Assembly (NCBI RefSeq): GCF_002795805.1
Contig: NZ_CP018799.1
Location: 1,853,001 to 1,917,000, forward strand
Reading direction: 5' to 3'
From: Mariprofundus aestuarium
Lineage (GTDB): Bacteria; Pseudomonadota; Zetaproteobacteria; Mariprofundales; Mariprofundaceae
DNA: 64,000 nt
The notes beneath the pieces are model-generated. The model saw only the letters and a program-made list of their open reading frames with translations. It did not search any database and was not told where the DNA came from. Made by a program: the position numbers and the translations under genes. Positions 1 through 64,000 of this stretch are shown one piece after another. Within the stretch, counting starts at the first letter, position 1. Every line of letters starts with the position of its first letter.

Positions 1-14
1 AAAGGAGAAGCCAA

Positions 15-524
15 ATGATTAAACCCTATTTGCACTGGAATCCTGAGATCGCCGATTCAGCCTTCATTGCTGAAACTGCCGATGTGATCGGCCGTGTTAA
101 AATCGGTGCCGATTCAAGCATCTGGTATCAAGCCGTACTGCGCGGCGATGTCCACGATATCGAGATTGGTGAGCGCTCCAACATCCAGGATCACTGTATT
201 CTGCACACCAGTGGCGGCGTATCCCCCTGCATTGTCGGCAACGACGTCACTGTCGGACACCGTGTTATCCTGCATGGCTGCGAGATTCAGGATCGCTGCC
301 TGATCGGCATGGGGTCAATCATCATGGATAGGGCTGTACTTGAAGCGGGCTGTTTTCTTGCCGCTGGTTCGCTTGTCACTGAAGGCAAGGTTCTGCGTGG
401 CGGTTACCTCTATGCGGGCAGCCCTGCTAAAGAACGCCGGGAACTCACCCAGGAGGAGAAGGATTTCCTCAACAGTGCCGCCAGAAACTATGTTGAAGTC
501 TCAAAAAATCACGATGACAGCTGA
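15..524 (+). CDS. Gamma-class carbonic anhydrase-like hexapeptide-repeat protein
   Basis: A 169-residue left-handed beta-helix protein of the gamma-carbonic anhydrase/YrdA/PaaY family. Hexapeptide turns run through about residues 20-125 (for example IGADSSIW, IGERSNIQDHC, VGNDVTVGH). The histidines in QDHCILH, VGHRV and LHGC are placed like the three zinc ligands of the family, so carbonic anhydrase activity is possible. Many family members have other or unknown roles, and catalysis is inference. The start is fixed by AAAGGAG at 2-8, a good distance ahead of ATG 15. It overlaps the next gene by 11 bases, which implies co-expression with the Ppx/GppA phosphatase. Confidence 0.85.
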   Translation: MIKPYLHWNPEIADSAFIAETADVIGRVKIGADSSIWYQAVLRGDVHDIEIGERSNIQDHCILHTSGGVSPCIVGNDVTVGHRVILHGCEIQDRCLIGMGSIIMDRAVLEAGCFLAAGSLVTEGKVLRGGYLYAGSPAKERRELTQEEKDFLNSAARNYVEVSKNHDDS

Positions 525-1464
525 AGTGAACTGCGCCTCCATTGATATCGGCTCCAACACCTTTCGTCTGCTCATTGCCAAGCCATCAGATGGCCCTCTG
601 CCCTGGCAACGGATCGATTATGCCCACCGCATCACCCGCCTGGGTGAAGGACTGCATCACACAGGACGCCTCTCAGAAGCGGGCATGGATCGCGCCCTGA
701 CAACTTTCAGCGAGTTTGCCTCTCTGCTAAGCAAACACGATGTCTCAGCAGAGCACACCTTTGCCGCTGCCACCGCCGCTATGCGTGATGCTGAAAACGG
801 CCAGGCATTTGCTGAACGTGTAAAAGCTGAAGCCGGTATTCATATCCGGATTATCAGCGGTGTCGATGAAGCTCGCATGTCACTCAATGGTGCCTGCTCT
901 GTCCTCAACAACGCTACACAAGAGGATATGATGCTCTTTGATATCGGTGGTGGCAGCACCGAATTCATCCGCGCCCGAGATAAAAATCGCATTGATGATA
1001 TCAGCCGCAAACTCGGCGTGGTTCGACTGGTTGAAGCACACCTGCACTCCGATCCGCCATCAGAGCATGATTACAACGCCCTTAAAGCGGCCGCCAACGA
1101 ACATCTGCAGAGTGTTGAAGGCCACTGGCCTGACCATCGCGTCCCAAAGCATCTGGTCGGCACAGCAGGCACAGTCACCACACTGGCTGCAGCAGCACTT
1201 GATCTATATCCCTATGATGCCGAGACGATCAACAACTACCGCATGAGCAGAGCCGACTTCTCCGCCCTTCGTGATCGTCTGCTCTCCATGACTCACGAAC
1301 AGCGCCAGAAGATTCGCACCATCGAACCAGGCCGAGCCGACCTGATCATTGCCGGCCTGGCCATTGTTGATGCAGTCATGCAACGCTGGCATTACGATGA
1401 ATTAATCACTGTAGACGCAGGCCTTCTTGAAGGCCTTTGGCTTCAGGTCGCCAACAAGGCTTAG
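514..1464 (+). CDS. Ppx/GppA family exopolyphosphatase
   Basis: A 316-residue member of the actin/hsp70-like Ppx/GppA phosphatase family, which hydrolyses inorganic polyphosphate or pppGpp. The N-terminal phosphate-binding loop IDIGSNTFRLL, the second loop FDIGGGSTEF and a VGTAGTVTTLAA segment are all visible. It is the short two-domain form without the C-terminal HD extension found in E. coli Ppx (about 510 residues). ATG 514 (MTAEVNCASIDIG) puts the family motif at the N-terminus; an in-frame ATG at 490 is an alternative. Translation is probably coupled to the preceding gene through the 11-base overlap. Sequence alone does not separate a polyphosphatase from a pppGpp phosphatase. Confidence 0.88.
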   Translation: MTAEVNCASIDIGSNTFRLLIAKPSDGPLPWQRIDYAHRITRLGEGLHHTGRLSEAGMDRALTTFSEFASLLSKHDVSAEHTFAAATAAMRDAENGQAFAERVKAEAGIHIRIISGVDEARMSLNGACSVLNNATQEDMMLFDIGGGSTEFIRARDKNRIDDISRKLGVVRLVEAHLHSDPPSEHDYNALKAAANEHLQSVEGHWPDHRVPKHLVGTAGTVTTLAAAALDLYPYDAETINNYRMSRADFSALRDRLLSMTHEQRQKIRTIEPGRADLIIAGLAIVDAVMQRWHYDELITVDAGLLEGLWLQVANKA

Positions 1465-1689
1465 ATACCTTCTTTTTCACCAAGAAGAGGTTTTCGCGAA
1501 TGCCTGCTACCGACCGTAATCAGCCGTTAACCAACAAGTGATTAATCCAAAAGCATTCTATCAGCTGCCGGTTGGCTTCGGGAAATAGCTGACACTCTGA
1601 AATCATTTAAAGTTAGTTTATAGTGCGGCCACTTTGTGGGAAATCCACGCAGATGCACAACCAAGTTTGCAGTTAAGGGAAGCTTATTA

Positions 1690-2091
1690 ATGACAGATTC
1701 AAGAGCACTTGCTACATCCAGCGAAGGCTGGGTGATTGAAATCATGGATGCATACCAGGATGCCAAAGCAGCCATTCCATTTGCTGAGGCTGCAGGTAAA
1801 ACGATGTCAGAAGCAGATCTGTTTCACATGGCGCCACTGGTCTGCGTCAAATTTCGCAATCTTTTAGGTTCCGAAGAGAGCCTGACAAATGCACGGAACG
1901 CTGCCATCGGCAGCTATATCGCCAATCAGGAAGCGGGTAATAGAAACCTCAACGATCCGATCATGGCATTTTCCTTCTGTTATATTCTTGCCCATTACGG
2001 CCTTGGACTGCTTGATGATGAGAAGTGCCAGGAGATCCTTATGTTTATCGAAGATAATTTGGCAAAAATAAAAATGGCTATTGCAGCCTGA
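1690..2091 (+). CDS. Conserved-looking small protein of unknown function
   Basis: A 133-residue soluble, predominantly helical protein that I do not recognise. ATG 1690 is preceded by AAGGGA about nine bases upstream, so this start is better than the longer reading frame from 1636. There is no signal peptide or membrane segment. The acidic C-terminal half (LLDDEKCQEILMFIEDN) and the central SEADLFHMAPLVCVKF segment look like a compact helical fold. It stands alone: 225 bases without a gene separate it from the Ppx gene, and it converges with msbA. No function is proposed. Confidence 0.7.
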   Translation: MTDSRALATSSEGWVIEIMDAYQDAKAAIPFAEAAGKTMSEADLFHMAPLVCVKFRNLLGSEESLTNARNAAIGSYIANQEAGNRNLNDPIMAFSFCYILAHYGLGLLDDEKCQEILMFIEDNLAKIKMAIAA

Positions 2092-2125
2092 AGTTATCGA
2101 GAGTCCTGCCTGATTGGCTCTTAAA

Positions 2126-3916
2126 TCAGATCAGCAGCTCAGGCGTTTCACTTTGTGCCACTTCACTGGACTCCGGCTCGCTGAACTGTAGCTGGTACAG
2201 CTCCGCATAGATGCCCCCCTCTTCAAGAAGAACATCATGCTTGCCACTCTGTACAACCTTGCCCTTATCAAGCACAACAATGCAATCAGCATCACGGATG
2301 GTGCTCAAGCGATGAGCAATCACAATCACGGTACGATTCTGCATCAACAGATCAATCGCCTGCTGCACCAAGCGCTCAGACTCAGTATCCAGAGCGCTGG
2401 TCGCTTCATCGAGAATAAGAATCGGGGAGTCCTTCAGCAGTGCGCGGGCCAGCGAGAGACGCTGGCGCTGTCCACCTGAAAGGATCGCCCCACGCTCACC
2501 CACCAGGGTGTTATAACCATCAGGAAGGCGTTCAATAAACTCATGTGCATTGGCTGCACGGGCCACCTCTTCCACCCGCTTGAGATCAACATCTTCAAGC
2601 CCGTATGCGATATTATTGAGGATAGTGTCATTGAACAGGATGATCTCCTGCGTCACCAGTGCAATCTGGTTACGCAGCGACTGCTGGCTCACATCGCGAA
2701 TATCGACACCATCAACCAGGATGCGCCCTTCGGTTGCATCGATAAAACGGGGAACAAGGTTGGCCAGCGATGTTTTACCCGCCCCGCTTCGTCCAACCAG
2801 CGCCACGACCTGTCCTGAAGTGACTGTAAAGTCGACCTGATCCAGAACCTTCTGTTCAGAACCGGGATATTGCAGCCCTACATTCTCAAACCTGATCGAC
2901 TCGGAAAATGATGCCAACTCAGTGGCGTCACTCTTGTCCTGAACATGAATCGGTTCATCCATCACTTCGAAGATGCGTTCAGCCGAGGCCAACCCCTGCT
3001 GAATCTCATTGTTGGCACGTGAGAGGCGTTTGACTGGCTCATAAAGCATCAGCAGAGCTGCCAGGAATGATACCAGCGTACCAGCCGTGGTTTCACCTGA
3101 TGCAACGCGAATGCCGCCGTAAAACAACACACCGGCGATACCGAAACCGGCCAGCAGCTCCATGATCGGGAAGGAGAGTGCATGCACCCGGAACACCTTA
3201 AGCTGATGGGCAAGGAAGTCACCGGTAAACTTGCGGAAACGCCCCTGCTCATACGCTTCCATGCCAAATGCCTTAACGACCCGTATGCCACCAACGGTCT
3301 CTTCCAGAAGGCTGGTCAGCTCACCCATGGAGGCCTGACCATCAAGCGTAGCATGGCGCATCTTGCGGCCAAACCGGGCAATCGGATAGATGACTGCTGG
3401 AAATACCAGCATGGCAATCAGAGCAAGTATCCAGTCCTGAATAAACACCACAGCGAGCAGAAAAACAATCGAGATCGCATCACGCATCAGTGCAGTGACA
3501 GCAGTACTGACCGCACCCTGAACCAGCGTAACATCATAGGAGAGGCGTGCCAGAAGCTCGCCTGTTTTACGGTGGGAGAAAAATGCCAGTGACTGCGACG
3601 TCAGCCGTTCATACAACATGTTGCGAAGATCATAGATTACCCGCTGGCCAATATATCCCATCATGTAGGCCTGTCCGAAATAAGCGATACCCTTGATCAA
3701 GTAGAGGCCAATGATCACCAGTGGAATAATGTAGATCAGCTCCTGGTTCTTACCGCTGAGCGCTTCATCAAGCACAGGTTTGAGCATCCATGCCACTGCA
3801 GCCGTACAAGCTGCCAGCACGACCATGCATGAGACGGCAATGCCCAGCCGCCCTTTATAAGGTAGCAGGAATGCCAACAGGCGACGGTAGAGCGCTGTAG
3901 ATGCGTTTATCTTCAT
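2126..3916 (-). CDS. msbA: Lipid A/phospholipid flippase ABC transporter MsbA
   Basis: A 596-residue half-transporter with a six-helix N-terminal permease (about residues 15-310) and a C-terminal ATPase. Walker A is GRSGAGKT and the signature is LSGGQRQRLSLARA, followed by LILDEATSALD with the Walker B aspartate and catalytic glutamate. MsbA dimers flip core-lipid A across the inner membrane for lipopolysaccharide assembly. Length and architecture are standard for the family. It lies five bases downstream of the amidase gene on the same strand, with AGGTAA before ATG, and ends the operon that starts at 7975. The set fits envelope biogenesis. Other lipid ABC exporters of this family cannot be fully excluded. 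Confidence 0.9.
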   Translation of the reverse strand: MKINASTALYRRLLAFLLPYKGRLGIAVSCMVVLAACTAAVAWMLKPVLDEALSGKNQELIYIIPLVIIGLYLIKGIAYFGQAYMMGYIGQRVIYDLRNMLYERLTSQSLAFFSHRKTGELLARLSYDVTLVQGAVSTAVTALMRDAISIVFLLAVVFIQDWILALIAMLVFPAVIYPIARFGRKMRHATLDGQASMGELTSLLEETVGGIRVVKAFGMEAYEQGRFRKFTGDFLAHQLKVFRVHALSFPIMELLAGFGIAGVLFYGGIRVASGETTAGTLVSFLAALLMLYEPVKRLSRANNEIQQGLASAERIFEVMDEPIHVQDKSDATELASFSESIRFENVGLQYPGSEQKVLDQVDFTVTSGQVVALVGRSGAGKTSLANLVPRFIDATEGRILVDGVDIRDVSQQSLRNQIALVTQEIILFNDTILNNIAYGLEDVDLKRVEEVARAANAHEFIERLPDGYNTLVGERGAILSGGQRQRLSLARALLKDSPILILDEATSALDTESERLVQQAIDLLMQNRTVIVIAHRLSTIRDADCIVVLDKGKVVQSGKHDVLLEEGGIYAELYQLQFSEPESSEVAQSETPELLI

Positions 3917-3921
3917 GATTG

Positions 3922-5151
3922 TTACCTGTTAACTGCGTACAGTTTTTGATCAGCCACAGAGTCTGCTTCCGGTTGAACTGCTGCCTGGTCGCTGGTGCTC
4001 TTGATGCGCCCCATCTTCTCGAAAAATTTTACGCTGGCACCAAACAGGGCAGATGCGAGTTTCTTCTGATGCGCCCGGCTTTTCAGTTTCTTCTCCCGGG
4101 CAGGGTTGGAGATGTAGTCCAGCTCAACCAGGACACTTGGAATCTCCATTGCTCCGAGAACATAAAAACGGGCACGTTTAGGGACATCATATTTGATCGG
4201 GCCTGCACCCTTCAACTTACCAATAATCGATTCGGCGAGAATTTGAGAGCTGTTCAGGCTATCGCGGCGGAACATATCACCAAGAATCTGAGTCACCATC
4301 GGGTCATCAACCTGATCGAACTCAACCCCTCCCACCTCATCGGCAGCATTCTCTTTGGCAGCCAATGCTCTAGCCGCCCTGTCTTGAGTGGCCCCTCGCT
4401 CGGAGAGGGTATACACACTAGCACCTTCGACAGTGCGCTGGCGGACGGCGTCGGCATGAATGCTGATCATCAAATCAGCCTTGGCCTTGCGAACAAGGTA
4501 AACCCGTCTTTTCAGTGGTACAAAGTAATCACCACTTCGGATCAGAACCGCCTTCATGCCCGGCGTTGCATCAACAATGCGGGCAAGCTCTTTTGCTACT
4601 GCCAGCGTCACTGTCTTCTCATAGAGCTTACGCGGCCCGATGGCACCGGGGTCTTCTCCCCCATGTCCCGCATCGATGGCAATCACCAATCCCTTTTTCG
4701 ACTTGGGCTCTCCGGCACTCATCGCCGCTTTTCTGGCTTCATCAGGTCTGGAGAGGTCGACCACCAGACGATGGGGCTTACCCTGCATCGGCTTAAGGAG
4801 AAACGAACGGGGCTGCACCTTATCCTTCACATCCATAACAATACGCAGCATGTTGGCCGACGGTTTGCCATGGCGGATACTCTGAAGCACTGGATCAGGT
4901 AGTTTCAAGCCATTCAAATTAGCCTTAAATACGGAGTGCTCCATGTCGATAACAATTCGCTCGGGGTTATGCAGACGAAATACCTTGTAATCGATCTGCT
5001 TGTTCAGATCAAAAACCAGACGGGTATGATCAGGTGCCGTCCACATGCGAACATCGCGCACCACACCATCGCCCGCCATTGCCACCGAGGCAGATGAAAG
5101 CGACAGCGTAAGCGCTGCAATAAGTCCGAACATAGTGGTGATTAACTTCAT
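3922..5151 (-). CDS. N-acetylmuramoyl-L-alanine amidase with AMIN domain (AmiC type)
   Basis: A 409-residue periplasmic zinc amidase that cleaves the amide bond between MurNAc and the stem peptide during septum splitting. After a signal peptide (MKLITTMFGLIAALTL, then an AMA-like cleavage region) comes an AMIN targeting domain (about 30-130) and an Amidase_3 domain. The zinc-site motifs DAGHGGEDPGA, YEKTV, SIHADA and the catalytic-type VELDYISN are all present. ATG 5151 was chosen because it starts directly at the signal peptide; the frame stays open to 5202. It sits between manC and msbA on the same strand. LytM-type activation, as for the E. coli AmiA/B/C enzymes, is possible but not shown here. 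Confidence 0.88.
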   Translation of the reverse strand: MKLITTMFGLIAALTLSLSSASVAMAGDGVVRDVRMWTAPDHTRLVFDLNKQIDYKVFRLHNPERIVIDMEHSVFKANLNGLKLPDPVLQSIRHGKPSANMLRIVMDVKDKVQPRSFLLKPMQGKPHRLVVDLSRPDEARKAAMSAGEPKSKKGLVIAIDAGHGGEDPGAIGPRKLYEKTVTLAVAKELARIVDATPGMKAVLIRSGDYFVPLKRRVYLVRKAKADLMISIHADAVRQRTVEGASVYTLSERGATQDRAARALAAKENAADEVGGVEFDQVDDPMVTQILGDMFRRDSLNSSQILAESIIGKLKGAGPIKYDVPKRARFYVLGAMEIPSVLVELDYISNPAREKKLKSRAHQKKLASALFGASVKFFEKMGRIKSTSDQAAVQPEADSVADQKLYAVNR

Positions 5152-5268
5152 CGTTAGGCAATACTCACTGCATAAGCCATCTTTGCAAGTGAGCAAGGCC
5201 ACAGCCAGAAATAAAGCTATCTATTGGGAGAGCTTCTGGATAACCGCGTCACCCGGGATGATCTCTGT

Positions 5269-6681
5269 TTATGTTCGTCCGTAGATGTCCTCAAAACGTT
5301 CGATATCGTCCTCGCCAAGGTAATCGCCCACCTGCACTTCGATCAGATGCAACGGTATCTTACCCCGATTTTCAAGACGATGGGTCTCACCAATGCTGAT
5401 ATAGGCGCTTTCGTTCTTGGCAACCGTTTTGACCAGCTCACCACAGGTCACGGTGGCAGTACCCGCTACGACCACCCAGTGCTCCGAGCGGTGCTGGTGC
5501 GCCTGCATACTCAGGCGTGCTCCAGGCAGTACTTCAAGGCGTTTGATCTGGTATCCGTCAGCACGGCCTTCAAGCACCGTATAACTGCCCCATGGCCGGC
5601 GTACGGTGACATGCTCAAGGTGATATCGTTCCTTTCCAAGTTTCAGGGAATCAACAATCTCCCGGACCCGCTGGCTCTCACCCGCCCTGCAGAGAAGGAT
5701 CGCGTCAGGTGTTTCAACGGCAATGATGTCTTCAATACCAATGGCAGCGATCAGGCTGCGTTCACTGCGCAGCAATGTGTTATGACAGTCAATGGCCAGC
5801 ACATTACCGCTGATATCGTTACCATTCACGTCATGCTCGGCAATCTCGTGGACGGCATCCCAACTACCAACATCGGACCAGCCGATATCTGCGGGCACCA
5901 GTGAAACACGCTGTGATTTCTCCATGATGCCGTAATCGATAGAAACATCCGGCATCTTATCAAAGGAGTCGCGCACTACCTCCTGCCACAACTCTCCGCC
6001 GTTCCAGCGCGCTCTCATACCATTCAAAAGCGCAGTCATTTCTGGGATATACTTTTCCACCTCTTCAAGAATTACTGAGGCCTTCCAGACAAACATGCCC
6101 GAGTTCCAGTAGTAGTTGCCGTCATCCAGCATGCGTTGGGCATTTTCAAGGTCAGGTTTCTCAACAAAACGCAGTACATTCTGGATATCGCCTTGACCGG
6201 ATGCTTCGGCCTGAATATACCCGAAACCTGTTTCAGGCTGGGTTGGAACAATTCCAAACGTCACCAGTCTGTCGCCCTGGGCAACCTCTACGGCCTTGTT
6301 CAGGCACGCCTGAAAAGCATCCTTGTCAGCCACAATATGATCAGCGGGCAGAACCACCATAATCGGATCATCTCCACTGAGGTCCTGCATCAGGGCAGCA
6401 GCCACAGCAATTGCAGGCGCCGTATTACGGCCACAGGGTTCCATAATCTGATTCAAGCCTTCAAGCTCCGAGAACGCCTCACCTGTCGCATGGGACTCAC
6501 CTGTCACCACCCAGACATCATCCTTCGCCACTAACGGAGAAAGGCGTCCTATCGTAGCGCTGAGCATACTGGCTGCACCACTTAGCTTCAGAAACTGCTT
6601 GGGCAGCTGCTGCCTGGAGAGGGGCCACAAGCGGCTTCCTGATCCACCGGCCAGAATGATCCCCTTAACTGATATACTCAT
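5269..6681 (-). CDS. manC: Mannose-1-phosphate guanylyltransferase / mannose-6-phosphate isomerase
   Basis: A 470-residue bifunctional enzyme of the ManC/AlgA/CpsB type that makes GDP-mannose from mannose-1-phosphate and interconverts fructose-6-P and mannose-6-P. The N-terminal nucleotidyltransferase has LAGGSGSRLWPLSR and LPKQFL, plus the FVEKP sugar-binding segment. The C-terminal cupin (about 350-470) contains RPWGSY, SMQAHQHRSEHW and GETHRLEN metal-site motifs. ATG 6681 is preceded by a strong GGAGGAG; an upstream in-frame start at 6696 is less likely. GDP-mannose could feed the surface polysaccharides or the stalk polymer encoded next door, which is inference. Confidence 0.92.
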   Translation of the reverse strand: MSISVKGIILAGGSGSRLWPLSRQQLPKQFLKLSGAASMLSATIGRLSPLVAKDDVWVVTGESHATGEAFSELEGLNQIMEPCGRNTAPAIAVAAALMQDLSGDDPIMVVLPADHIVADKDAFQACLNKAVEVAQGDRLVTFGIVPTQPETGFGYIQAEASGQGDIQNVLRFVEKPDLENAQRMLDDGNYYWNSGMFVWKASVILEEVEKYIPEMTALLNGMRARWNGGELWQEVVRDSFDKMPDVSIDYGIMEKSQRVSLVPADIGWSDVGSWDAVHEIAEHDVNGNDISGNVLAIDCHNTLLRSERSLIAAIGIEDIIAVETPDAILLCRAGESQRVREIVDSLKLGKERYHLEHVTVRRPWGSYTVLEGRADGYQIKRLEVLPGARLSMQAHQHRSEHWVVVAGTATVTCGELVKTVAKNESAYISIGETHRLENRGKIPLHLIEVQVGDYLGEDDIERFEDIYGRT

Positions 6682-6703
6682 ATCTCTCCTCCACAAATAA
6701 TAA

Positions 6704-7975
6704 TCATGCAGCCCCTTCCTGGTTTCCCTCAGAGTTTTTGCTCCACTGCTTAAAGCGTCTGCTTACATTCACGGTCACAAACAGCCACAACAGGCAGAGC
6801 ACGATATTTGTGCCAACAAGAAACATCGTTGGCAGGGCCAGCACAGAAATGACAATAAAAATGACGCCACCCTGGATCAGATCGCCAAAGCGGGTGAAAA
6901 AGGTGTTAACGGCAAGCATGCCCTCATAACGTGTAAACCTGTCCAGCGGCAGAAAGAGTATCTGCTTGGTCGTGTTTGCCACTGAATAGTCGATACTATT
7001 ATCTGCCATTTTAACAATCGCAAACCAGGCCAGTACAGGGAAGGCCAGCACTGAGATATACATTCCCAGATTTATTACAGCCAGACTGATCAGCGCACCA
7101 CCCACTCCGATCGCCTGATATAGTGGCCGGACAACAAATGCCTGCAGGACAAGCGTGGCAATATTCACATAAAGATAGAAGGTAGAGTAAAATGCACCGA
7201 TTTCACTGCCGCTATTCTCAGCGGTGACAAAGTCAGCCAGAACAAACTCACCGGTTGAGTTAATCAGATTCAGCAGTACGACTGATGCTGCAATCCAGCG
7301 CAGATAGGGAACATCCATCACCCGTTTCAGCCCACCGAGCATATGCTGAATCGACTCTTCATCCGACTGTTCATGGTGGTCCTTGCGCATATCAGTCTTG
7401 GCGCCCGGCATAATCACCGCCACAACCAGCATAATGATTGCCAGGATCATAAGCCCATATGCACCCATCTCAAGGTAGAGGGTTTTTGCAACCATGGAGC
7501 CAATCATCGTACCAAGTGAGCCTCCAATCGCAATATACGAGGTCAGCCTTTTTCCCTTATCCACACAATGATAGTCGCTGACCATCGTCCAGAACTGGGA
7601 GATCTGAACAACCGAAAAAATGCCGAGCCAGATAAAGAAAGGCACGCCAATATCCATGCCTGATGAACCAAGCAGGTAGAAAACCCCGATATTTGCTGCC
7701 AGAAAGATGGTGACGATATGGAACAGCTTATCGCCATGCAGGTGTTTTATAATGTGACTGTAAAACGGCACTAGGAACAGCAACATCGCAGCCTGAGCAG
7801 CCAGCGCATAACTCCTGATCTCGGCGCTACCGCCGTCGAGAATCAACTCCTCGCGGACAGGTTTCAGCAGGTAGTATGCCAATAGAATCAGAAACAGACG
7901 GATAGCAAAGCGGAGTGTTGCAACACCCTCTGGGCTGCTCATATCCTGCCACACCTTAGCTATCAGTTTCGTCAT
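6704..7975 (-). CDS. Multi-pass transporter resembling NTP/NDP translocase (TLC/Npt) family
   Basis: A 423-residue integral membrane protein with about ten to twelve hydrophobic helices. The N-terminal region with YYLLKPVREELIL resembles the signature of ATP:ADP antiporter-like (TLC/Npt1) proteins, which are also found in some free-living bacteria. Other segments (TSYIAIGGSLGTMIGS, DRFTRYEG) fit the MFS-like fold of that family. In free-living bacteria the substrate is generally unknown, so nucleotide exchange should not be assumed. It lies 22 bases upstream of manC and heads the manC-amidase-msbA operon. A short tail ends with NSEGNQEGAA. A generic MFS transporter is the alternative. Confidence 0.65.
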   Translation of the reverse strand: MTKLIAKVWQDMSSPEGVATLRFAIRLFLILLAYYLLKPVREELILDGGSAEIRSYALAAQAAMLLFLVPFYSHIIKHLHGDKLFHIVTIFLAANIGVFYLLGSSGMDIGVPFFIWLGIFSVVQISQFWTMVSDYHCVDKGKRLTSYIAIGGSLGTMIGSMVAKTLYLEMGAYGLMILAIIMLVVAVIMPGAKTDMRKDHHEQSDEESIQHMLGGLKRVMDVPYLRWIAASVVLLNLINSTGEFVLADFVTAENSGSEIGAFYSTFYLYVNIATLVLQAFVVRPLYQAIGVGGALISLAVINLGMYISVLAFPVLAWFAIVKMADNSIDYSVANTTKQILFLPLDRFTRYEGMLAVNTFFTRFGDLIQGGVIFIVISVLALPTMFLVGTNIVLCLLWLFVTVNVSRRFKQWSKNSEGNQEGAA

Positions 7976-8125
7976 TACTCACCGTTTATCTTCATATGCG
8001 ATTGTTCAGCCCGTTCCGATATTTCCGGAACTGTCTGTTCTCCAGACCCTATCCATCTGCTTGACTTATTTCACCTTCAACAAGCATGCATAGTTTTCCA
8101 AAAGAAGGTAATGATCTACATAAAC

Positions 8126-8154
8126 AGGGAACCCCGGTTCTTCTGGGGCTCCCT
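8126..8154 (-). terminator. Terminator at end of the sfz operon
   Basis: An inverted repeat, GGGAGCCCC pairing with GGGGTTCCC on the minus strand (one G-U wobble) across a nine-base loop, followed on that strand by a T-rich stretch. It lies about 75 bases after the stop of sfz6 and before the 7975 gene. The intergenic interval 7976-8227 holds nothing else that I can identify. Confidence 0.75.
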
Positions 8155-8227
8155 TTATGCATTTGCCATCAGTCAGCCATTCGCTGCAGTACTCAGTAGC
8201 CTTATACAACTACGCCAACGGAAGGAG

Positions 8228-10216
8228 TTACCTGTTTACAGGCACACTCCACAGTGGTGATTCGGCTGCAGCGCAGGCAATGAAGCGGTAGATCCTGCCA
8301 GCATTGATCTGGAAGTTATTCACGGTCAATGTATTGGACCTAGCATTCACTTCCGTTCTCAACGGCTTCCAGTTTTCCCCTGTATGCACCCACAGATTGA
8401 CTTTATGCTCATTTTTTATGCCACCCAGCTCGTTTTTCTGTGAATGCTCATCAAAATATTCAAAGGTGACATCGGCCTTGGAGCTCAGAGAAGGAATCCT
8501 TGAAAACAGCACCCATGACCTCTGGATACACTGATCCGGAGATACGCCTTCAAACATGTACATCGGTGGCTTAAACCCTTCGGCTTCAGTCTGAAAATCG
8601 ACAATCTTGAACGGTGACTTGAAATCAAGCCGGGTCAGGAAATAGCCATATCCCGGGTCATACACGATCAGCGACTTGCCCAGATCAGCTGTGGCAGCCC
8701 TGCCGCTATATGGCTTCATAAGAAGCTTGGCCATAAACTCGTGTTCATCCAGTGCTTGTTTTGCCTCACCAGGCGGATGGTACTCTTCTTTGACTTTAGC
8801 ATGCAAAGCACGCTTCTCAGCATCCTTCTGGGACGCAATAGCTGCATCAGACTCAGCCTTGGCAATATCTTCAGGGTAAAGATCTTCTCCCTTGGTGAAT
8901 GCGATATACTCCTTCATCTGCGGAGTATTCCTGTATGACCACTCAAAGGTGCTAAACAGATTAGCCTCGAGATAAAACGGCCTGGCAATACCAAAATGGG
9001 ATACAGCGTCGTACTGCTCGACAAAGGCCTCGGGGGAGCGTGCACCATGCTTCTGCTTCACCTGACCAGCTTCAAGCACCCTTGCCAGATTTTCAATGCG
9101 GGCATTCATTACCGTTGGTGAGAACCAACCGAATGTCTTTTCCGGGCCGTCTTTCTCTTTTCCGATCATGTGTTTCAGCTGCTTATAGATCTTGCCCTTC
9201 AGTCTCTCATTCAGAAACGCCTTGGCTTTCATCGGGTTGAACACACCCAGATCCGGCGTGTAGTAGTACTGAAAACGATCGTTAAACAGACTCTCAGGAA
9301 ACGGTACAAACTGATCGAATGTCTGCCCAAATGTAAGATCGTAATCCCAGGGAATCACCTTCCATTTTTTGGACTGCCCTGATTTGATCATAAAATAATT
9401 CTTGTTATAGGTATCGCCATTGCTGGTCAAAGTATTAGCTACGATCCAGTTGATCAGCGAGTCATCATCAAAGGAGCTCGCAATGAATGAATCGAATGAT
9501 TCCATCGGTGCCGACTGAACCTGCTTTGCGAACGCCTTCATACTGGAGTGGTCTCCGCCACGTGGTGCAAGCTTCGCCCAGCATTTTTCTGTATCAGATT
9601 TATGCCTGAAATCGCCACAGTAGGTATTATCGCTTGCCTGATAGAGTTCGCTGGAGGAATCGTAGCCATTGCGTTCAAGGAAGCGGTTACCCAGCCACTC
9701 GATATACAAGAAATATCCGATAAACTCACCGTTGATGGTCAGCCTGACGTAATTGGTTTCGGGAACCATCATGCCCATGTCGCGCATCATCTCCCATGCC
9801 ATCCAGCCGCGCATCATTGAGCCATCTGAAGACATTGAGTTGAGCGCGATGTTTTTATAGCCCTTCCACGTGCTTCCCTTGACCTTCAGAATAATCGATT
9901 TTTTCCTGAGGGCGCGGGTAGAACTGCCGAACGACTTGATTCGCCCCTTCAATTCCTCACCATCAATTGAAAAACCGGCTGCAAAGGTAGACTTATCGTT
10001 CGGGTCTTTCAGGAAAAGTATCCTTGCATCCGTATTGTTCATGGAGACATCGATATCGACGACCTTTATCTCCTTCTGGGCATTGGCCAGAGCCTCCTGA
10101 GAGTACCTGAAGTGGCTCTCTTCAAAGGTCAGGTCTGTTGCGGAGAGGGCAGTAAACGGCAGCAGTATCACTGCGCATATAGCCCCCGCCAGATTATTCA
10201 TTTTATGTTTTAGCAT
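8228..10216 (-). CDS. sfz6: Exported CotH-type kinase, last gene of the stalk-formation cluster
   Basis: A 662-residue exported protein. After a signal peptide (hydrophobic AICAVILLPFTALSA) there is a CotH kinase domain (about 50-330) with the substrate-loading region GWMAWEMMRDMG, the turn NGEFIGYF, and the catalytic/metal motif IPWDYDLTFG near residues 290-297. CotH proteins are atypical secreted kinases, named for a spore-coat protein kinase. The C-terminal 300 residues are beta-rich and unrecognised. ATG 10216 follows GAGGT by seven bases; ATG 10231 is an alternative. The start lies seven bases after the sfz5 stop, so the genes are coupled. Its position as sixth gene fits the sfz cluster entry assigned to cell-wall manipulation. 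A role in modifying the stalk matrix is inference. Confidence 0.78.
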   Translation of the reverse strand: MLKHKMNNLAGAICAVILLPFTALSATDLTFEESHFRYSQEALANAQKEIKVVDIDVSMNNTDARILFLKDPNDKSTFAAGFSIDGEELKGRIKSFGSSTRALRKKSIILKVKGSTWKGYKNIALNSMSSDGSMMRGWMAWEMMRDMGMMVPETNYVRLTINGEFIGYFLYIEWLGNRFLERNGYDSSSELYQASDNTYCGDFRHKSDTEKCWAKLAPRGGDHSSMKAFAKQVQSAPMESFDSFIASSFDDDSLINWIVANTLTSNGDTYNKNYFMIKSGQSKKWKVIPWDYDLTFGQTFDQFVPFPESLFNDRFQYYYTPDLGVFNPMKAKAFLNERLKGKIYKQLKHMIGKEKDGPEKTFGWFSPTVMNARIENLARVLEAGQVKQKHGARSPEAFVEQYDAVSHFGIARPFYLEANLFSTFEWSYRNTPQMKEYIAFTKGEDLYPEDIAKAESDAAIASQKDAEKRALHAKVKEEYHPPGEAKQALDEHEFMAKLLMKPYSGRAATADLGKSLIVYDPGYGYFLTRLDFKSPFKIVDFQTEAEGFKPPMYMFEGVSPDQCIQRSWVLFSRIPSLSSKADVTFEYFDEHSQKNELGGIKNEHKVNLWVHTGENWKPLRTEVNARSNTLTVNNFQINAGRIYRFIACAAAESPLWSVPVNR

Positions 10217-10223
10217 ATCTACC

Positions 10224-11081
10224 TCAGTCATCCCAGCTGTAAGTGACAGACAAAGTTCCAAACGTGGATGCACTGATATTGCGTCCCCATACGGTTTGGC
10301 CAATTTTCACAGCGCCCGTCCACTGCTCTGCAAGCCTTCGCGAGTACTTGGCAGAAATGATGCCAGCATCATAGTCACCGGAGTTGCGAAAGAAGCCAGC
10401 GGCAGGAATAAGCTCCGGAGTGTGGTCCTTGAGTGAGAGCTTAAGAACGCCCTCAAGAACAACCCGGTTGTCACCATTTTCATCCAGACGCCATGACCAC
10501 TTTGCGTAACTCTTCCACTGTGTAGCCGGAGATCCAAACCAGTAGTTAATACCCGTTCCGAACTCCCCGTAGGAGGGCATTGACTCTTCCCAACCAGTAT
10601 TCTGGGTTGAAATGGCGATGCCTCCCCAGAGTCCGAGTTTCCCATAACCAAGACGGTTTGCTTTAGTGCTGTCATAACCAGTAGGAACAGTTAGCGCCAG
10701 CTCCCAGGTTCTTCCATTACGGGTGTTATCTAATCGGCCACGAATACCCAGCTGAACATCACCAATACCGGCTGTTTTGCCACCTACACCGCACGACTGA
10801 TTGGCAAGTGAGGTGTTGGCGAAAAAGTTAGTATAGTACGAGTAGCCGTATGTGTAGGAGTGGCCCCAGCTGTAATCCTTTGAAGTACAGCCCTGCGCCA
10901 CGCGATTCCTGTTCTGGTTAAACCAATCAGTAGCAGTCGAATATGTAATACCAGTAGTATACATGTTCTGCCCCTCAGAGAGCATGTACGCGCTGGCATG
11001 AGCCGATTCTGAATGAACAGATAGTCCGCTCAATACAATCAATGATGCTGTCGTATAACCGAAAAAATTCTTAATTTTCAT
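10224..11081 (-). CDS. sfz5: Outer-membrane beta-barrel-like protein of the stalk cluster
   Basis: A 285-residue protein with a signal peptide (TTASLIVLSGLSVHSESAHA) and a mature part dominated by alternating polar/aromatic strands. Examples are GIGDVQLGIRGRL, WELALTVPTGYD, GKLGLWGGIAIS and WKSYAKWSWRL, and the end TLSVTYSWDD is typical of small outer-membrane barrels of the phenol-degradation porin-like type. An early segment is rich in Tyr, Ser and Gly and has two cysteines that could form a disulfide. ATG 11081 is preceded by a G-rich tract; an in-frame GTG at 11090 is possible. The published cluster lists this position as unknown function. I infer a barrel and possibly the polymer exit route. 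Confidence 0.68.
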   Translation of the reverse strand: MKIKNFFGYTTASLIVLSGLSVHSESAHASAYMLSEGQNMYTTGITYSTATDWFNQNRNRVAQGCTSKDYSWGHSYTYGYSYYTNFFANTSLANQSCGVGGKTAGIGDVQLGIRGRLDNTRNGRTWELALTVPTGYDSTKANRLGYGKLGLWGGIAISTQNTGWEESMPSYGEFGTGINYWFGSPATQWKSYAKWSWRLDENGDNRVVLEGVLKLSLKDHTPELIPAAGFFRNSGDYDAGIISAKYSRRLAEQWTGAVKIGQTVWGRNISASTFGTLSVTYSWDD

Positions 11082-11098
11082 ATTCCCCACCCCACAGT

Positions 11099-12205
11099 TT
11101 AATTATTCCAATACTGCCTAATCATAATTTCAGCCGGCTTATTCTGAACGGTATAATCAATATCGCTCTCACCACCGGCGTATGGATCACTATACCAACT
11201 CCAAAAAAAAACCCCGTCGACAAATTTCAAGCGTTTAATCGCATTCAACCATGCCGCCACTGCAGCCGTCTGCATCGTCATATCGGGCCGGTGCCTGTTT
11301 TTATCCAGCGATTTCCACTCCCACGGCTGACTTGAAGAGCCTTCCGCAGAAGGCATGCCAACTTCCAGTAACCATACAGGTTTACCCCTGTGGTTTTTTA
11401 CAGCCTGGCTGAGCTTGTATAAATTCAGCTCAATATGGGCAAGCATCTCATCATATTCACCCATATCTCCAAGTGCCGGATATGATGAAATACCGATCAC
11501 ATCCAGCTGCTGCCAGTAAGGGAACCTTTCAACCCCCTCAACATTGTGTGCCGCATAGGTCAACACACCCCTGAACTCTCTTCGAAGTTGCGTGATCAAC
11601 TCCGGCCATGGCAGATCCTTGGCAAGCTGTGACAGCTCAGTTCCAATCACAAAGGCCTCTACCCCTAGGTTTTGAGACAACCTTGCATACCTGATTAGTT
11701 GGGCCGAATAGTTCTTGAACCAGAGCTCCATCTGATCATGGTTACTGAAGAATATTCCGCCTGCCCATGACCCCCTTACCAGAATCTGTGGTTTTACAAC
11801 TACCTTTAACCCCAACTGATGTGCAGTTTCAATGGCCTTAATCAGCTGTACATCGGTTACATTGTTTGCAGCCCGAACATCTGTGGCGTTTGGACCGCTC
11901 TGCTGCATAAATGGAATCAGAGCTACTGAATTGGCACCAACAGCTCCCATTTTTATCAGCGAACGCCTTGCTCCAGGGGAGTTCCATGCAACCCTCGATG
12001 TCTGCAACGCATTAAACCCTCGCCACGCAGTCTCATGGGAAGAGCCTGATGCATAGTGTCGCCGTTTCGCAGCTGGCTTCGCAACCGGCTTTTCAGCCGT
12101 CGCTTTAGTCGAACCTGCGTGAGGTACGGCAGCATGGTTGCCTGCTTTGGCCGAACACCCCCCGATAGCAATCAGCATCCCAAGAAGAAAGACCAGCTTC
12201 GACAT
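11099..12205 (-). CDS. sfz4: Lipoprotein with glycoside-hydrolase-like TIM barrel
   Basis: A 368-residue lipoprotein: the first residues end in a lipobox I-G-G-C with the cysteine at 17. An Ala/Lys/Pro linker follows, then a TIM-barrel domain similar to GH113/GH5-like hydrolases. Candidate catalytic acids are the Glu of GTELSQ (about 190) and the Glu of WLLEVGMPS (about 281). Conserved-looking substrate-site aromatics are in GISSYPAL and FFWSWYSDP. It may trim or release polymer at a membrane surface; the substrate is unknown. ATG 12205 overlaps the sfz3 stop as TGATG, which indicates translational coupling. It corresponds to the carbohydrate-hydrolysis member of the sfz cluster. Confidence 0.78.
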   Translation of the reverse strand: MSKLVFLLGMLIAIGGCSAKAGNHAAVPHAGSTKATAEKPVAKPAAKRRHYASGSSHETAWRGFNALQTSRVAWNSPGARRSLIKMGAVGANSVALIPFMQQSGPNATDVRAANNVTDVQLIKAIETAHQLGLKVVVKPQILVRGSWAGGIFFSNHDQMELWFKNYSAQLIRYARLSQNLGVEAFVIGTELSQLAKDLPWPELITQLRREFRGVLTYAAHNVEGVERFPYWQQLDVIGISSYPALGDMGEYDEMLAHIELNLYKLSQAVKNHRGKPVWLLEVGMPSAEGSSSQPWEWKSLDKNRHRPDMTMQTAAVAAWLNAIKRLKFVDGVFFWSWYSDPYAGGESDIDYTVQNKPAEIMIRQYWNN

Positions 12206-13704
12206 CAAATTTTCCTGAATACACGCCAGATATTATCGTTGTAAACAAGCTTATATCCTTTCATGCCTTCCCTATACAAAAGTGGATAACGCATACTGAT
12301 CTTGTCTCTCTTGCCGACTGCAGAGTCCGGATCTGGAACCACAATCTGTTCAATATCAGGATATTCATGATGCAGTGCGATTTTAAACTTACTGGTGAAT
12401 GAGAGAAGTAGCCCTTCAGCATCCCCCCTGGCAACCATGGCCTTGTAACCACTGCGTTCGTCCAAAAGGGTTACACGGCGATTCTCATCCAGCCAGCGGC
12501 CAAGTCGCAGAGAGCCATCTTCGTCTGCAACCATGACACGCTCACTGCTGAATGCGTTGACCCACCTGTTCATGTTTGGATCGGCCGACTCCATAAATAT
12601 CCACCAGCCACCGACTAGACTGACGACAAGGAAGGAGATGACACTCCAGTAGACTCGCTTACGCGCCATATCAAGGAAGGTGATCTCCGCCAGAATACTG
12701 GCATTGATCAGCACGAGAATCTCCATGGGATGGGAGAGATAGTATTGATCGGTTGCCAGCGCAATCGCCAGCAGGGGATGCACAAAGAGCACAAAACTTG
12801 CCCTGAAACGCAAACCTTCATCCCATGTACTAAACAGGAAGTAGATGATGATTGGATAGGCTACCAGCGTATATCCTGCTGCTGCAATCAGTGCCTCGAA
12901 AAAACTACCTCCGAAATCAACCAGCCATGGATACTTGAACATCTCCATGTAGCCACCCAAAAACATGGAATCTGGGTCTTGAATGAAGTGAAAAAACTCC
13001 GATTCAAACACCCAGTTAAGCCATGCCCATGCGAGTACGGAGAAGAAGAACGGCACAGATAGAATGAGATAGATACTGATCGGCGATGCCATCAGCAGCC
13101 TTCTCGGTGCAATTACGGCCAGCATCGGCAGCAGTGCAACGAACAGGAATACTGCTGAACCATCCACAAAGAAGAAGACTGCAAGGATGATACTGAGGGA
13201 GATATAGGCATGAACATCGTGCTCAGCGATCATATTCTGGCATGCATGATAGAGCAGGTAGAACATCAGCATGCTCATTGCCAGTTGACTTCCGTTTGTC
13301 GCCCCCCATAAAAAGGCAGGATGGGACACCAGCAGGAAAACAATCAGCAGTCGTTTATAAGCAACAACTTCAAGGTGGCGCATGTGGTAGAGAAACACCC
13401 CGATCAGTCCGCAGGCAAACAGAACAGAAACAAAATAGGGTGCCGCCCCGAAGGATGTACCAGGCAGGTAGTAAAATGGCACCAGTGCATAAAGCGGCAG
13501 GTGCGGATATAGCATGCTCAGGTTTTCCAGTCTGATCTCTTCCGCTCCCAGCACACCCAGCACTTTTGCCCAGCGATGTGAAGCGCCATCAAACATGAAA
13601 CCATGAGACAGTAACCAGGCCGTCAAAGCAGAGAGCGCTATGACCGTCATGACAACGATAACCACATTATCCCTGTTACGCTGGTGCATCAGGTAGGCGC
13701 TCAT
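12205..13704 (-). CDS. sfz3: Multi-pass membrane protein, possible GT-C-type glycosyltransferase
   Basis: A 499-residue polytopic protein. About ten hydrophobic helices occupy residues 15-400, and a soluble tail of about 110 residues ends in NDNIWRVFRKI. After helix 1 comes a large extracytoplasmic loop with acidic residues and YPHLPLYALVPFYYLPG, a layout reminiscent of lipid-sugar-dependent GT-C enzymes. No definite catalytic motif can be named, and the cluster literature lists this gene as unknown. ATG 13704 overlaps the sfz2 stop (ATGA) and is preceded by GGGGGAG, so it is coupled to sfz2. The GT-C idea is inference; a flippase or scaffold are alternatives. Confidence 0.7.
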   Translation of the reverse strand: MSAYLMHQRNRDNVVIVVMTVIALSALTAWLLSHGFMFDGASHRWAKVLGVLGAEEIRLENLSMLYPHLPLYALVPFYYLPGTSFGAAPYFVSVLFACGLIGVFLYHMRHLEVVAYKRLLIVFLLVSHPAFLWGATNGSQLAMSMLMFYLLYHACQNMIAEHDVHAYISLSIILAVFFFVDGSAVFLFVALLPMLAVIAPRRLLMASPISIYLILSVPFFFSVLAWAWLNWVFESEFFHFIQDPDSMFLGGYMEMFKYPWLVDFGGSFFEALIAAAGYTLVAYPIIIYFLFSTWDEGLRFRASFVLFVHPLLAIALATDQYYLSHPMEILVLINASILAEITFLDMARKRVYWSVISFLVVSLVGGWWIFMESADPNMNRWVNAFSSERVMVADEDGSLRLGRWLDENRRVTLLDERSGYKAMVARGDAEGLLLSFTSKFKIALHHEYPDIEQIVVPDPDSAVGKRDKISMRYPLLYREGMKGYKLVYNDNIWRVFRKI

Positions 13705-15776
13705 TTATCTCCCCCTGCTATCTTCTCACTATTCATCGAGTCCTCGTCCACGTCACTGGTGGTTGCATAGCTGGTCAGACCATGATGGGTCTTCTCCCAA
13801 TAGAACGGGTTGAAAATCAACTGCCAGAGTCCTTTGAATCCAGCCCAGGACATCATGACCCAGTAGAGCGGTACGGTCAGCGCCCATGGCATTAGCTTAT
13901 AGTAGTGACGCTTGAAGCCACTGAGCATAAACAGGTAAACTAGGAATCCGTTGCCGACCAGCAGGTTTATCAGATTGATATACAGCAGTGCTGCCGGGTA
14001 TATCTGGTCAAACATGGTTGTTTGAGAAATAAGCCATGAGAAAAACACCAGCATCAGAATTGGCATGACCAGTGCGCTGATAATTGTACCACCGACAAAG
14101 AACTGGAATCCCCAGAATCCGACATGCCCCAACGTCTTGTAAAACTCGATTGGCCTGCGCATATGCACAAGGTAGGTCTGCATGTACCCCTTCAACCAGC
14201 GTGAGCGTTGGCGAATCCAGTTATGCAGATCATTATTGGCCTCCTCGTAGGTAGTCGAGTTCACAACACCCACTCGGTAGCCCCTCTGTGTCAGACGCAC
14301 ACCAAGATCGCAATCCTCAGTTACATTATATGGATCCCAACCCTGTAGCTCCCTTAGCACTTTCATTTTAAAGTGGTTGGATGTACCTCCCAGAGGAATC
14401 GGAATCTTCAGAGCATCAAGTGCCGGCAGATAGAAATCGAACCAGAGGGAGTACTCCATGGTAAACATACGCGTCAGCCAGTTCTCAGCCACATTGAAGT
14501 AGTTCAACCGGGCCTGGATTACCGCTGTATTCTCAGCCGCTTTCCTGAAGGCCAGCACAACCTTTTTCAGCTGATCCGCTTCCGGAGCATCTTCACCATC
14601 ATAAATGGTTACCAGTTCACCCCTGGAAAAATTAAGCGCATAGTTGCACGCTTTGGGCTTTGTTTTCGGCAATGAATCTGGAACCCTGATGATTTCAAAA
14701 ATACCTTCAAGGGCGAGGTCTTTAGCCGTCTGGATTGTCTCTTCATCATCCTCTTCAAGAATAATCTTGATATCGAGCTTGGATAATGGGTAATCTAGGT
14801 TCCTGAGTGCTTTAGCAAGGTGCGGAAGCGACTCGGACTCCTTGTACATCGGCACAAGCACCGTATAGGTCGGCAAACTTGCATCGCTAACCGCATCAAC
14901 CTCTGCATCGGTAATATAATTATCGAATTTTTTATCGCCCCCCACCCAGGTAAACAACACACGCAAACCAAAGTTGAGGATCAGAAATACTGTGATGAAC
15001 ACATTAATCGCAATCAATGTACCCACAGGCCATATTGCCAGAGAGACCATTGTCACCGTCATCAGGATAGCGAAAAACAGCAGCTGCCTTTCAGTAAACA
15101 CTGTGCTTGCCGAGTATTGCGGCTGATCCCTTCTCAACTCATGAACTGATTTTTCACTGTAATATGCATTGCCACAATTCTGCAGGGTCCAGACAATATC
15201 GAATTTCGACGTCACCACGAAATCAACAGGTCCATCGACTACCTTCTCGACTTCTGCCATTACATTAGCGTCCAAGTCAGCAACTGCCACCTTGGTCAGC
15301 CCATGCTCCTTCCGCCATGGAATGAAGAGGTTATCCGAGTAACTAAGGTAGTGCTCCTCACTCAACAGACTCATATCCGGCGCATCATCAATCAGGTTCA
15401 CAAATGGCTTGTCAAAATGCTCGGCCAAAACCTGATAGAACAAAAATGGCCGCACCCAAGATTTGGAGAGAATGATATCCCCCACTCGGGTACCCCACTG
15501 CCTCTGGATGCCAATAGCCTCATCCAGCCTGTCCTGAGTCAACAGCCCTCTTTCCACCAGCAGGTCACCAATGCGGCCCTTTCTGAAATGATCGGTTAGT
15601 GCATCATAAAGCTGGGATGCAGTGACCCAGCCTTTGGCCAGGATCACCTCTCCAAGCCGCAGGCCTTGCCCTTGCTGTATCACAAGGGCTTCGGCCAGTT
15701 GCTCATCGGTGATCAGCTTCTGTTCCAGCAAGCAGTCACCAATCCTACGAGGTCGTGAAGTCTCCATCTGAGTCAT
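13701..15776 (-). CDS. sfz2: NfrB-like family 2 glycosyltransferase with MshEN c-di-GMP modules
   Basis: A 691-residue inner-membrane polysaccharide synthase. Residues 8-120 contain four repeats matching the MshEN half-motif (RRIGDCLLEQ, RLGEVILAKG, RIGDLLVERG, RVGDIILSKS), a module known to bind c-di-GMP. Helices at about 230-275 precede a processive GT2 domain (about 303-530) with YDGEDAPEAD, the TEDCDLG general-base region and QRSRW at about 523-527, the Q-x-x-R-W signature of cellulose synthase-like enzymes. Several C-terminal helices would form the translocation channel. The architecture matches NfrB of E. coli, a c-di-GMP-stimulated synthase. It starts 14 bases after sfz1, with GAAGGG before ATG. 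The sugar substrate is unknown. Confidence 0.85.
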   Translation of the reverse strand: MTQMETSRPRRIGDCLLEQKLITDEQLAEALVIQQGQGLRLGEVILAKGWVTASQLYDALTDHFRKGRIGDLLVERGLLTQDRLDEAIGIQRQWGTRVGDIILSKSWVRPFLFYQVLAEHFDKPFVNLIDDAPDMSLLSEEHYLSYSDNLFIPWRKEHGLTKVAVADLDANVMAEVEKVVDGPVDFVVTSKFDIVWTLQNCGNAYYSEKSVHELRRDQPQYSASTVFTERQLLFFAILMTVTMVSLAIWPVGTLIAINVFITVFLILNFGLRVLFTWVGGDKKFDNYITDAEVDAVSDASLPTYTVLVPMYKESESLPHLAKALRNLDYPLSKLDIKIILEEDDEETIQTAKDLALEGIFEIIRVPDSLPKTKPKACNYALNFSRGELVTIYDGEDAPEADQLKKVVLAFRKAAENTAVIQARLNYFNVAENWLTRMFTMEYSLWFDFYLPALDALKIPIPLGGTSNHFKMKVLRELQGWDPYNVTEDCDLGVRLTQRGYRVGVVNSTTYEEANNDLHNWIRQRSRWLKGYMQTYLVHMRRPIEFYKTLGHVGFWGFQFFVGGTIISALVMPILMLVFFSWLISQTTMFDQIYPAALLYINLINLLVGNGFLVYLFMLSGFKRHYYKLMPWALTVPLYWVMMSWAGFKGLWQLIFNPFYWEKTHHGLTSYATTSDVDEDSMNSEKIAGGDK

Positions 15777-15790
15777 GACAGCCCTTCAAT

Positions 15791-18148
15791 TCACTTATTC
15801 GAAAGGTTGACGTCATCATCCTCAGTATTGATGTTGCTGTGGTGCACACGCTGTGCATGCAGATCGTCCGAAGTCGGCATCTCTACATCGTGGTCGCTAC
15901 CCTGTTGCTGGCGGCGAGTCAGACGGAAGACATACACGATCGCCAGGCTCAAGAGGAACCACAGCAGACCCAGCAACCAGAAGCGGTACTCGCCAAGCAC
16001 TGCGAACCAGTCCTTCGTATCTGGGTAGTAGACCTCAGCCAAGGTTGGCTGCTTACTGTCAATATTCAGCAGCACACCATGGGCATCTATGAAGGCCACA
16101 TCACCCTCAATCAAGCGCAACTTCTTGTCGAAATCATGTGTAATCAGATCAGAAGGAATCACCAACAGACCATGTGCAGAGCCGTCATTGATAATCTCTG
16201 CGACAGTAATCTTCGGCAGTGCGTTCACACTGAAGAATGTTTGACCATCCCTGTCCTTGATTTCAACCTTACCTTTATCCATGCGCAGCGGCGCATCAAG
16301 GCTATCAAGGTTGAAGTTACCGAATGCGACAAACGGGCCACTTGGGCTCAATGCCTCACTCTCCTTCATGAAGCGAACCCTGGAGTAATCCATAACAATC
16401 GGAAGATCAGAGGCAACGTGTGAGATCAACTGCAGTGCATTCTCAGGGTTGGCCAGGTACTTCTCAGCAATCACCATATCGAAGCCGGAAGAGAGATACT
16501 CTGAAAGACCGGAGAATTTCGTTGGCTCCCTGTCTGTCTTTTTAACAACAATCGCGGTATCCGGAGTGATCTGAACAAAGTCCGTTGGCATCACACCAAA
16601 ACAGTCACCCGATACGATATCATGCTGCACGACAAAGCGGAGGTTGTTGTACTGCTGCTGGTACTCAACAGGCAGCGGTATGGAGTAGTTATGCTTGTTA
16701 CCATCATTCTCCAACCGCTTGGAGAACACCAGTACATCGTTCAGGAATGCATAGAACTCATAGTTTGGATCAGCCTCCCAGCGCACTGGGGCAATAATGC
16801 TCAGGCTCAACATGTCCAAGCGGGTACCTGCTGGCAGATCACGCGGTGCCAGCGTAGTGCTCCATACGGTTTCATTCGCCACATAATGCGGACTTGTGTC
16901 CAGCTGGCTCAGCGGCAGCGTGTAGTAGTCGCTACCGGAGTCTTTAGGCAGAGCCCTCAGGTCGTAAAAACGATCCGGCTTGTTAATATCATAATGCCTG
17001 CCAGCAGCAAGAAGCTCCCAGCGCTCATCAATAAGATACAGTGGCTGCACATCATATGGCTCTGAAACTGCAATAGAAACTGAATTACCTGACTTGATCA
17101 GATTCAGGTTGTCTGTAGGGGTCTGGAATACATCGCCGCTTTTCAGATCAACATAACCTTTCTTCAGGCTCTTGCCTCGTTGATTCAGTACCGAAACAAT
17201 ATCACCCTTCGGAGCAATAACCACATCACCGATTTCAGGCAGCCGCTTGATCGCCACTTCCTTGCCGGCATTGGCCAGTAACTCCATCACGGACATGGCA
17301 GATGCAAACTGAGATGCATCTAGGTTGCCTGCAGGGAGGGAAACGGTCACATTATGCGGCAACATACGCCACGCATCTCGAATTGACCTGTCGATCGAAC
17401 TGTAAGTGATATCCATAGCCGTGCTTGGAAGAATATGGAGGTAGCCTCCACCGGAGCGAATATCCAAGCAGCGGTTCGCATTCACCAGCGTGCCCGACTC
17501 AACGGTCACCTTCACCATACCGTCACGGAACATCGAGCCCGGCAGAACCACACCCACTTCATGCACCAGATTATCCCCTTCGATAGGAATCTGAATCAGA
17601 GGCACATCGTTGGCAAAAACCCTGATATTGGAGAGCTTCATCAGCATGTTTGAGGCGCGGTAGGAGATACGGAACACACCGCCCCTTACATTTGAATCCA
17701 TCGGAGTTTCAAAAAAGAAATCCTGGTGATGACCGGCCTGTGATGCTCTGAATACATGCCCTTTCTTAAAGCCCATGTCGTCAAGCGTAACCGTTCTTAC
17801 CGGCCCCATAGCATTGAGTGCCTTTCTGGCAGATGGAAGAGAAGTAGCCAGTGTGCCAATATTTTTCGCAGCGGTAAGGTCTTTCTCTTTAACCCAACCC
17901 TGCACACCAGATGGCCTGACAGTTACAAGCACCCAGCCAGCCTGGCGCTCCATTTCGACAAGCTTCATGCTTGAGCTTACGCTCATCACCTTTGATGCCG
18001 TATCCGCCGGTCCGGAATAGACCGTAGCCTGTTTCCCGGATATTTTTAGACTATCGCCAATCTTGGCCTCTGCCTGAAAACCGAACAGCAGCACTGCCAT
18101 CGATAGAAAGACAATCTTCTTCATGAAATGTTTTGATTTTATTAACAC
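15791..18148 (-). CDS. sfz1: SH3b plus BcsB-like periplasmic polysaccharide synthase subunit
   Basis: A 785-residue exported protein, the first large gene of the sfz operon. A signal peptide (KKIVFLSMAVLLFGFQAEA) is followed by an SH3b domain (about 35-90; YSGPADTASKV, GWVKEKDL). A long BcsB-type region (about 120-690) has carbohydrate-binding-like beta modules (RVFANDVPLIQIP, FYAFLNDVLVFSKRL). One C-terminal membrane helix (FWLLGLLWFLLSLAIVYVF) is followed by a basic and acidic tail. BcsB partners cellulose synthase BcsA and guides glucan across the periplasm. GTG 18148 was chosen because GGGGGAG lies four bases upstream; ATG 18124, at the signal peptide, has no Shine-Dalgarno site and is the alternative. 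A leading SH3b domain is not usual for BcsB. Confidence 0.8.
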   Translation of the reverse strand: MLIKSKHFMKKIVFLSMAVLLFGFQAEAKIGDSLKISGKQATVYSGPADTASKVMSVSSSMKLVEMERQAGWVLVTVRPSGVQGWVKEKDLTAAKNIGTLATSLPSARKALNAMGPVRTVTLDDMGFKKGHVFRASQAGHHQDFFFETPMDSNVRGGVFRISYRASNMLMKLSNIRVFANDVPLIQIPIEGDNLVHEVGVVLPGSMFRDGMVKVTVESGTLVNANRCLDIRSGGGYLHILPSTAMDITYSSIDRSIRDAWRMLPHNVTVSLPAGNLDASQFASAMSVMELLANAGKEVAIKRLPEIGDVVIAPKGDIVSVLNQRGKSLKKGYVDLKSGDVFQTPTDNLNLIKSGNSVSIAVSEPYDVQPLYLIDERWELLAAGRHYDINKPDRFYDLRALPKDSGSDYYTLPLSQLDTSPHYVANETVWSTTLAPRDLPAGTRLDMLSLSIIAPVRWEADPNYEFYAFLNDVLVFSKRLENDGNKHNYSIPLPVEYQQQYNNLRFVVQHDIVSGDCFGVMPTDFVQITPDTAIVVKKTDREPTKFSGLSEYLSSGFDMVIAEKYLANPENALQLISHVASDLPIVMDYSRVRFMKESEALSPSGPFVAFGNFNLDSLDAPLRMDKGKVEIKDRDGQTFFSVNALPKITVAEIINDGSAHGLLVIPSDLITHDFDKKLRLIEGDVAFIDAHGVLLNIDSKQPTLAEVYYPDTKDWFAVLGEYRFWLLGLLWFLLSLAIVYVFRLTRRQQQGSDHDVEMPTSDDLHAQRVHHSNINTEDDDVNLSNK

Positions 18149-18379
18149 ACCACTCCCCCACTTAACCCTTATAAAATTTAAAAACAACCCTAAAATCCCT
18201 GAGGTAAACTTAGCCGTTTTCTATAACTTAGCAACACCAACCAAAACAAGGCGCCTTTCTCGCATGAAAATCGACGCCTGCAATACTACTAGTCCGTTGA
18301 AATTCCAGCATCGCTCAAACAGAACCGCCTCACATCATCTCCAAAAAAAACCACTCGAGCCCTTAACTCATGCACACAT

Positions 18380-18514
18380 TTACTTCTTGTAGCACAGATC
18401 TGACCGAATGCAAGCTATGTATAACATTACAATACCGCCGCAAAGATCGATTATAGAACCGTTACCCCCTAGTAATAACGCCACGTTCCGAAACATGCAT
18501 TTAAAAAAGATCAA
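18380..18514 (-). CDS. Candidate 44-residue leader small protein of the sfz operon
   Basis: A small open frame in the sfz 5' leader. TTG 18514 is preceded seven bases upstream by an unusually strong GGAGGAG (18521-18528). The product would have 44 residues, a basic start (MIFFKCMFRN), a hydrophobic centre (NVALLLGGNG, GGIVMLYIACI), four cysteines and a Lys-Lys end, so it could be a small membrane protein. Its start lies about 50 bases after the predicted transcription start and its stop 231 bases before sfz1. It may encode a functional small protein, a regulatory leader peptide, or nothing. The Shine-Dalgarno site is the main evidence. Confidence 0.4.
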   Translation of the reverse strand: MIFFKCMFRNVALLLGGNGSIIDLCGGIVMLYIACIRSDLCYKK

Positions 18515-18561
18515 ACGCAATCTCCTCCTCTGAAAATGCAATTCACGTCACAGAGTCATAA

Positions 18562-18579
18562 GCTAGAACATGTTATAGC
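18562..18579. promoter_or_regulatory. 18-bp near-perfect palindrome over the sfz promoter -10
   Basis: The sequence GCTAGAACATGTTATAGC is a dyad with eight of nine pairs matching and centre ACATGT. It covers the predicted -10 element at 18572-18577, the usual place for a repressor operator. No regulator is assigned. Confidence 0.45.
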
Positions 18580-18600
18580 AGGCCTTTTTTTCAAGCGCAA
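18572..18600 (-). promoter_or_regulatory. Predicted sigma-70 promoter for the sfz operon
   Basis: On the minus strand, TTGCGC (18595-18600) and TATAAC (18572-18577) are separated by exactly 17 bases. Transcription from here would give a leader of about 415 bases before sfz1. A second, weaker candidate has a perfect TATAAT at 18450-18455 with a poor -35. Confidence 0.5.
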
Positions 18601-18830
18601 GGAAATCTCAATGATTATTTTTCAGCCATTGACGCCCCCATAGAACTCCCCCCCCCCCGCTCAGACAGGCAGCCGAAGTATCAGAGCATCAAAAACATTG
18701 AGGACCACCCCAAATCATAGAAATGAAAACACCACTTATCCCTGAATGCCTCCGGATAGGTAGAATAGATATGAAAAAACCCTGAATTATTGCAGGCAGC
18801 CGTAAATGCCTGGCGTATGTTGAATCCAAT
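18601..18830. other. Gene-free interval between sfz leader and tRNA-Asn
   Basis: No gene, tRNA or convincing hairpin was seen here. The only notable feature is an 11-base run of C at 18648-18658. The interval lies upstream of the sfz promoter on the minus strand, so regulator sites could be present, but none was recognised. Confidence 0.6.
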
Positions 18831-18866
18831 AAAAAAGGGCACTCACAATGGAGCACCCTTTTTTTT
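18831..18866 (-). terminator. Bidirectional terminator after tRNA-Asn
   Basis: AAAAAAGGG pairs with CCCTTTTTT, extended by CTC/GAG around a six-base loop, with a two-by-two internal loop of CA. Both flanks give U-tracts, so it can act on either strand. It lies just after the 3' end of the tRNA gene on the minus strand and insulates it from sfz. Confidence 0.75.
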
Positions 18867-18872
18867 ATAATG

Positions 18873-18948
18873 TGGCTCCCTGAGCAGGACTCGAACCTGC
18901 GACATATGGATTAACAGTCCACCGTTCTACCAACTGAACTATCAGGGA
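18873..18948 (-). tRNA. tRNA-Asn (anticodon GTT)
   Basis: A 76-base cloverleaf. The acceptor arms are TCCCTGA and TCAGGGA, with a G discriminator and an encoded CCA. The D arm has GTTCAGTTGGTAGAAC. The anticodon stem TGGA/TCCA closes the loop CTGTTAA with anticodon GTT. The T arm is CAGGTTCGAGTCCTG. It decodes AAC/AAU. It is a single-gene unit between a TTGACA promoter and a terminator. Confidence 0.97.
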
Positions 18949-18962
18949 AAAATTGTGGGCGA

Positions 18963-18991
18963 ACCGTAGTGAGCAGCACATGCCGTGTCAA
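18963..18991 (-). promoter_or_regulatory. Promoter of tRNA-Asn
   Basis: A perfect TTGACA (18986-18991) and TACGGT (18963-18968) are 17 bases apart on the minus strand. A GC-rich stretch follows immediately, resembling the discriminators of stringently controlled stable-RNA promoters. The mature tRNA starts 14 bases downstream of the -10. Confidence 0.7.
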
Positions 18992-19056
18992 CACCCTTTA
19001 AGCGGGCAATATATGCATGCCAACCCACCCTCTGCTATTGCATCATTTTACCATTA

Positions 19057-19085
19057 TCGACAAGATACATGATTAGTTTTGTATT
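19057..19085 (+). promoter_or_regulatory. Possible promoter of the CHASE2 kinase-phosphatase pair
   Basis: TCGACA (19057-19062) and TGTATT (19080-19085) are 17 bases apart, upstream of the TTG start at 19109. The match is moderate (five and four of six). The interval 18949-19108 is divergent between the tRNA and this gene pair. Confidence 0.35.
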
Positions 19086-19108
19086 GATCCAATCGAGGAG
19101 AACTATCT

Positions 19109-21520
19109 TTGAATCATGATGCTATCTGGAAATCGGGCGGGCTTATTGGCATCATTGTTTCGCTGCTATTCCTGACTGGATACAGCAGCCATCTCTCTAC
19201 CTTCCGAACTGCTGACAACCTGCTTTATGACTTCATCTCCCAGAAAAACACTCTTCCTACGGACAGCAGAATCATTCTTGTTGAAGTAGACGCCAGCAGC
19301 AGTGAGCAAAAGTCACATGCAGCCATTGCAGCAGCCATTAACAAACTATCCAATGCAGGTGCCAAACTTATCGCACTGGATATCCTCTACACCGAACCTG
19401 AGCTACAGCCGGAAGACAACAACAGTGGTGAAGCACAGAAGGATATGCTGGCAGAGAATATCCGCCTTGCTGGCAACGTCCTGCTTCCGCTCTATTTTGA
19501 ATTTGGTTCAGAGGTCATACAGAGTAACATCCTTTCGCCAAGTCAGATTAGGCGTTCGACATTCAGACAGATCAACCGCAATGCTACAGCAGCTGTCAGC
19601 GCTTTTATGCTCCATTACCCTTACAGCAACCTATTAGAGGGCGCTGCCGGCTTCGGGCACTTCAACCTGTTTCCTGATCCGGATGGCACTGTCCGCTCAC
19701 ACCCCCTGGCCATTGAACTCTCGGATAAGTTTTATCCATCTATCGCACTAGTACTGGCGGCAGGGGCGATGAACATTCCAACAAGTGACATGCGGCTGAA
19801 TATTGGCACCGATATTGAACTGGGTGCCCTGAATGTCGCCACCGATCGTGATATCCGCATTTACCCGGCCTTTCATACCGATGGCAGCGGCGGAAGTTAC
19901 AGTCGATTCAGCCTCTCCGAGCTTCTTTCAGAGAGCACACCCGCTGACCTGTTTAAGGACAAGATCATCTTGATTGGCAGCACCGCCGACAACAGCTCAA
20001 ACAGCTTCATAACACCATTAAAGCGGAATATGTCGCGCATCGAGTTTGTTGCCCACAGCATTCAAAGCATCCTTAAAGAGGAGTCAGTCATTCGGCCGGG
20101 CTGGACTCTCTACATTGAGCTTGCGCTGCTACTGCTTGCGGGGCTCTACCTGACCCTTCTTCTACCACGTCTTTCTGGTATCGCAGGGGTTGCTGCAACA
20201 GTGACTGCCACTCTCGTACTGCTTATCACAGGCTTCTTTTTGATATCCGCATTTTCTATCTGGATTCAAACCTGCCTGACGGCTCTACTGCTGATTATTG
20301 GCCACCTATGCATCGGCATCAGAGCACATTTTATTGCCAAAGAACAACAGCCCTCCTCAACAAGTGACTCGAATGAAACCAATAAAATGCTTGGGCTCTC
20401 GTTCCAGAGCCAGGGCATGCTGGAAAATGCATATAAAAAATTCCTCATATGCCCGCTAGATGAGGAGATGCTTCCCATCCTGTATGACCTGGGGCTTGCC
20501 TTTGAACGCAAGCGCCAGTTTGACGAAGCAATCAATGTCTATCAGCACATGGCCACCTACAACAGCAACTTCCGCGACATTCAAGTTCGACTTATCAATG
20601 CAAAAAGAAGCAAGGAGGCTGTTTCAGAGAAGGGTTCAAACGATGGGGTGGCCAACCTGCTGGCAGGTGGCGACATCAACCCGACCTTGGGCCGCTACGA
20701 GATATTCAGCGAATTGGGTAAGGGTGCCATGGGGACTGTATACCTTGGCAAGGACCCACAAATCAACCGTCAGGTTGCCATTAAAACACTGGCTCTCTCC
20801 AAAGAGTTTGAGGCCGATCAGCTTGAAGAGGTAAAAAAACGATTCTTCCATGAGGCCGAAATTGCCGGCATGCTCAACCATCCCAACATTGTTACCATTT
20901 TCGATGCCGGTGCGGAACACGACCTTGCCTATATTGCCATGGAGTACCTGGATGGAATCGACCTCATCCGTTACACCCAAAAGGGCAAAACCCTGCCGAT
21001 CCCGACCACACTGAAAATCGTTGCCAAGGTAGCTGAAGCACTTCAGTACGCTCACGACCACGGTGTCATCCATAGAGACATTAAGCCGGCCAACATCATG
21101 ATCCTGAAAAACAAGAGCGTAAAAGTAACCGACTTCGGCATCGCCCACATTAATGACTCGAGTAAAACCAAAGCTGGGATTGTCATGGGCACCCCCTCCT
21201 ATATGTCACCGGAACAGCTTTCAGGCAAAAAGGTTGATGGCCGCTCCGACCTTTTCTCCCTTGGCGTAATGCTCTATGAGATGGTTGCCGGCGTTCGCCC
21301 ATTCACTGCCGATTCAATATCAAAACTGATGTTAAAGGTTGCCAGGGTACCGCATACGGATGTGCGCGAACTTGATCCTGAAGTTCCAGACAGTGTGGCT
21401 GAGTTGATTAATAGCATGCTCGCCAAGAATCCTGAAAATCGCATCGCCTCTGCCCATGAAGTGCTGGATCGCATCCACCAGTGCCTTCAGGAAAACAGAG
21501 CGCAGGAAGGCACTCCGTGA
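19109..21520 (+). CDS. CHASE2-domain transmembrane serine/threonine protein kinase
   Basis: An 803-residue sensor kinase. An N-terminal membrane helix precedes an extracytoplasmic CHASE2 sensor (about 35-310), followed by two or three helices at about 325-415 and a TPR-like helical linker (about 425-495). A Hanks-type kinase follows (about 528-800), with glycine loop LGKGAMGTVYLG, VAIK lysine, HRDIKPANIM at about 654, DFG at about 674 and SPEQL. All key catalytic residues are present. The start is TTG 19109, with AGGAG eight bases upstream. The partner phosphatase gene overlaps its stop. The sensed signal and substrates are unknown. Its closeness to the sfz operon suggests, but does not show, a link. 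Confidence 0.9.
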   Translation: MNHDAIWKSGGLIGIIVSLLFLTGYSSHLSTFRTADNLLYDFISQKNTLPTDSRIILVEVDASSSEQKSHAAIAAAINKLSNAGAKLIALDILYTEPELQPEDNNSGEAQKDMLAENIRLAGNVLLPLYFEFGSEVIQSNILSPSQIRRSTFRQINRNATAAVSAFMLHYPYSNLLEGAAGFGHFNLFPDPDGTVRSHPLAIELSDKFYPSIALVLAAGAMNIPTSDMRLNIGTDIELGALNVATDRDIRIYPAFHTDGSGGSYSRFSLSELLSESTPADLFKDKIILIGSTADNSSNSFITPLKRNMSRIEFVAHSIQSILKEESVIRPGWTLYIELALLLLAGLYLTLLLPRLSGIAGVAATVTATLVLLITGFFLISAFSIWIQTCLTALLLIIGHLCIGIRAHFIAKEQQPSSTSDSNETNKMLGLSFQSQGMLENAYKKFLICPLDEEMLPILYDLGLAFERKRQFDEAINVYQHMATYNSNFRDIQVRLINAKRSKEAVSEKGSNDGVANLLAGGDINPTLGRYEIFSELGKGAMGTVYLGKDPQINRQVAIKTLALSKEFEADQLEEVKKRFFHEAEIAGMLNHPNIVTIFDAGAEHDLAYIAMEYLDGIDLIRYTQKGKTLPIPTTLKIVAKVAEALQYAHDHGVIHRDIKPANIMILKNKSVKVTDFGIAHINDSSKTKAGIVMGTPSYMSPEQLSGKKVDGRSDLFSLGVMLYEMVAGVRPFTADSISKLMLKVARVPHTDVRELDPEVPDSVAELINSMLAKNPENRIASAHEVLDRIHQCLQENRAQEGTP

Positions 21521-22317
21521 AGGGGTTGAAGATGTATGCTATGACCGATGTCGGCATCAGGCGAAAGCATAATGAAGACAGTGTCGGCATCACCCCTTCG
21601 CACGGCATTGCCGTCCTGGCGGATGGCATGGGCGGCCACAACGCAGGCGAAGTAGCCAGCGCTATGGCGGTAAATATTATTAGTGAGAAAATCAAAGAGG
21701 AAATATTGAGCATCCCTGCAGCGCGGATTGATGAAAAAACCGGGTTTGCGGGTGAGTCGATCCTGACCCGGGATGCGATCAGATTTGCCAATGATTCGAT
21801 TTACAGTACTGCCCAGAACAGACCTGAGTGCAAAGGCATGGGAACCACTGTTCTGGTTGCTGTTTTTTATGCCGATCGAATCACCGCTGCCCATGTCGGA
21901 GATTCGCGCATGTACCGGCAGCGTAATGGTAATTTGACCCATGTTACTGAAGATCACTCCGTGATTCATGAACAGGTTCGGCGCGGCCTAGTCTCTGCTT
22001 CAGATGCACGCAACTCCATTATCAGGAATCTGGTGACGCGCGCGCTCGGCGTAGCTCCAGGTGTAGATCCGGATATAGTTGAAGACACGGTTATACCGGG
22101 GGACCTTTACCTGATGTGCTCCGACGGACTCACCGACGTAGTGCCGGATGAGGTGATCGGCCAAACCCTTTCACGTTACGACAACGACCTGAAAAAGGCT
22201 GCGACAGCGTTAATTCGACTGGCCAATGAAGCCGGAGGCCCGGACAACACCTCAGTAATCCTTATCAAGAAACCACAAAAGTCTGGTCTTTTCTCTAGAC
22301 TTCTGGGTAAAGGTTAA
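21517..22317 (+). CDS. PP2C-type serine/threonine protein phosphatase (Stp/PrpC-like)
   Basis: A 266-residue metal-dependent phosphatase with the PP2C motifs RRKHNEDSVG, VLADGMGGHNAGEVAS, GTTVLVAVF, AHVGDSRMY, LMCSDGLTDVV and GGPDNTSVI. The metal-ligand aspartates are intact. It probably reverses phosphorylation by the upstream kinase, since such pairs are commonly adjacent. GTG 21517 overlaps the kinase stop by four bases and has AGGAAGG six bases upstream; ATG 21532, with its own AGGGG, is an equally reasonable start. A short basic tail follows the domain. The gene converges with dgt across 12 bases. Confidence 0.92.
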   Translation: MKGLKMYAMTDVGIRRKHNEDSVGITPSHGIAVLADGMGGHNAGEVASAMAVNIISEKIKEEILSIPAARIDEKTGFAGESILTRDAIRFANDSIYSTAQNRPECKGMGTTVLVAVFYADRITAAHVGDSRMYRQRNGNLTHVTEDHSVIHEQVRRGLVSASDARNSIIRNLVTRALGVAPGVDPDIVEDTVIPGDLYLMCSDGLTDVVPDEVIGQTLSRYDNDLKKAATALIRLANEAGGPDNTSVILIKKPQKSGLFSRLLGKG

Positions 22318-22329
22318 GCTTAATTATTA

Positions 22330-23508
22330 TTAAGGGCGGGCACTTACGTTAAACAGGCGCTCGTACTCCTCTAGCGCATAACGATCGGTCATTCCGGCAA
22401 TGTAATCAGCGATAATTCTCGCTTGTCGAGCTGGGGTTAGCCCGCCACCTTTCAATGCAGCTGCAGCCTCAAGTTCATGCTGCTGGTTCTCTGGTAGCAT
22501 GGCGGGATGCTCCATATAGACGTTGAAGATTTCTCGAATCACCCGTTCCGCTTTATTGGACATACGCGCCACCCGGTAGTGACGATACATATTTTTAAAG
22601 AGGAATTTCTTCATCTCACCATTCATGCGGCGCACAGGTTTACTCAAACTCACCAGCGTTTTTGAAGCGGCACGCACATCGTCGAAATTTTTTATCCCCG
22701 CTTCTTCAATCCGCCTCAGTGTCTCCTGAATCACATCGACGATGAGAAAGTTGATCATATGGCGCACGGTTTCGTTCATCTTCAAGCGTTCGCTGACATC
22801 GGGAAACTCCCGCTCAACCTGCTCATAGTGAATACGGAACAGCTCAAGCTGCATTAACCCGTCGACAGTCAACATACCGGCGCGATAGCCGTCATCAATG
22901 TCGTGGTTATTGTAGGCGATCTCATCGGCCAGGTTGCCGATCTGTGCCTCAAGTGGTGGCTGCTCATGCAGATTGAAATGGGCCAGATCCCGGTTCTTCG
23001 GTGTATCGTATGCCGAATGATGTTTGACGATACCTTCGCGTGTTTCGTAGCTCAGATTCAAGCCCGTAAAAGCGGCATATTTATGTTCCAACTGCTCAAC
23101 CACCCGCAACGACTGGCGGTTATGCTCAAAGCCACCATAGGGCTTCATCATCTCATCCAGTGCATCCTGGCCGGAGTGACCGAACGGGGTGTGGCCGAGA
23201 TCATGGGCAAGTGCCACGGCCTCAGCCAGATCTTCATGCAGATGCATCGAGCGACAGACCGAGCGGGCAATCTGCGCCACCTCGATCGAGTGGGTCAGGC
23301 GAGTACGATAGTGGTCGCCCTCGTGATTTACGAAAACCTGAGTTTTGTACTCCAGCCTGCGAAAGGATGCTGAGTGAATGATGCGATCACGATCTCGCTG
23401 GTAGGCATTTCTGTGCGGCGATTCAGGCTCATCATAAACCCGGCCACGCGAATAGATGCTACGGCAGGCGTAGGGCGCGAGTATCGATTCGTAGTCGGAT
23501 ATTGCCAT
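22330..23508 (-). CDS. dgt: Deoxyguanosinetriphosphate triphosphohydrolase-like HD protein
   Basis: A 392-residue HD-superfamily dNTP triphosphohydrolase that removes triphosphate from dGTP or other dNTPs. The metal-binding set is visible: RLTHSIEVAQIAR, ALAHDLGHTPFGHSG and the later DEIAYNNHDIDDG. Residues 33-60 carry the typical RRLEYKTQVF substrate segment. The length fits the short type-2 (non-E. coli) subfamily. ATG 23508 is taken; a TTG at 23511 precedes it. It lies four bases after the pyrF stop at the end of a long minus-strand run and converges with the phosphatase gene. Confidence 0.9.
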   Translation of the reverse strand: MAISDYESILAPYACRSIYSRGRVYDEPESPHRNAYQRDRDRIIHSASFRRLEYKTQVFVNHEGDHYRTRLTHSIEVAQIARSVCRSMHLHEDLAEAVALAHDLGHTPFGHSGQDALDEMMKPYGGFEHNRQSLRVVEQLEHKYAAFTGLNLSYETREGIVKHHSAYDTPKNRDLAHFNLHEQPPLEAQIGNLADEIAYNNHDIDDGYRAGMLTVDGLMQLELFRIHYEQVEREFPDVSERLKMNETVRHMINFLIVDVIQETLRRIEEAGIKNFDDVRAASKTLVSLSKPVRRMNGEMKKFLFKNMYRHYRVARMSNKAERVIREIFNVYMEHPAMLPENQQHELEAAAALKGGGLTPARQARIIADYIAGMTDRYALEEYERLFNVSARP

Positions 23509-23511
23509 CAA

Positions 23512-24183
23512 TCAGGCCGCAGATTCCATCATAGCCACCGCTTCACGGGCTGCCTGTGCTGGATCTGGTGCATGCAGGATCGGGCGGCCAACAACGAGGT
23601 AGTCAGAACCATTGGCAATGGCGGACGCCGGATCGGCCACCCGTTTCTGATCCTGAGCATCCTGTCCACCCCAGCGAATACCAGGGGTTACAGTAATAAA
23701 ATTCTGCCCGCAAAGTGCCTTGATTTCAGCAGCCTCATGCACACTACAAACCACGCCATCAAGCCCTGCATCCAGTGCCATCTTTGCGCGTTGCAATGCC
23801 ACCTCACGCGCCTCTTCTTTGGGCATCGGATCACTGGTCAATACTGTGACAGCAATCAGCTTCATACCCGGAAACGCTTTGGCAGCACCAGCAGCAGCAG
23901 CCAGCATCTCTTCGCCTCCTCCTGCATGTACATTCACCATGTCTACACCAAGACCACCGGCACTCTCAATCGCCTGCGCGACAGTGTTAGGGATATCGTG
24001 AAATTTCAGGTCGAGAAACAGCTTGTGGGTCAGCTTTAAATCGCGCACAAGCGCCGGTCCTTCTGCGACAAACAGGCGTAACCCAACCTTCAGCCAGCCA
24101 ACTGATTCCCCCACCGCATCACGCATCAGCAGAGCCTTGTCACGACAATCCACATCCAGCGCCACCATCAACCGATCCTGCAT
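23512..24183 (-). CDS. pyrF: Orotidine 5'-phosphate decarboxylase
   Basis: A 223-residue TIM-barrel enzyme that converts OMP to UMP, the last step of de novo pyrimidine synthesis. The catalytic Lys-Asp array is in LFLDLKFHDIPNT, the N-terminal ALDVD motif is present, and the phosphate-binding end is VTPGIRW and DYLVVGRPI. ATG 24183 overlaps the lapB stop as TGATG and has GGAGGAG upstream, so the longer frame to 24246 is not used. The lapA-lapB-pyrF order is also known from other proteobacteria. Confidence 0.95.
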   Translation of the reverse strand: MQDRLMVALDVDCRDKALLMRDAVGESVGWLKVGLRLFVAEGPALVRDLKLTHKLFLDLKFHDIPNTVAQAIESAGGLGVDMVNVHAGGGEEMLAAAAGAAKAFPGMKLIAVTVLTSDPMPKEEAREVALQRAKMALDAGLDGVVCSVHEAAEIKALCGQNFITVTPGIRWGGQDAQDQKRVADPASAIANGSDYLVVGRPILHAPDPAQAAREAVAMMESAA

Positions 24184-25322
24184 CAAACCTTCTCCTCCTG
24201 CTTCGGGTGCAGCGTTCCCCATGTGTGGCATTGCGGGCATTGCCACCGCACTACCACCACCTCAACTCCGCACTGTTCACATATATAATTTTTGGCCGTC
24301 GTACGCCACTGCATGGAAAACTTCGTATGTGGATCGGACTCATCACCAATCACGGCCTGAAGCCTTAAGGACTCCCTTAATGTGCCGGGAACAAAGCCCA
24401 GCTCAGAACAAAGGTTCACAGCCTCCTGACGGCCATGCGCTGTTGCCACGACCTCCAGCCATGCCAGCACAAGCTCTGCGTCCCTGCCCTGCTGACAAAA
24501 CTCATACAGCAGAGCAAGCCCATGTTTAGCGTAAAAATCCTTATATTGAACCAGCAGCGATATAACGAGAGGAAAGTGCTCATGAGAGTGTGCTTTCAGC
24601 GCACGTACGCCTGCCTCAGCCACTTCTACTTCCCCCGCCTGAAGCGCCAGTTCTATCTCAACCATATGTGCCGGCGCACAGGCCGGATCAAGTTCAAGCG
24701 CCCGTGCTGCATATTCCGCAGCACTGTCACGATCTCCATCACTGCAACTCTGGCTGGCCATTTCAGAAAAAAGATAGGCGCGGTGCGAACTGTCGGATTC
24801 ATTGCGCACACGCTCCAGGCGTGAAAGCAGCTCCTCGGCCAGCAGCCACTCTTTACTCTGCTCCCTGATTCTCAGGCTGGCTTCAAGGGCACCGGCATGA
24901 TCGGAGCGGATATCCAGTGCCTTCTGGTACTGCATCAGGGCACGGTCGAGCAGACCACCGGTCTGGAAGTCCAAGGCGAGTGCCAGGTGTGCCTGCAGAT
25001 GCATTGATTGCGGCAGGTCGGGCCGTGCCAGTAAATTCTGGTGAATACGAACTGCACGTCCAATCTCACCTTTTGAGCGAAACATCTCGCCGAGTGCCAT
25101 ATATACATCTGCTGCTTCCGAGCGCAGGCGGGCAACCTGCACCATCTCCTGCAACGCCCGATCAGGCTCATCGGATAGCAAGTAGTTGATGCCGCGCAGA
25201 AGTGGAGAGATACGTTCATCCTCCTCTTGTTTGGGTTGCTCCTGCTCCTGAAGCGGGCGCAGTACCAGAGCAACCAGAACCACCAGTGCAATGGCGGTAA
25301 TAGCCAGAAGCAGGGTATTCAT
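24183..25322 (-). CDS. lapB: Lipopolysaccharide assembly protein B (TPR, rubredoxin-like)
   Basis: A 379-residue YciM/LapB protein with an N-terminal membrane anchor (LLLAITAIALVVLVALVL), TPR repeats across about 35-330 and a C-terminal rubredoxin-like metal site (CEQCG and CPQCHTW). In E. coli LapB controls LpxC stability with FtsH and so sets lipid A synthesis. Its pairing with lapA through a four-base ATGA overlap is the conserved arrangement. It is coupled to pyrF downstream. Confidence 0.93.
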   Translation of the reverse strand: MNTLLLAITAIALVVLVALVLRPLQEQEQPKQEEDERISPLLRGINYLLSDEPDRALQEMVQVARLRSEAADVYMALGEMFRSKGEIGRAVRIHQNLLARPDLPQSMHLQAHLALALDFQTGGLLDRALMQYQKALDIRSDHAGALEASLRIREQSKEWLLAEELLSRLERVRNESDSSHRAYLFSEMASQSCSDGDRDSAAEYAARALELDPACAPAHMVEIELALQAGEVEVAEAGVRALKAHSHEHFPLVISLLVQYKDFYAKHGLALLYEFCQQGRDAELVLAWLEVVATAHGRQEAVNLCSELGFVPGTLRESLRLQAVIGDESDPHTKFSMQWRTTAKNYICEQCGVEVVVVRWQCPQCHTWGTLHPKQEEKV

Positions 25323-25630
25323 ACGTCGTCTTGAAGCGGTATATTCCGCAAATTATCCACTTCCCGCTGCAGGCGTTCATTCTCCTGACGCAGCCAGATA
25401 ATTTCCTGTTTATGCTTGCGTCGTGAAAAGAGCAGTGCCAGAACGCCACCAAAAAAACCGAGCATGAAAGCGATAAAGACCGGAACATAGAACGGAATCG
25501 TAGCACTACTTACGCCAAGGAAATGGACTTGAATCAATGTCAGGTTCGCCATGGCAAACATCGTTGCAAACGATGTAAGCACAATCACCAACAGTACATT
25601 GGTCCAGTTCACAGAGTTAAAACCGTGCAT
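25319..25630 (-). CDS. lapA: Lipopolysaccharide assembly protein A domain protein
   Basis: A 103-residue small inner-membrane protein of the LapA/YciS family. Two helices (VLLVIVLTSFATMFAMANL and IPFYVPVFIAFMLGFFGGVLA) are followed by a basic segment and a short coiled-coil-like tail (ENERLQREVDNLRN). It pairs with LapB in lipopolysaccharide assembly. ATG 25630 was chosen; a TTG two codons upstream is possible, and neither has a clear Shine-Dalgarno site. Its stop overlaps the lapB start. Confidence 0.88.
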   Translation of the reverse strand: MHGFNSVNWTNVLLVIVLTSFATMFAMANLTLIQVHFLGVSSATIPFYVPVFIAFMLGFFGGVLALLFSRRKHKQEIIWLRQENERLQREVDNLRNIPLQDDV

Positions 25631-25644
25631 TTTCAAAGGGATTT

Positions 25645-25929
25645 TCAGCCTAAGCTTCCCACCCGTTCGCGCAGCTCTTTACCCGGCTTGAAATGAGGCA
25701 CCGTTTTAGCAGGAACCATGACTGAATCACCTGTTTTCGGGTTCCTGCCGAGGCGGGCATTGCGCTGTTTGGTGCAGAAGCTGCCAAAACCACGCAGCTC
25801 CACATGACCACCGGAGGCCAGCGCATCGCCGATCACCGACAGGATGGTGTTAACGACAACCTCAGCTTCACGCCGTGTAATTCCATCCTGCTTATCAGCA
25901 ATGATCTCTACCAGCTCTGATTTAGTCAT
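25645..25929 (-). CDS. ihfB: Integration host factor beta subunit
   Basis: A 94-residue HU/IHF-family DNA-bending protein. It starts MTKSELVEIIADKQ and carries GFGSFCTKQRNARLGRNPKTGD, the beta-arm with the proline that intercalates in DNA, then VPHFKPGKELRERV. Position directly after rpsA and the N-terminus point to the IHF beta subunit rather than HU. GGAGGG precedes ATG 25929. Length is exactly typical. Confidence 0.95.
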   Translation of the reverse strand: MTKSELVEIIADKQDGITRREAEVVVNTILSVIGDALASGGHVELRGFGSFCTKQRNARLGRNPKTGDSVMVPAKTVPHFKPGKELRERVGSLG

Positions 25930-26004
25930 AACACCCTCCGATTGAACCCATTAGCATAGGCAATCATTAGCGCTTCGCAAGTTTCCCTCTTGATTCGCCT
26001 ATTT

Positions 26005-27918
26005 TCAGTCAATTTTCCCCAGCAGTTTCCGCTGCAGCTCCAGCGCCAGTGCCGAAGGTGTTGAGTCCTTGGCCGCCTGCTGCGAATAGTTGCGCATCGC
26101 GTCGCGCTCTTCATCGCGCAGCTGCTGGCGAATAGAGAGTTCCACCTGCCTGCGCTTGCGGTTTACCTCGATGACCTTCGCCTCGATCTCGCTTCCCTCT
26201 TTCAACTCTTCGTGTTCGCGAGGAATTTCGCGCCTGGAGAGGAATGCATGCACGTTCTCAGCCAACTCCACGACAGCACCGCTCGGCTTCATCTCAAATA
26301 CCTTGCCATTAACGCTGTCACCACGCTTCACATTCTCAAGGAACAGTTCAAAGGGGTCACCTGAGAGCTGCTTGATGCCCAACGAGATACGCTGTTTTTC
26401 TACATCCACACCCAGAACCACACACTCGACTTCCTGACCTTTGCTGTAGTCAGCCAATGCTTCGCTGCCATGCTTTTCCCAGGAGAGGTTTTCCATATGC
26501 ACCAGACCATCAAGATCCGCACCAACAGGAACAAAGAAGCCGAAATCGGTAATGTTTTTGATCTTACCTGTCACATGCGAGCCAATCGAATGGTCTGCCA
26601 ACCAGCTCTGCCACGGATTATCACTTACAGCCTTCAGACTTAAACGAATACGGCGTGCATCAGCATCCACTTCCAGCACAGCCACATCAACCACATCACC
26701 CTCAGACAACACCTGCGCAGGTTTCACATCACTCCTGGTCCAGCTCATCTCAGAACGGTGAATCATCCCCTCAATTCCCGGTTCTAGCTCAACCACCGCA
26801 CCGAAATCCAGTAGTCGGCGAACCGTTCCTGTCAGGCGCATCCCGACTTCGTAGGTGGCTGCTACATTTTCCCATGGGTCGGACTGCAGCGCTTTCATGG
26901 AGACGGAGACCTTACCTGTTTCAGCATTAAGCTTTACAATTTCAACTGTCACACGCTGGCCAGTGGAGAGCATCTCCGAAGGCTTCTGGATACGTCGCCA
27001 CGAGATATCAGACACGTGCAACAGCGCATCCACGCCATCCAGGCCAATAAATGCGCCAAAGTCAGTCATTCGGCGAACCTCGCCAGTAACCTTGTCCCCA
27101 ACTGCGCGTTCCGCAAAGAACTGTGCACGCTGCACCTCTACTTGACCCGCCATTGGCTTCTTGCGTGAAACCACGACATTCTCAGGCCTGCGACGCGCCT
27201 CAAGCACAGCCACCTTGCACGGCTGTCCAATCAGCGACTCAGATTTAACATGCATATCGGTATCAGCTTCGGAGCGCGGCATAAATGCAGTAAGACCATT
27301 CAGGTTTACCCGGAAACCACCCTTTACTTCAGCGGTGATCACAGCATCAATAGCTTCACCACTCTCGACTGCGGCCTCAATTGCACCCCACGATTCACGT
27401 TTTCTCGCAGCCAGAACAGAAAGCGTTACGCCACCTGTGCCGCCAGCCGACTCAACCATCGCACTGATCATCTCTCCAACTGCGGGCAGCTCCAATCCAG
27501 CCTCTGCAAACTCGGCCAGTGGAATCGAGCCTTCATTCTTGGCGCCCACGTCCATAATCACAGCATCTGCATTGATGCCTACGATCATGCCTTCAATCAT
27601 CTCGCCACGGCGAACATCCGGATGCTCTTTCAGTGAAGCCTCAAACATCTGCTTGAAAGATTCCTCTTCAGCCACTTCAGCCACTTCAGCCACTTCAGCC
27701 ACTTCGGCCACTTCAGCCACTTCAGCCACTTCAGCCACTTCAGCCACTTCAGCCACTTCAGCCACTTCAGCCACTTCAGCCACTTCAGCCACTTCAGCCA
27801 CTTCAGCCACTTCAGCCACTTCAGCCACTTCAGCCACTTCAGCCACTTCAGCCACTTCAGCTACTTCAGCTGCTTCAGCTACTTCCTGTACTGCTTCCAA
27901 TGTTTTGGCTTCACTCAT
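26005..27918 (-). CDS. rpsA: 30S ribosomal protein S1 with a tripeptide-repeat N-terminal extension
   Basis: A 637-residue S1 protein, about 80 residues longer than E. coli S1 (557). The extra length is an E-V-A tripeptide tract at residues 12-83. The conserved body then begins at [10 protein letters not shown] and carries six S1/OB repeats, with copies of the [21 protein letters not shown] and [11 protein letters not shown] type. S1 binds mRNA and helps initiation. ATG 27918 (MSEAKTLE) has AGGATGG upstream; ATG 27930 is too close to that site. It lies between cmk and ihfB, as in many proteobacteria. The extension is in frame and does not damage the core. Confidence 0.96.
27670..27885. repeat. 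rpsA: 24 tandem 9-bp repeats inside rpsA
   Basis: Twenty-four head-to-tail copies of a 9-bp unit (GAAGTGGCT on the coding strand), almost identical in DNA sequence. Silent or near-silent changes occur mainly in the three units at the 5' end of the gene and in one copy at about 27705. They encode 23 copies of E-V-A and one E-A-A. Such DNA-level identity implies recent expansion by slippage. Confidence 0.98.
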
Positions 27919-27938
27919 GTCGATATCCATCCTAAGTT

Positions 27939-27954
27939 CAATTCATTCGAATTG
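27939..27954 (-). promoter_or_regulatory. Hairpin in the rpsA leader
   Basis: CAATTC and GAATTG are separated by four bases (16-base dyad), ending a few bases before the AGGA ribosome site of rpsA. rpsA of E. coli is autoregulated through leader structure; whether this small AT-rich hairpin has such a role is unknown. Confidence 0.35.
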
Positions 27955-27981
27955 TTATTCAGTTTTGTGTTCATTTCCGTT

Positions 27982-28671
27982 TCAGACGGCGGTAATCAAG
28001 CCTCGCCGCGCCAGAACCCCAAGCATCCGATCCACCACATCATCCACCCGCATGGTCGTTGAGTCGATAGCGATCCCATCCTCTGCTTGACGAAGTGGCG
28101 CATGCTGACGCTCCCTGTCGCGTTGGTCACGCATTTTCAGCTCCTCAATCACCGCTTCAAGGGAGCTCCCCCCCTGATCTTTCAACTGCGCCCAGCGTCT
28201 GCGGGCCCGCTCTCGCACCGAAGCATTAAGAAAGAATTTGGCTTGGGCTTGTGGCAGCACCACCGTGCCTACATCACGGCCATCCATGATACATCCGGAT
28301 TCGGCAATCTTTCGCTGCAAACCAAGCAGTTTATCCCGTACCTGCTGCTGTGCAGCCACTGTTGATGCCGCAGCACCAACCGCCTCACTGCGCAGTCGAT
28401 CGGTCCAGTTTTCCCCGCCAAAAGCGATGCCATTCACCGTCCATGCAACCTGCTCAAGCATCTCATCCACCAGCGCTGCAAGGGCTTCGCTATCATCCAG
28501 TGCAATATCACGTTCCAGAGCAAGGCCACCAATCAGTCGATAGAGAAGGCCGGTATCCAGTACCGGCAATCCAACCTCTCCGGCCAGCATTTTGGCCACT
28601 GTCCCCTTGCCCGAGCCTGATGGTCCGTCAATCGCAATTTGTAATCCGGGAACAGCCTGCCAATTACTCAT
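27982..28671 (-). CDS. cmk: Cytidylate kinase
   Basis: A 229-residue P-loop kinase that phosphorylates CMP and dCMP. The P-loop is DGPSGSGKGTVAK; the CMP site includes LDTGLLYR and the GRDVGTVVLP segment; the lid carries RARRRW and RDQRDRER. Length is standard. ATG 28671 has GAGG eight bases upstream and lies three bases after the aroA stop. aroA-cmk-rpsA is a widely conserved order. Confidence 0.96.
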   Translation of the reverse strand: MSNWQAVPGLQIAIDGPSGSGKGTVAKMLAGEVGLPVLDTGLLYRLIGGLALERDIALDDSEALAALVDEMLEQVAWTVNGIAFGGENWTDRLRSEAVGAAASTVAAQQQVRDKLLGLQRKIAESGCIMDGRDVGTVVLPQAQAKFFLNASVRERARRRWAQLKDQGGSSLEAVIEELKMRDQRDRERQHAPLRQAEDGIAIDSTTMRVDDVVDRMLGVLARRGLITAV

Positions 28672-28674
28672 CTA

Positions 28675-30018
28675 TTAAACCTCATCCTGCCAGCGCACGT
28701 TCATGCCTATGCTCTGGGCTAGCGCCACGAAATTCGGAAAGCTGGTGGCAATTGCCGCCGCATTGTGGATGCGAATTTCACCATCGGCTCGCTGAGCCGC
28801 CACTGCCATCGCCATGGCAATACGGTGATCACCGAGTGCATCTACCTCAGCCCCGCCTTTCAAGCTGGCCAGACCTCGAATGACTGCGCCGTCAGGGCGT
28901 TCTTCGATATCAGCACCTGCAGCAGATAGAGCATCAGCCATCGCGCTGATGCGGTCGGACTCTTTCACCCTTAACTCTTCGGCATCTTCAAGCACAAACT
29001 CACCATCAGCCAGTGCCGCCGCTGCAAAGATCACTGGAAACTCATCAATGGCATCTGGCACATCGTTCGGATCTACATGCATGCCGTGCAGCCCGCCGGA
29101 CCTGACACGCACATCAGCCACCGGTTCTTCACCAACCTTCGCCTCATTTTCCAATGTGAGTGATGCACCCATGTCACTCATCACCCGTCGCCAGCCATCA
29201 CGACGCGGATTGATACCGATAGATTTCAGCGTCACATCCGAGCCATCCACAAGGCTTGCCGCCACGGCAAAGAAACAGGCAGATGAGGGGTCAGCAGGAA
29301 TATCGACCACCCCCTCAGGGGCAGTCAGTCTGTTATTGGGGAAAATTGATATTGTACCATCCACAGCCACATCTACCGGTTGCCCGAACAGCGGCAGCAT
29401 ACGTTCGGTATGATCGCGCGTCGGTTTCGGTTCATTCACCAGAGTTACACCATTGGCATAAAGGCCCGCCAGCAGCACACACGACTTCACCTGTGCACTG
29501 GCCACCTCGGAAACGTGGTGGATTGCATTCAACTTGCCGCCGGAAATGGTGATCGGCAGCAGATTGCCATCATCGTTGCCTGTCACCGTTGCACCCATGC
29601 TGCGCACGGGATCAACCACGCGCTTCATAGGGCGTTTGCGCAAGCTGGCATCACCGGTCACCGTGCTCTCAAATTCCTGACCCGCCAGAATGCCGGTCAT
29701 CAGGCGCACGCAGGTACCAGCATTGCCGGCATCAAGCATGGCCTCCGGTTTCTTCAAGCCGTGCAAGCCAACGCCATACACACGCAGTGCGGTTTTCTTA
29801 TCATTTAGCCACTCAATCTTCACACCCATGTCGATAAACATCTGTGCGGTAGCGACATTATCGTCACCAGGAAGGAAGCCGTGAATCTCCGTGATGCCAT
29901 CAGCAAGCGAGGCCAGCATCACCGAACGGTGCGACATCGACTTGTCACCGGGAACGGTGATCTCCCCATATAGTGGCCCCTTAGCCGGGCCTGCAATCAG
30001 TGTTCCGCCGATTTCCAT
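28675..30018 (-). CDS. aroA: 3-phosphoshikimate 1-carboxyvinyltransferase (EPSP synthase)
   Basis: A 447-residue shikimate-pathway enzyme joining shikimate-3-phosphate and PEP. Recognisable motifs are VPGDKSMSHRSVMLASLA, DAGNAGTCVRLMTG (LxAGNSGT-type loop with Ala in the first position), KRPMKR, KSCVLLAGLYA, ELRVKESDR and DHRIAMA. The G-N-A-G-T variant resembles class II enzymes (for example Agrobacterium CP4 type), which often tolerate glyphosate; this is a family-level inference. ATG 30018 overlaps the tyrA stop by one base (TAATG). Confidence 0.95.
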   Translation of the reverse strand: MEIGGTLIAGPAKGPLYGEITVPGDKSMSHRSVMLASLADGITEIHGFLPGDDNVATAQMFIDMGVKIEWLNDKKTALRVYGVGLHGLKKPEAMLDAGNAGTCVRLMTGILAGQEFESTVTGDASLRKRPMKRVVDPVRSMGATVTGNDDGNLLPITISGGKLNAIHHVSEVASAQVKSCVLLAGLYANGVTLVNEPKPTRDHTERMLPLFGQPVDVAVDGTISIFPNNRLTAPEGVVDIPADPSSACFFAVAASLVDGSDVTLKSIGINPRRDGWRRVMSDMGASLTLENEAKVGEEPVADVRVRSGGLHGMHVDPNDVPDAIDEFPVIFAAAALADGEFVLEDAEELRVKESDRISAMADALSAAGADIEERPDGAVIRGLASLKGGAEVDALGDHRIAMAMAVAAQRADGEIRIHNAAAIATSFPNFVALAQSIGMNVRWQDEV

Positions 30019-30914
30019 TACAATCCATCCCCATGTTTAGCCAGCCATGCTTCGCGTGCTTCTCTGGCCGCAGAAAATTCTTTCAACAACCTGTCAGCAT
30101 CATCCGCCAGCAGTGCCTCGCGCATGCCGTTCAGCTCCTGCTGGAACGCATCCAACTGCCCCAGCAGCGCATCACGATTGCTGAGCGCTATGTCACGCCA
30201 CATCTCAGGTGAGGATGAAGCGATGCGGGTAAAGTCACGAAAACCTCCGGCAGCAAAACAGAACGGATCATGCCCCTCACTCTTTTGCCGACGCACTGCA
30301 TTAACCAGCGCAAAGGCCGCCAGATGAGGCAGGTGACTGACTGAAGCAAGGAAATCATCGTGCTCTGCCGCATCCATAGTGACAACCCGACTACCAGTCT
30401 TCTCCCACAACTGCATAACCAGAGCCAGTGCAGTCGCACTGGAGTCACCAACCGGGGTAATGACACAGAGTCGTTTCTCATACAGCTCGGCAAAGGCAGC
30501 ACCGGCACCGGACTTTTCCGTTCCCGCAATCGGGTGAGCAGCAATAAAACGCTCGGGTCCTGGCAGGAACTTGTTTGCAGCAATAATCGTTGACTGCTTG
30601 GTGCTTCCGGCATCCGTGACCACAGCATGTTCCGGCAGCGTTTTCGCCATGGCAGCGAAAACCGACGCGTAAGCGCTCATCGGCACGGCCAACAGCACCA
30701 CATCAGCATCACGAACCGCTTCACCGACATCGTGGGTCCACGCGTCGACAATACCGATCCGTTGCGCCAGCTCAAGGTTGTCGCGATTTCGACCAACACC
30801 GGTGACATGTCCAACTACACCCGCCTTTTTCAAGGCAAGGCTCACCGAACCGCCTATGAGGCCGACTCCGACAATGACAAGATGGCCAATCAATGGCTTT
30901 TCAGCACTGGACAC
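30018..30914 (-). CDS. tyrA: Prephenate/arogenate dehydrogenase
   Basis: A 298-residue NAD(P)-dependent enzyme of tyrosine synthesis. The Rossmann motif is VGVGLIGGSVSLALKKAG, followed by the catalytic-region signatures DAGSTK, HPIAGTEKSG and SVSHLPHLAAFAL. GTG 30914 has AGGAG seven bases upstream and lies four bases after the hisC stop. Unlike Pseudomonas, where tyrA and aroA are fused, the two are separate but coupled. Prephenate versus arogenate preference cannot be read here. Confidence 0.93.
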   Translation of the reverse strand: MSSAEKPLIGHLVIVGVGLIGGSVSLALKKAGVVGHVTGVGRNRDNLELAQRIGIVDAWTHDVGEAVRDADVVLLAVPMSAYASVFAAMAKTLPEHAVVTDAGSTKQSTIIAANKFLPGPERFIAAHPIAGTEKSGAGAAFAELYEKRLCVITPVGDSSATALALVMQLWEKTGSRVVTMDAAEHDDFLASVSHLPHLAAFALVNAVRRQKSEGHDPFCFAAGGFRDFTRIASSSPEMWRDIALSNRDALLGQLDAFQQELNGMREALLADDADRLLKEFSAAREAREAWLAKHGDGL

Positions 30915-30918
30915 TCAC

Positions 30919-32025
30919 TTACTCCTGGAGCTCTGCAAGGATGACATTCAACATCTGCAGGAACTCGTTATTCTCATCTGCCGTACCCACTGAGATGCGC
31001 AGGTAATCCGCCATGCCATAAGGCGCAAGCGGGCGTGGAATGATGCCTCTATCTTCAAAGCTCCGCAAAAGCTCCCCGCACTGCGCGTGACGCAGCAGTA
31101 CAAAGTTGCCAAAACAGCGGCCGCCGAGCAGCCCCAAGCCGTCAAGAGCAGACTCCAGTCGTTGACGCTCTTGATTATTCTCAGCCACGCGGGCCATCAC
31201 CCACTCTCGGTCATCCAATGCTGCAACGGCAGCAACCTGAGCCAACAGGTTCAGGTTGAATGGTTCGCGATAACGATTGGCCAGCGCCGTGATTTCAGCG
31301 TCGGCAATGGCATAACCAACCCTGCAACCCGCCAAGCCGTAGGCTTTGGAGAAGGTACGGCTGATCACCAGCCCCGGATGTGAGAGGTCATGCACAGAAT
31401 CACCCTGTGTGTCAGCGACAAACTCGTAATAGGCCTCATCGATAATCACCACAACATCACGAGGCAAGCTGTCGAGAAAATCCTGCAGACGATCGTTACC
31501 ATGCAGTGTGCCGGTCGGGTTGTTCGGATTGGCGACACAGACCACCTTGGTCTTCTCATTCACAGCATGAGCCATGGCTTCAAGGTCGTGGGTCAGCCCA
31601 TCAGCTTCAGGCACTGAAACGGACGTTGCCCCAGCAGCCTGTGCCGCCAGTGCATAAACGATAAAGCCACGGCTGGAAAAGACGACCTCATCGCCAGCTC
31701 CGGCAAAGGTTCGAATCAGAATATCCAGCACCTCATTAGAGCCATTGCCAAGCAACAGCTGATCACGATTCACATGGTGAAATGAGGCCAGCGCATCTTT
31801 CAGAAGGTTGGCATCACCATCGGGATAGCGGTTAACGCCAGCCGCAGCATGCTGCATCGCAGCAATCGCCTTGGGAGACGGGCCATAAGGATTCTCGTTG
31901 GAGGCCAGTTTTACGGCGCGGGAAAGCCCCTTTTCGCGCAGCAGCGTCTCCACAGGCTTACCCGGCACATACGGGTACAAGCCTGATGTTTGCGGCACAG
32001 CACGTGCCAGCCAGTTTATGCTCAT
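30919..32025 (-). CDS. hisC: Histidinol-phosphate aminotransferase
   Basis: A 368-residue class I/II PLP aminotransferase of the HisC family. It has LASNENPYGPSP at the N-terminus, VCVANPNNPTG, the DEAYYEFV aspartate-tyrosine pair, and SRTFSKAYGLAGCRVGY with the PLP lysine. In the pheA-hisC-tyrA context it may also act as an aromatic aminotransferase for phenylalanine and tyrosine, as for similarly placed paralogs in other bacteria. AAGGA precedes ATG 32025. Confidence 0.93.
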   Translation of the reverse strand: MSINWLARAVPQTSGLYPYVPGKPVETLLREKGLSRAVKLASNENPYGPSPKAIAAMQHAAAGVNRYPDGDANLLKDALASFHHVNRDQLLLGNGSNEVLDILIRTFAGAGDEVVFSSRGFIVYALAAQAAGATSVSVPEADGLTHDLEAMAHAVNEKTKVVCVANPNNPTGTLHGNDRLQDFLDSLPRDVVVIIDEAYYEFVADTQGDSVHDLSHPGLVISRTFSKAYGLAGCRVGYAIADAEITALANRYREPFNLNLLAQVAAVAALDDREWVMARVAENNQERQRLESALDGLGLLGGRCFGNFVLLRHAQCGELLRSFEDRGIIPRPLAPYGMADYLRISVGTADENNEFLQMLNVILAELQE

Positions 32026-32034
32026 AAAAAATCC

Positions 32035-33186
32035 TTACAGCGGTTTGGAGACCGGATAGGAGCCCAGCACCTTGATGAATCCACCCGGTTTGGCTTGAAT
32101 CTCGGCAATTGCTTCGGCGACACTTGTGTCGTCACGATGGCCCTGCACATCAACGAAGAAGACATACTCCCAGAGCTTCTTCTTCGATGGACGCGACTCG
32201 ATACGGGTCAGGCCGATGCCGCGACCGGCAAAGGATGAGATCAGATTATGCAGCACACCCGGTTCATCCTTGATCGACATCACTAGTGATGTTTTATCCT
32301 CACCGGAAGCCGGAGAGTCGTGCTGACCGATGACATAAAAACGGGTCGTATTATCATGATAATCTTCAATATTACGCTGAACCAGCGGCAACTCCGACTG
32401 ATCAACAATCGAGTAGGGACCAATCACAGCACACTTTTTCCAGTCCAGTGAACCGGAACCGTGGGTTTTTGCATCTTCAACAATTTGTGCGGCACGAATA
32501 GTGGAGGAGGAGTCCATCATCTGCGCATTTGGCAGGTGAGAGGCTAGCCAGTTGCGGCACTGACCCAGTGGCTGCGGATGTGAAAGTACCACCTCAATCT
32601 CATCAAGTGAATCGGCATAGGTGAAGAGGTGATGGTGGATCGAGAGTTGCACTTCAGCACAGATAAACACATCGCGTTCCATATCAGCAAAGAGATCCAG
32701 CGTAGGCGTTACCGCCCCCTCAAAAGCATTCTCTACCGGCACAACACCGTAGGTAGCTCGCCCGGCTTCAACCTCATCAAACACCAGCTCCAGTGAGCTG
32801 CATGGCAGATACTTCGGCGTTGCGCCGAACTGGCGTGTGGCGGCTGTATGACTGAATGTACCTTCAGGGCCGAGATAGGCGATGGTCATCGGATGTTCCA
32901 ATGCCAGGCAGGCGCCGATAATCTCACGGTAGATACCGTGGATCGCCTCATCGGAAACTTTCGTTTCGTGAGAGGCTTCTGCAGCGACTGCATTGCGTGC
33001 CAGCAGTCGGCGGATAATTGAGGCCTCACGACTCGGCACATAAAACGGCGCATTGCCCTTGTTCTGCTTGGCCTCACCCACCTGCGCAGCCAATTGTGCG
33101 CGCTTGCGGATCAAGTCCAGCACCTCATCATCAACAGCATCAATCGCGACACGTAATTTGTTCAGTTTCTCTTCCAGATCACCCAT
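32035..33186 (-). CDS. pheA: Bifunctional chorismate mutase / prephenate dehydratase (P-protein)
   Basis: A 383-residue enzyme for phenylalanine synthesis. An AroQ chorismate mutase occupies about residues 1-90 (IDAVDDEVLDLIRKRAQLA, PFYVPSREASII). A prephenate dehydratase domain follows (about 103-280; YLGPEGTFSHTAA, VVPVENAFEGAV, NTTRFYVIG), then a C-terminal ACT domain (about 295-375; SIKDEPGVLHNLI, IESRPSKKKLWEY). The ACT motifs ESRP and GVL suggest feedback inhibition by phenylalanine. It starts the aromatic operon, 43 bases after uvrA. Confidence 0.95.
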   Translation of the reverse strand: MGDLEEKLNKLRVAIDAVDDEVLDLIRKRAQLAAQVGEAKQNKGNAPFYVPSREASIIRRLLARNAVAAEASHETKVSDEAIHGIYREIIGACLALEHPMTIAYLGPEGTFSHTAATRQFGATPKYLPCSSLELVFDEVEAGRATYGVVPVENAFEGAVTPTLDLFADMERDVFICAEVQLSIHHHLFTYADSLDEIEVVLSHPQPLGQCRNWLASHLPNAQMMDSSSTIRAAQIVEDAKTHGSGSLDWKKCAVIGPYSIVDQSELPLVQRNIEDYHDNTTRFYVIGQHDSPASGEDKTSLVMSIKDEPGVLHNLISSFAGRGIGLTRIESRPSKKKLWEYVFFVDVQGHRDDTSVAEAIAEIQAKPGGFIKVLGSYPVSKPL

Positions 33187-33228
33187 GCCAGCAACCTAGC
33201 AGCGAGGACCTGTGCAATCCATTCAGAA

Positions 33229-36039
33229 TTACAGGGATGACTTCAGATAATGGCCAGTATGCGAGGCCTCGCAAGCAGCGACCTGTTCAGGGCTGCCTGA
33301 GATAACGACTGTGCCGCCTTTGTCGCCACCTTCGGGTCCCATATCGACAATCCAGTCTGCTGTTTTGATCACATCAAGATTGTGCTCAATTACAATCACC
33401 GTATTGCCGCGATCCACCAGTGCATGCAGCACATCCAACAGCTTGGCAACATCGTGGAAATGCAGACCTGTGGTCGGTTCATCCAGGATGTAGAGGGTGT
33501 CACCGGTCGCCTTGCGAGCCAGCTCCTTGGAGAGTTTAACGCGCTGCGCCTCACCACCGGAGAGCGTGGTGGCCGACTGCCCCAACTGGATATAACCCAG
33601 CCCCACCTGTTGCAGTGTTGTCAGCCGGTTTTTCAGCGCCGGAATAGCTGCGAAAAACTCCAGCGCCTCTTCCACTGTCATGTGCAGCACTTCATCAATC
33701 GTCTTGCCCTTATAGCGGATATCGAGCGTTTCACGGTTATAGCGCTTACCCTGACACGTCTCGCAGTGCACATAGACATCAGGCAGGAAGTGCATCTCCA
33801 CCTTGATGATGCCGTCACCCTGACACGCCTCGCATCTTCCTCCCTTCACATTGAAGGAGAAACGACCCGGTTTATAGCCTCGTGCCCGTGATTCAGGCAC
33901 ATGCGCGAAGAGTTCACGGATGGGGGTAAAAATAGCGGTGTAGGTAGCCGGATTGGAACGCGGCGTGCGGCCGATCGGGCTCTGGTCAATATCGATAATT
34001 TTATCAATATTCTCTGCACCGATTAACTTCGTGTGGCTTCCAACCCGCTCGGTTTTCAACCCTTTGGCACGGGCAAAACCGCGAAAAAGCGTATCGTTGG
34101 TCAATGTCGATTTACCAGAGCCCGACACGCCGGTAACGCAGGAGAAGCGGGAGAGCGGAAACCGGGCCGTAACCTGCTGCAGGTTATGCTCGCATGCCCC
34201 CTCAACACCGATCATGGTGTGATTTTTCAGTACCTTGCGGCGGTTCGGGACCTCGATCCTTTTACGTCCGGAGAGATAATCAGAGGTGAGCGTATTCGCT
34301 TTGAGGATATCCTTCAGCTTACCCTGCGCAACCACCTCACCACCGTGTTCGCCAGCCAGAGGCCCCATATCGATCACCCAGTCAGCACTGCGAATTGCAT
34401 CCTCATCATGTTCAACAACAAGCACCGAATTACCAAGATCACGCAAACGCCTGAGTGTCCCCAGAAGGCGATCGTTATCCCTCTGGTGCAGGCCGATAGA
34501 GGGCTCATCAAGGATATAGAAAACACCCACAAGGGCTGAGCCGATCTGGGTGGCAAGTCGGATCCGCTGTGCTTCGCCGCCAGAGAGGGTTCCCGCTGTA
34601 CGTTCCAGACTAAGGTAATCAAGTCCCACCTCGATCATAAAGCCAAGTCGCGAGGAGATCTCCTCCAGCACCTTATCGGCAATGGCCAGCTGCTGATCGG
34701 AGAGTTTCAAACCATTGATCCATGCCACCCCTTCACGCAGCGGCATGGCAACAACCTCTGGCAGGCTTTTATCGTTGATGCGCACATGGCGTGCCGACCT
34801 GATCAGTCGCGTTCCGGCGCAGCTTGGGCAATCGATGGTGTCGATATATTTGGACAATGCCTCGCGCACATCATCAGAAGATGATTCACGATAGCGCCGT
34901 TCAAGGTTGGGGATCACCCCTTCGAAGGGGCGCTCAACCGTGCGATTCTGGCCCGGCGTTTCGTAAATGAATTGGATTTTCTCCCGGCCACTGCCATAGA
35001 GGAACACCTTTCTGGCCGCTTCGCTAAGTTCGTTGAACGGTGAGTCCATATCACCACCGACATGGCTTGCGACCGCCTCCAGCGTCTGCCGATACATGAA
35101 TGTCTCCCGCCCTGCCCAGGGCTCAATAGCCCCATCCTCCACCGAGAGTGAACCATCCGGAACCACAAGTTCTGGATCGAACACCGTCTTGCTACCCAGC
35201 CCGTCGCAGGCGGGGCAGGCTCCCACAGGTGAGTTGAAGGAGAACAGCCGCGGTTCAATATCAGGATATGAGATATTGCAATCGGGGCAGGCAAAGCGTT
35301 CGGAGAAGAGTTGCTCATCCTTGCCAATCAGTGCAATCATCATACCTTCACCGTAACGCAGTGCAGTCTCCACCGAATCGGCAAGCCGGGTGCGGATACC
35401 ATCGCGGATCACCAGCCGGTCGACGACCAGTTCAATGTTATGTTTGATGTTTTTCGCAAGTACAGGGAGATCATCTAGCCCCATCACCTCGCCATCGATG
35501 CGCACACGCACAAAGCCGTCTTTTCCGGCCTTCTCCAGTTCCTTGCGAAACTCGCCCTTTTTGCCGCGTGCAATCGGAGCAAGCAGCTGAACCTTCGCCC
35601 CCTCCTCCAGCTTTTCCAGCTGATCGATAATAACACTGGCCGGTTGGGAGGTGATCGGTTTGCCGCAGCCATGGCAGTAGGGTTGACCGATGCGGGCAAA
35701 AAGCAGTCGCAGGTAGTCGTACACCTCGGTAATTGTGCCAACCGTGGAGCGCGGATTACGGCTGGTTGTCTTCTGCTCAATTGAGATGGCCGGAGAAAGC
35801 CCCTCGATGGCATCGACATCGGGACGTTCCATCATGCCAAGGAACTGGCGCGCATAGGATGAGAGTGACTCGACATATCGCCTTTGGCCTTCGGCATAGA
35901 GGGTATCAAAAGCAAGCGACGACTTGCCGGAACCGGACACACCGGTGATTACCACCAGCTTATCGCGCGGAATATCCAGACTGACATTTTTAAGGTTATG
36001 CACCCGCGCACCCTGCACACGGATCATCTTCTCACTCAT
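33229..36039 (-). CDS. uvrA: UvrABC excinuclease ATPase subunit A
   Basis: A 936-residue damage-recognition ATPase of nucleotide excision repair (E. coli 940). It has two ABC modules, with [20 protein letters not shown] and [10 protein letters not shown] as Walker A motifs, two LSGGEAQR signatures, and zinc modules CPDC...CPAC and CEAC...CETC. ATG 36039 has GGAG upstream; an in-frame start at 36069 is less likely. It is followed at 43 bases by pheA. Confidence 0.97.
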
Positions 36040-36088
36040 CACTACTCCGATATCTGCTACAACAGGCAACCCACTCTATGAAGCGGGC

Positions 36089-36119
36089 ACAAAAAAGAAA
36101 CGGGCTGGAATATCCAGCC
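36089..36119 (-). terminator. Terminator of the CPBP protease gene
   Basis: GGCTGGA and TCCAGCC form a perfect seven-pair stem with a three-base loop (36103-36119). On the minus strand it is followed by CGTTTCTTTTTTGT. It begins at the stop codon of the CPBP gene and separates that unit from uvrA. Confidence 0.8.
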
Positions 36120-36781
36120 TAAAATAGTACAAAAAGAAGAGCTGCAGCATTAGCGCTGGCATGCAGGGCAACTGCAACCCAAAGGTTACGACTCCACTCG
36201 TAGGCCAGTGCAAAAACAATACCGCCGAAGATTTGTGGCAGCTCCGGCTGACCATGCATCAGGGCAAAACAGCCTGCACTTAACAACACGGACAAAAGCA
36301 TACCGAAAGATCGGCGCAGCAGGCGGAAGATCAGACCACGGAATAGAAGCTCCTCCACCACCGGTGCCAGCAGCACCATAAGCAGAAGCCCGGCCAGACC
36401 AGCAAGCCATGGTGGAGCGGCAAGATGCGCAAGCAGTGCGTAGTCCAGTAACCAGAAAACCAGCAGCAGGATCACGAACAGAACCAGCGTGACTGCAGCC
36501 AGCACCGCAAATACCCGCACTCCTTCAGCATCCGGCCTACCCAGCCCGAGGTTATCCCCCATCTTGAAATAGTTAATAAGCAGTCCGATCACAATCAGTT
36601 CGACCAGACGCAGAATCAGCAGCTGTGTCTGCAACTCAACGCCAGCCAGCAAAGCCCCTGCAGCCATTTCACAGACCACAACACCCAGCACCATGCTCAG
36701 CGCAAACTTCAGCGGCAGCTCACCCCACGATTTTCGAACAGCGGTTACGTCCTTAATACACTTCATGAAACCTTTTCTCAT
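36119..36781 (-). CDS. CPBP-family intramembrane metalloprotease
   Basis: A 220-residue polytopic membrane protein of the CAAX protease/bacteriocin-processing (CPBP/Abi) family. The three catalytic motifs are present: EELLFRGL (EExxxR), FALMHG (FxxxH) and HASANAA (HxxxN), in hydrophobic helices. Its substrate is unknown; family roles range from bacteriocin self-immunity to protein processing. ATG 36781 has AGGAG five bases upstream, so the longer frame to 36853 is not used. It forms its own unit between two terminators. Confidence 0.88.
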
Positions 36782-36882
36782 AACTGCTCCTGATTCATCG
36801 GCAGCCGATACTAACGCCAGCTCATGTTTCAGCAGCACTCCAGAAAAACACACTTTTCAAGCCCTTGTGCTCCACCCAAAAT

Positions 36883-36925
36883 GGCTGCTTTCAGCTGCGA
36901 GTTAAACTCGCAGCCGAAAGCAGCC
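36883..36925 (-). terminator. Long hairpin after priA
   Basis: A 20-pair stem with a three-base loop: GGCTGCTTTC-G-GCTGCGAGT pairs fully with its partner arm as minus-strand RNA, with one G-U wobble. ATTTT follows. It lies 17 bases after the priA stop and probably ends that transcript; the short U-tract leaves a small REP-like element possible. Confidence 0.65.
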
Positions 36926-36941
36926 GTTCCGTCGGGTTCAC

Positions 36942-39122
36942 TCACATCATGTCTTGGGGGTCAACATCCACTCTTATGCGCACATCTCGCGGTGGAACCA
37001 TGCCTGTGAGCAGCGGCTGCAGTTTCCATGGCAAAAGTTTTCGAGAGGCATCGCGCAGCAGCACCTCTATGCGATACTTGCCGGCCAGCCTTTCCATCGG
37101 ACAAGGCATGGGGCCTGTGACATTGACCCCTTCAAGGTTTTCGCAGTGGCGGGTGAAGAGTGTGGCCACCTCGGTTGCCCTTTCAATCTTTGTAGATAAG
37201 AAGACCAGCCGCACCCAGCGGGCATAGGGCGGGTAGTGCAGCATCTCTCGCAGCTTCAACTCTTCACCAAGTGTTTGGATCGCATCATCTTCAGAGATGC
37301 GCGTTAGCCAGTCAGCCTCAGGCATGCGTGTCTGAATAATCACTTGTCCCGGCTTATGACCACGGCCCGCCCTGCCTGTCACCTGCGTCATCTGCTGCCA
37401 CCAGCGCTCCCCCGCCCTGAAATCGGGCAGGCTGACGCCGAGGTCGGCATTAACCACACCAACCAGCGTCACATTGGGAAAGTCGTGCCCCTTCACCAGC
37501 ATCTGGGTACCAATCAGGCAGTCGAGCTCTCCACTCTCAAATGCCGCAAGCGTATCGGTAAGACGAGCATGACTGGTGATCACATCGCGATCGAAGCGGG
37601 AGAAGCGTAGCTCGGGAATCGACTCCTTGAGCCACTCCTCCAGCTTCTCGGTTCCTTCGCCAAGCGGCAGAAAGGCATCCTCACCGCACGACTCGCAGCT
37701 TTTTGGTACACGACGCCGGAAACCGCAGGTGTGGCAGCGCAACTGGCCTGCCCGGCGGTGCAGGGTCAATCGAATCGAACAGCCGGGGCACTCCGGCACA
37801 TCGCCGCAGGCCGTGCACTGCAATGCAGGGGCATAACCACGCCGATTCAGGAAGAGGATCGACTGGTCACCCCGCTCAAGATTTTCGCGCATGGCATTCA
37901 GAAGCGGATCGGAGAGTGGCGCATCAACCCCGCGCATATCGACAATTTCGCTACGCATGGGTGTGTCATGGGAGGCCACCCGCAGTGGCAGATCAAGACG
38001 CTCATACCGCCCCGCCTCAACCTGACTCCAGCTCTCAAGGCTTGGCGTCGCCGAACCAAGCACAATGGGGATATTCAGCTCCTGAGCCAACAGCACAGCC
38101 ATATCACGCGCCGAATAGGCCATCCCCTCCTGCTGTTTAAAACTACCATCGTGCTCCTCATCAACCACGATCATGGCAAGCTTGGGTAGCGGCAGAAACA
38201 GAGCAGAGCGGGTACCGATCAGCACATCGACCTGATCCAGATGCTGACGCACCGACAAGCGATCCCCACCACTCAAGGCCGAGTGCCAGATCGCCACATG
38301 CTTAAAGCGCGCAGTCAGACGGGCAAGCCACATCGGTGTAAGTCCGATTTCCGGAACCAGCACCAGCACCTGGCCACCGTTTGCCACCACCGATTCGGCA
38401 GCGTTGAGATAGACCTCTGTTTTTCCCGAGCCGGTACGTCCAAAAAGCAGGTAGGGCTTGAAGGTGTCGAGGTGAGAAACAATCGCATTGATCGCACGTT
38501 GCTGATCTGCTGTCGCGACGAATTCAGATCCCTTATCCCCCTCTGCAGGTAGAAACGGTTGCGCTGCAACCGCCTGCACCAACCCTGTCTCCACCGCTCT
38601 GGAGAGAGCATAGCGCACACCTGACGTGCTGCCTGATTCTGCCGCACGTTTCAGAATAGTTTTCAGCGTGACCGCTGCACGGGTAGCAAACAGGTTTGCA
38701 AGCAGAGGGTGCGCAGCAAGCCGGGCAGGCTCACTGCAGCGAAAACGGCGCAGGTCATCCTGAAGTGCCCAGCCAAGCGAGGTGCTCCAGAGCTCTCCGG
38801 GTGAAGCGAGGTAGTAGCGCCCTACCCGCTCCAGCCATGCCAGACGAGAGTGATCAAGCAGAGGCTCCACATCAAGGCGATCGCCAACAGATTTAAACGT
38901 TGAGCTTTCATCACCAGTAACAGTGGTTACAGCCAGAACCAAACCGAAGCGGGTTCCCTTTCCAAATGGCACCTGAACACGGATACCGCTCAGAGGTTTG
39001 CCAAGAGAGTCCGGCCATAGATAGGTAAAGCTCCCGGGAAGTGGTGCAAACACCGCAACCTCGACAGCAACATTTTGATCGGACAACACCACAGCCGAAC
39101 TACTCAGCTCGATCACTCCCAT
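36942..39122 (-). CDS. priA: Primosomal replication-restart helicase PriA
   Basis: A 726-residue superfamily 2 helicase that reloads the replisome at stalled forks. It has an N-terminal 3' DNA-binding domain (VAVFAPLPGSFTYLWP, VQVPFGKGTRFG), Walker A GRTGSGKTEVYL, DEEHD (Walker B), ILFLNRRGYAP, and zinc-binding cysteines in CTACGDVPECPGCS, CHTCG and CESCG. The length equals E. coli PriA. ATG 39122 overlaps the upstream dehydratase gene by 23 bases; the Shine-Dalgarno site is weak, and an in-frame start at 39146 exists. Confidence 0.95.
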   Translation of the reverse strand: MGVIELSSSAVVLSDQNVAVEVAVFAPLPGSFTYLWPDSLGKPLSGIRVQVPFGKGTRFGLVLAVTTVTGDESSTFKSVGDRLDVEPLLDHSRLAWLERVGRYYLASPGELWSTSLGWALQDDLRRFRCSEPARLAAHPLLANLFATRAAVTLKTILKRAAESGSTSGVRYALSRAVETGLVQAVAAQPFLPAEGDKGSEFVATADQQRAINAIVSHLDTFKPYLLFGRTGSGKTEVYLNAAESVVANGGQVLVLVPEIGLTPMWLARLTARFKHVAIWHSALSGGDRLSVRQHLDQVDVLIGTRSALFLPLPKLAMIVVDEEHDGSFKQQEGMAYSARDMAVLLAQELNIPIVLGSATPSLESWSQVEAGRYERLDLPLRVASHDTPMRSEIVDMRGVDAPLSDPLLNAMRENLERGDQSILFLNRRGYAPALQCTACGDVPECPGCSIRLTLHRRAGQLRCHTCGFRRRVPKSCESCGEDAFLPLGEGTEKLEEWLKESIPELRFSRFDRDVITSHARLTDTLAAFESGELDCLIGTQMLVKGHDFPNVTLVGVVNADLGVSLPDFRAGERWWQQMTQVTGRAGRGHKPGQVIIQTRMPEADWLTRISEDDAIQTLGEELKLREMLHYPPYARWVRLVFLSTKIERATEVATLFTRHCENLEGVNVTGPMPCPMERLAGKYRIEVLLRDASRKLLPWKLQPLLTGMVPPRDVRIRVDVDPQDMM

Positions 39123-40968
39123 GCGTAAAAGCAGCCTCTGGCACAAGCTGTTTCAATTCGTTATAGATCTGCTGTACATCGCGCTTGCCACAGGCGCCGC
39201 GAAGCTCTTCCATCAGCTGCAACATCGCATCCCAATCCACCTCGCGGCTTCCCGAGAGTAAAATCTTCGGATGGCTAGTCGCAGCCAGCTTTTCAGATGC
39301 ATGAAACAGCTCCTCATAGAGCTTCTCACCGGGCCTTAAACCCGTGAACTTAATCTCGATATCGCGACCGGGCTCAAGACCTGTCAAGCGGATCATCTGC
39401 TCGGCCAGATCGACAATCTTCACCGGCTCACCCATATCGAGTACGAATATCTCGCCACCCTCCCCCATGCTTCCCGCCTGAAGAATCAGGCTTACGGCTT
39501 CGGGGATGGTCATGAAATAACGGGTAATATCGGGGTGGGTAACTGTAACCGGGCCACCCGCCTCGATCTGTTTGCGAAACAGCGGTACAACCGAACCTGC
39601 TGAGCCAAGCACATTGCCAAAGCGGGTAGTAATGAATGCCGTACTCTCATTGCGTCGATTGAGGTTCTGGCAGTAGATTTCAGCAGTACGCTTGGTTGCC
39701 CCCATCACATTGGTCGGATTAACCGCCTTGTCGGTTGATACCTGTACAAACTTTTCAACCCCGAACTGTACCGCCATATCGGCAATGCCACAGGTACCGA
39801 AGACATTGGTCTTCACCCCTTCGGCCGGATTCTCCTCCACCAGTGGCACATGCTTGTAAGCGGCGGCATTGAACACCACATCAGGCCGGAAGTGATCGAA
39901 GACCCAGCTCATGCGTGACACATCGCGGATGTCCCCCAATACACCATGCAGCACTGTTTCAGTCGGAAGCATCGCCTGAATCTCCTGCTCAACGGTGTAG
40001 AGATTAAATTCACCGTGATCCAGCAAAATCAGGCGGGAGGGCTTATGCCTCACCACCTGCCGACAAAGCTCCGAACCGATAGACCCCCCTGCTCCAGTCA
40101 CCAAGACGCATCGGCCTGTCAGCAACTGATGAATACCAGAGTCATCCAGTTCAATCGTCTCACGACCCAGCAGATCCTCAATCTCAACCTGCCGCAGATG
40201 TGACACCTCAACCTTACCATCAGCCAGATCGGAAACAGAAGGCAGTGTTCTGCATACCACATGATGCTCCTGACACTGTTTCACCACCCTCTGTATCAGC
40301 TGATGCGACGCTGATGGCAGCGCCAGAAGCACCACCTCAACACTGCGGAGTTCAATAATCTTCCCAAGGTCATCCAGTGTCCCGAGAACCCGCACCCCAT
40401 GAATTTCCTGGCCCTGTCTGAGTGCGGAGTCGTCAAGAAAACCGACTGGCTCATAAGGCCCTGATTTAAGCAGGTCGCGCACAAGAAGTTCACCTGCTTG
40501 GCCTGCCCCAACAAGTAACGCCCGCTTGCGTTCAAAAGAGCGAATGTTGAGATTACGATCCTTGATCCAGCGATAAAACAACCGGGGAAGAATCAGGCCG
40601 CTGATTAATATAGCAGGATAGAGTGCCAGCACAGAGCGTGGCAGCCCCTCCAGACGCAGTAAGAGAAACATCACAATAAAGCTTATGACAGCACCAAGTG
40701 ATACAGCCTTAACTATGCGTATTAGATCGGGCATTGAGGCATATCGCCAGATTCCCCTGTAGAGGCCGAAAAAGAAATACGCTGCCGCATGCATTGGCAG
40801 CGCAGTAATAATTAAGAGTTGTAACGGCCTGACATATTCAACAGGGATGACATCAAGATTAAAGCGGAGCCAGTAGGCCAGCCAGATGGCAAGTGGAATC
40901 CACACAAGGTCGTGAACCATCACCAGAAGCGGATTTCGCAGTGCCTTGAGCTTACTCATGCGGACCAT
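39100..40968 (-). CDS. wbpM: WbpM/CapD-type UDP-GlcNAc 4,6-dehydratase, membrane-bound
   Basis: A 622-residue nucleotide-sugar dehydratase. Four N-terminal membrane helices (about 10-125) precede a first Rossmann-like domain (LLVGAGQAGELLVRDL) and a catalytic SDR domain (about 285-585) with VTGAGGSIGSELCRQ. The Ser-Met-Lys type active site (QVSTDKAVNPTNVMGATKRTAE) replaces the usual YxxxK. Such enzymes make UDP-4-keto-6-deoxy-GlcNAc for QuiNAc or bacillosamine-type sugars. It closes the polysaccharide locus, behind a terminator that follows the HhH gene, and runs into priA. Confidence 0.9.
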   Translation of the reverse strand: MVRMSKLKALRNPLLVMVHDLVWIPLAIWLAYWLRFNLDVIPVEYVRPLQLLIITALPMHAAAYFFFGLYRGIWRYASMPDLIRIVKAVSLGAVISFIVMFLLLRLEGLPRSVLALYPAILISGLILPRLFYRWIKDRNLNIRSFERKRALLVGAGQAGELLVRDLLKSGPYEPVGFLDDSALRQGQEIHGVRVLGTLDDLGKIIELRSVEVVLLALPSASHQLIQRVVKQCQEHHVVCRTLPSVSDLADGKVEVSHLRQVEIEDLLGRETIELDDSGIHQLLTGRCVLVTGAGGSIGSELCRQVVRHKPSRLILLDHGEFNLYTVEQEIQAMLPTETVLHGVLGDIRDVSRMSWVFDHFRPDVVFNAAAYKHVPLVEENPAEGVKTNVFGTCGIADMAVQFGVEKFVQVSTDKAVNPTNVMGATKRTAEIYCQNLNRRNESTAFITTRFGNVLGSAGSVVPLFRKQIEAGGPVTVTHPDITRYFMTIPEAVSLILQAGSMGEGGEIFVLDMGEPVKIVDLAEQMIRLTGLEPGRDIEIKFTGLRPGEKLYEELFHASEKLAATSHPKILLSGSREVDWDAMLQLMEELRGACGKRDVQQIYNELKQLVPEAAFTHGSDRAE

Positions 40969-40974
40969 GCTTCA

Positions 40975-41020
40975 CAAAAAAGATGGCGCGGCAATCTCTA
41001 TCCATGAAACTGCCGCGCCA
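40975..41020 (-). terminator. Terminator after the HhH (ComEA-like) gene
   Basis: TGGCGCGGCA and TGCCGCGCCA form a perfect ten-pair stem around a 17-base loop (40984-41020), then ATCTTTTTTG on the minus strand. It ends seven bases before the wbpM start, so wbpM expression needs read-through or a hidden promoter. Confidence 0.7.
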
Positions 41021-41036
41021 TGCAGTTCAGCACCTG

Positions 41037-41333
41037 CTAGTAACTGGCTTTTTCCTTATCATCATGCCCGCCAACTTCGACGGAATCCTTGGTTTTGGCC
41101 AGGTTTTTCTCACCAATTCCTTTGACATCAAGCAGATCATCCACTTTGGCAAATGCCCCGTGTTCATTCCTGTACGCGACAATTGCCTCGGCTGTCTTTT
41201 CACCAATTCTTTTTACAGCCTGAAGTTCCTCTACTGTTGCTGTATTAAGATTGACCGCTTCTCCGGCATGTACCGGTGTAGCAAGCATGAAAACAGCAAC
41301 TAACAGAGATTCAAAAAGGTGTTTTAATTGCAT
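41037..41333 (-). CDS. ComEA-like helix-hairpin-helix exported protein
   Basis: A 98-residue protein with a signal peptide (LFESLLVAVFMLATPVHA) and one double helix-hairpin-helix domain: VNLNTATVEELQAVKRIGEKTAEAIVAYR and DDLLDVKGIGEKNLAKTK. It resembles the DNA-binding half of ComEA, which binds DNA in the periplasm during uptake. The short single-domain form is common in proteobacteria, often without proven competence. ATG 41333 overlaps the ligase gene by ten bases; a TTG two codons upstream is possible. The acidic tail is DDKEKASY. Confidence 0.88.
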   Translation of the reverse strand: MQLKHLFESLLVAVFMLATPVHAGEAVNLNTATVEELQAVKRIGEKTAEAIVAYRNEHGAFAKVDDLLDVKGIGEKNLAKTKDSVEVGGHDDKEKASY

Positions 41334-42568
41334 TCGCAATCCCCCTTTTCATTTTGTATCCGGTTGCCGGCCAATCCTGTTCCAAGCAATAGTACAGCCA
41401 GTATAGCAGAAAAATGCTCTTCTACAGAAGTCGAACTCAGCGCATGAACTGCAAGAGCTAATGCAGGGAGAAAAATGAGTGGTGCCATGGGTAACTCACG
41501 CCAATCCATGCGCCAGCCTTCCCGCATCCAGAAGTAGAGCAAAGAGCACAAGAGCAGAAGTCCAAGAGGCCCCCAGCGAGTCAGGTTTAGAAGGTATTGG
41601 TTATGGGGATGCGCTGTAGATCTCGATGCCGAACGCCTCTCGGCTATCATTTTATCAAGCGCCACCGGAAATCCTCCCGTTCCAACGCCTAGAACTGGAT
41701 TATCCAGGTATATATTGATACTGGTCTTCCACATTTGGAAACGCTCTTGTGTTGCCAGAATGGCATTGTCTGAGCTATCACGCCAATCCAGCCCCGCCTC
41801 ATATTGTGTTTGAGTAAAAGCAAGCCAAGTTCCATGTAAGCGTTCTTTGCCAGAACCTAGGGCAATAACAAACAGCATCAGAACAGCCATGGCAACAAAC
41901 ATCACTGCAATTCGCCAGCTTCTTGAGTCAACCACCCATTTTAGACACACGCTTAACATGAGTATCACAGCAATGAGATAACCGCTTCGCCCTTGTGCCG
42001 CAAAAACCATCACATATGACCAAGCCGCCAACCCCCATACGATCAGGCGTTGTGTTCCACTCCAGAGCAATCCCAAGTGTAACAGCCAGGTAGCCCAGAC
42101 ACCGTAGACAAAACCGAACCCGATATGGCCGATATGTCCCGTAGCATTCTCGGCATTTGAACCGCCAGTAGTGACTTCTACATACCCGAACATCTGTAGG
42201 ACACAATAAACAAGGTTAACTGCCAATCCGGCAGATAATGAAAGCAGAAATAAATCTCGCCACTTCTTATCTAAAGATATGGAAACTACAATTGGAAGAA
42301 GTAACCAGAACCAGTGACGCCCCAAGACATGCAGCCCCCACTTGAGGTCAAGACTCCACAACAGCCCAAGCAGCAACAGAACCATGTAAGCACAAAAGAT
42401 AATGCTAAGTAACCTATGGTTGCTCCAGCACTCTCTAGCTCCCTGCCACCAAACCCCCGATACAAGCCCTAAAGCCAGCGCAGCGCCTAAGAAAATATTG
42501 GTCACCGCAACCGAAAAGGGAAATACCAAAGCAGCAGCACAAAGTAAAATCATGATTAAACGGCTCAA
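41324..42568 (-). CDS. O-antigen ligase/polymerase (WaaL/Wzy_C family)
   Basis: A 414-residue polytopic protein with about twelve helices and a large extracytoplasmic loop. The Wzy_C region holds RSTAHPHNQYLLNLTRWGPLG, with the histidine and arginine expected in O-antigen ligases and polymerases. It either polymerises repeat units (Wzy) or attaches the glycan to lipid A-core (WaaL); no other candidate for the step was found in the window. TTG 42568 overlaps the upstream stop (TTGA) and has GGGAG seven bases upstream. It is the penultimate gene before the HhH protein. Confidence 0.82.
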   Translation of the reverse strand: MSRLIMILLCAAALVFPFSVAVTNIFLGAALALGLVSGVWWQGARECWSNHRLLSIIFCAYMVLLLLGLLWSLDLKWGLHVLGRHWFWLLLPIVVSISLDKKWRDLFLLSLSAGLAVNLVYCVLQMFGYVEVTTGGSNAENATGHIGHIGFGFVYGVWATWLLHLGLLWSGTQRLIVWGLAAWSYVMVFAAQGRSGYLIAVILMLSVCLKWVVDSRSWRIAVMFVAMAVLMLFVIALGSGKERLHGTWLAFTQTQYEAGLDWRDSSDNAILATQERFQMWKTSINIYLDNPVLGVGTGGFPVALDKMIAERRSASRSTAHPHNQYLLNLTRWGPLGLLLLCSLLYFWMREGWRMDWRELPMAPLIFLPALALAVHALSSTSVEEHFSAILAVLLLGTGLAGNRIQNEKGDCECN

Positions 42569-43125
42569 TGGGACACTCCCTCTCGTCGAACCACTTTAAT
42601 GAACGTTAACCATAAGATATATATATCAAACCAGAAAGAGTGTCGGCGAAGGTATTCCATATCCAGCTCAACTTTCGCAGGAATCGGCAGCTCATCGCGC
42701 CCATTCACCTGCGCCCAACCAGTAAGGCCTACTGGCAACACGTGCACCCCTTTTTCGGTTCTTAGTGCAATCAAATCATCTTGATTGAACAACGCTGGGC
42801 GTGGCCCGACAAAGCTCATATCACCCTTAAGTACACACCATACTTGAGGCAGTTCATCCAGGCTCGATTTGCGTAAGAAATCACCGATGGGTGTTAACAT
42901 GCTTTTGGGATCCTGTAATAGATGCGTTGCCACTGCAGGCGTATCCACCTTCATGCTACGAAATTTGGGCATTTGGAAAACTTCGTTATCTCTGCCCACC
43001 CGGGTGGACCAGTACAAAGCTGGACCTCTGGAAGTCGACTTTACCAATAGTGCGACACATAACATGGGAATAGCGGCACAGATAAGCACTATAAATGACA
43101 AGACCAGATCAAAGCCTCTTTTCAC
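42565..43125 (-). CDS. Initiating sugar-phosphate transferase (monotopic PGT)
   Basis: A 186-residue small phosphoglycosyltransferase of the bacterial sugar transferase family (PglC/WbaP catalytic core). One re-entrant hydrophobic helix (FDLVLSFIVLICAAIPML) is followed by the core with KFRSMKVD, the catalytic-type SLDELPQVW Asp-Glu pair, GDMSFVGPRP and GLTGWAQVNGRD. It transfers a sugar-1-phosphate to undecaprenyl phosphate to start each glycan unit. GTG 43125 fits the GAGGG six bases upstream better than TTG 43131. With the adjacent reductase and WbpM-type dehydratase, QuiNAc-1-P is a plausible first sugar, by inference. Confidence 0.9.
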   Translation of the reverse strand: MKRGFDLVLSFIVLICAAIPMLCVALLVKSTSRGPALYWSTRVGRDNEVFQMPKFRSMKVDTPAVATHLLQDPKSMLTPIGDFLRKSSLDELPQVWCVLKGDMSFVGPRPALFNQDDLIALRTEKGVHVLPVGLTGWAQVNGRDELPIPAKVELDMEYLRRHSFWFDIYILWLTFIKVVRREGVSH

Positions 43126-44066
43126 TTCCAACCCTCAACAGTCTTCTTGAGCTGCTCATCCATATTTATCACGGGGTTCCAGCGTAAAAGGTTCCTGGCT
43201 TTAGAGCTATCTATCTGCAACGATCCAAACAAACGGTCTGCAATATCCTTTTTACCTAATAGAGATGCTACAAAACACATCAATCCCACTGGCACAGGAA
43301 TCAAGCGTGCTTGCTTTCCAAAGGCTCTTGCCGCTTTCTTCAACAGATCGGTTGTAGAGACATCTTCACCATCAGAAATAAGAAACACCTCATTGGATGC
43401 CTTGGGGTGATCAATGCAATGAATAATAAAACTGACCAGATTATCCAAAGCAATCAGGCTACGCCTGTTTTTCACAGCTCCTAATGGCAGCGGCACACCT
43501 TTTTGCACCCACTGAATCATTCTCAAAAAATTCGCCTTCACGCCGGGTCCGTAAATCAACGGAGGGCGAATTACCACCACCTCCATGCCTGATACTTCGG
43601 CCAAAGCAAACAAACCCTGCTCCGCCTCCCATTTCGACAAACCATAGGGGTCGTTGGTACTGATGACATCATCAGGTGTAAATGGCCTGTCCTCCGTCGA
43701 CTCACCATTCACCTTGATCGAACTGATATAAATAAATCGACTCACACCTGCTTGAGCTGCCTGCCTAGCCAGATTAAGGGTGCCATCCACATTCACCTTG
43801 CGGTACTCAGCCAGAGGGTCACTGCTATCATCAGACATCACATGCACTCGTGCCGCGGTATGAATTACCACATCCACAGATTCAAACGCATTGCCATAAT
43901 CAGTAGAAGCCAGCAAATCACCCATCACGACTTGCTCAACATGGCCTGCTAACTTTGTTGTTGGTTGACGCAGACCAGCAACCACACTCTGACCTGAAGC
44001 CACACTTAACTGGTGAACCACAGCACTACCAACAAAACCAGTCGATCCGGTAACCAATACCTTCAT
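43122..44066 (-). CDS. NAD-dependent epimerase/reductase (WbpV/WreQ-like)
   Basis: A 314-residue extended SDR enzyme with N-terminal VTGSTGFVGSAVV and the catalytic Y-x-x-x-K in DPYGLSKWEAEQ. It is most like the 4-keto reductases (WbpV, WreQ) that convert UDP-4-keto-6-deoxy-GlcNAc to UDP-QuiNAc, or else a UDP-hexose 4-epimerase; the two cannot be separated by eye. ATG 44066 has GGAG seven bases upstream and overlaps the upstream gene by four bases. Its stop overlaps the PGT start. WbpM at 39100 would supply its substrate. Confidence 0.82.
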   Translation of the reverse strand: MKVLVTGSTGFVGSAVVHQLSVASGQSVVAGLRQPTTKLAGHVEQVVMGDLLASTDYGNAFESVDVVIHTAARVHVMSDDSSDPLAEYRKVNVDGTLNLARQAAQAGVSRFIYISSIKVNGESTEDRPFTPDDVISTNDPYGLSKWEAEQGLFALAEVSGMEVVVIRPPLIYGPGVKANFLRMIQWVQKGVPLPLGAVKNRRSLIALDNLVSFIIHCIDHPKASNEVFLISDGEDVSTTDLLKKAARAFGKQARLIPVPVGLMCFVASLLGKKDIADRLFGSLQIDSSKARNLLRWNPVINMDEQLKKTVEGWK

Positions 44067-45292
44067 TGGTTTTCTCCACAACTGGAGCGCATCCATTCTT
44101 CCAACTGATTCACCAACATATCACGATCAAAATTTTTCTTATAATAGCGATGCGCTGAAAGCCCCATCTCATCGCGTTCAGCATCACTCAGCTGACTCAT
44201 CTTCAGTACCGCTTGGGCAAGACCCTTTGCATCACCTGAGGCAACACAGTAACCAGCCCCACTCTCAAGAACAACCTTTGCCCCGGTACCATTTAAAGCA
44301 CCAATAACTGGCCTTCCACAGGCTAAATATGACTGTACTTTTGATGGAATAGTCGTTGCCATCACAGGGTCATCTCTCAGCGTGACGAGCAGAGCATCGG
44401 CAAGTGAAAAATATGCAGACATCATTTCCATGGGGCGACTACCTAAAAGGTACACCTTATCCAACTGCTTATTATCAACTTCACTCTGCAACCAGCCCCG
44501 CCTGCGGCCATCCCCCAAAAACACCCAATGAATATTCTCTTCTTTCAATAGCTCTGCTGCACTTACAATGGTGTCCAGAGACTGCGCTGCTCCCAGGTTA
44601 CCAGCAAACATCATCACGAACCCTGCGCTTGGTATCTCTAAACGCTCTTCTGCCGATGGCTCCAATTCTTTAGGCTGATAAAGTGACTCTGCCCAATTAG
44701 GGAAATATTTAATTTTCTCTCTTTCTGCCCCTGCTGCTACTGCAGGCTCAACAAAACCCTGAGATTGAACAAGAATACGATCACAGCCCTGATAAATCTT
44801 TTTCACCATGAGCCCTACAGCTGACAAAATCCGTGGTGACTTTACCGCACCTGTGGCAAAAAGCGTTTCTGGCCACAAATCCTGTACCCAGAAGAACATC
44901 GGAGCATTCTTCAAACGACTCATTAAGATTGCTGGTATACCAACTGTTACGGGTGAAACTTCATAGGTGAAAATAACCTCAAAAGGCTGTTTACGTAGCA
45001 GCCAGGGCGCCAGCAAACATGCAAAAAATACAAATGAACAATAATTCAACACCAATTGCCATGATCTGCTTTCACGCCTTACAAAAAGAGGGACACGAAC
45101 AATGGGAATGGTCTGCATGGTCTCACGTCGGTTTTTCCACCAAGAATAACCATCATAGAGTTTTCCAGCTGGATAGTTAGGCATACCTGTAAGAACTGTG
45201 ACCTCGTGACCTTTATCTTTCAAAGCAATTGCAAGATCGGTAATACGAAAGTTCTCTGGCCAGAAATATTGGGTTACAATGAGAATACGCAA
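44063..45292 (-). CDS. wbuB: WbuB-like glycosyltransferase family 4
   Basis: A 409-residue GT-B enzyme beginning MRILIVTQYFWPENFRITDLA, with GMPNYPAGKLYDGY, the typical WbuB start. The C-terminal nucleotide-sugar site includes AGNLGAAQSLDTI, FLGDGRRR and the E-x7-E-like TIPSKVQSYLACGRPVIGA. WbuB enzymes transfer N-acetyl-L-fucosamine, which agrees with the three FucNAc-synthesis genes immediately upstream. The only start fitting the conserved N-terminus is TTG 45292, with a weak Shine-Dalgarno site. Confidence 0.87.
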   Translation of the reverse strand: MRILIVTQYFWPENFRITDLAIALKDKGHEVTVLTGMPNYPAGKLYDGYSWWKNRRETMQTIPIVRVPLFVRRESRSWQLVLNYCSFVFFACLLAPWLLRKQPFEVIFTYEVSPVTVGIPAILMSRLKNAPMFFWVQDLWPETLFATGAVKSPRILSAVGLMVKKIYQGCDRILVQSQGFVEPAVAAGAEREKIKYFPNWAESLYQPKELEPSAEERLEIPSAGFVMMFAGNLGAAQSLDTIVSAAELLKEENIHWVFLGDGRRRGWLQSEVDNKQLDKVYLLGSRPMEMMSAYFSLADALLVTLRDDPVMATTIPSKVQSYLACGRPVIGALNGTGAKVVLESGAGYCVASGDAKGLAQAVLKMSQLSDAERDEMGLSAHRYYKKNFDRDMLVNQLEEWMRSSCGENQ

Positions 45293-45301
45293 TGTATGTT
45301 C

Positions 45302-46159
45302 TTACAGTGAATACTGCACATATAGATCAGGATGCTTTCTCATAAAATTTACCATATCACGCACCATTACATCATAGTCGGGAATTGGTTCATCAAGTTC
45401 CTGTCGCGTATCAACCAACGTCTTATTGGTGACTTTACCATCCACTGCTTCAATCGGTATATCTTTCTTGGTGTATTTCTTAAACAACATCAAAAGATCA
45501 TATTTGTTAATCGCTTTACCATTGGTAACTTGATACAGGCCATGAATATCATTATTGATTACATTTACCACTACTTTGGCTAACTCCAATGTAGTCACAC
45601 CAGACCAAAAGGCCTTGGTATAGCCTTGAATACCCAGAGTCTGTTTTAAAAAGAAGTCAAATAAACCCGTCCCATTTGATTTGATTTCAGGACCGATAAT
45701 GGATGTGCGAATCGTTAAATCCTTCTCGTTAATCACTTCGCCCAAGGCTTTTGTTCGCGCATAGGTATCGTCACCATCGCGAAATGCATTTTCAACATAT
45801 TTCCCCTCAACCCCTGAAAACACGCAATCGGTACTAATATGAATCAGTTTATAATGAAGCTTACTCCCTAACTCAGAAAGGAGATGTGGCAAATAACTAT
45901 TGATAAGAATTGCTGATGAAACTTGCTCTTTTGATTGCGCAACAAGAACACCGATACAGTTAATCACATACTGAGGTTTTACATCCGCTAAATATTCACC
46001 CAGTCGATTGAAGTCGGTAACATCTAAATCCTGGTCGACAAATTCTCCAGGTTCACGAGCAACCCCAAAGACTTCAAATGATTCCTCTTCCCTTAAGGTC
46101 ATTGTCATCACATGACCTGCCATGCCCCTTGAGCCAAGAACAACAATTTTCTTTTTCAT
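45302..46159 (-). CDS. fnlB: UDP-FucNAc pathway reductase (FnlB/WbjC-like)
   Basis: A 285-residue RmlD-like SDR with VLGSRGMAGHVMTMTL, INCIGVLVAQSKEQ and DCVFSGVEGKYVE, then YARTKALGEV as the YxxxK site. WbjC/FnlB performs epimerisation and reduction of UDP-6-deoxy-4-keto intermediates in UDP-N-acetyl-L-fucosamine synthesis. Placement with FnlA- and FnlC-type genes supports this over dTDP-rhamnose synthesis. ATG 46159 has AAGGA five bases upstream; the gene is AT-richer than the housekeeping region. Confidence 0.88.
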   Translation of the reverse strand: MKKKIVVLGSRGMAGHVMTMTLREEESFEVFGVAREPGEFVDQDLDVTDFNRLGEYLADVKPQYVINCIGVLVAQSKEQVSSAILINSYLPHLLSELGSKLHYKLIHISTDCVFSGVEGKYVENAFRDGDDTYARTKALGEVINEKDLTIRTSIIGPEIKSNGTGLFDFFLKQTLGIQGYTKAFWSGVTTLELAKVVVNVINNDIHGLYQVTNGKAINKYDLLMLFKKYTKKDIPIEAVDGKVTNKTLVDTRQELDEPIPDYDVMVRDMVNFMRKHPDLYVQYSL

Positions 46160-46160
46160 A

Positions 46161-47288
46161 TTAGTCCTTCTTCCAAACAACACGGTTAACATAGTCTGTA
46201 TAAGAGAGGATAATCCGCAGTACCTTCTTTGATACATTATCCACATCGTAGTCAGCTACTACTTTCATCACACGCTGCCTGACATTATGTTGCGTTGTGA
46301 CAACATCAATTGCTTCTATGATGCGCTCTTTATTCAATCCAGACATAATGAGGGTACCCTCATCCATACCTTCAGGACGCTCATGTGCCTGCCTGATTGT
46401 GATTGCCGGCAAATTTAACAACGAGCCCTCTTCTGCGATCGTACCACTATCAGAAATCACGCAAAATGCTTCCATTTGCAATTTATTATACTCATGAAAA
46501 CCATAAGGCTTGGAAAAACGAATCAGCTCATTACTGGATTCATAATCCATAGCTTCGAGTTTCTTCCTGGTTCGTGGATGGGTTGAAATGATGATAGGCA
46601 TGCCATAGACCTCGGACATCATATCAATCGACTCCAACAGGTCAGAAAAGTTCTTCTCAGAATCCACGTTTTCTTCTCGGTGAACACTCATCAGTATATA
46701 TTTTTTCGCTTCCAGACCTTCCTTCTGCAAAATGTCTGAAGCCTGGATTTCATCCATATTCGCATTCAACACTTCCAGCATGGATGAGCCTGTCTTAATG
46801 ATTGTTTCTGGGCGAATACCTTCAGAGATCAGATAATCCCTCGCTTGTTCTGAAAGCGGCATATTGATATCACTCAAATGGTCGACAATTTTCCGATTGA
46901 TCTCTTCGGGAACTCGCTGATCAAAACAACGATTTCCTGCTTCCATATGAAAAATAGGTACTTTTCTTTTCTTCGCAGGAATGACCGACAAACAGCTATT
47001 TGTATCACCATAAAGGAGAATAGCATCCGGTTGCTCATCAGCAATCACTTTGTCTGCTTTGGCAATAATATCACCGATTGTCTCCGAGGCCGTACCTTTC
47101 ATAGCCTCTAGGAAAAAATCAGGTCGACGCACACCCAGTTGCTCAAAGAATATTTCATTCAACTCATAATCGTAATTTTGCCCTGTATGGACAACAACAT
47201 GATTCGTATGCCTATCAAGCACTTTCATCACTTCACTAAGCTTAATGATCTCAGGGCGCGTGCCCACGATAGTCATGACTTTAATCAT
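46161..47288 (-). CDS. fnlC: UDP-HexNAc 2-epimerase (FnlC/WbjD-like)
   Basis: A 375-residue non-hydrolysing 2-epimerase of the WecB/WbjD family, with VGTRPEIIKLSEVM, HTGQNYDYELNEIFF, LLYGDTNSCL, HMEAGNRCFDQRVPEEINRKI and SDSGTIAEEGSLL. WbjD/FnlC makes the last step to UDP-L-FucNAc. The NYDYELNEIFFEQL signature and the neighbourhood favour this over UDP-ManNAc synthesis. ATG 47288 has GGAG upstream; GTG 47300 is an alternative. Confidence 0.9.
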   Translation of the reverse strand: MIKVMTIVGTRPEIIKLSEVMKVLDRHTNHVVVHTGQNYDYELNEIFFEQLGVRRPDFFLEAMKGTASETIGDIIAKADKVIADEQPDAILLYGDTNSCLSVIPAKKRKVPIFHMEAGNRCFDQRVPEEINRKIVDHLSDINMPLSEQARDYLISEGIRPETIIKTGSSMLEVLNANMDEIQASDILQKEGLEAKKYILMSVHREENVDSEKNFSDLLESIDMMSEVYGMPIIISTHPRTRKKLEAMDYESSNELIRFSKPYGFHEYNKLQMEAFCVISDSGTIAEEGSLLNLPAITIRQAHERPEGMDEGTLIMSGLNKERIIEAIDVVTTQHNVRQRVMKVVADYDVDNVSKKVLRIILSYTDYVNRVVWKKD

Positions 47289-47302
47289 TTTTTTCTCCAC
47301 GT

Positions 47303-48322
47303 TCAGGCAAACTCTTTAATGTCTTTCTCGATCTCACGCAGCTCTAATAGCATCTGACGTAATTCGTCCTCTGACAGCTGAACCGTGTTATGGGAGTGAT
47401 ATTCATCAGCTTGCGTCACCACATTCTCACCCTCTTCAAAATATTTTGAATAATTCAAATCACGAGTATCTGCGGGGATGCGGTAATAATCACCCATATC
47501 AACAGCATGAACCATCTCTTCTCTGGTCAATAATGCCTCATAAAGCTTCTCACCATGTCGGGTGCCGATGACCTTCACCTTATGCTCCGGTCTATTTAAC
47601 AACTTCTTCACTGTATCCGCTAAAAGACCAATAGTTGCGGCAGGAGCCTTCTGCACAAAAATATCGCCATTGTGTCCATGTTCAAAAGCAAAAAGCACAA
47701 GCTCCACAGCCTGATCAAGGCTCATCATAAAACGCGTCATGGCAGGATCTGTAATCGTAATCTCTTTACCAGTGCGGATTTGCTCAATAAACAGAGGGAT
47801 CACCGAACCACGGGAGGCCATAACATTGCCATAACGGGTGCAGGCAATCATTGTATCTTCATCATTAAGGTTACGGGACTTGGCTACCACCACCTTTTCC
47901 ATCATCGCCTTTGAAACACCCATCGCATTGATCGGATAAACAGCCTTATCCGTGCTCAATACAATGACCTTTTTCACTTTGGCATTAATCGCACAATTAA
48001 GCACATTCTCAGTGCCGATGATATTCGTCTTCACCGCTTGCATAGGATAAAACTCACACGATGGAACCTGCTTCAAGGCTGCCGCATGAAATACATAATC
48101 CACACCGCGCATGGCATCAGTAATCGAGTTCACATCACGTACATCGCCAATATAAAATTTAAGTTTCGGATGATTATATAACTTGCGCATATCATCTTGC
48201 TTCTTTTCATCGCGCGAAAAAATTCGAATTTCATCAACATTGGTGCTTAGAAAACGACGCAGCACTGCATTACCAAACGAGCCTGTTCCACCAGTTATTA
48301 ATAAGGTTTTATCTTTAAACAT
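47303..48322 (-). CDS. fnlA: UDP-GlcNAc 4,6-dehydratase/5-epimerase (FnlA/WbjB-like)
   Basis: A 339-residue SDR enzyme with ITGGTGSFGNAVLRRFL, DVRDVNSI, HAAALKQVPSCEF and the Ser-Asp-Lys active site LSTDKAVYPINAMGVSKAMMEKV. It is the first enzyme of UDP-L-FucNAc synthesis (the CapE/FnlA/WbjB group). GGAG lies five bases before ATG 48322. The FnlA-FnlC-FnlB-WbuB order in one direction is a recognisable cassette. It shares ancestry with the WbpM-type enzyme at 39100 but lacks membrane helices. Confidence 0.92.
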   Translation of the reverse strand: MFKDKTLLITGGTGSFGNAVLRRFLSTNVDEIRIFSRDEKKQDDMRKLYNHPKLKFYIGDVRDVNSITDAMRGVDYVFHAAALKQVPSCEFYPMQAVKTNIIGTENVLNCAINAKVKKVIVLSTDKAVYPINAMGVSKAMMEKVVVAKSRNLNDEDTMIACTRYGNVMASRGSVIPLFIEQIRTGKEITITDPAMTRFMMSLDQAVELVLFAFEHGHNGDIFVQKAPAATIGLLADTVKKLLNRPEHKVKVIGTRHGEKLYEALLTREEMVHAVDMGDYYRIPADTRDLNYSKYFEEGENVVTQADEYHSHNTVQLSEDELRQMLLELREIEKDIKEFA

Positions 48323-48355
48323 ACATTCTCCATTATTCTATGATACCGCAAGGAG

Positions 48356-48496
48356 TCATAGAGGCTGCTCTCTCAAATAATTACGAAACAATGCCAAGTT
48401 CCTACGAGCAGCAATATCCCAAATATAAGTTGTAAAAGCTAATTGCCACCCTTTAGCGCCCATTTTTTTCGCGCAGAACTGAATCAAACATAAGTT
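48356..48496 (-). pseudogene. Remnant of a family 4 glycosyltransferase C-terminus
   Basis: Between two intact genes, the minus strand carries about 46 open codons ending MGAKGWQLAFTTYIWDIAAR and then RNYLREQPL before TGA at 48356. The M-G-x-K-G ... T-Y-x-W-D-x-A-A pattern is typical of the C-terminal helix of GT4 enzymes. No catalytic part or start is present and a stop lies just upstream, so this is read as the debris of a lost gene. The attribution rests on a short match. Confidence 0.45.
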
Positions 48497-48520
48497 CAGA
48501 AATAACTACGACAAGAACCT

Positions 48521-49564
48521 TCAATCTGCTTCACTCCTCCTGAAAACCTGACGCAAAAACTCGCCAGCACTAAGCAGATCAACGCTCAATGATGCCGGTT
48601 GAAATGAAAATCGGCTAACAGCATCCGCAATTGAGTGAGAAGAGAGAGCGTCAAAATGATCAGTCGCCCAGATCACATCCGTAACATAACTCGAATTACT
48701 GGCCAGAATGGGCAGTCCAACTGTTGCAGCCTCTACCAAAGGTAAACCAAACGATTCAAAAAGTGACGGATAAATTACAGCTGCAGATTGCCTATACAAA
48801 CGCTGAACCTCATCATGGGAACACTCTCCAATTATTGCAACATTCAAACCATATTCTTCAGCTTCAGCAGATATCCACGTACATAAATCGGGGGATCGTT
48901 TTGCATCCAGTGTAAGGCACAAACTCGGGAAAATTCTTTTCTCGGCAAGTATGGTCCATGCCTCAATCAGCCTTTTATGATTTTTATGCGGCTCTCCAGA
49001 AGCCACGTAGAGAAAGTCATACCGCCTTCTATGGTCCGCTTTAGGTAGCTCGACTTCAGCCGTAGCAGCTGTAAATGGAAAAACTTCAGCATCTACATAC
49101 AGTGACTTTCTAATCAGCTGCTTCATCGTTGGCGTCTGAACAATAAAGCGGCTCACATAACGGGACCTTGATCGCAACCACCATCGCTCAATCATCAATC
49201 GAATACGTACCGGTAAGCCAAAAGATCCTAAAGACACTTCATCAATCAGATAACGGTTCTGCACAAACACCTGCTGGTATCCCTTATGCGCAAATAGTGG
49301 CGGCAAATTCCCCATGCATAACAGCAGCGTATCGGCCAAAATAAGATTGGACAGCCTCCACTCAAATACCAGTCTTGAAAACAGCGTTGCTTTTACGCGA
49401 TACACCTCTCCCGCCAATTTAACCCCATCGGGCAAACGCATGCGATCATCAAGCACAAAGACAACATCATCAGCACCCTGCAATGCCTCCAGCACAGGAA
49501 GCAGTAAAACCTTTCCTCCGCCCTGATGTATATTGGGGGCATACAGAAGTCGTCTGGAATTCAC
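48521..49564 (-). CDS. Family 4 glycosyltransferase
   Basis: A 347-residue GT-B enzyme. The N-terminus is LLYAPNIHQGGGKVLLLPVLEAL and the donor domain has FLYVASGEPHKNHKRLIEAW, IIGECSHDEVQRLYRQ and YPSLFESFGLPLVEAATVGLPILASN, the classic GT4 E-x7-E motif. GTG 49564 overlaps the upstream methyltransferase stop (GTGA). Donor and acceptor are unknown. It probably adds one sugar of the repeat unit in the cytoplasm. Confidence 0.88.
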   Translation of the reverse strand: MNSRRLLYAPNIHQGGGKVLLLPVLEALQGADDVVFVLDDRMRLPDGVKLAGEVYRVKATLFSRLVFEWRLSNLILADTLLLCMGNLPPLFAHKGYQQVFVQNRYLIDEVSLGSFGLPVRIRLMIERWWLRSRSRYVSRFIVQTPTMKQLIRKSLYVDAEVFPFTAATAEVELPKADHRRRYDFLYVASGEPHKNHKRLIEAWTILAEKRIFPSLCLTLDAKRSPDLCTWISAEAEEYGLNVAIIGECSHDEVQRLYRQSAAVIYPSLFESFGLPLVEAATVGLPILASNSSYVTDVIWATDHFDALSSHSIADAVSRFSFQPASLSVDLLSAGEFLRQVFRRSEAD

Positions 49565-50265
49565 CGCGGCTTGGCCAGTACCATCAAGGTTTCACCACCT
49601 AATAGACGAACACCGAAATCCTTGTTTAAAGCATAGGCTATACGTCTCGGGATTTGAGCCAGCTTGGTTTTCCACCCGGGTTGAGGTGTATTAAATGCTG
49701 CACCTGTATACCGGCTTTTGATAACCTCAAACCCACATTCACTGAGTAACTCAAGCGCCAAGCCCTTGGTGAAATAGTGGATATGACCCACTTTTCTCCT
49801 GACATGCAGTAGAGGTGACTCGCGAAGGACTGAAACTGATGAGAGATCAAGCGGGAAATGAAAGATAAACAATGGAGCCCGGCGCCTAATCTCTAACAAG
49901 AATGCGTGTGGATCAGATACATGTTCAAGAACATCAAGCAACAGGATTATATCATGTGAACCATCTGACTGAAGAAAGTCTCCAACATGAAAGTCAATCT
50001 TTAAACTATCATGTTCTTCCCAAAAAGGCTGAGCTCCTGGAGAAATATCATAACCGGACAGCGACACGCCAGGAAGCATATGATGTATGGCCGCAAGGAC
50101 GCCACCGCCTCCGCAACCCACCTCACAAATTGAGCCCGGCTTGCTTGATACTTCCTCAATGAGGGAACAAACATGGGCAGCCTTCCATTGACTATCCTCG
50201 GAATCCCAGCTTGGATTTTGGGACGCATATGTCCCATCAATATATTGCTCTTCTGGATGCTTCAT
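49561..50265 (-). CDS. Class I SAM-dependent methyltransferase
   Basis: A 234-residue Rossmann methyltransferase with SAM motif ICEVGCGGGGVLAAI, the acidic strand LSGYDIS, and LLLDVLEHVSDPHAFL as motif IV. The rest resembles Methyltransf_11/23 families. It may methylate a sugar hydroxyl or the chain end. ATG 50265 overlaps the sulfotransferase stop as TGATG, with GAGG upstream. Confidence 0.87.
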   Translation of the reverse strand: MKHPEEQYIDGTYASQNPSWDSEDSQWKAAHVCSLIEEVSSKPGSICEVGCGGGGVLAAIHHMLPGVSLSGYDISPGAQPFWEEHDSLKIDFHVGDFLQSDGSHDIILLLDVLEHVSDPHAFLLEIRRRAPLFIFHFPLDLSSVSVLRESPLLHVRRKVGHIHYFTKGLALELLSECGFEVIKSRYTGAAFNTPQPGWKTKLAQIPRRIAYALNKDFGVRLLGGETLMVLAKPR

Positions 50266-51158
50266 CAACAAACCTCAGTGCGCCAAGATGCAAACGAACG
50301 GTTCAACAAACGTTCAAGGCTGGCAATATCTTGGTCATACTCTTTTCTCAACAGGTCATATGTTTCTGCATTCATTTCCATTACACTACTAACAGGGCGA
50401 GTGTTCATTTGACGCAGTTTCATACCAACTCGCCTTCTGAACTTGATCGGCAGCACTCTCTTTATTGCAGGCATTCCGAAAGGCCTCCCCATAAGAAACC
50501 TCATTAACAGTTTGCTTTTAGCTTCTCCCGCCTCATTTTTCATTGTGGTGTCGGCAATAGAAATATGTGATTCGACATCCAGAAACATGAATACATCCTC
50601 AAGAGTCTGGGTCACATTCTCCGCCAGTTGATCCTGAGTGATAATTAAAAAATGTTCTTTAGGAAATTGATTAAACCACTTCTCCAGCTGCCTGTAATAG
50701 AGGCCATCGGAGAAGTAACTATACCATGACATAGGCTGTTGACTCAGGCGTTCACTTTCGGCTTCAAGTGCTTGCTCGAAACTAAGAGGCTCCAATCCAA
50801 GACGTACCATATGAAGATAATGGGACCAAGCACGCTTTACCGGATCTCTGAGTAACACGATAAATTTTAATGATTCAGCAGGAAAAAAATGCTTTAACCT
50901 AGGTATGACGATCTCAGGTCGATGCAGGTAAAACGGCGTAGCTTCCCCTATGGCAGAATAACTCTCTGCCCCGGAAAAATAGCTATTCAAATAGAACTCT
51001 TTCCCTTTATTATAAAGTTCATTATCAGTAAAAAACTGAAGCTCTTTCTCCATCGGAAGAAATATTTGGGGATGCTGAGTAAGGTAGTGATGCAATGACG
51101 TGGTCCCAGACTTGGCAGCTCCGATTATCATGAAGTTTGGCATACCAGAACTACTCAT
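50265..51158 (-). CDS. PAPS-dependent sulfotransferase
   Basis: A 297-residue sulfotransferase domain protein. The 5'-phosphosulfate loop is GAAKSGTTSLHHYL, the 3'-phosphate region is LLRDPVKRAWSHYLHMVR, and the catalytic-type histidine lies in the helix after PQIFLP. It is similar to polysaccharide/heparan-type sulfotransferases. A sulfated surface glycan is a reasonable prediction and fits a marine organism. PAPS supply genes are not in the window. ATG 51158 overlaps the upstream acetyltransferase by eight bases. Confidence 0.9.
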   Translation of the reverse strand: MSSSGMPNFMIIGAAKSGTTSLHHYLTQHPQIFLPMEKELQFFTDNELYNKGKEFYLNSYFSGAESYSAIGEATPFYLHRPEIVIPRLKHFFPAESLKFIVLLRDPVKRAWSHYLHMVRLGLEPLSFEQALEAESERLSQQPMSWYSYFSDGLYYRQLEKWFNQFPKEHFLIITQDQLAENVTQTLEDVFMFLDVESHISIADTTMKNEAGEAKSKLLMRFLMGRPFGMPAIKRVLPIKFRRRVGMKLRQMNTRPVSSVMEMNAETYDLLRKEYDQDIASLERLLNRSFASWRTEVC

Positions 51159-51786
51159 GAGCTTGTGCAGTCTTAGCCTTTATAGCTTCAATATCCTGCT
51201 CATTAAGTGATGAGAAATCAATTTCAAACAGTCCCTTCCTTGCTCTCATCTCGTCAAGGCTCCAGTCCCACCACTTCAAGTCCTTGAGTAATTCAACAGC
51301 ACTTTTTGGAAATCTAGATTTTATATGTTTTGCAGGATTTCCTGCTGACACCTGATATGCATTGACATTACGCGTAACAATAGCGCCCGCACCAATGATG
51401 GCCCCATCACCAACTTCCACTCCGGGCAGAATTATCACTCCATCTCCAATCCAGACATCATTGCCAATTTTAACGTCCCGTTTTTTATCAGTTGCATGAT
51501 GGCCTAAAATACTTTGTTGCAATGCATTTTGTACTGAAAGGTATTGCAAGTCATGATTACTCGTGATGACACGAAGGCCATCTCCAATGGCGCAGTATTT
51601 GCCAATAACAGCTTTACCATGCCCTTTGATTACTACTGGCCCGTTAACACGTGTCCCAAAGCCGATCTCAGCATCCGCAGTCAGCCGGCTACCTTGAGCA
51701 AGGTATACCCCCTGATATTTCAACGACATGAATCTAAGCAATAGATTCAGCAATCTTTTGTGGCTCAGATGTCTAATCTGAAACAT
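51151..51786 (-). CDS. Hexapeptide-repeat O-acetyltransferase
   Basis: A 211-residue left-handed beta-helix acetyltransferase of the Maa/LacA/WbbJ type. Repeats run from about 40 to 165 (IGFGTRVNGPVVIKG, IGNDVWIGDGVIILPGVEVG), with the active-site histidine region TSNHDLQ and the C-terminal VSAGNPAKHIKSRF typical of the family. It probably acetylates a sugar of the repeat unit. ATG 51786 (AAGGT six bases upstream) overlaps the flippase gene by 14 bases. Confidence 0.87.
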   Translation of the reverse strand: MFQIRHLSHKRLLNLLLRFMSLKYQGVYLAQGSRLTADAEIGFGTRVNGPVVIKGHGKAVIGKYCAIGDGLRVITSNHDLQYLSVQNALQQSILGHHATDKKRDVKIGNDVWIGDGVIILPGVEVGDGAIIGAGAIVTRNVNAYQVSAGNPAKHIKSRFPKSAVELLKDLKWWDWSLDEMRARKGLFEIDFSSLNEQDIEAIKAKTAQAHE

Positions 51787-53071
51787 CGGATGACCTTTTT
51801 CCCGGAATATACATAGGATCAAACCCTAGCCATTTTCTTACCAGCCACCAACAACCAACGCCTTTAACCATCAAGGCCGATGAAACAGCGATAGCTGCCC
51901 CCTCCATCCCCATAAGAGGCATTAACAACAGGCTCAGAAGGACAAGTACCACTAATGAAACCAGCGTAGCTTTTTGTAGTTCCAACGCTCGCCCGGACAT
52001 CCATAGCAAGTATCCAATGGGCCCCATAGCCAGATTAAAGGCTTGGCCTGCTAACAGTATATAGACAACTGTCGTGGCTTTTGAGAATCCCTCGCCAAAA
52101 AAACCGAGCAGCAGGTCAGGCACAAATAAGAGCACAATGAAAATTGGAACCCCTGACCAGACAACCAGTCGACTTGTATCCCTGTATACCTTCTTCAGCA
52201 ACAAAACATCACCTTTCGCGTCTGCTTCAGAAAGCCTGGGGCCTGCCATTGCAATAATCGCCATTAATGGGAACCCTACGAAACCGACCAGTTTTGCTGC
52301 TGCCGCATAAATCCCCAATTCCGAAAAATCCACAAAAAAGGAGAGCAGGAATACATCGAGCGTAACAAAGGCAATCGTTGCCAGAGATGTCCCCATCATG
52401 GGAAGAGCTTCCTTGAAGCGCTCCTTTATATCTGGCAATTCATCAATCAGTTCTGATCCATCGTTCAAGCTTTTATTGATGGCAAAAAAACTGACCAATG
52501 AAGTAAGAATAATTCCAAACAAAAGGGCAGAGGTAGAGAGATGCTCTGTTATCAGCTTCTGAAAGGTCAGTAAAAAAACCAGCGTAAACAGGAAGACCAG
52601 AACATTCTCGTACAACGAAGAGCGAACAACCCAGTGCTTACCTCTCAGGTAATAAGCATTTAACATCAATAAAGCATGAAAAGGCAGGGCGATCGCCAGC
52701 CACGGAAAAAGATCAGTGGCCTTTGCATTGATCGACAACCTTGAACTCACCACATCCACCAGAAGGATGAGCAGTGAAATGCCTGCGGAGCAGTATAAAA
52801 CAGCCTTAAAAGATTGCTTATATAAAACTGAGACCTCAGCTTTCGGTTTATGAACCAACAATCTGGAAACCAGCCGCAGAAGGTTGTTATCCAAACCCAT
52901 TCTGGCAAGGACAGAAAGTGGCAACAAGATGCTTAAAAAAAGAGAAAACATACCGAAGGCATCTGCCCCCATTTCTCTGGAGATATAGATCGAGAGTGAA
53001 AACAAAACAATTGTGCCTGATAGCTTCAATACAAAGGCTAATGTGGCATCACCAAGCAAACTACGTCTCAT
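51773..53071 (-). CDS. wzx: Wzx-type polysaccharide flippase (MATE/MOP superfamily)
   Basis: A 432-residue polytopic protein with about twelve to fourteen helices. It begins LLGDATLAFVLKLSGTIVLFSL and YISREMGADAFGMFSL, the usual N-terminus of polysaccharide biosynthesis flippases. It would translocate undecaprenyl-linked repeat units to the periplasm. It is the only flippase candidate in the locus and supports a Wzx/Wzy mechanism. There is a 70-base gap to the upstream GT2 gene; nothing was seen in it. Confidence 0.87.
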   Translation of the reverse strand: MRRSLLGDATLAFVLKLSGTIVLFSLSIYISREMGADAFGMFSLFLSILLPLSVLARMGLDNNLLRLVSRLLVHKPKAEVSVLYKQSFKAVLYCSAGISLLILLVDVVSSRLSINAKATDLFPWLAIALPFHALLMLNAYYLRGKHWVVRSSLYENVLVFLFTLVFLLTFQKLITEHLSTSALLFGIILTSLVSFFAINKSLNDGSELIDELPDIKERFKEALPMMGTSLATIAFVTLDVFLLSFFVDFSELGIYAAAAKLVGFVGFPLMAIIAMAGPRLSEADAKGDVLLLKKVYRDTSRLVVWSGVPIFIVLLFVPDLLLGFFGEGFSKATTVVYILLAGQAFNLAMGPIGYLLWMSGRALELQKATLVSLVVLVLLSLLLMPLMGMEGAAIAVSSALMVKGVGCWWLVRKWLGFDPMYIPGKRSSDVSD

Positions 53072-53141
53072 GTCAAATTATGGGCTGAAAACTACAAGAA
53101 CAACACCCGACGCACATCGGCTCTGCATCATACTTGATGAA

Positions 53142-54194
53142 TTATGCATGTTGTCCGCGTGCTCTAAGTTTCAAGAGAGCACGCCTAAGATTAGGGAATC
53201 GATATTGAAGAACAATACTCAGCGAATGACGGACCCAATACGATGGTTGCCTGGACACACAAGCCTTCAAAGCAATAATAACAAAATGCATTAAGAGACC
53301 AGGAATACCTACACCCATCATTTTCATCTGCTCTTTTTTAAGCCTGATATGGTCTTCAAGCAGTACAACAGCCCAATCAAGCTCTTCTTTAGTGATAAAT
53401 TCATGTTCACAGGCAACCTGAACATCGTCAATCCAGTTCTCATAATGAATTTGTAATTGCCATAGATGCTCAATAGATAGAGTCATCATCTGCTTCTTAT
53501 CACAGGTTTTTATCCGAGACCAGAATGACAGGTTTTGCCCATGATCCCTGTATAAAACAAGGGGTTGCTTCAAGTAATTTATCTTACCGAGAAGCGCACA
53601 ACGAAAAGGAATCGCAGCATCCTCTCCAATAACATTCAGCGGCACTCCACCAAACACATCAAAGACTTTTCTATCCCAAGCGTACGCACATCCCCAGGAC
53701 CCATGCGATCCAAGTCGAACCATATCCTTCCAGTTCGTCAAACCCGCGTAATTCTCATGTGCAATTGAATTATAATGCTGCCCGTTTGAATCAATAATGG
53801 TGGCATTTGAATAAACACCTTGGACTCCCGACTTCCAGGCCTCCACCAATTTCCGAGTGCGCTCTGGAAGTGAGATATCGTCGCCAGCAGCGATGATAAT
53901 AAATTCCTCCCCTACCTCAGACATCACCGCATTTACATGCGCATTGACACCCATATTTGGGTCGCGAGCTTTGATAATAACCTGATGTGGACCATCATAT
54001 TTTGAAACTTCATCCCGGATAATTTCCAAGCTGTTATCGGTGGAACAATCGTCAGAAAATACAATCGTAAGGAGGCCATAGTCCTGACACAACGCGGCAT
54101 GAATTGCATCGCGAATGTAATCCTGCTGATTATACGAGAGTACAACAAATGCAACCCGAGGCTCGGCAATTGTATCTATGCAGTGACTTTCCAT
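53142..54194 (-). CDS. Family 2 glycosyltransferase
   Basis: A 350-residue GT-A enzyme with VAFVVLSYNQQDYIRDAI, FSDDCSTDNSLEII, and IIAAGDDISLPERTRKLVEAW as the DxD-type site, then GSWGCAYAWDRKVF and VIGEDAAIPFRCALLG with the general base. A C-terminal helical extension is poorly characterised. It probably adds a repeat-unit sugar in the cytoplasm. ATG 54194 is preceded by an AGG-containing site. The 123 bases upstream hold no gene that I can see. Confidence 0.88.
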   Translation of the reverse strand: MESHCIDTIAEPRVAFVVLSYNQQDYIRDAIHAALCQDYGLLTIVFSDDCSTDNSLEIIRDEVSKYDGPHQVIIKARDPNMGVNAHVNAVMSEVGEEFIIIAAGDDISLPERTRKLVEAWKSGVQGVYSNATIIDSNGQHYNSIAHENYAGLTNWKDMVRLGSHGSWGCAYAWDRKVFDVFGGVPLNVIGEDAAIPFRCALLGKINYLKQPLVLYRDHGQNLSFWSRIKTCDKKQMMTLSIEHLWQLQIHYENWIDDVQVACEHEFITKEELDWAVVLLEDHIRLKKEQMKMMGVGIPGLLMHFVIIALKACVSRQPSYWVRHSLSIVLQYRFPNLRRALLKLRARGQHA

Positions 54195-54317
54195 TTATGA
54201 AACCTATTCCACCCCAATAAAATATCTACAAACTGACCAGAAATACATTCAACCATGCTACAATAGAATGCATGCGAAACATTTTCACCTGAGGCTTATG
54301 CTACGTGAATAAACAGA

Positions 54318-55412
54318 TCAAAAGCACTCCCGACATGATGAGTGCAACTGTATAAACAAGGCTGAACCCATAACAAAGGAAGCTGCAATCCTGGATTGAT
54401 GCTCTTCAAGAAAATGGTCACCGATTCGTTGGGGACCATCCCCATAGGGCCAGATGTAATCATCAATAATCACCCAGCCATCTTGTGATACAAATTTGCT
54501 CCATGCCAGCACATCCGCTTTTACAGCTTCATATGCATGGTTCCCATCTATATGAAGGATAGAAATCCGCCCTGCATATTCGGTTTCACCAAAAGCCTCA
54601 GTATAGACAGACAGACCTTTGCCATAGCATTCAGAGGCTTCCACAGAAGTCATCCGCTGATAATTAATATGATTACAATTAAATGCCTGTAATCCAATTT
54701 GAAACACGATCAATGCTTCTTCAGCATCTACCTGCAAGGAACCGCTATCCACGATCTCCTCATTCTGAATGAGGTGTTCATTCGACCAAGGGTCAACGCA
54801 CAGCACATTACCCAGCTCAAAACTGCGCGATAAACTGGACAGAATGAACGCCGATTTACCCCACCAGCTGCCAATTTCCACAATATCACCTTGTACTGAA
54901 CAACGTGCAATTTCGATTAACGCACGGAACTTGTCATCGTCACACATTCCCGGAATCATATCTGAATAGCGAACTAGAGAGGCCGTCTCAATTTCTGAAA
55001 TCATATCAGACGGTAGAACTGACGAAGCCAAGGGCAATGGAGAGTTCAGAATCGTACTGGCCTTCGAAAGGGCGGAACGATATCCACTCAAGACTTCATC
55101 AACAGGGGATGTGTTTGCCAATGCGACGTCAGGCAGCAATGTTCCAAGAATTCCGCTCAAATGATTCCAAACCACAAGGTTGGCAGTGTAGATTTCACTG
55201 ACACCAAAATTTTTCACGACCTCTTTAAGTGCTTCGTTAAACCCGGGGTCTGTTACATACGGCAAATGTGTCCATAAAGGGTATTGATCCCGCGCAGCGT
55301 CATACCCCAGTGATGAGGCACCAACCACATTACGTTTTTCCCTCAGACACTTCTGCAAATAATCCTGAGCTCGGGGCATGCCACCAGGGAAGATCAATAC
55401 TGTTGAATTCAT
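54318..55412 (-). CDS. Pre-ATP-grasp-like domain fused to class I methyltransferase
   Basis: A 364-residue protein with two parts. Residues 1-100 (VLIFPGGMPRAQDYLQKCL, GYDAARDQYPLWTHLPYV, VSEIYTANLVVWN) look like the N-terminal Rossmann-like domain of carbohydrate-locus ATP-grasp proteins, but no ATP-grasp core follows. From about 165 there is a Methyltransferase_24-type domain (GDIVEIGSWWGKSAFIL, VLCVDPWSN, ISILHIDGNHAYEAVKADVLAW, IIDDYIW). It may be a fusion or a deletion derivative of a longer enzyme. The target is unknown. ATG 55412. Confidence 0.75.
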   Translation of the reverse strand: MNSTVLIFPGGMPRAQDYLQKCLREKRNVVGASSLGYDAARDQYPLWTHLPYVTDPGFNEALKEVVKNFGVSEIYTANLVVWNHLSGILGTLLPDVALANTSPVDEVLSGYRSALSKASTILNSPLPLASSVLPSDMISEIETASLVRYSDMIPGMCDDDKFRALIEIARCSVQGDIVEIGSWWGKSAFILSSLSRSFELGNVLCVDPWSNEHLIQNEEIVDSGSLQVDAEEALIVFQIGLQAFNCNHINYQRMTSVEASECYGKGLSVYTEAFGETEYAGRISILHIDGNHAYEAVKADVLAWSKFVSQDGWVIIDDYIWPYGDGPQRIGDHFLEEHQSRIAASFVMGSALFIQLHSSCRECF

Positions 55413-55433
55413 AACGACTTTACTCCGAATTGA

Positions 55434-56186
55434 TTAACGACCACGTTCACACATCAAAAAGATGGATGAGCATAGGTCCGGATACTGCTGCCCCAACTTG
55501 TAGCACCCTTCCAGATACTCTTCGGAAATAATATCCGTCTGCAGCAGCCGATCCCACTGGAAATTCGCCAATGCTTTAAAGAAAATCCCGGAGCGATGCA
55601 CTACCCTCAAACCCGCAGCTGCTGCATCTCGCTCGAGCGTATCCAGTGTGTAGGTGCAACGGTGACCATGCTCGGCTTCTGCCGGGGTGACCGCCGCATT
55701 ATGTGAAATAAGTCCCATCTTTACAGCGATCTGCCGAGATGGCGCATTGGCGTTGGGGCAAACCAAAAAGACACGGCCACCTTCGGCCAACCACTCATCA
55801 TTGATCCGCTTCAGCACCAAGACAGGGTCATCCAGATGCTCCAGAACATGGGTCAGCACGATATTATCATAGCGTTTGGGCAAAACAGCTTCCTCAAACA
55901 GGGAGTTAATAAACGTCACCTTGTGACCCAATTTCTCTCTAGCTTCCTCTAAAGCGATACCCGATGCTTCAACACAAGTCACATCATCAAAATAGGGCAA
56001 AAAACGTTTGGTGAAATAGCCTTTAAAGCTCCCCAGTTCCAACAGACTTCCCTGATTGAAAAAAGGTTCAAATGAGCGAATCATAAAAGGGTGCATGACA
56101 TCAAAATCAAAACCGTAAGTATACTTCTCACTCTCTGAGTTATCCGAGTCATCTAGCTCTTCGTTGTAGTCCCTCTTCGAATTCAT
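55434..56186 (-). CDS. Class I SAM-dependent methyltransferase, paralog of the 58751 gene
   Basis: A 250-residue methyltransferase with LLELGSFKGYFTKRFL (motif I), DDVTCVEAS, LTHVLEHLDDPVLVL and FLVCPNANAPSRQIAVKMGL. Its C-terminal half (GHRCTYTLDTLERDAAAAGL, then LGQQYPDLCSSIF) aligns along its length with the methyltransferase at 58751-59470, so the two are paralogs. ATG 56186 is preferred; a TTG at 56219 is possible. Substrate unknown, probably a sugar or a glycan-linked group. Confidence 0.83.
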   Translation of the reverse strand: MNSKRDYNEELDDSDNSESEKYTYGFDFDVMHPFMIRSFEPFFNQGSLLELGSFKGYFTKRFLPYFDDVTCVEASGIALEEAREKLGHKVTFINSLFEEAVLPKRYDNIVLTHVLEHLDDPVLVLKRINDEWLAEGGRVFLVCPNANAPSRQIAVKMGLISHNAAVTPAEAEHGHRCTYTLDTLERDAAAAGLRVVHRSGIFFKALANFQWDRLLQTDIISEEYLEGCYKLGQQYPDLCSSIFLMCERGR

Positions 56187-56193
56187 AGCGCAC

Positions 56194-56754
56194 TTATCCC
56201 CAGTAGTTGGTTTTTTCAACGAGCTCTAAGTAGTCTTGTTTGGTAATGCCTACCAACACCTGATCCCAGTATTGGCCTTTCCTAAAGAAATAGCTTCTTC
56301 TACGCCCCTCTTCTTTCCAGCCCAATCGCTTTCCACAATAGGTTGAGATTGACAGCTTATTATATTCGATCATAGAGCCATCCAATCTTTGTAAATTGAG
56401 CTCGTCGAATGCGTAACGCATTGTGGCCATGATGGCATCAATACCATACCCCTTACCCCGGTGATTTGATTCTCCCAGAACCAGCCCATGCCATGCGTGG
56501 CCATTGCGCCAGTCAATATTCATAATACTGGAAATACCGATAATCCCTGATTCCGGAACATCAACAACAAACCGTTGATTCAAACGATCGCTTTTCAAAT
56601 TCTGAAACCACGCATCATGAAAATCCATCGAACTTGGAAAGTGAATTTCGCCTATTCCATCTTGTGTTACTGGATCATTAGCCCATTTATGAAGCAGCTC
56701 TAGATCACGCTCTTCTATAGCTCTTAACGTTAGAATTTTCCCTTGTATATTCAC
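56194..56754 (-). CDS. GNAT-family N-acetyltransferase
   Basis: A 186-residue GNAT enzyme of RimJ/RimL/PseH type. LTLRAIEERDLELLHKWAND is the first strand-helix pair, and the acetyl-CoA loop is ESNHRGKGYGIDAI, followed by NLQRLDGSMIEYNKLSI and GKRLGWKEEGRRRSYFF. In this context it probably acetylates an amino sugar, such as the product of the DegT aminotransferase at 61124. GTG 56754 has an excellent GGGGGAGG seven bases upstream. Confidence 0.88.
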   Translation of the reverse strand: MNIQGKILTLRAIEERDLELLHKWANDPVTQDGIGEIHFPSSMDFHDAWFQNLKSDRLNQRFVVDVPESGIIGISSIMNIDWRNGHAWHGLVLGESNHRGKGYGIDAIMATMRYAFDELNLQRLDGSMIEYNKLSISTYCGKRLGWKEEGRRRSYFFRKGQYWDQVLVGITKQDYLELVEKTNYWG

Positions 56755-56782
56755 TTAAACCTCCCCCAACGAACAGGTCTTT

Positions 56783-57736
56783 TCACTGCTCCAGTTTCGC
56801 CAAGCCGAAACCAAAACGACCAAATTCATTGCCGTTGTACAACATATAAACATTGCCATCCATTTCAAACACGTGCGGATAACACAACATATCCGAGTCC
56901 CAGCTTCCTTCAGTTACATCAATCCCAACATCTCCATCATCCCTAGTCCAATGAATCAAGTCATCTGAATATGCATAACCTATTCTGTATCCTCTGTTCT
57001 TATTCTTTCTGAAATCAGTTGCATAGCGGTAGCAAAAAAACATGTGGTACTTGTCATTTAAACAAATCACAGTTGGTAAAGCTTGGCACTCATCATCATT
57101 TAGTCTGTCTGCGACAATCTGTCTGCCTTCTTTGCGCCATGATATGCCATCTTGAGACGTGGCATGAGCAATTTTGTATACCCGGTCAGGCGCTTCCTCT
57201 GGGTCAACGCTGGCCCACTTAGTACCATGAATATACCACATGTGATATATGTTTCTGTAAATGGCTACAAACGCATCCCCTACCAGAAAAGGTTCATGTA
57301 AAGAGGAACTTAATACAGGTCCTTTCCCCACTTTATTAAACGTCACTCCACCATCAACACTAACTGCCAAACCAATAGAGGCGTCAGTTGAAACTGATAC
57401 TCTCCTATTCCATCCAGTCGTATAGGCAAGTATCTTATCTTTGTCTCTGAGAACGTTCATAGGAAAAATACCGTGTTCATCAAAGCAGCCTAGGCCACCA
57501 AGCTTGATGACCGTCTTACTCGATACCCCAATAACTTTCTGAAAGCTTTTATCCATATCTACAAATGAGATATGACTTAAATATTTCCCTGTTTCATCCT
57601 TTTCCCTTGTTGAGAAATAAATCCTGATAAAATCATCAAAGACTAAAACTTGAGGTGATTGGGCGAATTCAACACAGCTATTCGACAACTGATGCGCAGT
57701 CGGATCAAATATCTGACCCAGCTTCTTCCATTTCAT
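56783..57736 (-). CDS. Glycosidase-like five-bladed beta-propeller protein (copy 2)
   Basis: A 317-residue cytoplasmic protein without a signal peptide. Blade-like repeats VFDDFIRIYFSTR, ILAYTTGWNRR, YHMWYIHGTKW, YHMFFCYRY and YMLYNGNEFGRFGFGLA resemble the GH43/GH130-type propeller fold. It is homologous over its full length to the next gene upstream (57756-58718). Such proteins occur in polysaccharide loci with no proven role. It could be a phosphorylase-like or sugar-binding enzyme. No function is claimed. Confidence 0.75.
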   Translation of the reverse strand: MKWKKLGQIFDPTAHQLSNSCVEFAQSPQVLVFDDFIRIYFSTREKDETGKYLSHISFVDMDKSFQKVIGVSSKTVIKLGGLGCFDEHGIFPMNVLRDKDKILAYTTGWNRRVSVSTDASIGLAVSVDGGVTFNKVGKGPVLSSSLHEPFLVGDAFVAIYRNIYHMWYIHGTKWASVDPEEAPDRVYKIAHATSQDGISWRKEGRQIVADRLNDDECQALPTVICLNDKYHMFFCYRYATDFRKNKNRGYRIGYAYSDDLIHWTRDDGDVGIDVTEGSWDSDMLCYPHVFEMDGNVYMLYNGNEFGRFGFGLAKLEQ

Positions 57737-57755
57737 ATGGACTGCCTCATAGCCG

Positions 57756-58718
57756 TCAAGACAAGTCTCCTTCTAGTTGGGCCAAACCAAAGCCATATCG
57801 GCCGACCTCATTCCCAAGGTATAGCATGTATATTTCACCATCAAGTTCAAACACATGCGGATAAGCAATGGATTGGTCATCCCACCCCTCTTCAGAGATA
57901 TCAATCCCTACCTTTGTATCATCCCGAAGCCAGTTCACCATATCATCAGAAGCCGCATAACCGATGCGGTAGCCTCTGTCATTCCTCCTGAAATTCAGGC
58001 TATACTTATAACAAAAAAACATATGGTATTTATTATTACGGAAGAATACATCGGGACTCGCCTGGCATTCATTTTCCTCTATTCTGCTTTCAATAATGTT
58101 TCTTCCATCTCTTACCCAGTTGAGGCCATCCTCTGAAGTCGCCATTCGAATTTTATAAACTGCATCCGGCTTACCATTATTCTCCAGCCATTCTGTTCCG
58201 GCAACATACCACAGGTACCAACGATCATTGAACCTTCTGATTTTTGGTCCACTCAAAACAAACGGATCATCAATGTTGCATGATAACACAGGTCCCTTGC
58301 CTAGCTTGTTGAAACTCTCACCGTTGTTGTGACTTACGGCAGCACCAATTGCCACTGTAAACGGAATCGACTCACACCTTGTCCAGCCACCATAATACGC
58401 AAGCACATCACTCCCGCTTCTTATAACCGAGACAGGGTAGGTACCAAACTCATCAAAAGCACCCAACTCTCCCAACTCTAAAATAGGAGTTTGCGCCACA
58501 TTCACAATTTCAAATAAATTATACCTGTTCAAATCAACATAAGCTGAATAGCTGGTATATTGCCCCTGCTCATCAGGCAAAGGCCTGCAAGAGAAGTAAA
58601 CCCTCACATAATCATCAAAGATTAATGTTGCAGGTGCTTGAGCAAATTCCTTCAGCCAGCTGCGACCTTCTACTTCTTGAGGTTTAAAAACCAGCCCCAG
58701 CTTTTTCCATTTAAACAT
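57756..58718 (-). CDS. Glycosidase-like five-bladed beta-propeller protein (copy 1)
   Basis: A 320-residue tandem paralog of the 56783 gene. Matching blades are IFDDYVRVYFSCR, VLAYYGGWTRC, WYLWYVAGTEW, YHMFFCYKYS and YMLYLGNEVGRYGFGLAQ. Both copies keep the starting K-W-K-K-L-G and a series of conserved Asp, Glu and Trp residues, so both are probably functional. There is no signal peptide. ATG 58718. The 19-base gap between the copies suggests a simple tandem duplication. Confidence 0.75.
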   Translation of the reverse strand: MFKWKKLGLVFKPQEVEGRSWLKEFAQAPATLIFDDYVRVYFSCRPLPDEQGQYTSYSAYVDLNRYNLFEIVNVAQTPILELGELGAFDEFGTYPVSVIRSGSDVLAYYGGWTRCESIPFTVAIGAAVSHNNGESFNKLGKGPVLSCNIDDPFVLSGPKIRRFNDRWYLWYVAGTEWLENNGKPDAVYKIRMATSEDGLNWVRDGRNIIESRIEENECQASPDVFFRNNKYHMFFCYKYSLNFRRNDRGYRIGYAASDDMVNWLRDDTKVGIDISEEGWDDQSIAYPHVFELDGEIYMLYLGNEVGRYGFGLAQLEGDLS

Positions 58719-58750
58719 GATTATTCACCACTGTTATAATGTTATATATT

Positions 58751-59470
58751 TCAATAATATTTCTTGGTTGCCACAGCAAAAAGACTCGCACAATATTGAG
58801 GGATATCTTCGCCCAGCGCATAAAAAGCACGCAATGCATCATCTGGAAGTGCAGCCATCTGAGTTTCGGAAAGCGGCTTAAGATACATCCCTTTCATGGA
58901 CAAGACCTTCAAACCCGCCTGGTCACAATGATCTCTCATCATATCCACTGTATATAAGCGCCTATGGCCCACTGCATAGTCTTTAGGTGCCATTTTCTCG
59001 TAATTTTCCAACAGTCCCATTTTGTACCCGGCACGGCGATTTAAAGACATACAGTTTGGGCCAGAAATGAAAACAAGCCCTTCATGTTTGACCAGATCTG
59101 CAAGGTAGCGAAGCGATTCAACTGGTTCTTCAACATGCTCTATTACATTCAGGAAAAATATATAATCATATTTTCTAGTGGCGGAGAATTCCTCTAACAG
59201 TGTTTCATGACATACCACATCAGGGACTCTACTTTTCAATAAAGCCACATTCTTTTTCGAAGGCTCGATGACTTCTATATCATCAAACACTTTGCACAAT
59301 CGTTCTGTACATGAGCCACTACCACAGCCTACCTCTAAAACACTTTTGCCTTCAGTTGGGTATTGTTTGATAAGCTCAATCTCTCGATCCATCATCAGTT
59401 CATCCATGTAATCACCTTTTTCATAAAAAGTGCTAATAGATTCCAAGTGATCGATTTCTTCTCTATTCAC
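58751..59470 (-). CDS. Class I SAM-dependent methyltransferase
   Basis: A 239-residue methyltransferase with VLEVGCGSGSCTERL (motif I), DIEVIEPSKKN, FFLNVIEHVEEPVESL and FISGPNCMSLNRRAGYKMGLL. The last 100 residues (GHRRLYTVDMMRDHCDQAGL, LGEDIPQYCASLFAV) match the paralog at 55434. GTG 59470 has GGGAGG five bases upstream. Together the paired methyltransferases bracket the two propeller genes and the GNAT gene. Confidence 0.85.
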   Translation of the reverse strand: MNREEIDHLESISTFYEKGDYMDELMMDREIELIKQYPTEGKSVLEVGCGSGSCTERLCKVFDDIEVIEPSKKNVALLKSRVPDVVCHETLLEEFSATRKYDYIFFLNVIEHVEEPVESLRYLADLVKHEGLVFISGPNCMSLNRRAGYKMGLLENYEKMAPKDYAVGHRRLYTVDMMRDHCDQAGLKVLSMKGMYLKPLSETQMAALPDDALRAFYALGEDIPQYCASLFAVATKKYY

Positions 59471-59525
59471 AAAACCCTCCCGACTTCATCCAAATTCATA
59501 ACATCACAAACAAACTACTATACAG

Positions 59526-60380
59526 TTAAGCACGCTTACGATATGAATAAAAACCCAATCCTGATTTTTTACCTAGCTTCCCTGCATGGACATGTTTTTT
59601 CAACAACGGGGCGGGTCTATATTTCCCATCACCTCTTTCTTCCTCAAGTGTCTCCAATATACTCAAACAAACATCCAGCCCAATCAAATCAGCCAACTCC
59701 AAAGGCCCCATAGGGTGATTGGCCCCTAGTCGCATACAACTATCTATTGTTCTTGCATCTGAGAGCCCCTCAGCCAACATAAAGACTGCCTCATTTATCA
59801 TTGTAAACAATAAGCGGTTTACAACAAAGCCAGGTGTTTCGGGCAAAACAACAGGTTGTTTATTGGTTTCATCAAGCAGTTGAAGGGCAAAACTTAGAGA
59901 CTCTTCTGAAGTCATCTCGCCTCTCACCACCTCTACCAGCTTCATTGACAAGGGTGGATTAAAAAAATGCATCCCTAAAAACCTGCATGGCTTCTCAGAA
60001 AATGATGCAAGTTCAGTGATACTTAACGTCGAAGTATTTGTAGCAATTACCTTTGCATTTGCTGAAATTGAATCGATCTTCTTTAACACTTCAAGCTTAA
60101 CTGATTTATCTTCCTTCACTGCTTCGATGATCAAGTCACACTCAGCCATTAAAGATATATCATCTGTATATCGTACACCTTCAATGATGGCATTTATCTG
60201 TTCTTTATTAATATAACCAAGCCTTGATTGGATAGTCAGCAGCCTCTTAAACTCACTCGGAAAATTTAGGTTAACCCTGTGGTTCCAAAGCACTACAGGA
60301 ATACCGCAAGATGCAAAAAGCAATGCAAGTTGCTTTCCCATGCTTCCCGAACCCGCAATTCCTACAAGATGATTCTTCAT
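59526..60380 (-). CDS. 3-hydroxyacyl-CoA dehydrogenase (HBDH family)
   Basis: A 284-residue NAD-dependent dehydrogenase with Rossmann motif GIAGSGSMGKQLALLFA, the Ser-containing NTSTLSITELA, the catalytic-type FLGMHFFNPP histidine region, ETPGFVVNRLL and the C-terminal HPMGPLELADLIGLD. It has the short form of 3-hydroxybutyryl-CoA dehydrogenases. A fatty-acid-type enzyme inside a polysaccharide locus is unusual; it could supply a 3-hydroxyacyl group for N-acylated amino sugars. That is inference. It is one base from the WbqC gene. Confidence 0.88.
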   Translation of the reverse strand: MKNHLVGIAGSGSMGKQLALLFASCGIPVVLWNHRVNLNFPSEFKRLLTIQSRLGYINKEQINAIIEGVRYTDDISLMAECDLIIEAVKEDKSVKLEVLKKIDSISANAKVIATNTSTLSITELASFSEKPCRFLGMHFFNPPLSMKLVEVVRGEMTSEESLSFALQLLDETNKQPVVLPETPGFVVNRLLFTMINEAVFMLAEGLSDARTIDSCMRLGANHPMGPLELADLIGLDVCLSILETLEEERGDGKYRPAPLLKKHVHAGKLGKKSGLGFYSYRKRA

Positions 60381-61091
60381 TTATTCACCTTCATCAATTA
60401 TCTCGCAGCTTGATATCAAGCGTTCTTTGATTACATCAAGCGAATTGAACATCATCACATCAAGTATTGAGAGCCAAGGAATAAAATCATATCCAAACTG
60501 ATCATATTTGAACGGCTTTGACCTTATAAACTTTAAATTAACACCCCGAGCATCGAACTCATGTTTTGAATAGAGCTCCATCCCACCAATAGCATTCACA
60601 TAGGCACTTGCACCAACCGCCTCACACAAGGCAATCACCTTGTTCTGACTCTTCAAACCATGGTCGATAACGATGTCTGATGAGATCCTGATCTCCGTTG
60701 TTATTTCCAAATGCTCGCAGATTCTAACAATGGAATTTTGCAGGAAGCAAAATAGGTTCGGATTTTCATATTTCACAATCAACTCGATCAAGGGAAATGT
60801 CTCAGAAAAATATGGAGCCCGTTGATATGCAGCTTTAATCTTATTCAACATTTTTTGCCGATTAAAATCCGCTGCCAGCTCCCGCTGGCAAACATCCAGA
60901 TAATCTGAATCCTTTTTTAATGGCAGTGAAAACATCACATCCTTACCATTCAGGAACATCCGGTTGCGATTCATCCATCCTTTCTTGGTATATTGAATAT
61001 TGTCATAAACGAGAAACAAATCTACCGATCGAATGAGTTGAAAGTAACCAATATAGGGTAGAAAATAAGGTTGCATAATTCCCACTTTCAC
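60381..61091 (-). CDS. WbqC-like family protein
   Basis: A 236-residue protein starting MKVGIMQPYFLPYIGYFQLI, the hallmark of the WbqC family. Further conserved parts are FLVYDNIQYTKKGWMNRNR, FSLPLKKDSD and a C-terminal DFIPWLSILDVMMFNS. The family occurs in O-antigen loci next to aminotransferases; its activity is not established to my knowledge, though a role in sugar N-acylation has been considered. GTG 61091 is preceded by AGAGG within a run of G; the frame stays open upstream. Confidence 0.85.
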   Translation of the reverse strand: MKVGIMQPYFLPYIGYFQLIRSVDLFLVYDNIQYTKKGWMNRNRMFLNGKDVMFSLPLKKDSDYLDVCQRELAADFNRQKMLNKIKAAYQRAPYFSETFPLIELIVKYENPNLFCFLQNSIVRICEHLEITTEIRISSDIVIDHGLKSQNKVIALCEAVGASAYVNAIGGMELYSKHEFDARGVNLKFIRSKPFKYDQFGYDFIPWLSILDVMMFNSLDVIKERLISSCEIIDEGE

Positions 61092-61123
61092 CCCCCCCTC
61101 TTCGCAACAATTCTCCATAGACA

Positions 61124-62242
61124 CTAGGATTGTGCCGCAATCAAATCGGCAATGGTCTCGACTTGCATGGTTTCGAGATCTGGATAAATTGGCAAACACA
61201 ATACCTTTTGGGCAGCGCCAGTTGCCACAGGGAGGTTTTCCGGCTGCGCAGATGGCAATCTCCTATACATAGGAAAGTCGGAGATCAGCGGATAAAAATA
61301 ACGGCGTGAATATATGCCGTTTTCTTTGAGAATATTGTACAAAGCATCACGACTGATAGGGAAATATTCCTCTACCAATATAGGGAAGTAGGCGTAGTTG
61401 GCTACCCGCTCCCCTGCATCCTTCAGGCATCTAATACCTTTAATATTCTGTAGATTATTTCGATAATGTGCATCAATTTCCTGTCGCCTGGCAAGTGCTC
61501 CCTCCAAATGTTGCAGTTGCATCAAACCGAAGGCTGCATTGAACTCACTCATCTTGCCGTTAATACCAGGTGCAACCACGGTAAGTTCATCCACTATACC
61601 GAAATTCTTTAGTTGGTTGATGCGTAGCTTGATTTCGGCATCGGGGCAGATAATTGCTCCACCTTCAAAGGTATTGAACACTTTAGTAGCATGGAAACTC
61701 AACACAGAGAGATCTCCATGCCTCAGAATACTGCCTCCCTCATCCTGAACACCAAAGGCATGCGCAGCATCATAAATCACCTTGAGATTGCGTCTGTCGG
61801 CAATTTCCTGAATGGCATCGACATCACACGGATGCCCATAACAGTGGACCGGCATGATGGCAGTTGTATCCGATGTGATCGCAGCCTCAATCTTCGCCGC
61901 ATCTAGGTTAAGTGTATCCGGATCAACATCCGAAAATACTGGCTTAATCCCGTTCCACAGCAATGAATGCGAAGTTGCCACAAAGGAGTATGGCGTCGTA
62001 ATCACTTCACCCGTAATTTTCAAAGCCTGCAGAGCAGTCACCAAAGCCAGTGTGCCATTGGCGAACAGAGCAATGTGCTCCACCCCAAGATAATCACATA
62101 ACTCATTTTCAAGCTGATGATGGAAAGGGCCGCAGTTGGTTAGCTGTTTATTTTTCCATATTTTTTCAAGGTACGGCAGGAACTCCTCCAATGGGGGAAG
62201 GTGAGGCTGAGTTACAAAAATTTTTGTTTTCTTCAGACTCAT
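61124..62242 (-). CDS. DegT/DnrJ/EryC1/StrS sugar aminotransferase
   Basis: A 372-residue PLP enzyme that converts a nucleotide keto-sugar to an amino sugar. It has LTNCGPFHHQLENEL, LFANGTLALVTALQAL, TPYSFVATSHSL, MPVHCYGHPCD, DAAHAFGV and the PLP lysine in SFHATKVFNTFEGG. The N-terminal and lysine motifs resemble VioA/FdtB-like enzymes. A 4-keto-6-deoxy-hexose such as dTDP-4-keto-6-deoxyglucose is a likely substrate, but no RmlA/RmlB genes are in the window. ATG 62242 overlaps the GT61 stop. Confidence 0.9.
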   Translation of the reverse strand: MSLKKTKIFVTQPHLPPLEEFLPYLEKIWKNKQLTNCGPFHHQLENELCDYLGVEHIALFANGTLALVTALQALKITGEVITTPYSFVATSHSLLWNGIKPVFSDVDPDTLNLDAAKIEAAITSDTTAIMPVHCYGHPCDVDAIQEIADRRNLKVIYDAAHAFGVQDEGGSILRHGDLSVLSFHATKVFNTFEGGAIICPDAEIKLRINQLKNFGIVDELTVVAPGINGKMSEFNAAFGLMQLQHLEGALARRQEIDAHYRNNLQNIKGIRCLKDAGERVANYAYFPILVEEYFPISRDALYNILKENGIYSRRYFYPLISDFPMYRRLPSAQPENLPVATGAAQKVLCLPIYPDLETMQVETIADLIAAQS

Positions 62243-63960
62243 CTCAACCTCTCAAGATCTGCCACAGCATGCAGAACACGTTTAGGCTCAATGGTATAAT
62301 CATCGTGTTTGTTTCCTGCATGGCCTAAACAACTCCCGGTCAACAACTGAGGCCGATAACCCAGCCCCATCATTGGCCCGAACCATCCACCCCAATTGAA
62401 TTGCTCCTCTTGAGAAAGTACAAGCATTTTAACATCGAAACTAGCAAAAATAAGGCTATTCAAGGATGATCCATTAGGCGCAACAATGAATTCAGCACTT
62501 TGGAAGATACGCACCTGCTCTTCAAAACTATAGTCTTCAAGAAAAACAACCTTAAACCCCAATGGCTGGAGCACCCCAATAATTTCAGCTTCATTTTCCA
62601 AGCAACGCCAACTGCTATTTTTACGGGAAAGAAAAACTTTTTCACGCTCACCTTGAGGACTATCACCGTAATAATCTAGCACTCTTCTTCTTATAAAACG
62701 TAGCGCACTTTCAGTCCAAGACCCCTGATGCTCTGCGGGAACCGCATGACCTGGGAAAAGTTCAACGGGACAAAACGTGATGGTTGGAGCCACCAAAAGC
62801 CGTTCCACCTTTAACCGCTCACCTTTTGACAAAACGTGGAGACTATTCTGGGCTATAGCATGCAAAAACTCATAGTGCGATGAGGGCATCCCCTCATCAA
62901 CAATGATGGGAATATCGGAAAATCGAGGATGTTGAGTGAAATAAAACAATCTGGGAAGAAACTCAGCAAACCAATGTCCGTAATGATTGCTAAATAGCCC
63001 AGATAGCATAATCCCTTCAGGAATGGTGTTGCGAACCTCTTCGTACTTTATCAGCAGTGCGTCAGGATGCTGAGCTATGACCTGCTCATCATTTTTAAGA
63101 CTTACAAACTGCCCATATTGGGGGTCTGCCAGCGTATCTGACAATACGCCATCGCTAGCGTCAAAGATAAGGCTGGAACCTCCAACAATAGTCACCTCAG
63201 GCAGCTCGGCAATATAGGGTGTATTTGAACAGGTAACTGTCTCTTTTGGATCCGCTCCACCTGTTGATGGATAAACGATCCTTATGTTTTCAGGGTTTCC
63301 AAGCTCATTATAAATACCTTTATGACCCGGCACCCACGCTGAAACAGCACTGATACGCCGTAGCTGAGGTCGACTTGTCTCTGACAGTGAAGAAGAGGAA
63401 AGGCTTCTCGACAAGTCATCAAAACGCCCCAATTGCAACAATAGTGTTTGCCAGTATATTTCAGATGAATTATTCCCATCCACCCATTTTTTTAACTTGC
63501 TGATAAAGTTAGCTGCCTCAACACTATCCTTACACTCAACAGCAAGCGAGATTGCGCGTTGCAAAGACTGCTTCTGATCGGCATCAAGTCCCCAGGCATG
63601 GGTAAAATATCGTAGCGCATTGGTTTTATTGCCAAGCGCTGAGTGGGTACTGGCCAGAAAATAATTGGCATAATAGCTGTCCGGCTGCTGGTTCACCGCC
63701 ACAGTTAAATGTGTAAGTGCTGTTTCATACTCCTGCATCTGATGATAGGCATAACCCAGAAAAGAGACCACAGCAAAATTGTTCTCAACAGCAGTGCCCT
63801 TTGTGTTCGCCAGACATTGCTCAATAGCCTTGTGATACAGCCCTTTGTTGGCAAGCGCCATCCACTCACTATGCAAACTGCCAATATCATCTGCACAGGT
63901 TCTATCAACCGAAGGTCTTTTCAGAAAAAAATGCAGCAAGCGGGCAAAAGCTCCCTTCAC
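62239..63960 (-). CDS. TPR protein with family 61 glycosyltransferase domain
   Basis: A 573-residue two-part protein. The N-terminal TPR helices (about 30-170; LGYAYHQMQEYETALTHL, LASTHSALGNKTNALRYF) lead to a GT61/DUF563 domain (about 310-560). That domain has LFSNHYGHWFAEFLPRLFY, PIIVDEGMP, KVFLSRKNSSWRCLENE and FIVAPNGSSLNSLIFA, the usual GT61 motifs. GTG 63960 has AGGAG five bases upstream. It is the first polysaccharide gene read in this window. The last 40 bases of the window hold no further feature. Confidence 0.88.
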   Translation of the reverse strand: MKGAFARLLHFFLKRPSVDRTCADDIGSLHSEWMALANKGLYHKAIEQCLANTKGTAVENNFAVVSFLGYAYHQMQEYETALTHLTVAVNQQPDSYYANYFLASTHSALGNKTNALRYFTHAWGLDADQKQSLQRAISLAVECKDSVEAANFISKLKKWVDGNNSSEIYWQTLLLQLGRFDDLSRSLSSSSLSETSRPQLRRISAVSAWVPGHKGIYNELGNPENIRIVYPSTGGADPKETVTCSNTPYIAELPEVTIVGGSSLIFDASDGVLSDTLADPQYGQFVSLKNDEQVIAQHPDALLIKYEEVRNTIPEGIMLSGLFSNHYGHWFAEFLPRLFYFTQHPRFSDIPIIVDEGMPSSHYEFLHAIAQNSLHVLSKGERLKVERLLVAPTITFCPVELFPGHAVPAEHQGSWTESALRFIRRRVLDYYGDSPQGEREKVFLSRKNSSWRCLENEAEIIGVLQPLGFKVVFLEDYSFEEQVRIFQSAEFIVAPNGSSLNSLIFASFDVKMLVLSQEEQFNWGGWFGPMMGLGYRPQLLTGSCLGHAGNKHDDYTIEPKRVLHAVADLERLR

Positions 63961-64000
63961 ACAAGCTCCTTTCCAAAAGAATTTATTGTCTGCAAGCCAA

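Follow-up and report, generated by a model that had tools for sequence, protein, structure and literature searches.

Dread-forming Mariprofundus aestuarium carries a separate sister lineage of the candidate iron-stalk operon

Twisted iron stalks serve as biosignatures, and their genetics consists of presence/absence evidence alone; dreads, which are short, shed iron structures, have no accepted genes in the Zetaproteobacteria. Less conserved homologues of the six candidate stalk genes, sfz1-sfz6, and of four of their five flanking genes have already been reported in Mariprofundus aestuarium CP-5 and M. ferrinatatus CP-8 (PMC8250860), two isolates with closed genomes of 2.54 Mbp and 2.30 Mbp (PMC5513912; single contigs of 2,537,610 bp and 2,301,665 bp in the assemblies used here) and a phenotype described as ‘dreads only’ (PMC6443915; for CP-5 dreads also PMC5513912). 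What, then, does such an operon do in a dread former? A first-pass annotation of a 64,000-nucleotide stretch of the M. aestuarium genome (NZ_CP018799.1, positions 1,853,001 to 1,917,000; hereafter the window, whose numbering is used throughout unless another locus is named) had recognized a complete sfz operon and concluded that the organism makes an iron-oxide-bearing stalk.

All six open reading frames are present, tightly coupled on the minus strand between about 8228 and 18148 and in the annotated order, with neighboring genes overlapping or separated by gaps of no more than about 15 nt. The first, sfz1-D (15791-18148), has a GTG start at 18148 that is common to CP-8, with GGGGAG upstream; it is followed by sfz2-D (13701-15776), sfz3-D (12205-13704), sfz4-D (11099-12208), sfz5-D (10224-11090), and sfz6-D (8228-10213), for which an ATG at 10213 with a signal peptide fits better than the start of the longer upstream ORF. 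A hairpin 3' of sfz6 (about 8117-8161, minus strand; -24.6 kcal/mol, z -5.3) is strong, and its T-tail is weak, which makes the annotated terminator a reasonable call. Beyond it, on the same strand, lie genes for a TLC-family (ATP/ADP-carrier-like) transporter (6704-7975), for ManC of GDP-mannose synthesis (5269-6696; TIGR01479, E 2e-165), and, by profile matches, for an N-acetylmuramoyl-L-alanine amidase and an MsbA-like exporter (2126-5202). The transporter matches PF03219 at E 5e-9 (homologues reach E 5e-19) and the ADP,ATP carrier 9j3n at E 6e-4; the PF03219 matches within the family are above cut-off, yet mostly partial, and similarity to the carriers is modest. At the other end, a tRNA-Asn(GTT) gene (18873-18948, minus strand; ARAGORN) bounds the conserved sfz site on its upstream side. 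A large receptor-like serine/threonine kinase gene (19109-21520, plus strand; kinase motifs recognized by eye) diverges from the operon and is kept beside it in many relatives. The synteny with the published set (Koeksoy et al. 2021, PMC8250860), including the TLC, ManC, amidase, and MsbA neighbors, bears out the annotated homology to sfz1-sfz6, and chance cannot account for the operon, whose gene order is repeated at many loci in Mariprofundus and also outside the class.

Pfam profiles identified BcsB in the first product, GT2 and MshEN in the second, GH113 in the fourth, and CotH in the sixth, with no Pfam match for Sfz3 or Sfz5. Sfz1-D, apparently exported and ending in a transmembrane helix, matches PF03170 (E 1e-9), so that the BcsB part of its earlier ‘SH3b-BcsB-like’ label stands, while the SH3b part is weak (SH3_4, PF06347, E 0.08). 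Sfz2-D is an inner-membrane GT2 synthase by its matches (PF13632, E 3e-22; NF053729, E 5e-31; cellulose synthase 4hg6, E 2e-6), and the TED and QRSRW motifs of GT2 are invariant in Sfz2. Its N-terminus carries two tandem MshEN units (15417-15746, minus strand; RIGDCLLEQKLITDEQLAEALVIQ... and RIGDLLVERGLLTQDRLDEAIGIQ...) that match the published c-di-GMP-binding motif (PMC5013675) in a motif scan, with MshE (5htl) as the PDB match. Sfz2 has the motifs of a c-di-GMP-gated GT2 exopolysaccharide synthase, from which both ligand binding and polymer synthesis are predicted. Sfz3-D is a polytopic protein of a family listed in the literature as of unknown function; its AlphaFold model (pLDDT 87, pTM 0.89) has top Foldseek matches that are all GT-C enzymes (DPY19, OST, ArnT, ALG12, AftB, and PimE), and we predict a GT-C glycosyltransferase fold. 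The lipoprotein Sfz4-D matches PF22612 (E 6e-47) and beta-1,4-mannanases in the PDB (E 5e-27), and both of its candidate catalytic glutamates (in FVIGTE and LLEVG) align with those of mannanases; we assign it to the GH113 (beta-mannanase) type instead of the published GH10. Sfz5-D has a signal peptide and a modeled outer-membrane beta-barrel (AlphaFold pLDDT 80) that resembles the FapF/COG4313 channels (Foldseek 4rl8, E 7e-11; FapF 5o65, 5o67, and 5o68). Finally, the 661-aa, probably exported Sfz6-D contains a CotH domain (PF08757, E 1e-44; Bacillus cereus CotH 5jd9, E 7e-20) with the catalytic Asp motifs, NGDTYNKNY and PWDYDLTFG, and is a predicted kinase.

A homologue search of 61 genomes, followed by synteny analysis, separated the Mariprofundus sfz clusters into two types, which we refer to as D and S. 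D clusters occur in CP-5, CP-8, ET2 (contig BDFD01000003), OFTM123, and AMOR20_M1280, with MAG 131-447_005 as a deeper member, and S clusters in PV-1, P3, EBB-1, KV, CG1, ET2 (contig BDFD01000004), OFTM123, and others. Only D is present in CP-5 and CP-8 and only S in PV-1, P3, EBB-1, and KV, whereas M. micogutta ET2 and OFTM123 combine the two. The Sfz2 tree resolves D and S as two clades (100/99 and 100/100), and quick trees of Sfz1, 3, 4, 5, and 6 again place each type in one clade, leaving the CP-5 cluster outside the stalk-former clade in each of the six genes. The M. aestuarium operon groups with those of CP-8 (its nearest relative by Sfz2), ET2-D, and OFTM123-D, and shares the short CotH protein and PWDYD motif of the D type. 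Over the aligned parts, its products are 47% (Sfz1), 66% (Sfz2), 48% (Sfz3), 47% (Sfz4), 34% (Sfz5), and 41% (Sfz6) identical to those of PV-1, below the published minima among stalk-former sequences (50-70%) for all six genes. We conclude that this operon, whose presence in CP-5 was already published, is a new and distinct sister version (D) of the candidate iron-stalk operon (S).

Additional genes were seen around some of these clusters. OFTM123 has a second, partial D cluster (L202, G019:C24), comprising sfz3-sfz6 alone on a contig, and three CotH genes in its genome; PV-1 has an additional sfz1-like gene directly upstream of sfz1 (L041:13257-15017); and in ET2 the D operon faces a convergent reading frame that is open over at least 4,046 codons (L048:1-12141, G020:C3).

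The two versions differ most visibly in the terminal kinase. S-type Sfz6 proteins are 1,454-2,270 aa long, and in both S sequences run through Pfam (PV-1 and ET2-S) six or seven SH3_3 matches precede CotH; Pfam returned no SH3 match for the D type, the deep D member, or the tested beta- and gammaproteobacterial Sfz6 homologues. Of the published stalk-cluster form (1,100 aa or more, N-terminal SH3, C-terminal CotH), the CP-5 protein has CotH only. While NGDTYNKNY is found in both types, the second motif reads PWDYN in all S sequences examined and PWD(Y/F/L)D in the D, beta-, and gammaproteobacterial sequences. As the SH3 array and PWDYN are confined to S, S looks derived and D appears to retain the older architecture. 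The array is untenable as a general requirement for stalks across the Betaproteobacteria, since Sfz6 of Ferriphaselus R-1, which forms twisted stalks, has none. These differences bear on the simplest explanation, that the locus is a plain stalk operon of a stalk-forming strain and that D and S share one function, with divergence as the sole difference. The shared gene order and flanking cassette and the 66% identity of Sfz2 to PV-1 would suit it, but the CP-5 isolate makes dreads only, D and S coexist as separate clades in ET2 and OFTM123, and the architecture and motif of Sfz6 differ consistently; we regard it as very improbable. On the same grounds (dreads only, a D-clade cluster, and an Sfz6 without SH3), the annotated conclusion that this organism makes a stalk does not hold.

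Among the isolates examined, D/S content tracks biomineral type: CP-5 and CP-8, with D, make dreads, PV-1, P3, and EBB-1, with S, make stalks, and ET2, with both versions, makes thin filaments plus some stalks. The name of S-only KV, read together with PMC6443915, suggests that it is the stalk former isolated from Kalo Vig. D may go with dreads and S with stalks, a correlation drawn from few isolates, two of them dread-only and one with both versions, and from one to three evolutionary events. The form that biological rust takes may thus be decided by the version that a cell retains.

How the two versions came to be distributed is suggested by their chromosomal site. D in CP-5 and CP-8 and S in relatives occupy the same place, with tRNA-Asn upstream (ARAGORN: ET2, OFTM123, EBB-1, KV, CG1, OFTM252, and M1282 for S; CP-8 for D) and TLC-ManC-Ami-MsbA downstream; the D copy of ET2 lies at another location. 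An rpoB tree unites CP-5 and CP-8 with S-only KV and G001 (98/98), next to ET2, OFTM123, and CG1. The branching within D and, largely, within S agrees with this tree, suggesting that both versions were present in an ancestor and were then lost reciprocally. Absence of sfz genes from MAGs may reflect assembly gaps. A sharp recombination border at tRNA-Asn was considered as proof of cassette exchange and rejected, as similarity between CP-5 and CP-8 also ends there.

Are these genes specific to iron structures at all? sfz1-4 without sfz5 and sfz6 are widespread (Pseudomonas, Gluconacetobacter, and Azospirillaceae are among the carriers), and Xanthomonas has genes 2-4. Complete six-gene operons occur in gammaproteobacterial and Azoarcus MAGs, usually with a TLC gene immediately after, and Gallionella STF1_75 has all six sfz genes, its ManC and TLC genes lying close by on the opposite strand. 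An sfz5-sfz6 pair apart from sfz1-4 is found in Ferriphaselus R-1 (L200:7289-10317) and a Nitrosomonadales MAG (L201:5498-8445). These pairs revise the literature, in which Betaproteobacteria are described as having neither gene. Whole operons in bacteria that form no stalks would speak against the annotated stalk function, and the six-gene operons of Gammaproteobacteria, Azoarcus, and Gallionella go halfway toward this. Full operons in bacteria without known iron structures likewise weigh against a role in dread matrix, and they would agree with a general, xag-like, c-di-GMP-regulated biofilm or capsule polysaccharide to which iron structures are incidental, other genes deciding between dread and stalk. 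Biofilm is affected in Xanthomonas xagA and xagB mutants (PMC3609779), and the gammaproteobacterial and Azoarcus hosts gave no clear Cyc2 match in a search so insensitive that PV-1 itself scores only E 1e-5. Against such a general role, a search of 14 genomes sampled from other genera of the same family returned no such cluster, and D/S content goes with biomineral type; we consider it rather unlikely. Regarding Cyc2 in M. aestuarium, the PF07396 profile missed it and a motif pattern found a candidate (L140:450-1667, G000 at about 2.4367 Mb) of 405 aa with a CLACH heme motif, weakly similar to the best PV-1 match.

Alternatively, dreads could be the product of a bcsABZC system of the cellulose type, which Kato et al. 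(2015, PMC4643136) put forward for Ferriphaselus, and the D operon be unrelated to them. Ferriphaselus R-1 does have a bcsA(PilZ)-bcsB-bcsZ(GH8) operon (L199:842-11574, G070:C8), which ends in a 1489-aa TPR and CotH protein; this long CotH protein was considered as an S-type Sfz6 and rejected on account of its TPR part and its place in a bcs operon. In an iron oxidizer, then, a second type of polysaccharide exporter also comes with a CotH kinase. In CP-5, however, the only PF03170 match is Sfz1, and CP-8 has none over threshold, while the same profile detected a true BcsB in EBB-1 (G011:C46:6321-8144, E 4e-66; within the genus, only there and in the near-identical M1282 MAG). A cellulose origin of CP-5 dreads is contradicted unless the system is highly diverged, and we hold it to be extremely improbable.

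We favor, as somewhat probable, a reading in which the D operon of CP-5 builds and exports the organic matrix onto which Fe(III) oxyhydroxide settles in the form of short, shed dreads. c-di-GMP would bind the MshEN repeats of Sfz2 and switch on the processive synthase, which with Sfz1 would hand the polymer to the periplasm. Sfz3 may decorate it from a polyprenyl-phosphate sugar donor, and Sfz4 may trim or release the chains; GH113-type Sfz4 and the adjacent ManC suggest that the polymer contains mannose. Exit through the outer membrane would be by the Sfz5 barrel, and the exported Sfz6 might phosphorylate a matrix component beyond the cytoplasm, the resulting phosphate binding Fe(III) and nucleating iron oxide, possibly with ATP supplied by the neighboring TLC carrier. 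CotH kinase of Bacillus polyphosphorylates a spore-coat protein (PMC7821199), and both Fe and P are present in the dreads as well as the stalks of Ferriphaselus, the P being read by the authors as adsorbed phosphate (PMC4643136). The SH3b array of S-type Sfz6 could bind fibrils together and to the cell as a stalk, and D, without the array, would yield dreads that are shed.

A bolder extension, unlikely as a whole, is that D and S are ancient sister versions acting as morphology cassettes that can replace one another. Both would have been present in the ancestor of the CP-5/KV/ET2 group, reciprocal loss would have produced dread-only and stalk-only species, the terminal exported kinase would set shape, with the SH3b array anchoring otherwise shed fibrils as stalks, and phosphorylation of the matrix, supplied by a nucleotide carrier, would nucleate the iron mineral, in parallel to biomineralization by animal secretory kinases.

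BLAST-scored sfz matches in metagenomes do not by themselves signify stalks. The D clade, the cultured ET2 with both versions, the S-specific SH3b-kinase architecture, and the operon in other classes yield testable predictions.

Compared with known systems, the CP-5 operon is closest to the sfz1-sfz6 set that Koeksoy et al. (2021) described in stalk-forming Mariprofundus, with which it shares gene order, domains, the TLC/ManC/amidase/MsbA cassette, and site, and from which it differs in its D-clade membership, 661-aa Sfz6 without SH3 array, and PWDYD in place of PWDYN. Ferriphaselus, which forms both stalks and dreads, has sfz1-4 homologues (sfb1-4, xag-like CDS9-12) and the unlinked sfz5-sfz6 pair, but its Sfz2 is 57% identical, its genes are split into two loci, and it has the extra bcsABZ and TPR-CotH operon. 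The exopolysaccharide operon xagABCD of Xanthomonas encodes homologues of Sfz2 (53-56%) and Sfz4, whereas its counterparts of Sfz1 and Sfz3 are barely recognizable and it has neither sfz5 nor a CotH gene. Escherichia coli NfrB is likewise a GT2 synthase gated by c-di-GMP via MshEN, and BcsAB cellulose synthase likewise pairs GT2 with BcsB; in Sfz2, however, the MshEN units are N-terminal and duplicated, and the partner genes are different. Bacillus CotH, which polyphosphorylates a surface matrix protein, belongs to the same kinase family and shares its catalytic motifs, and Sfz6 is set apart from it by predicted Gram-negative export and by genetic linkage to polysaccharide synthesis and export.
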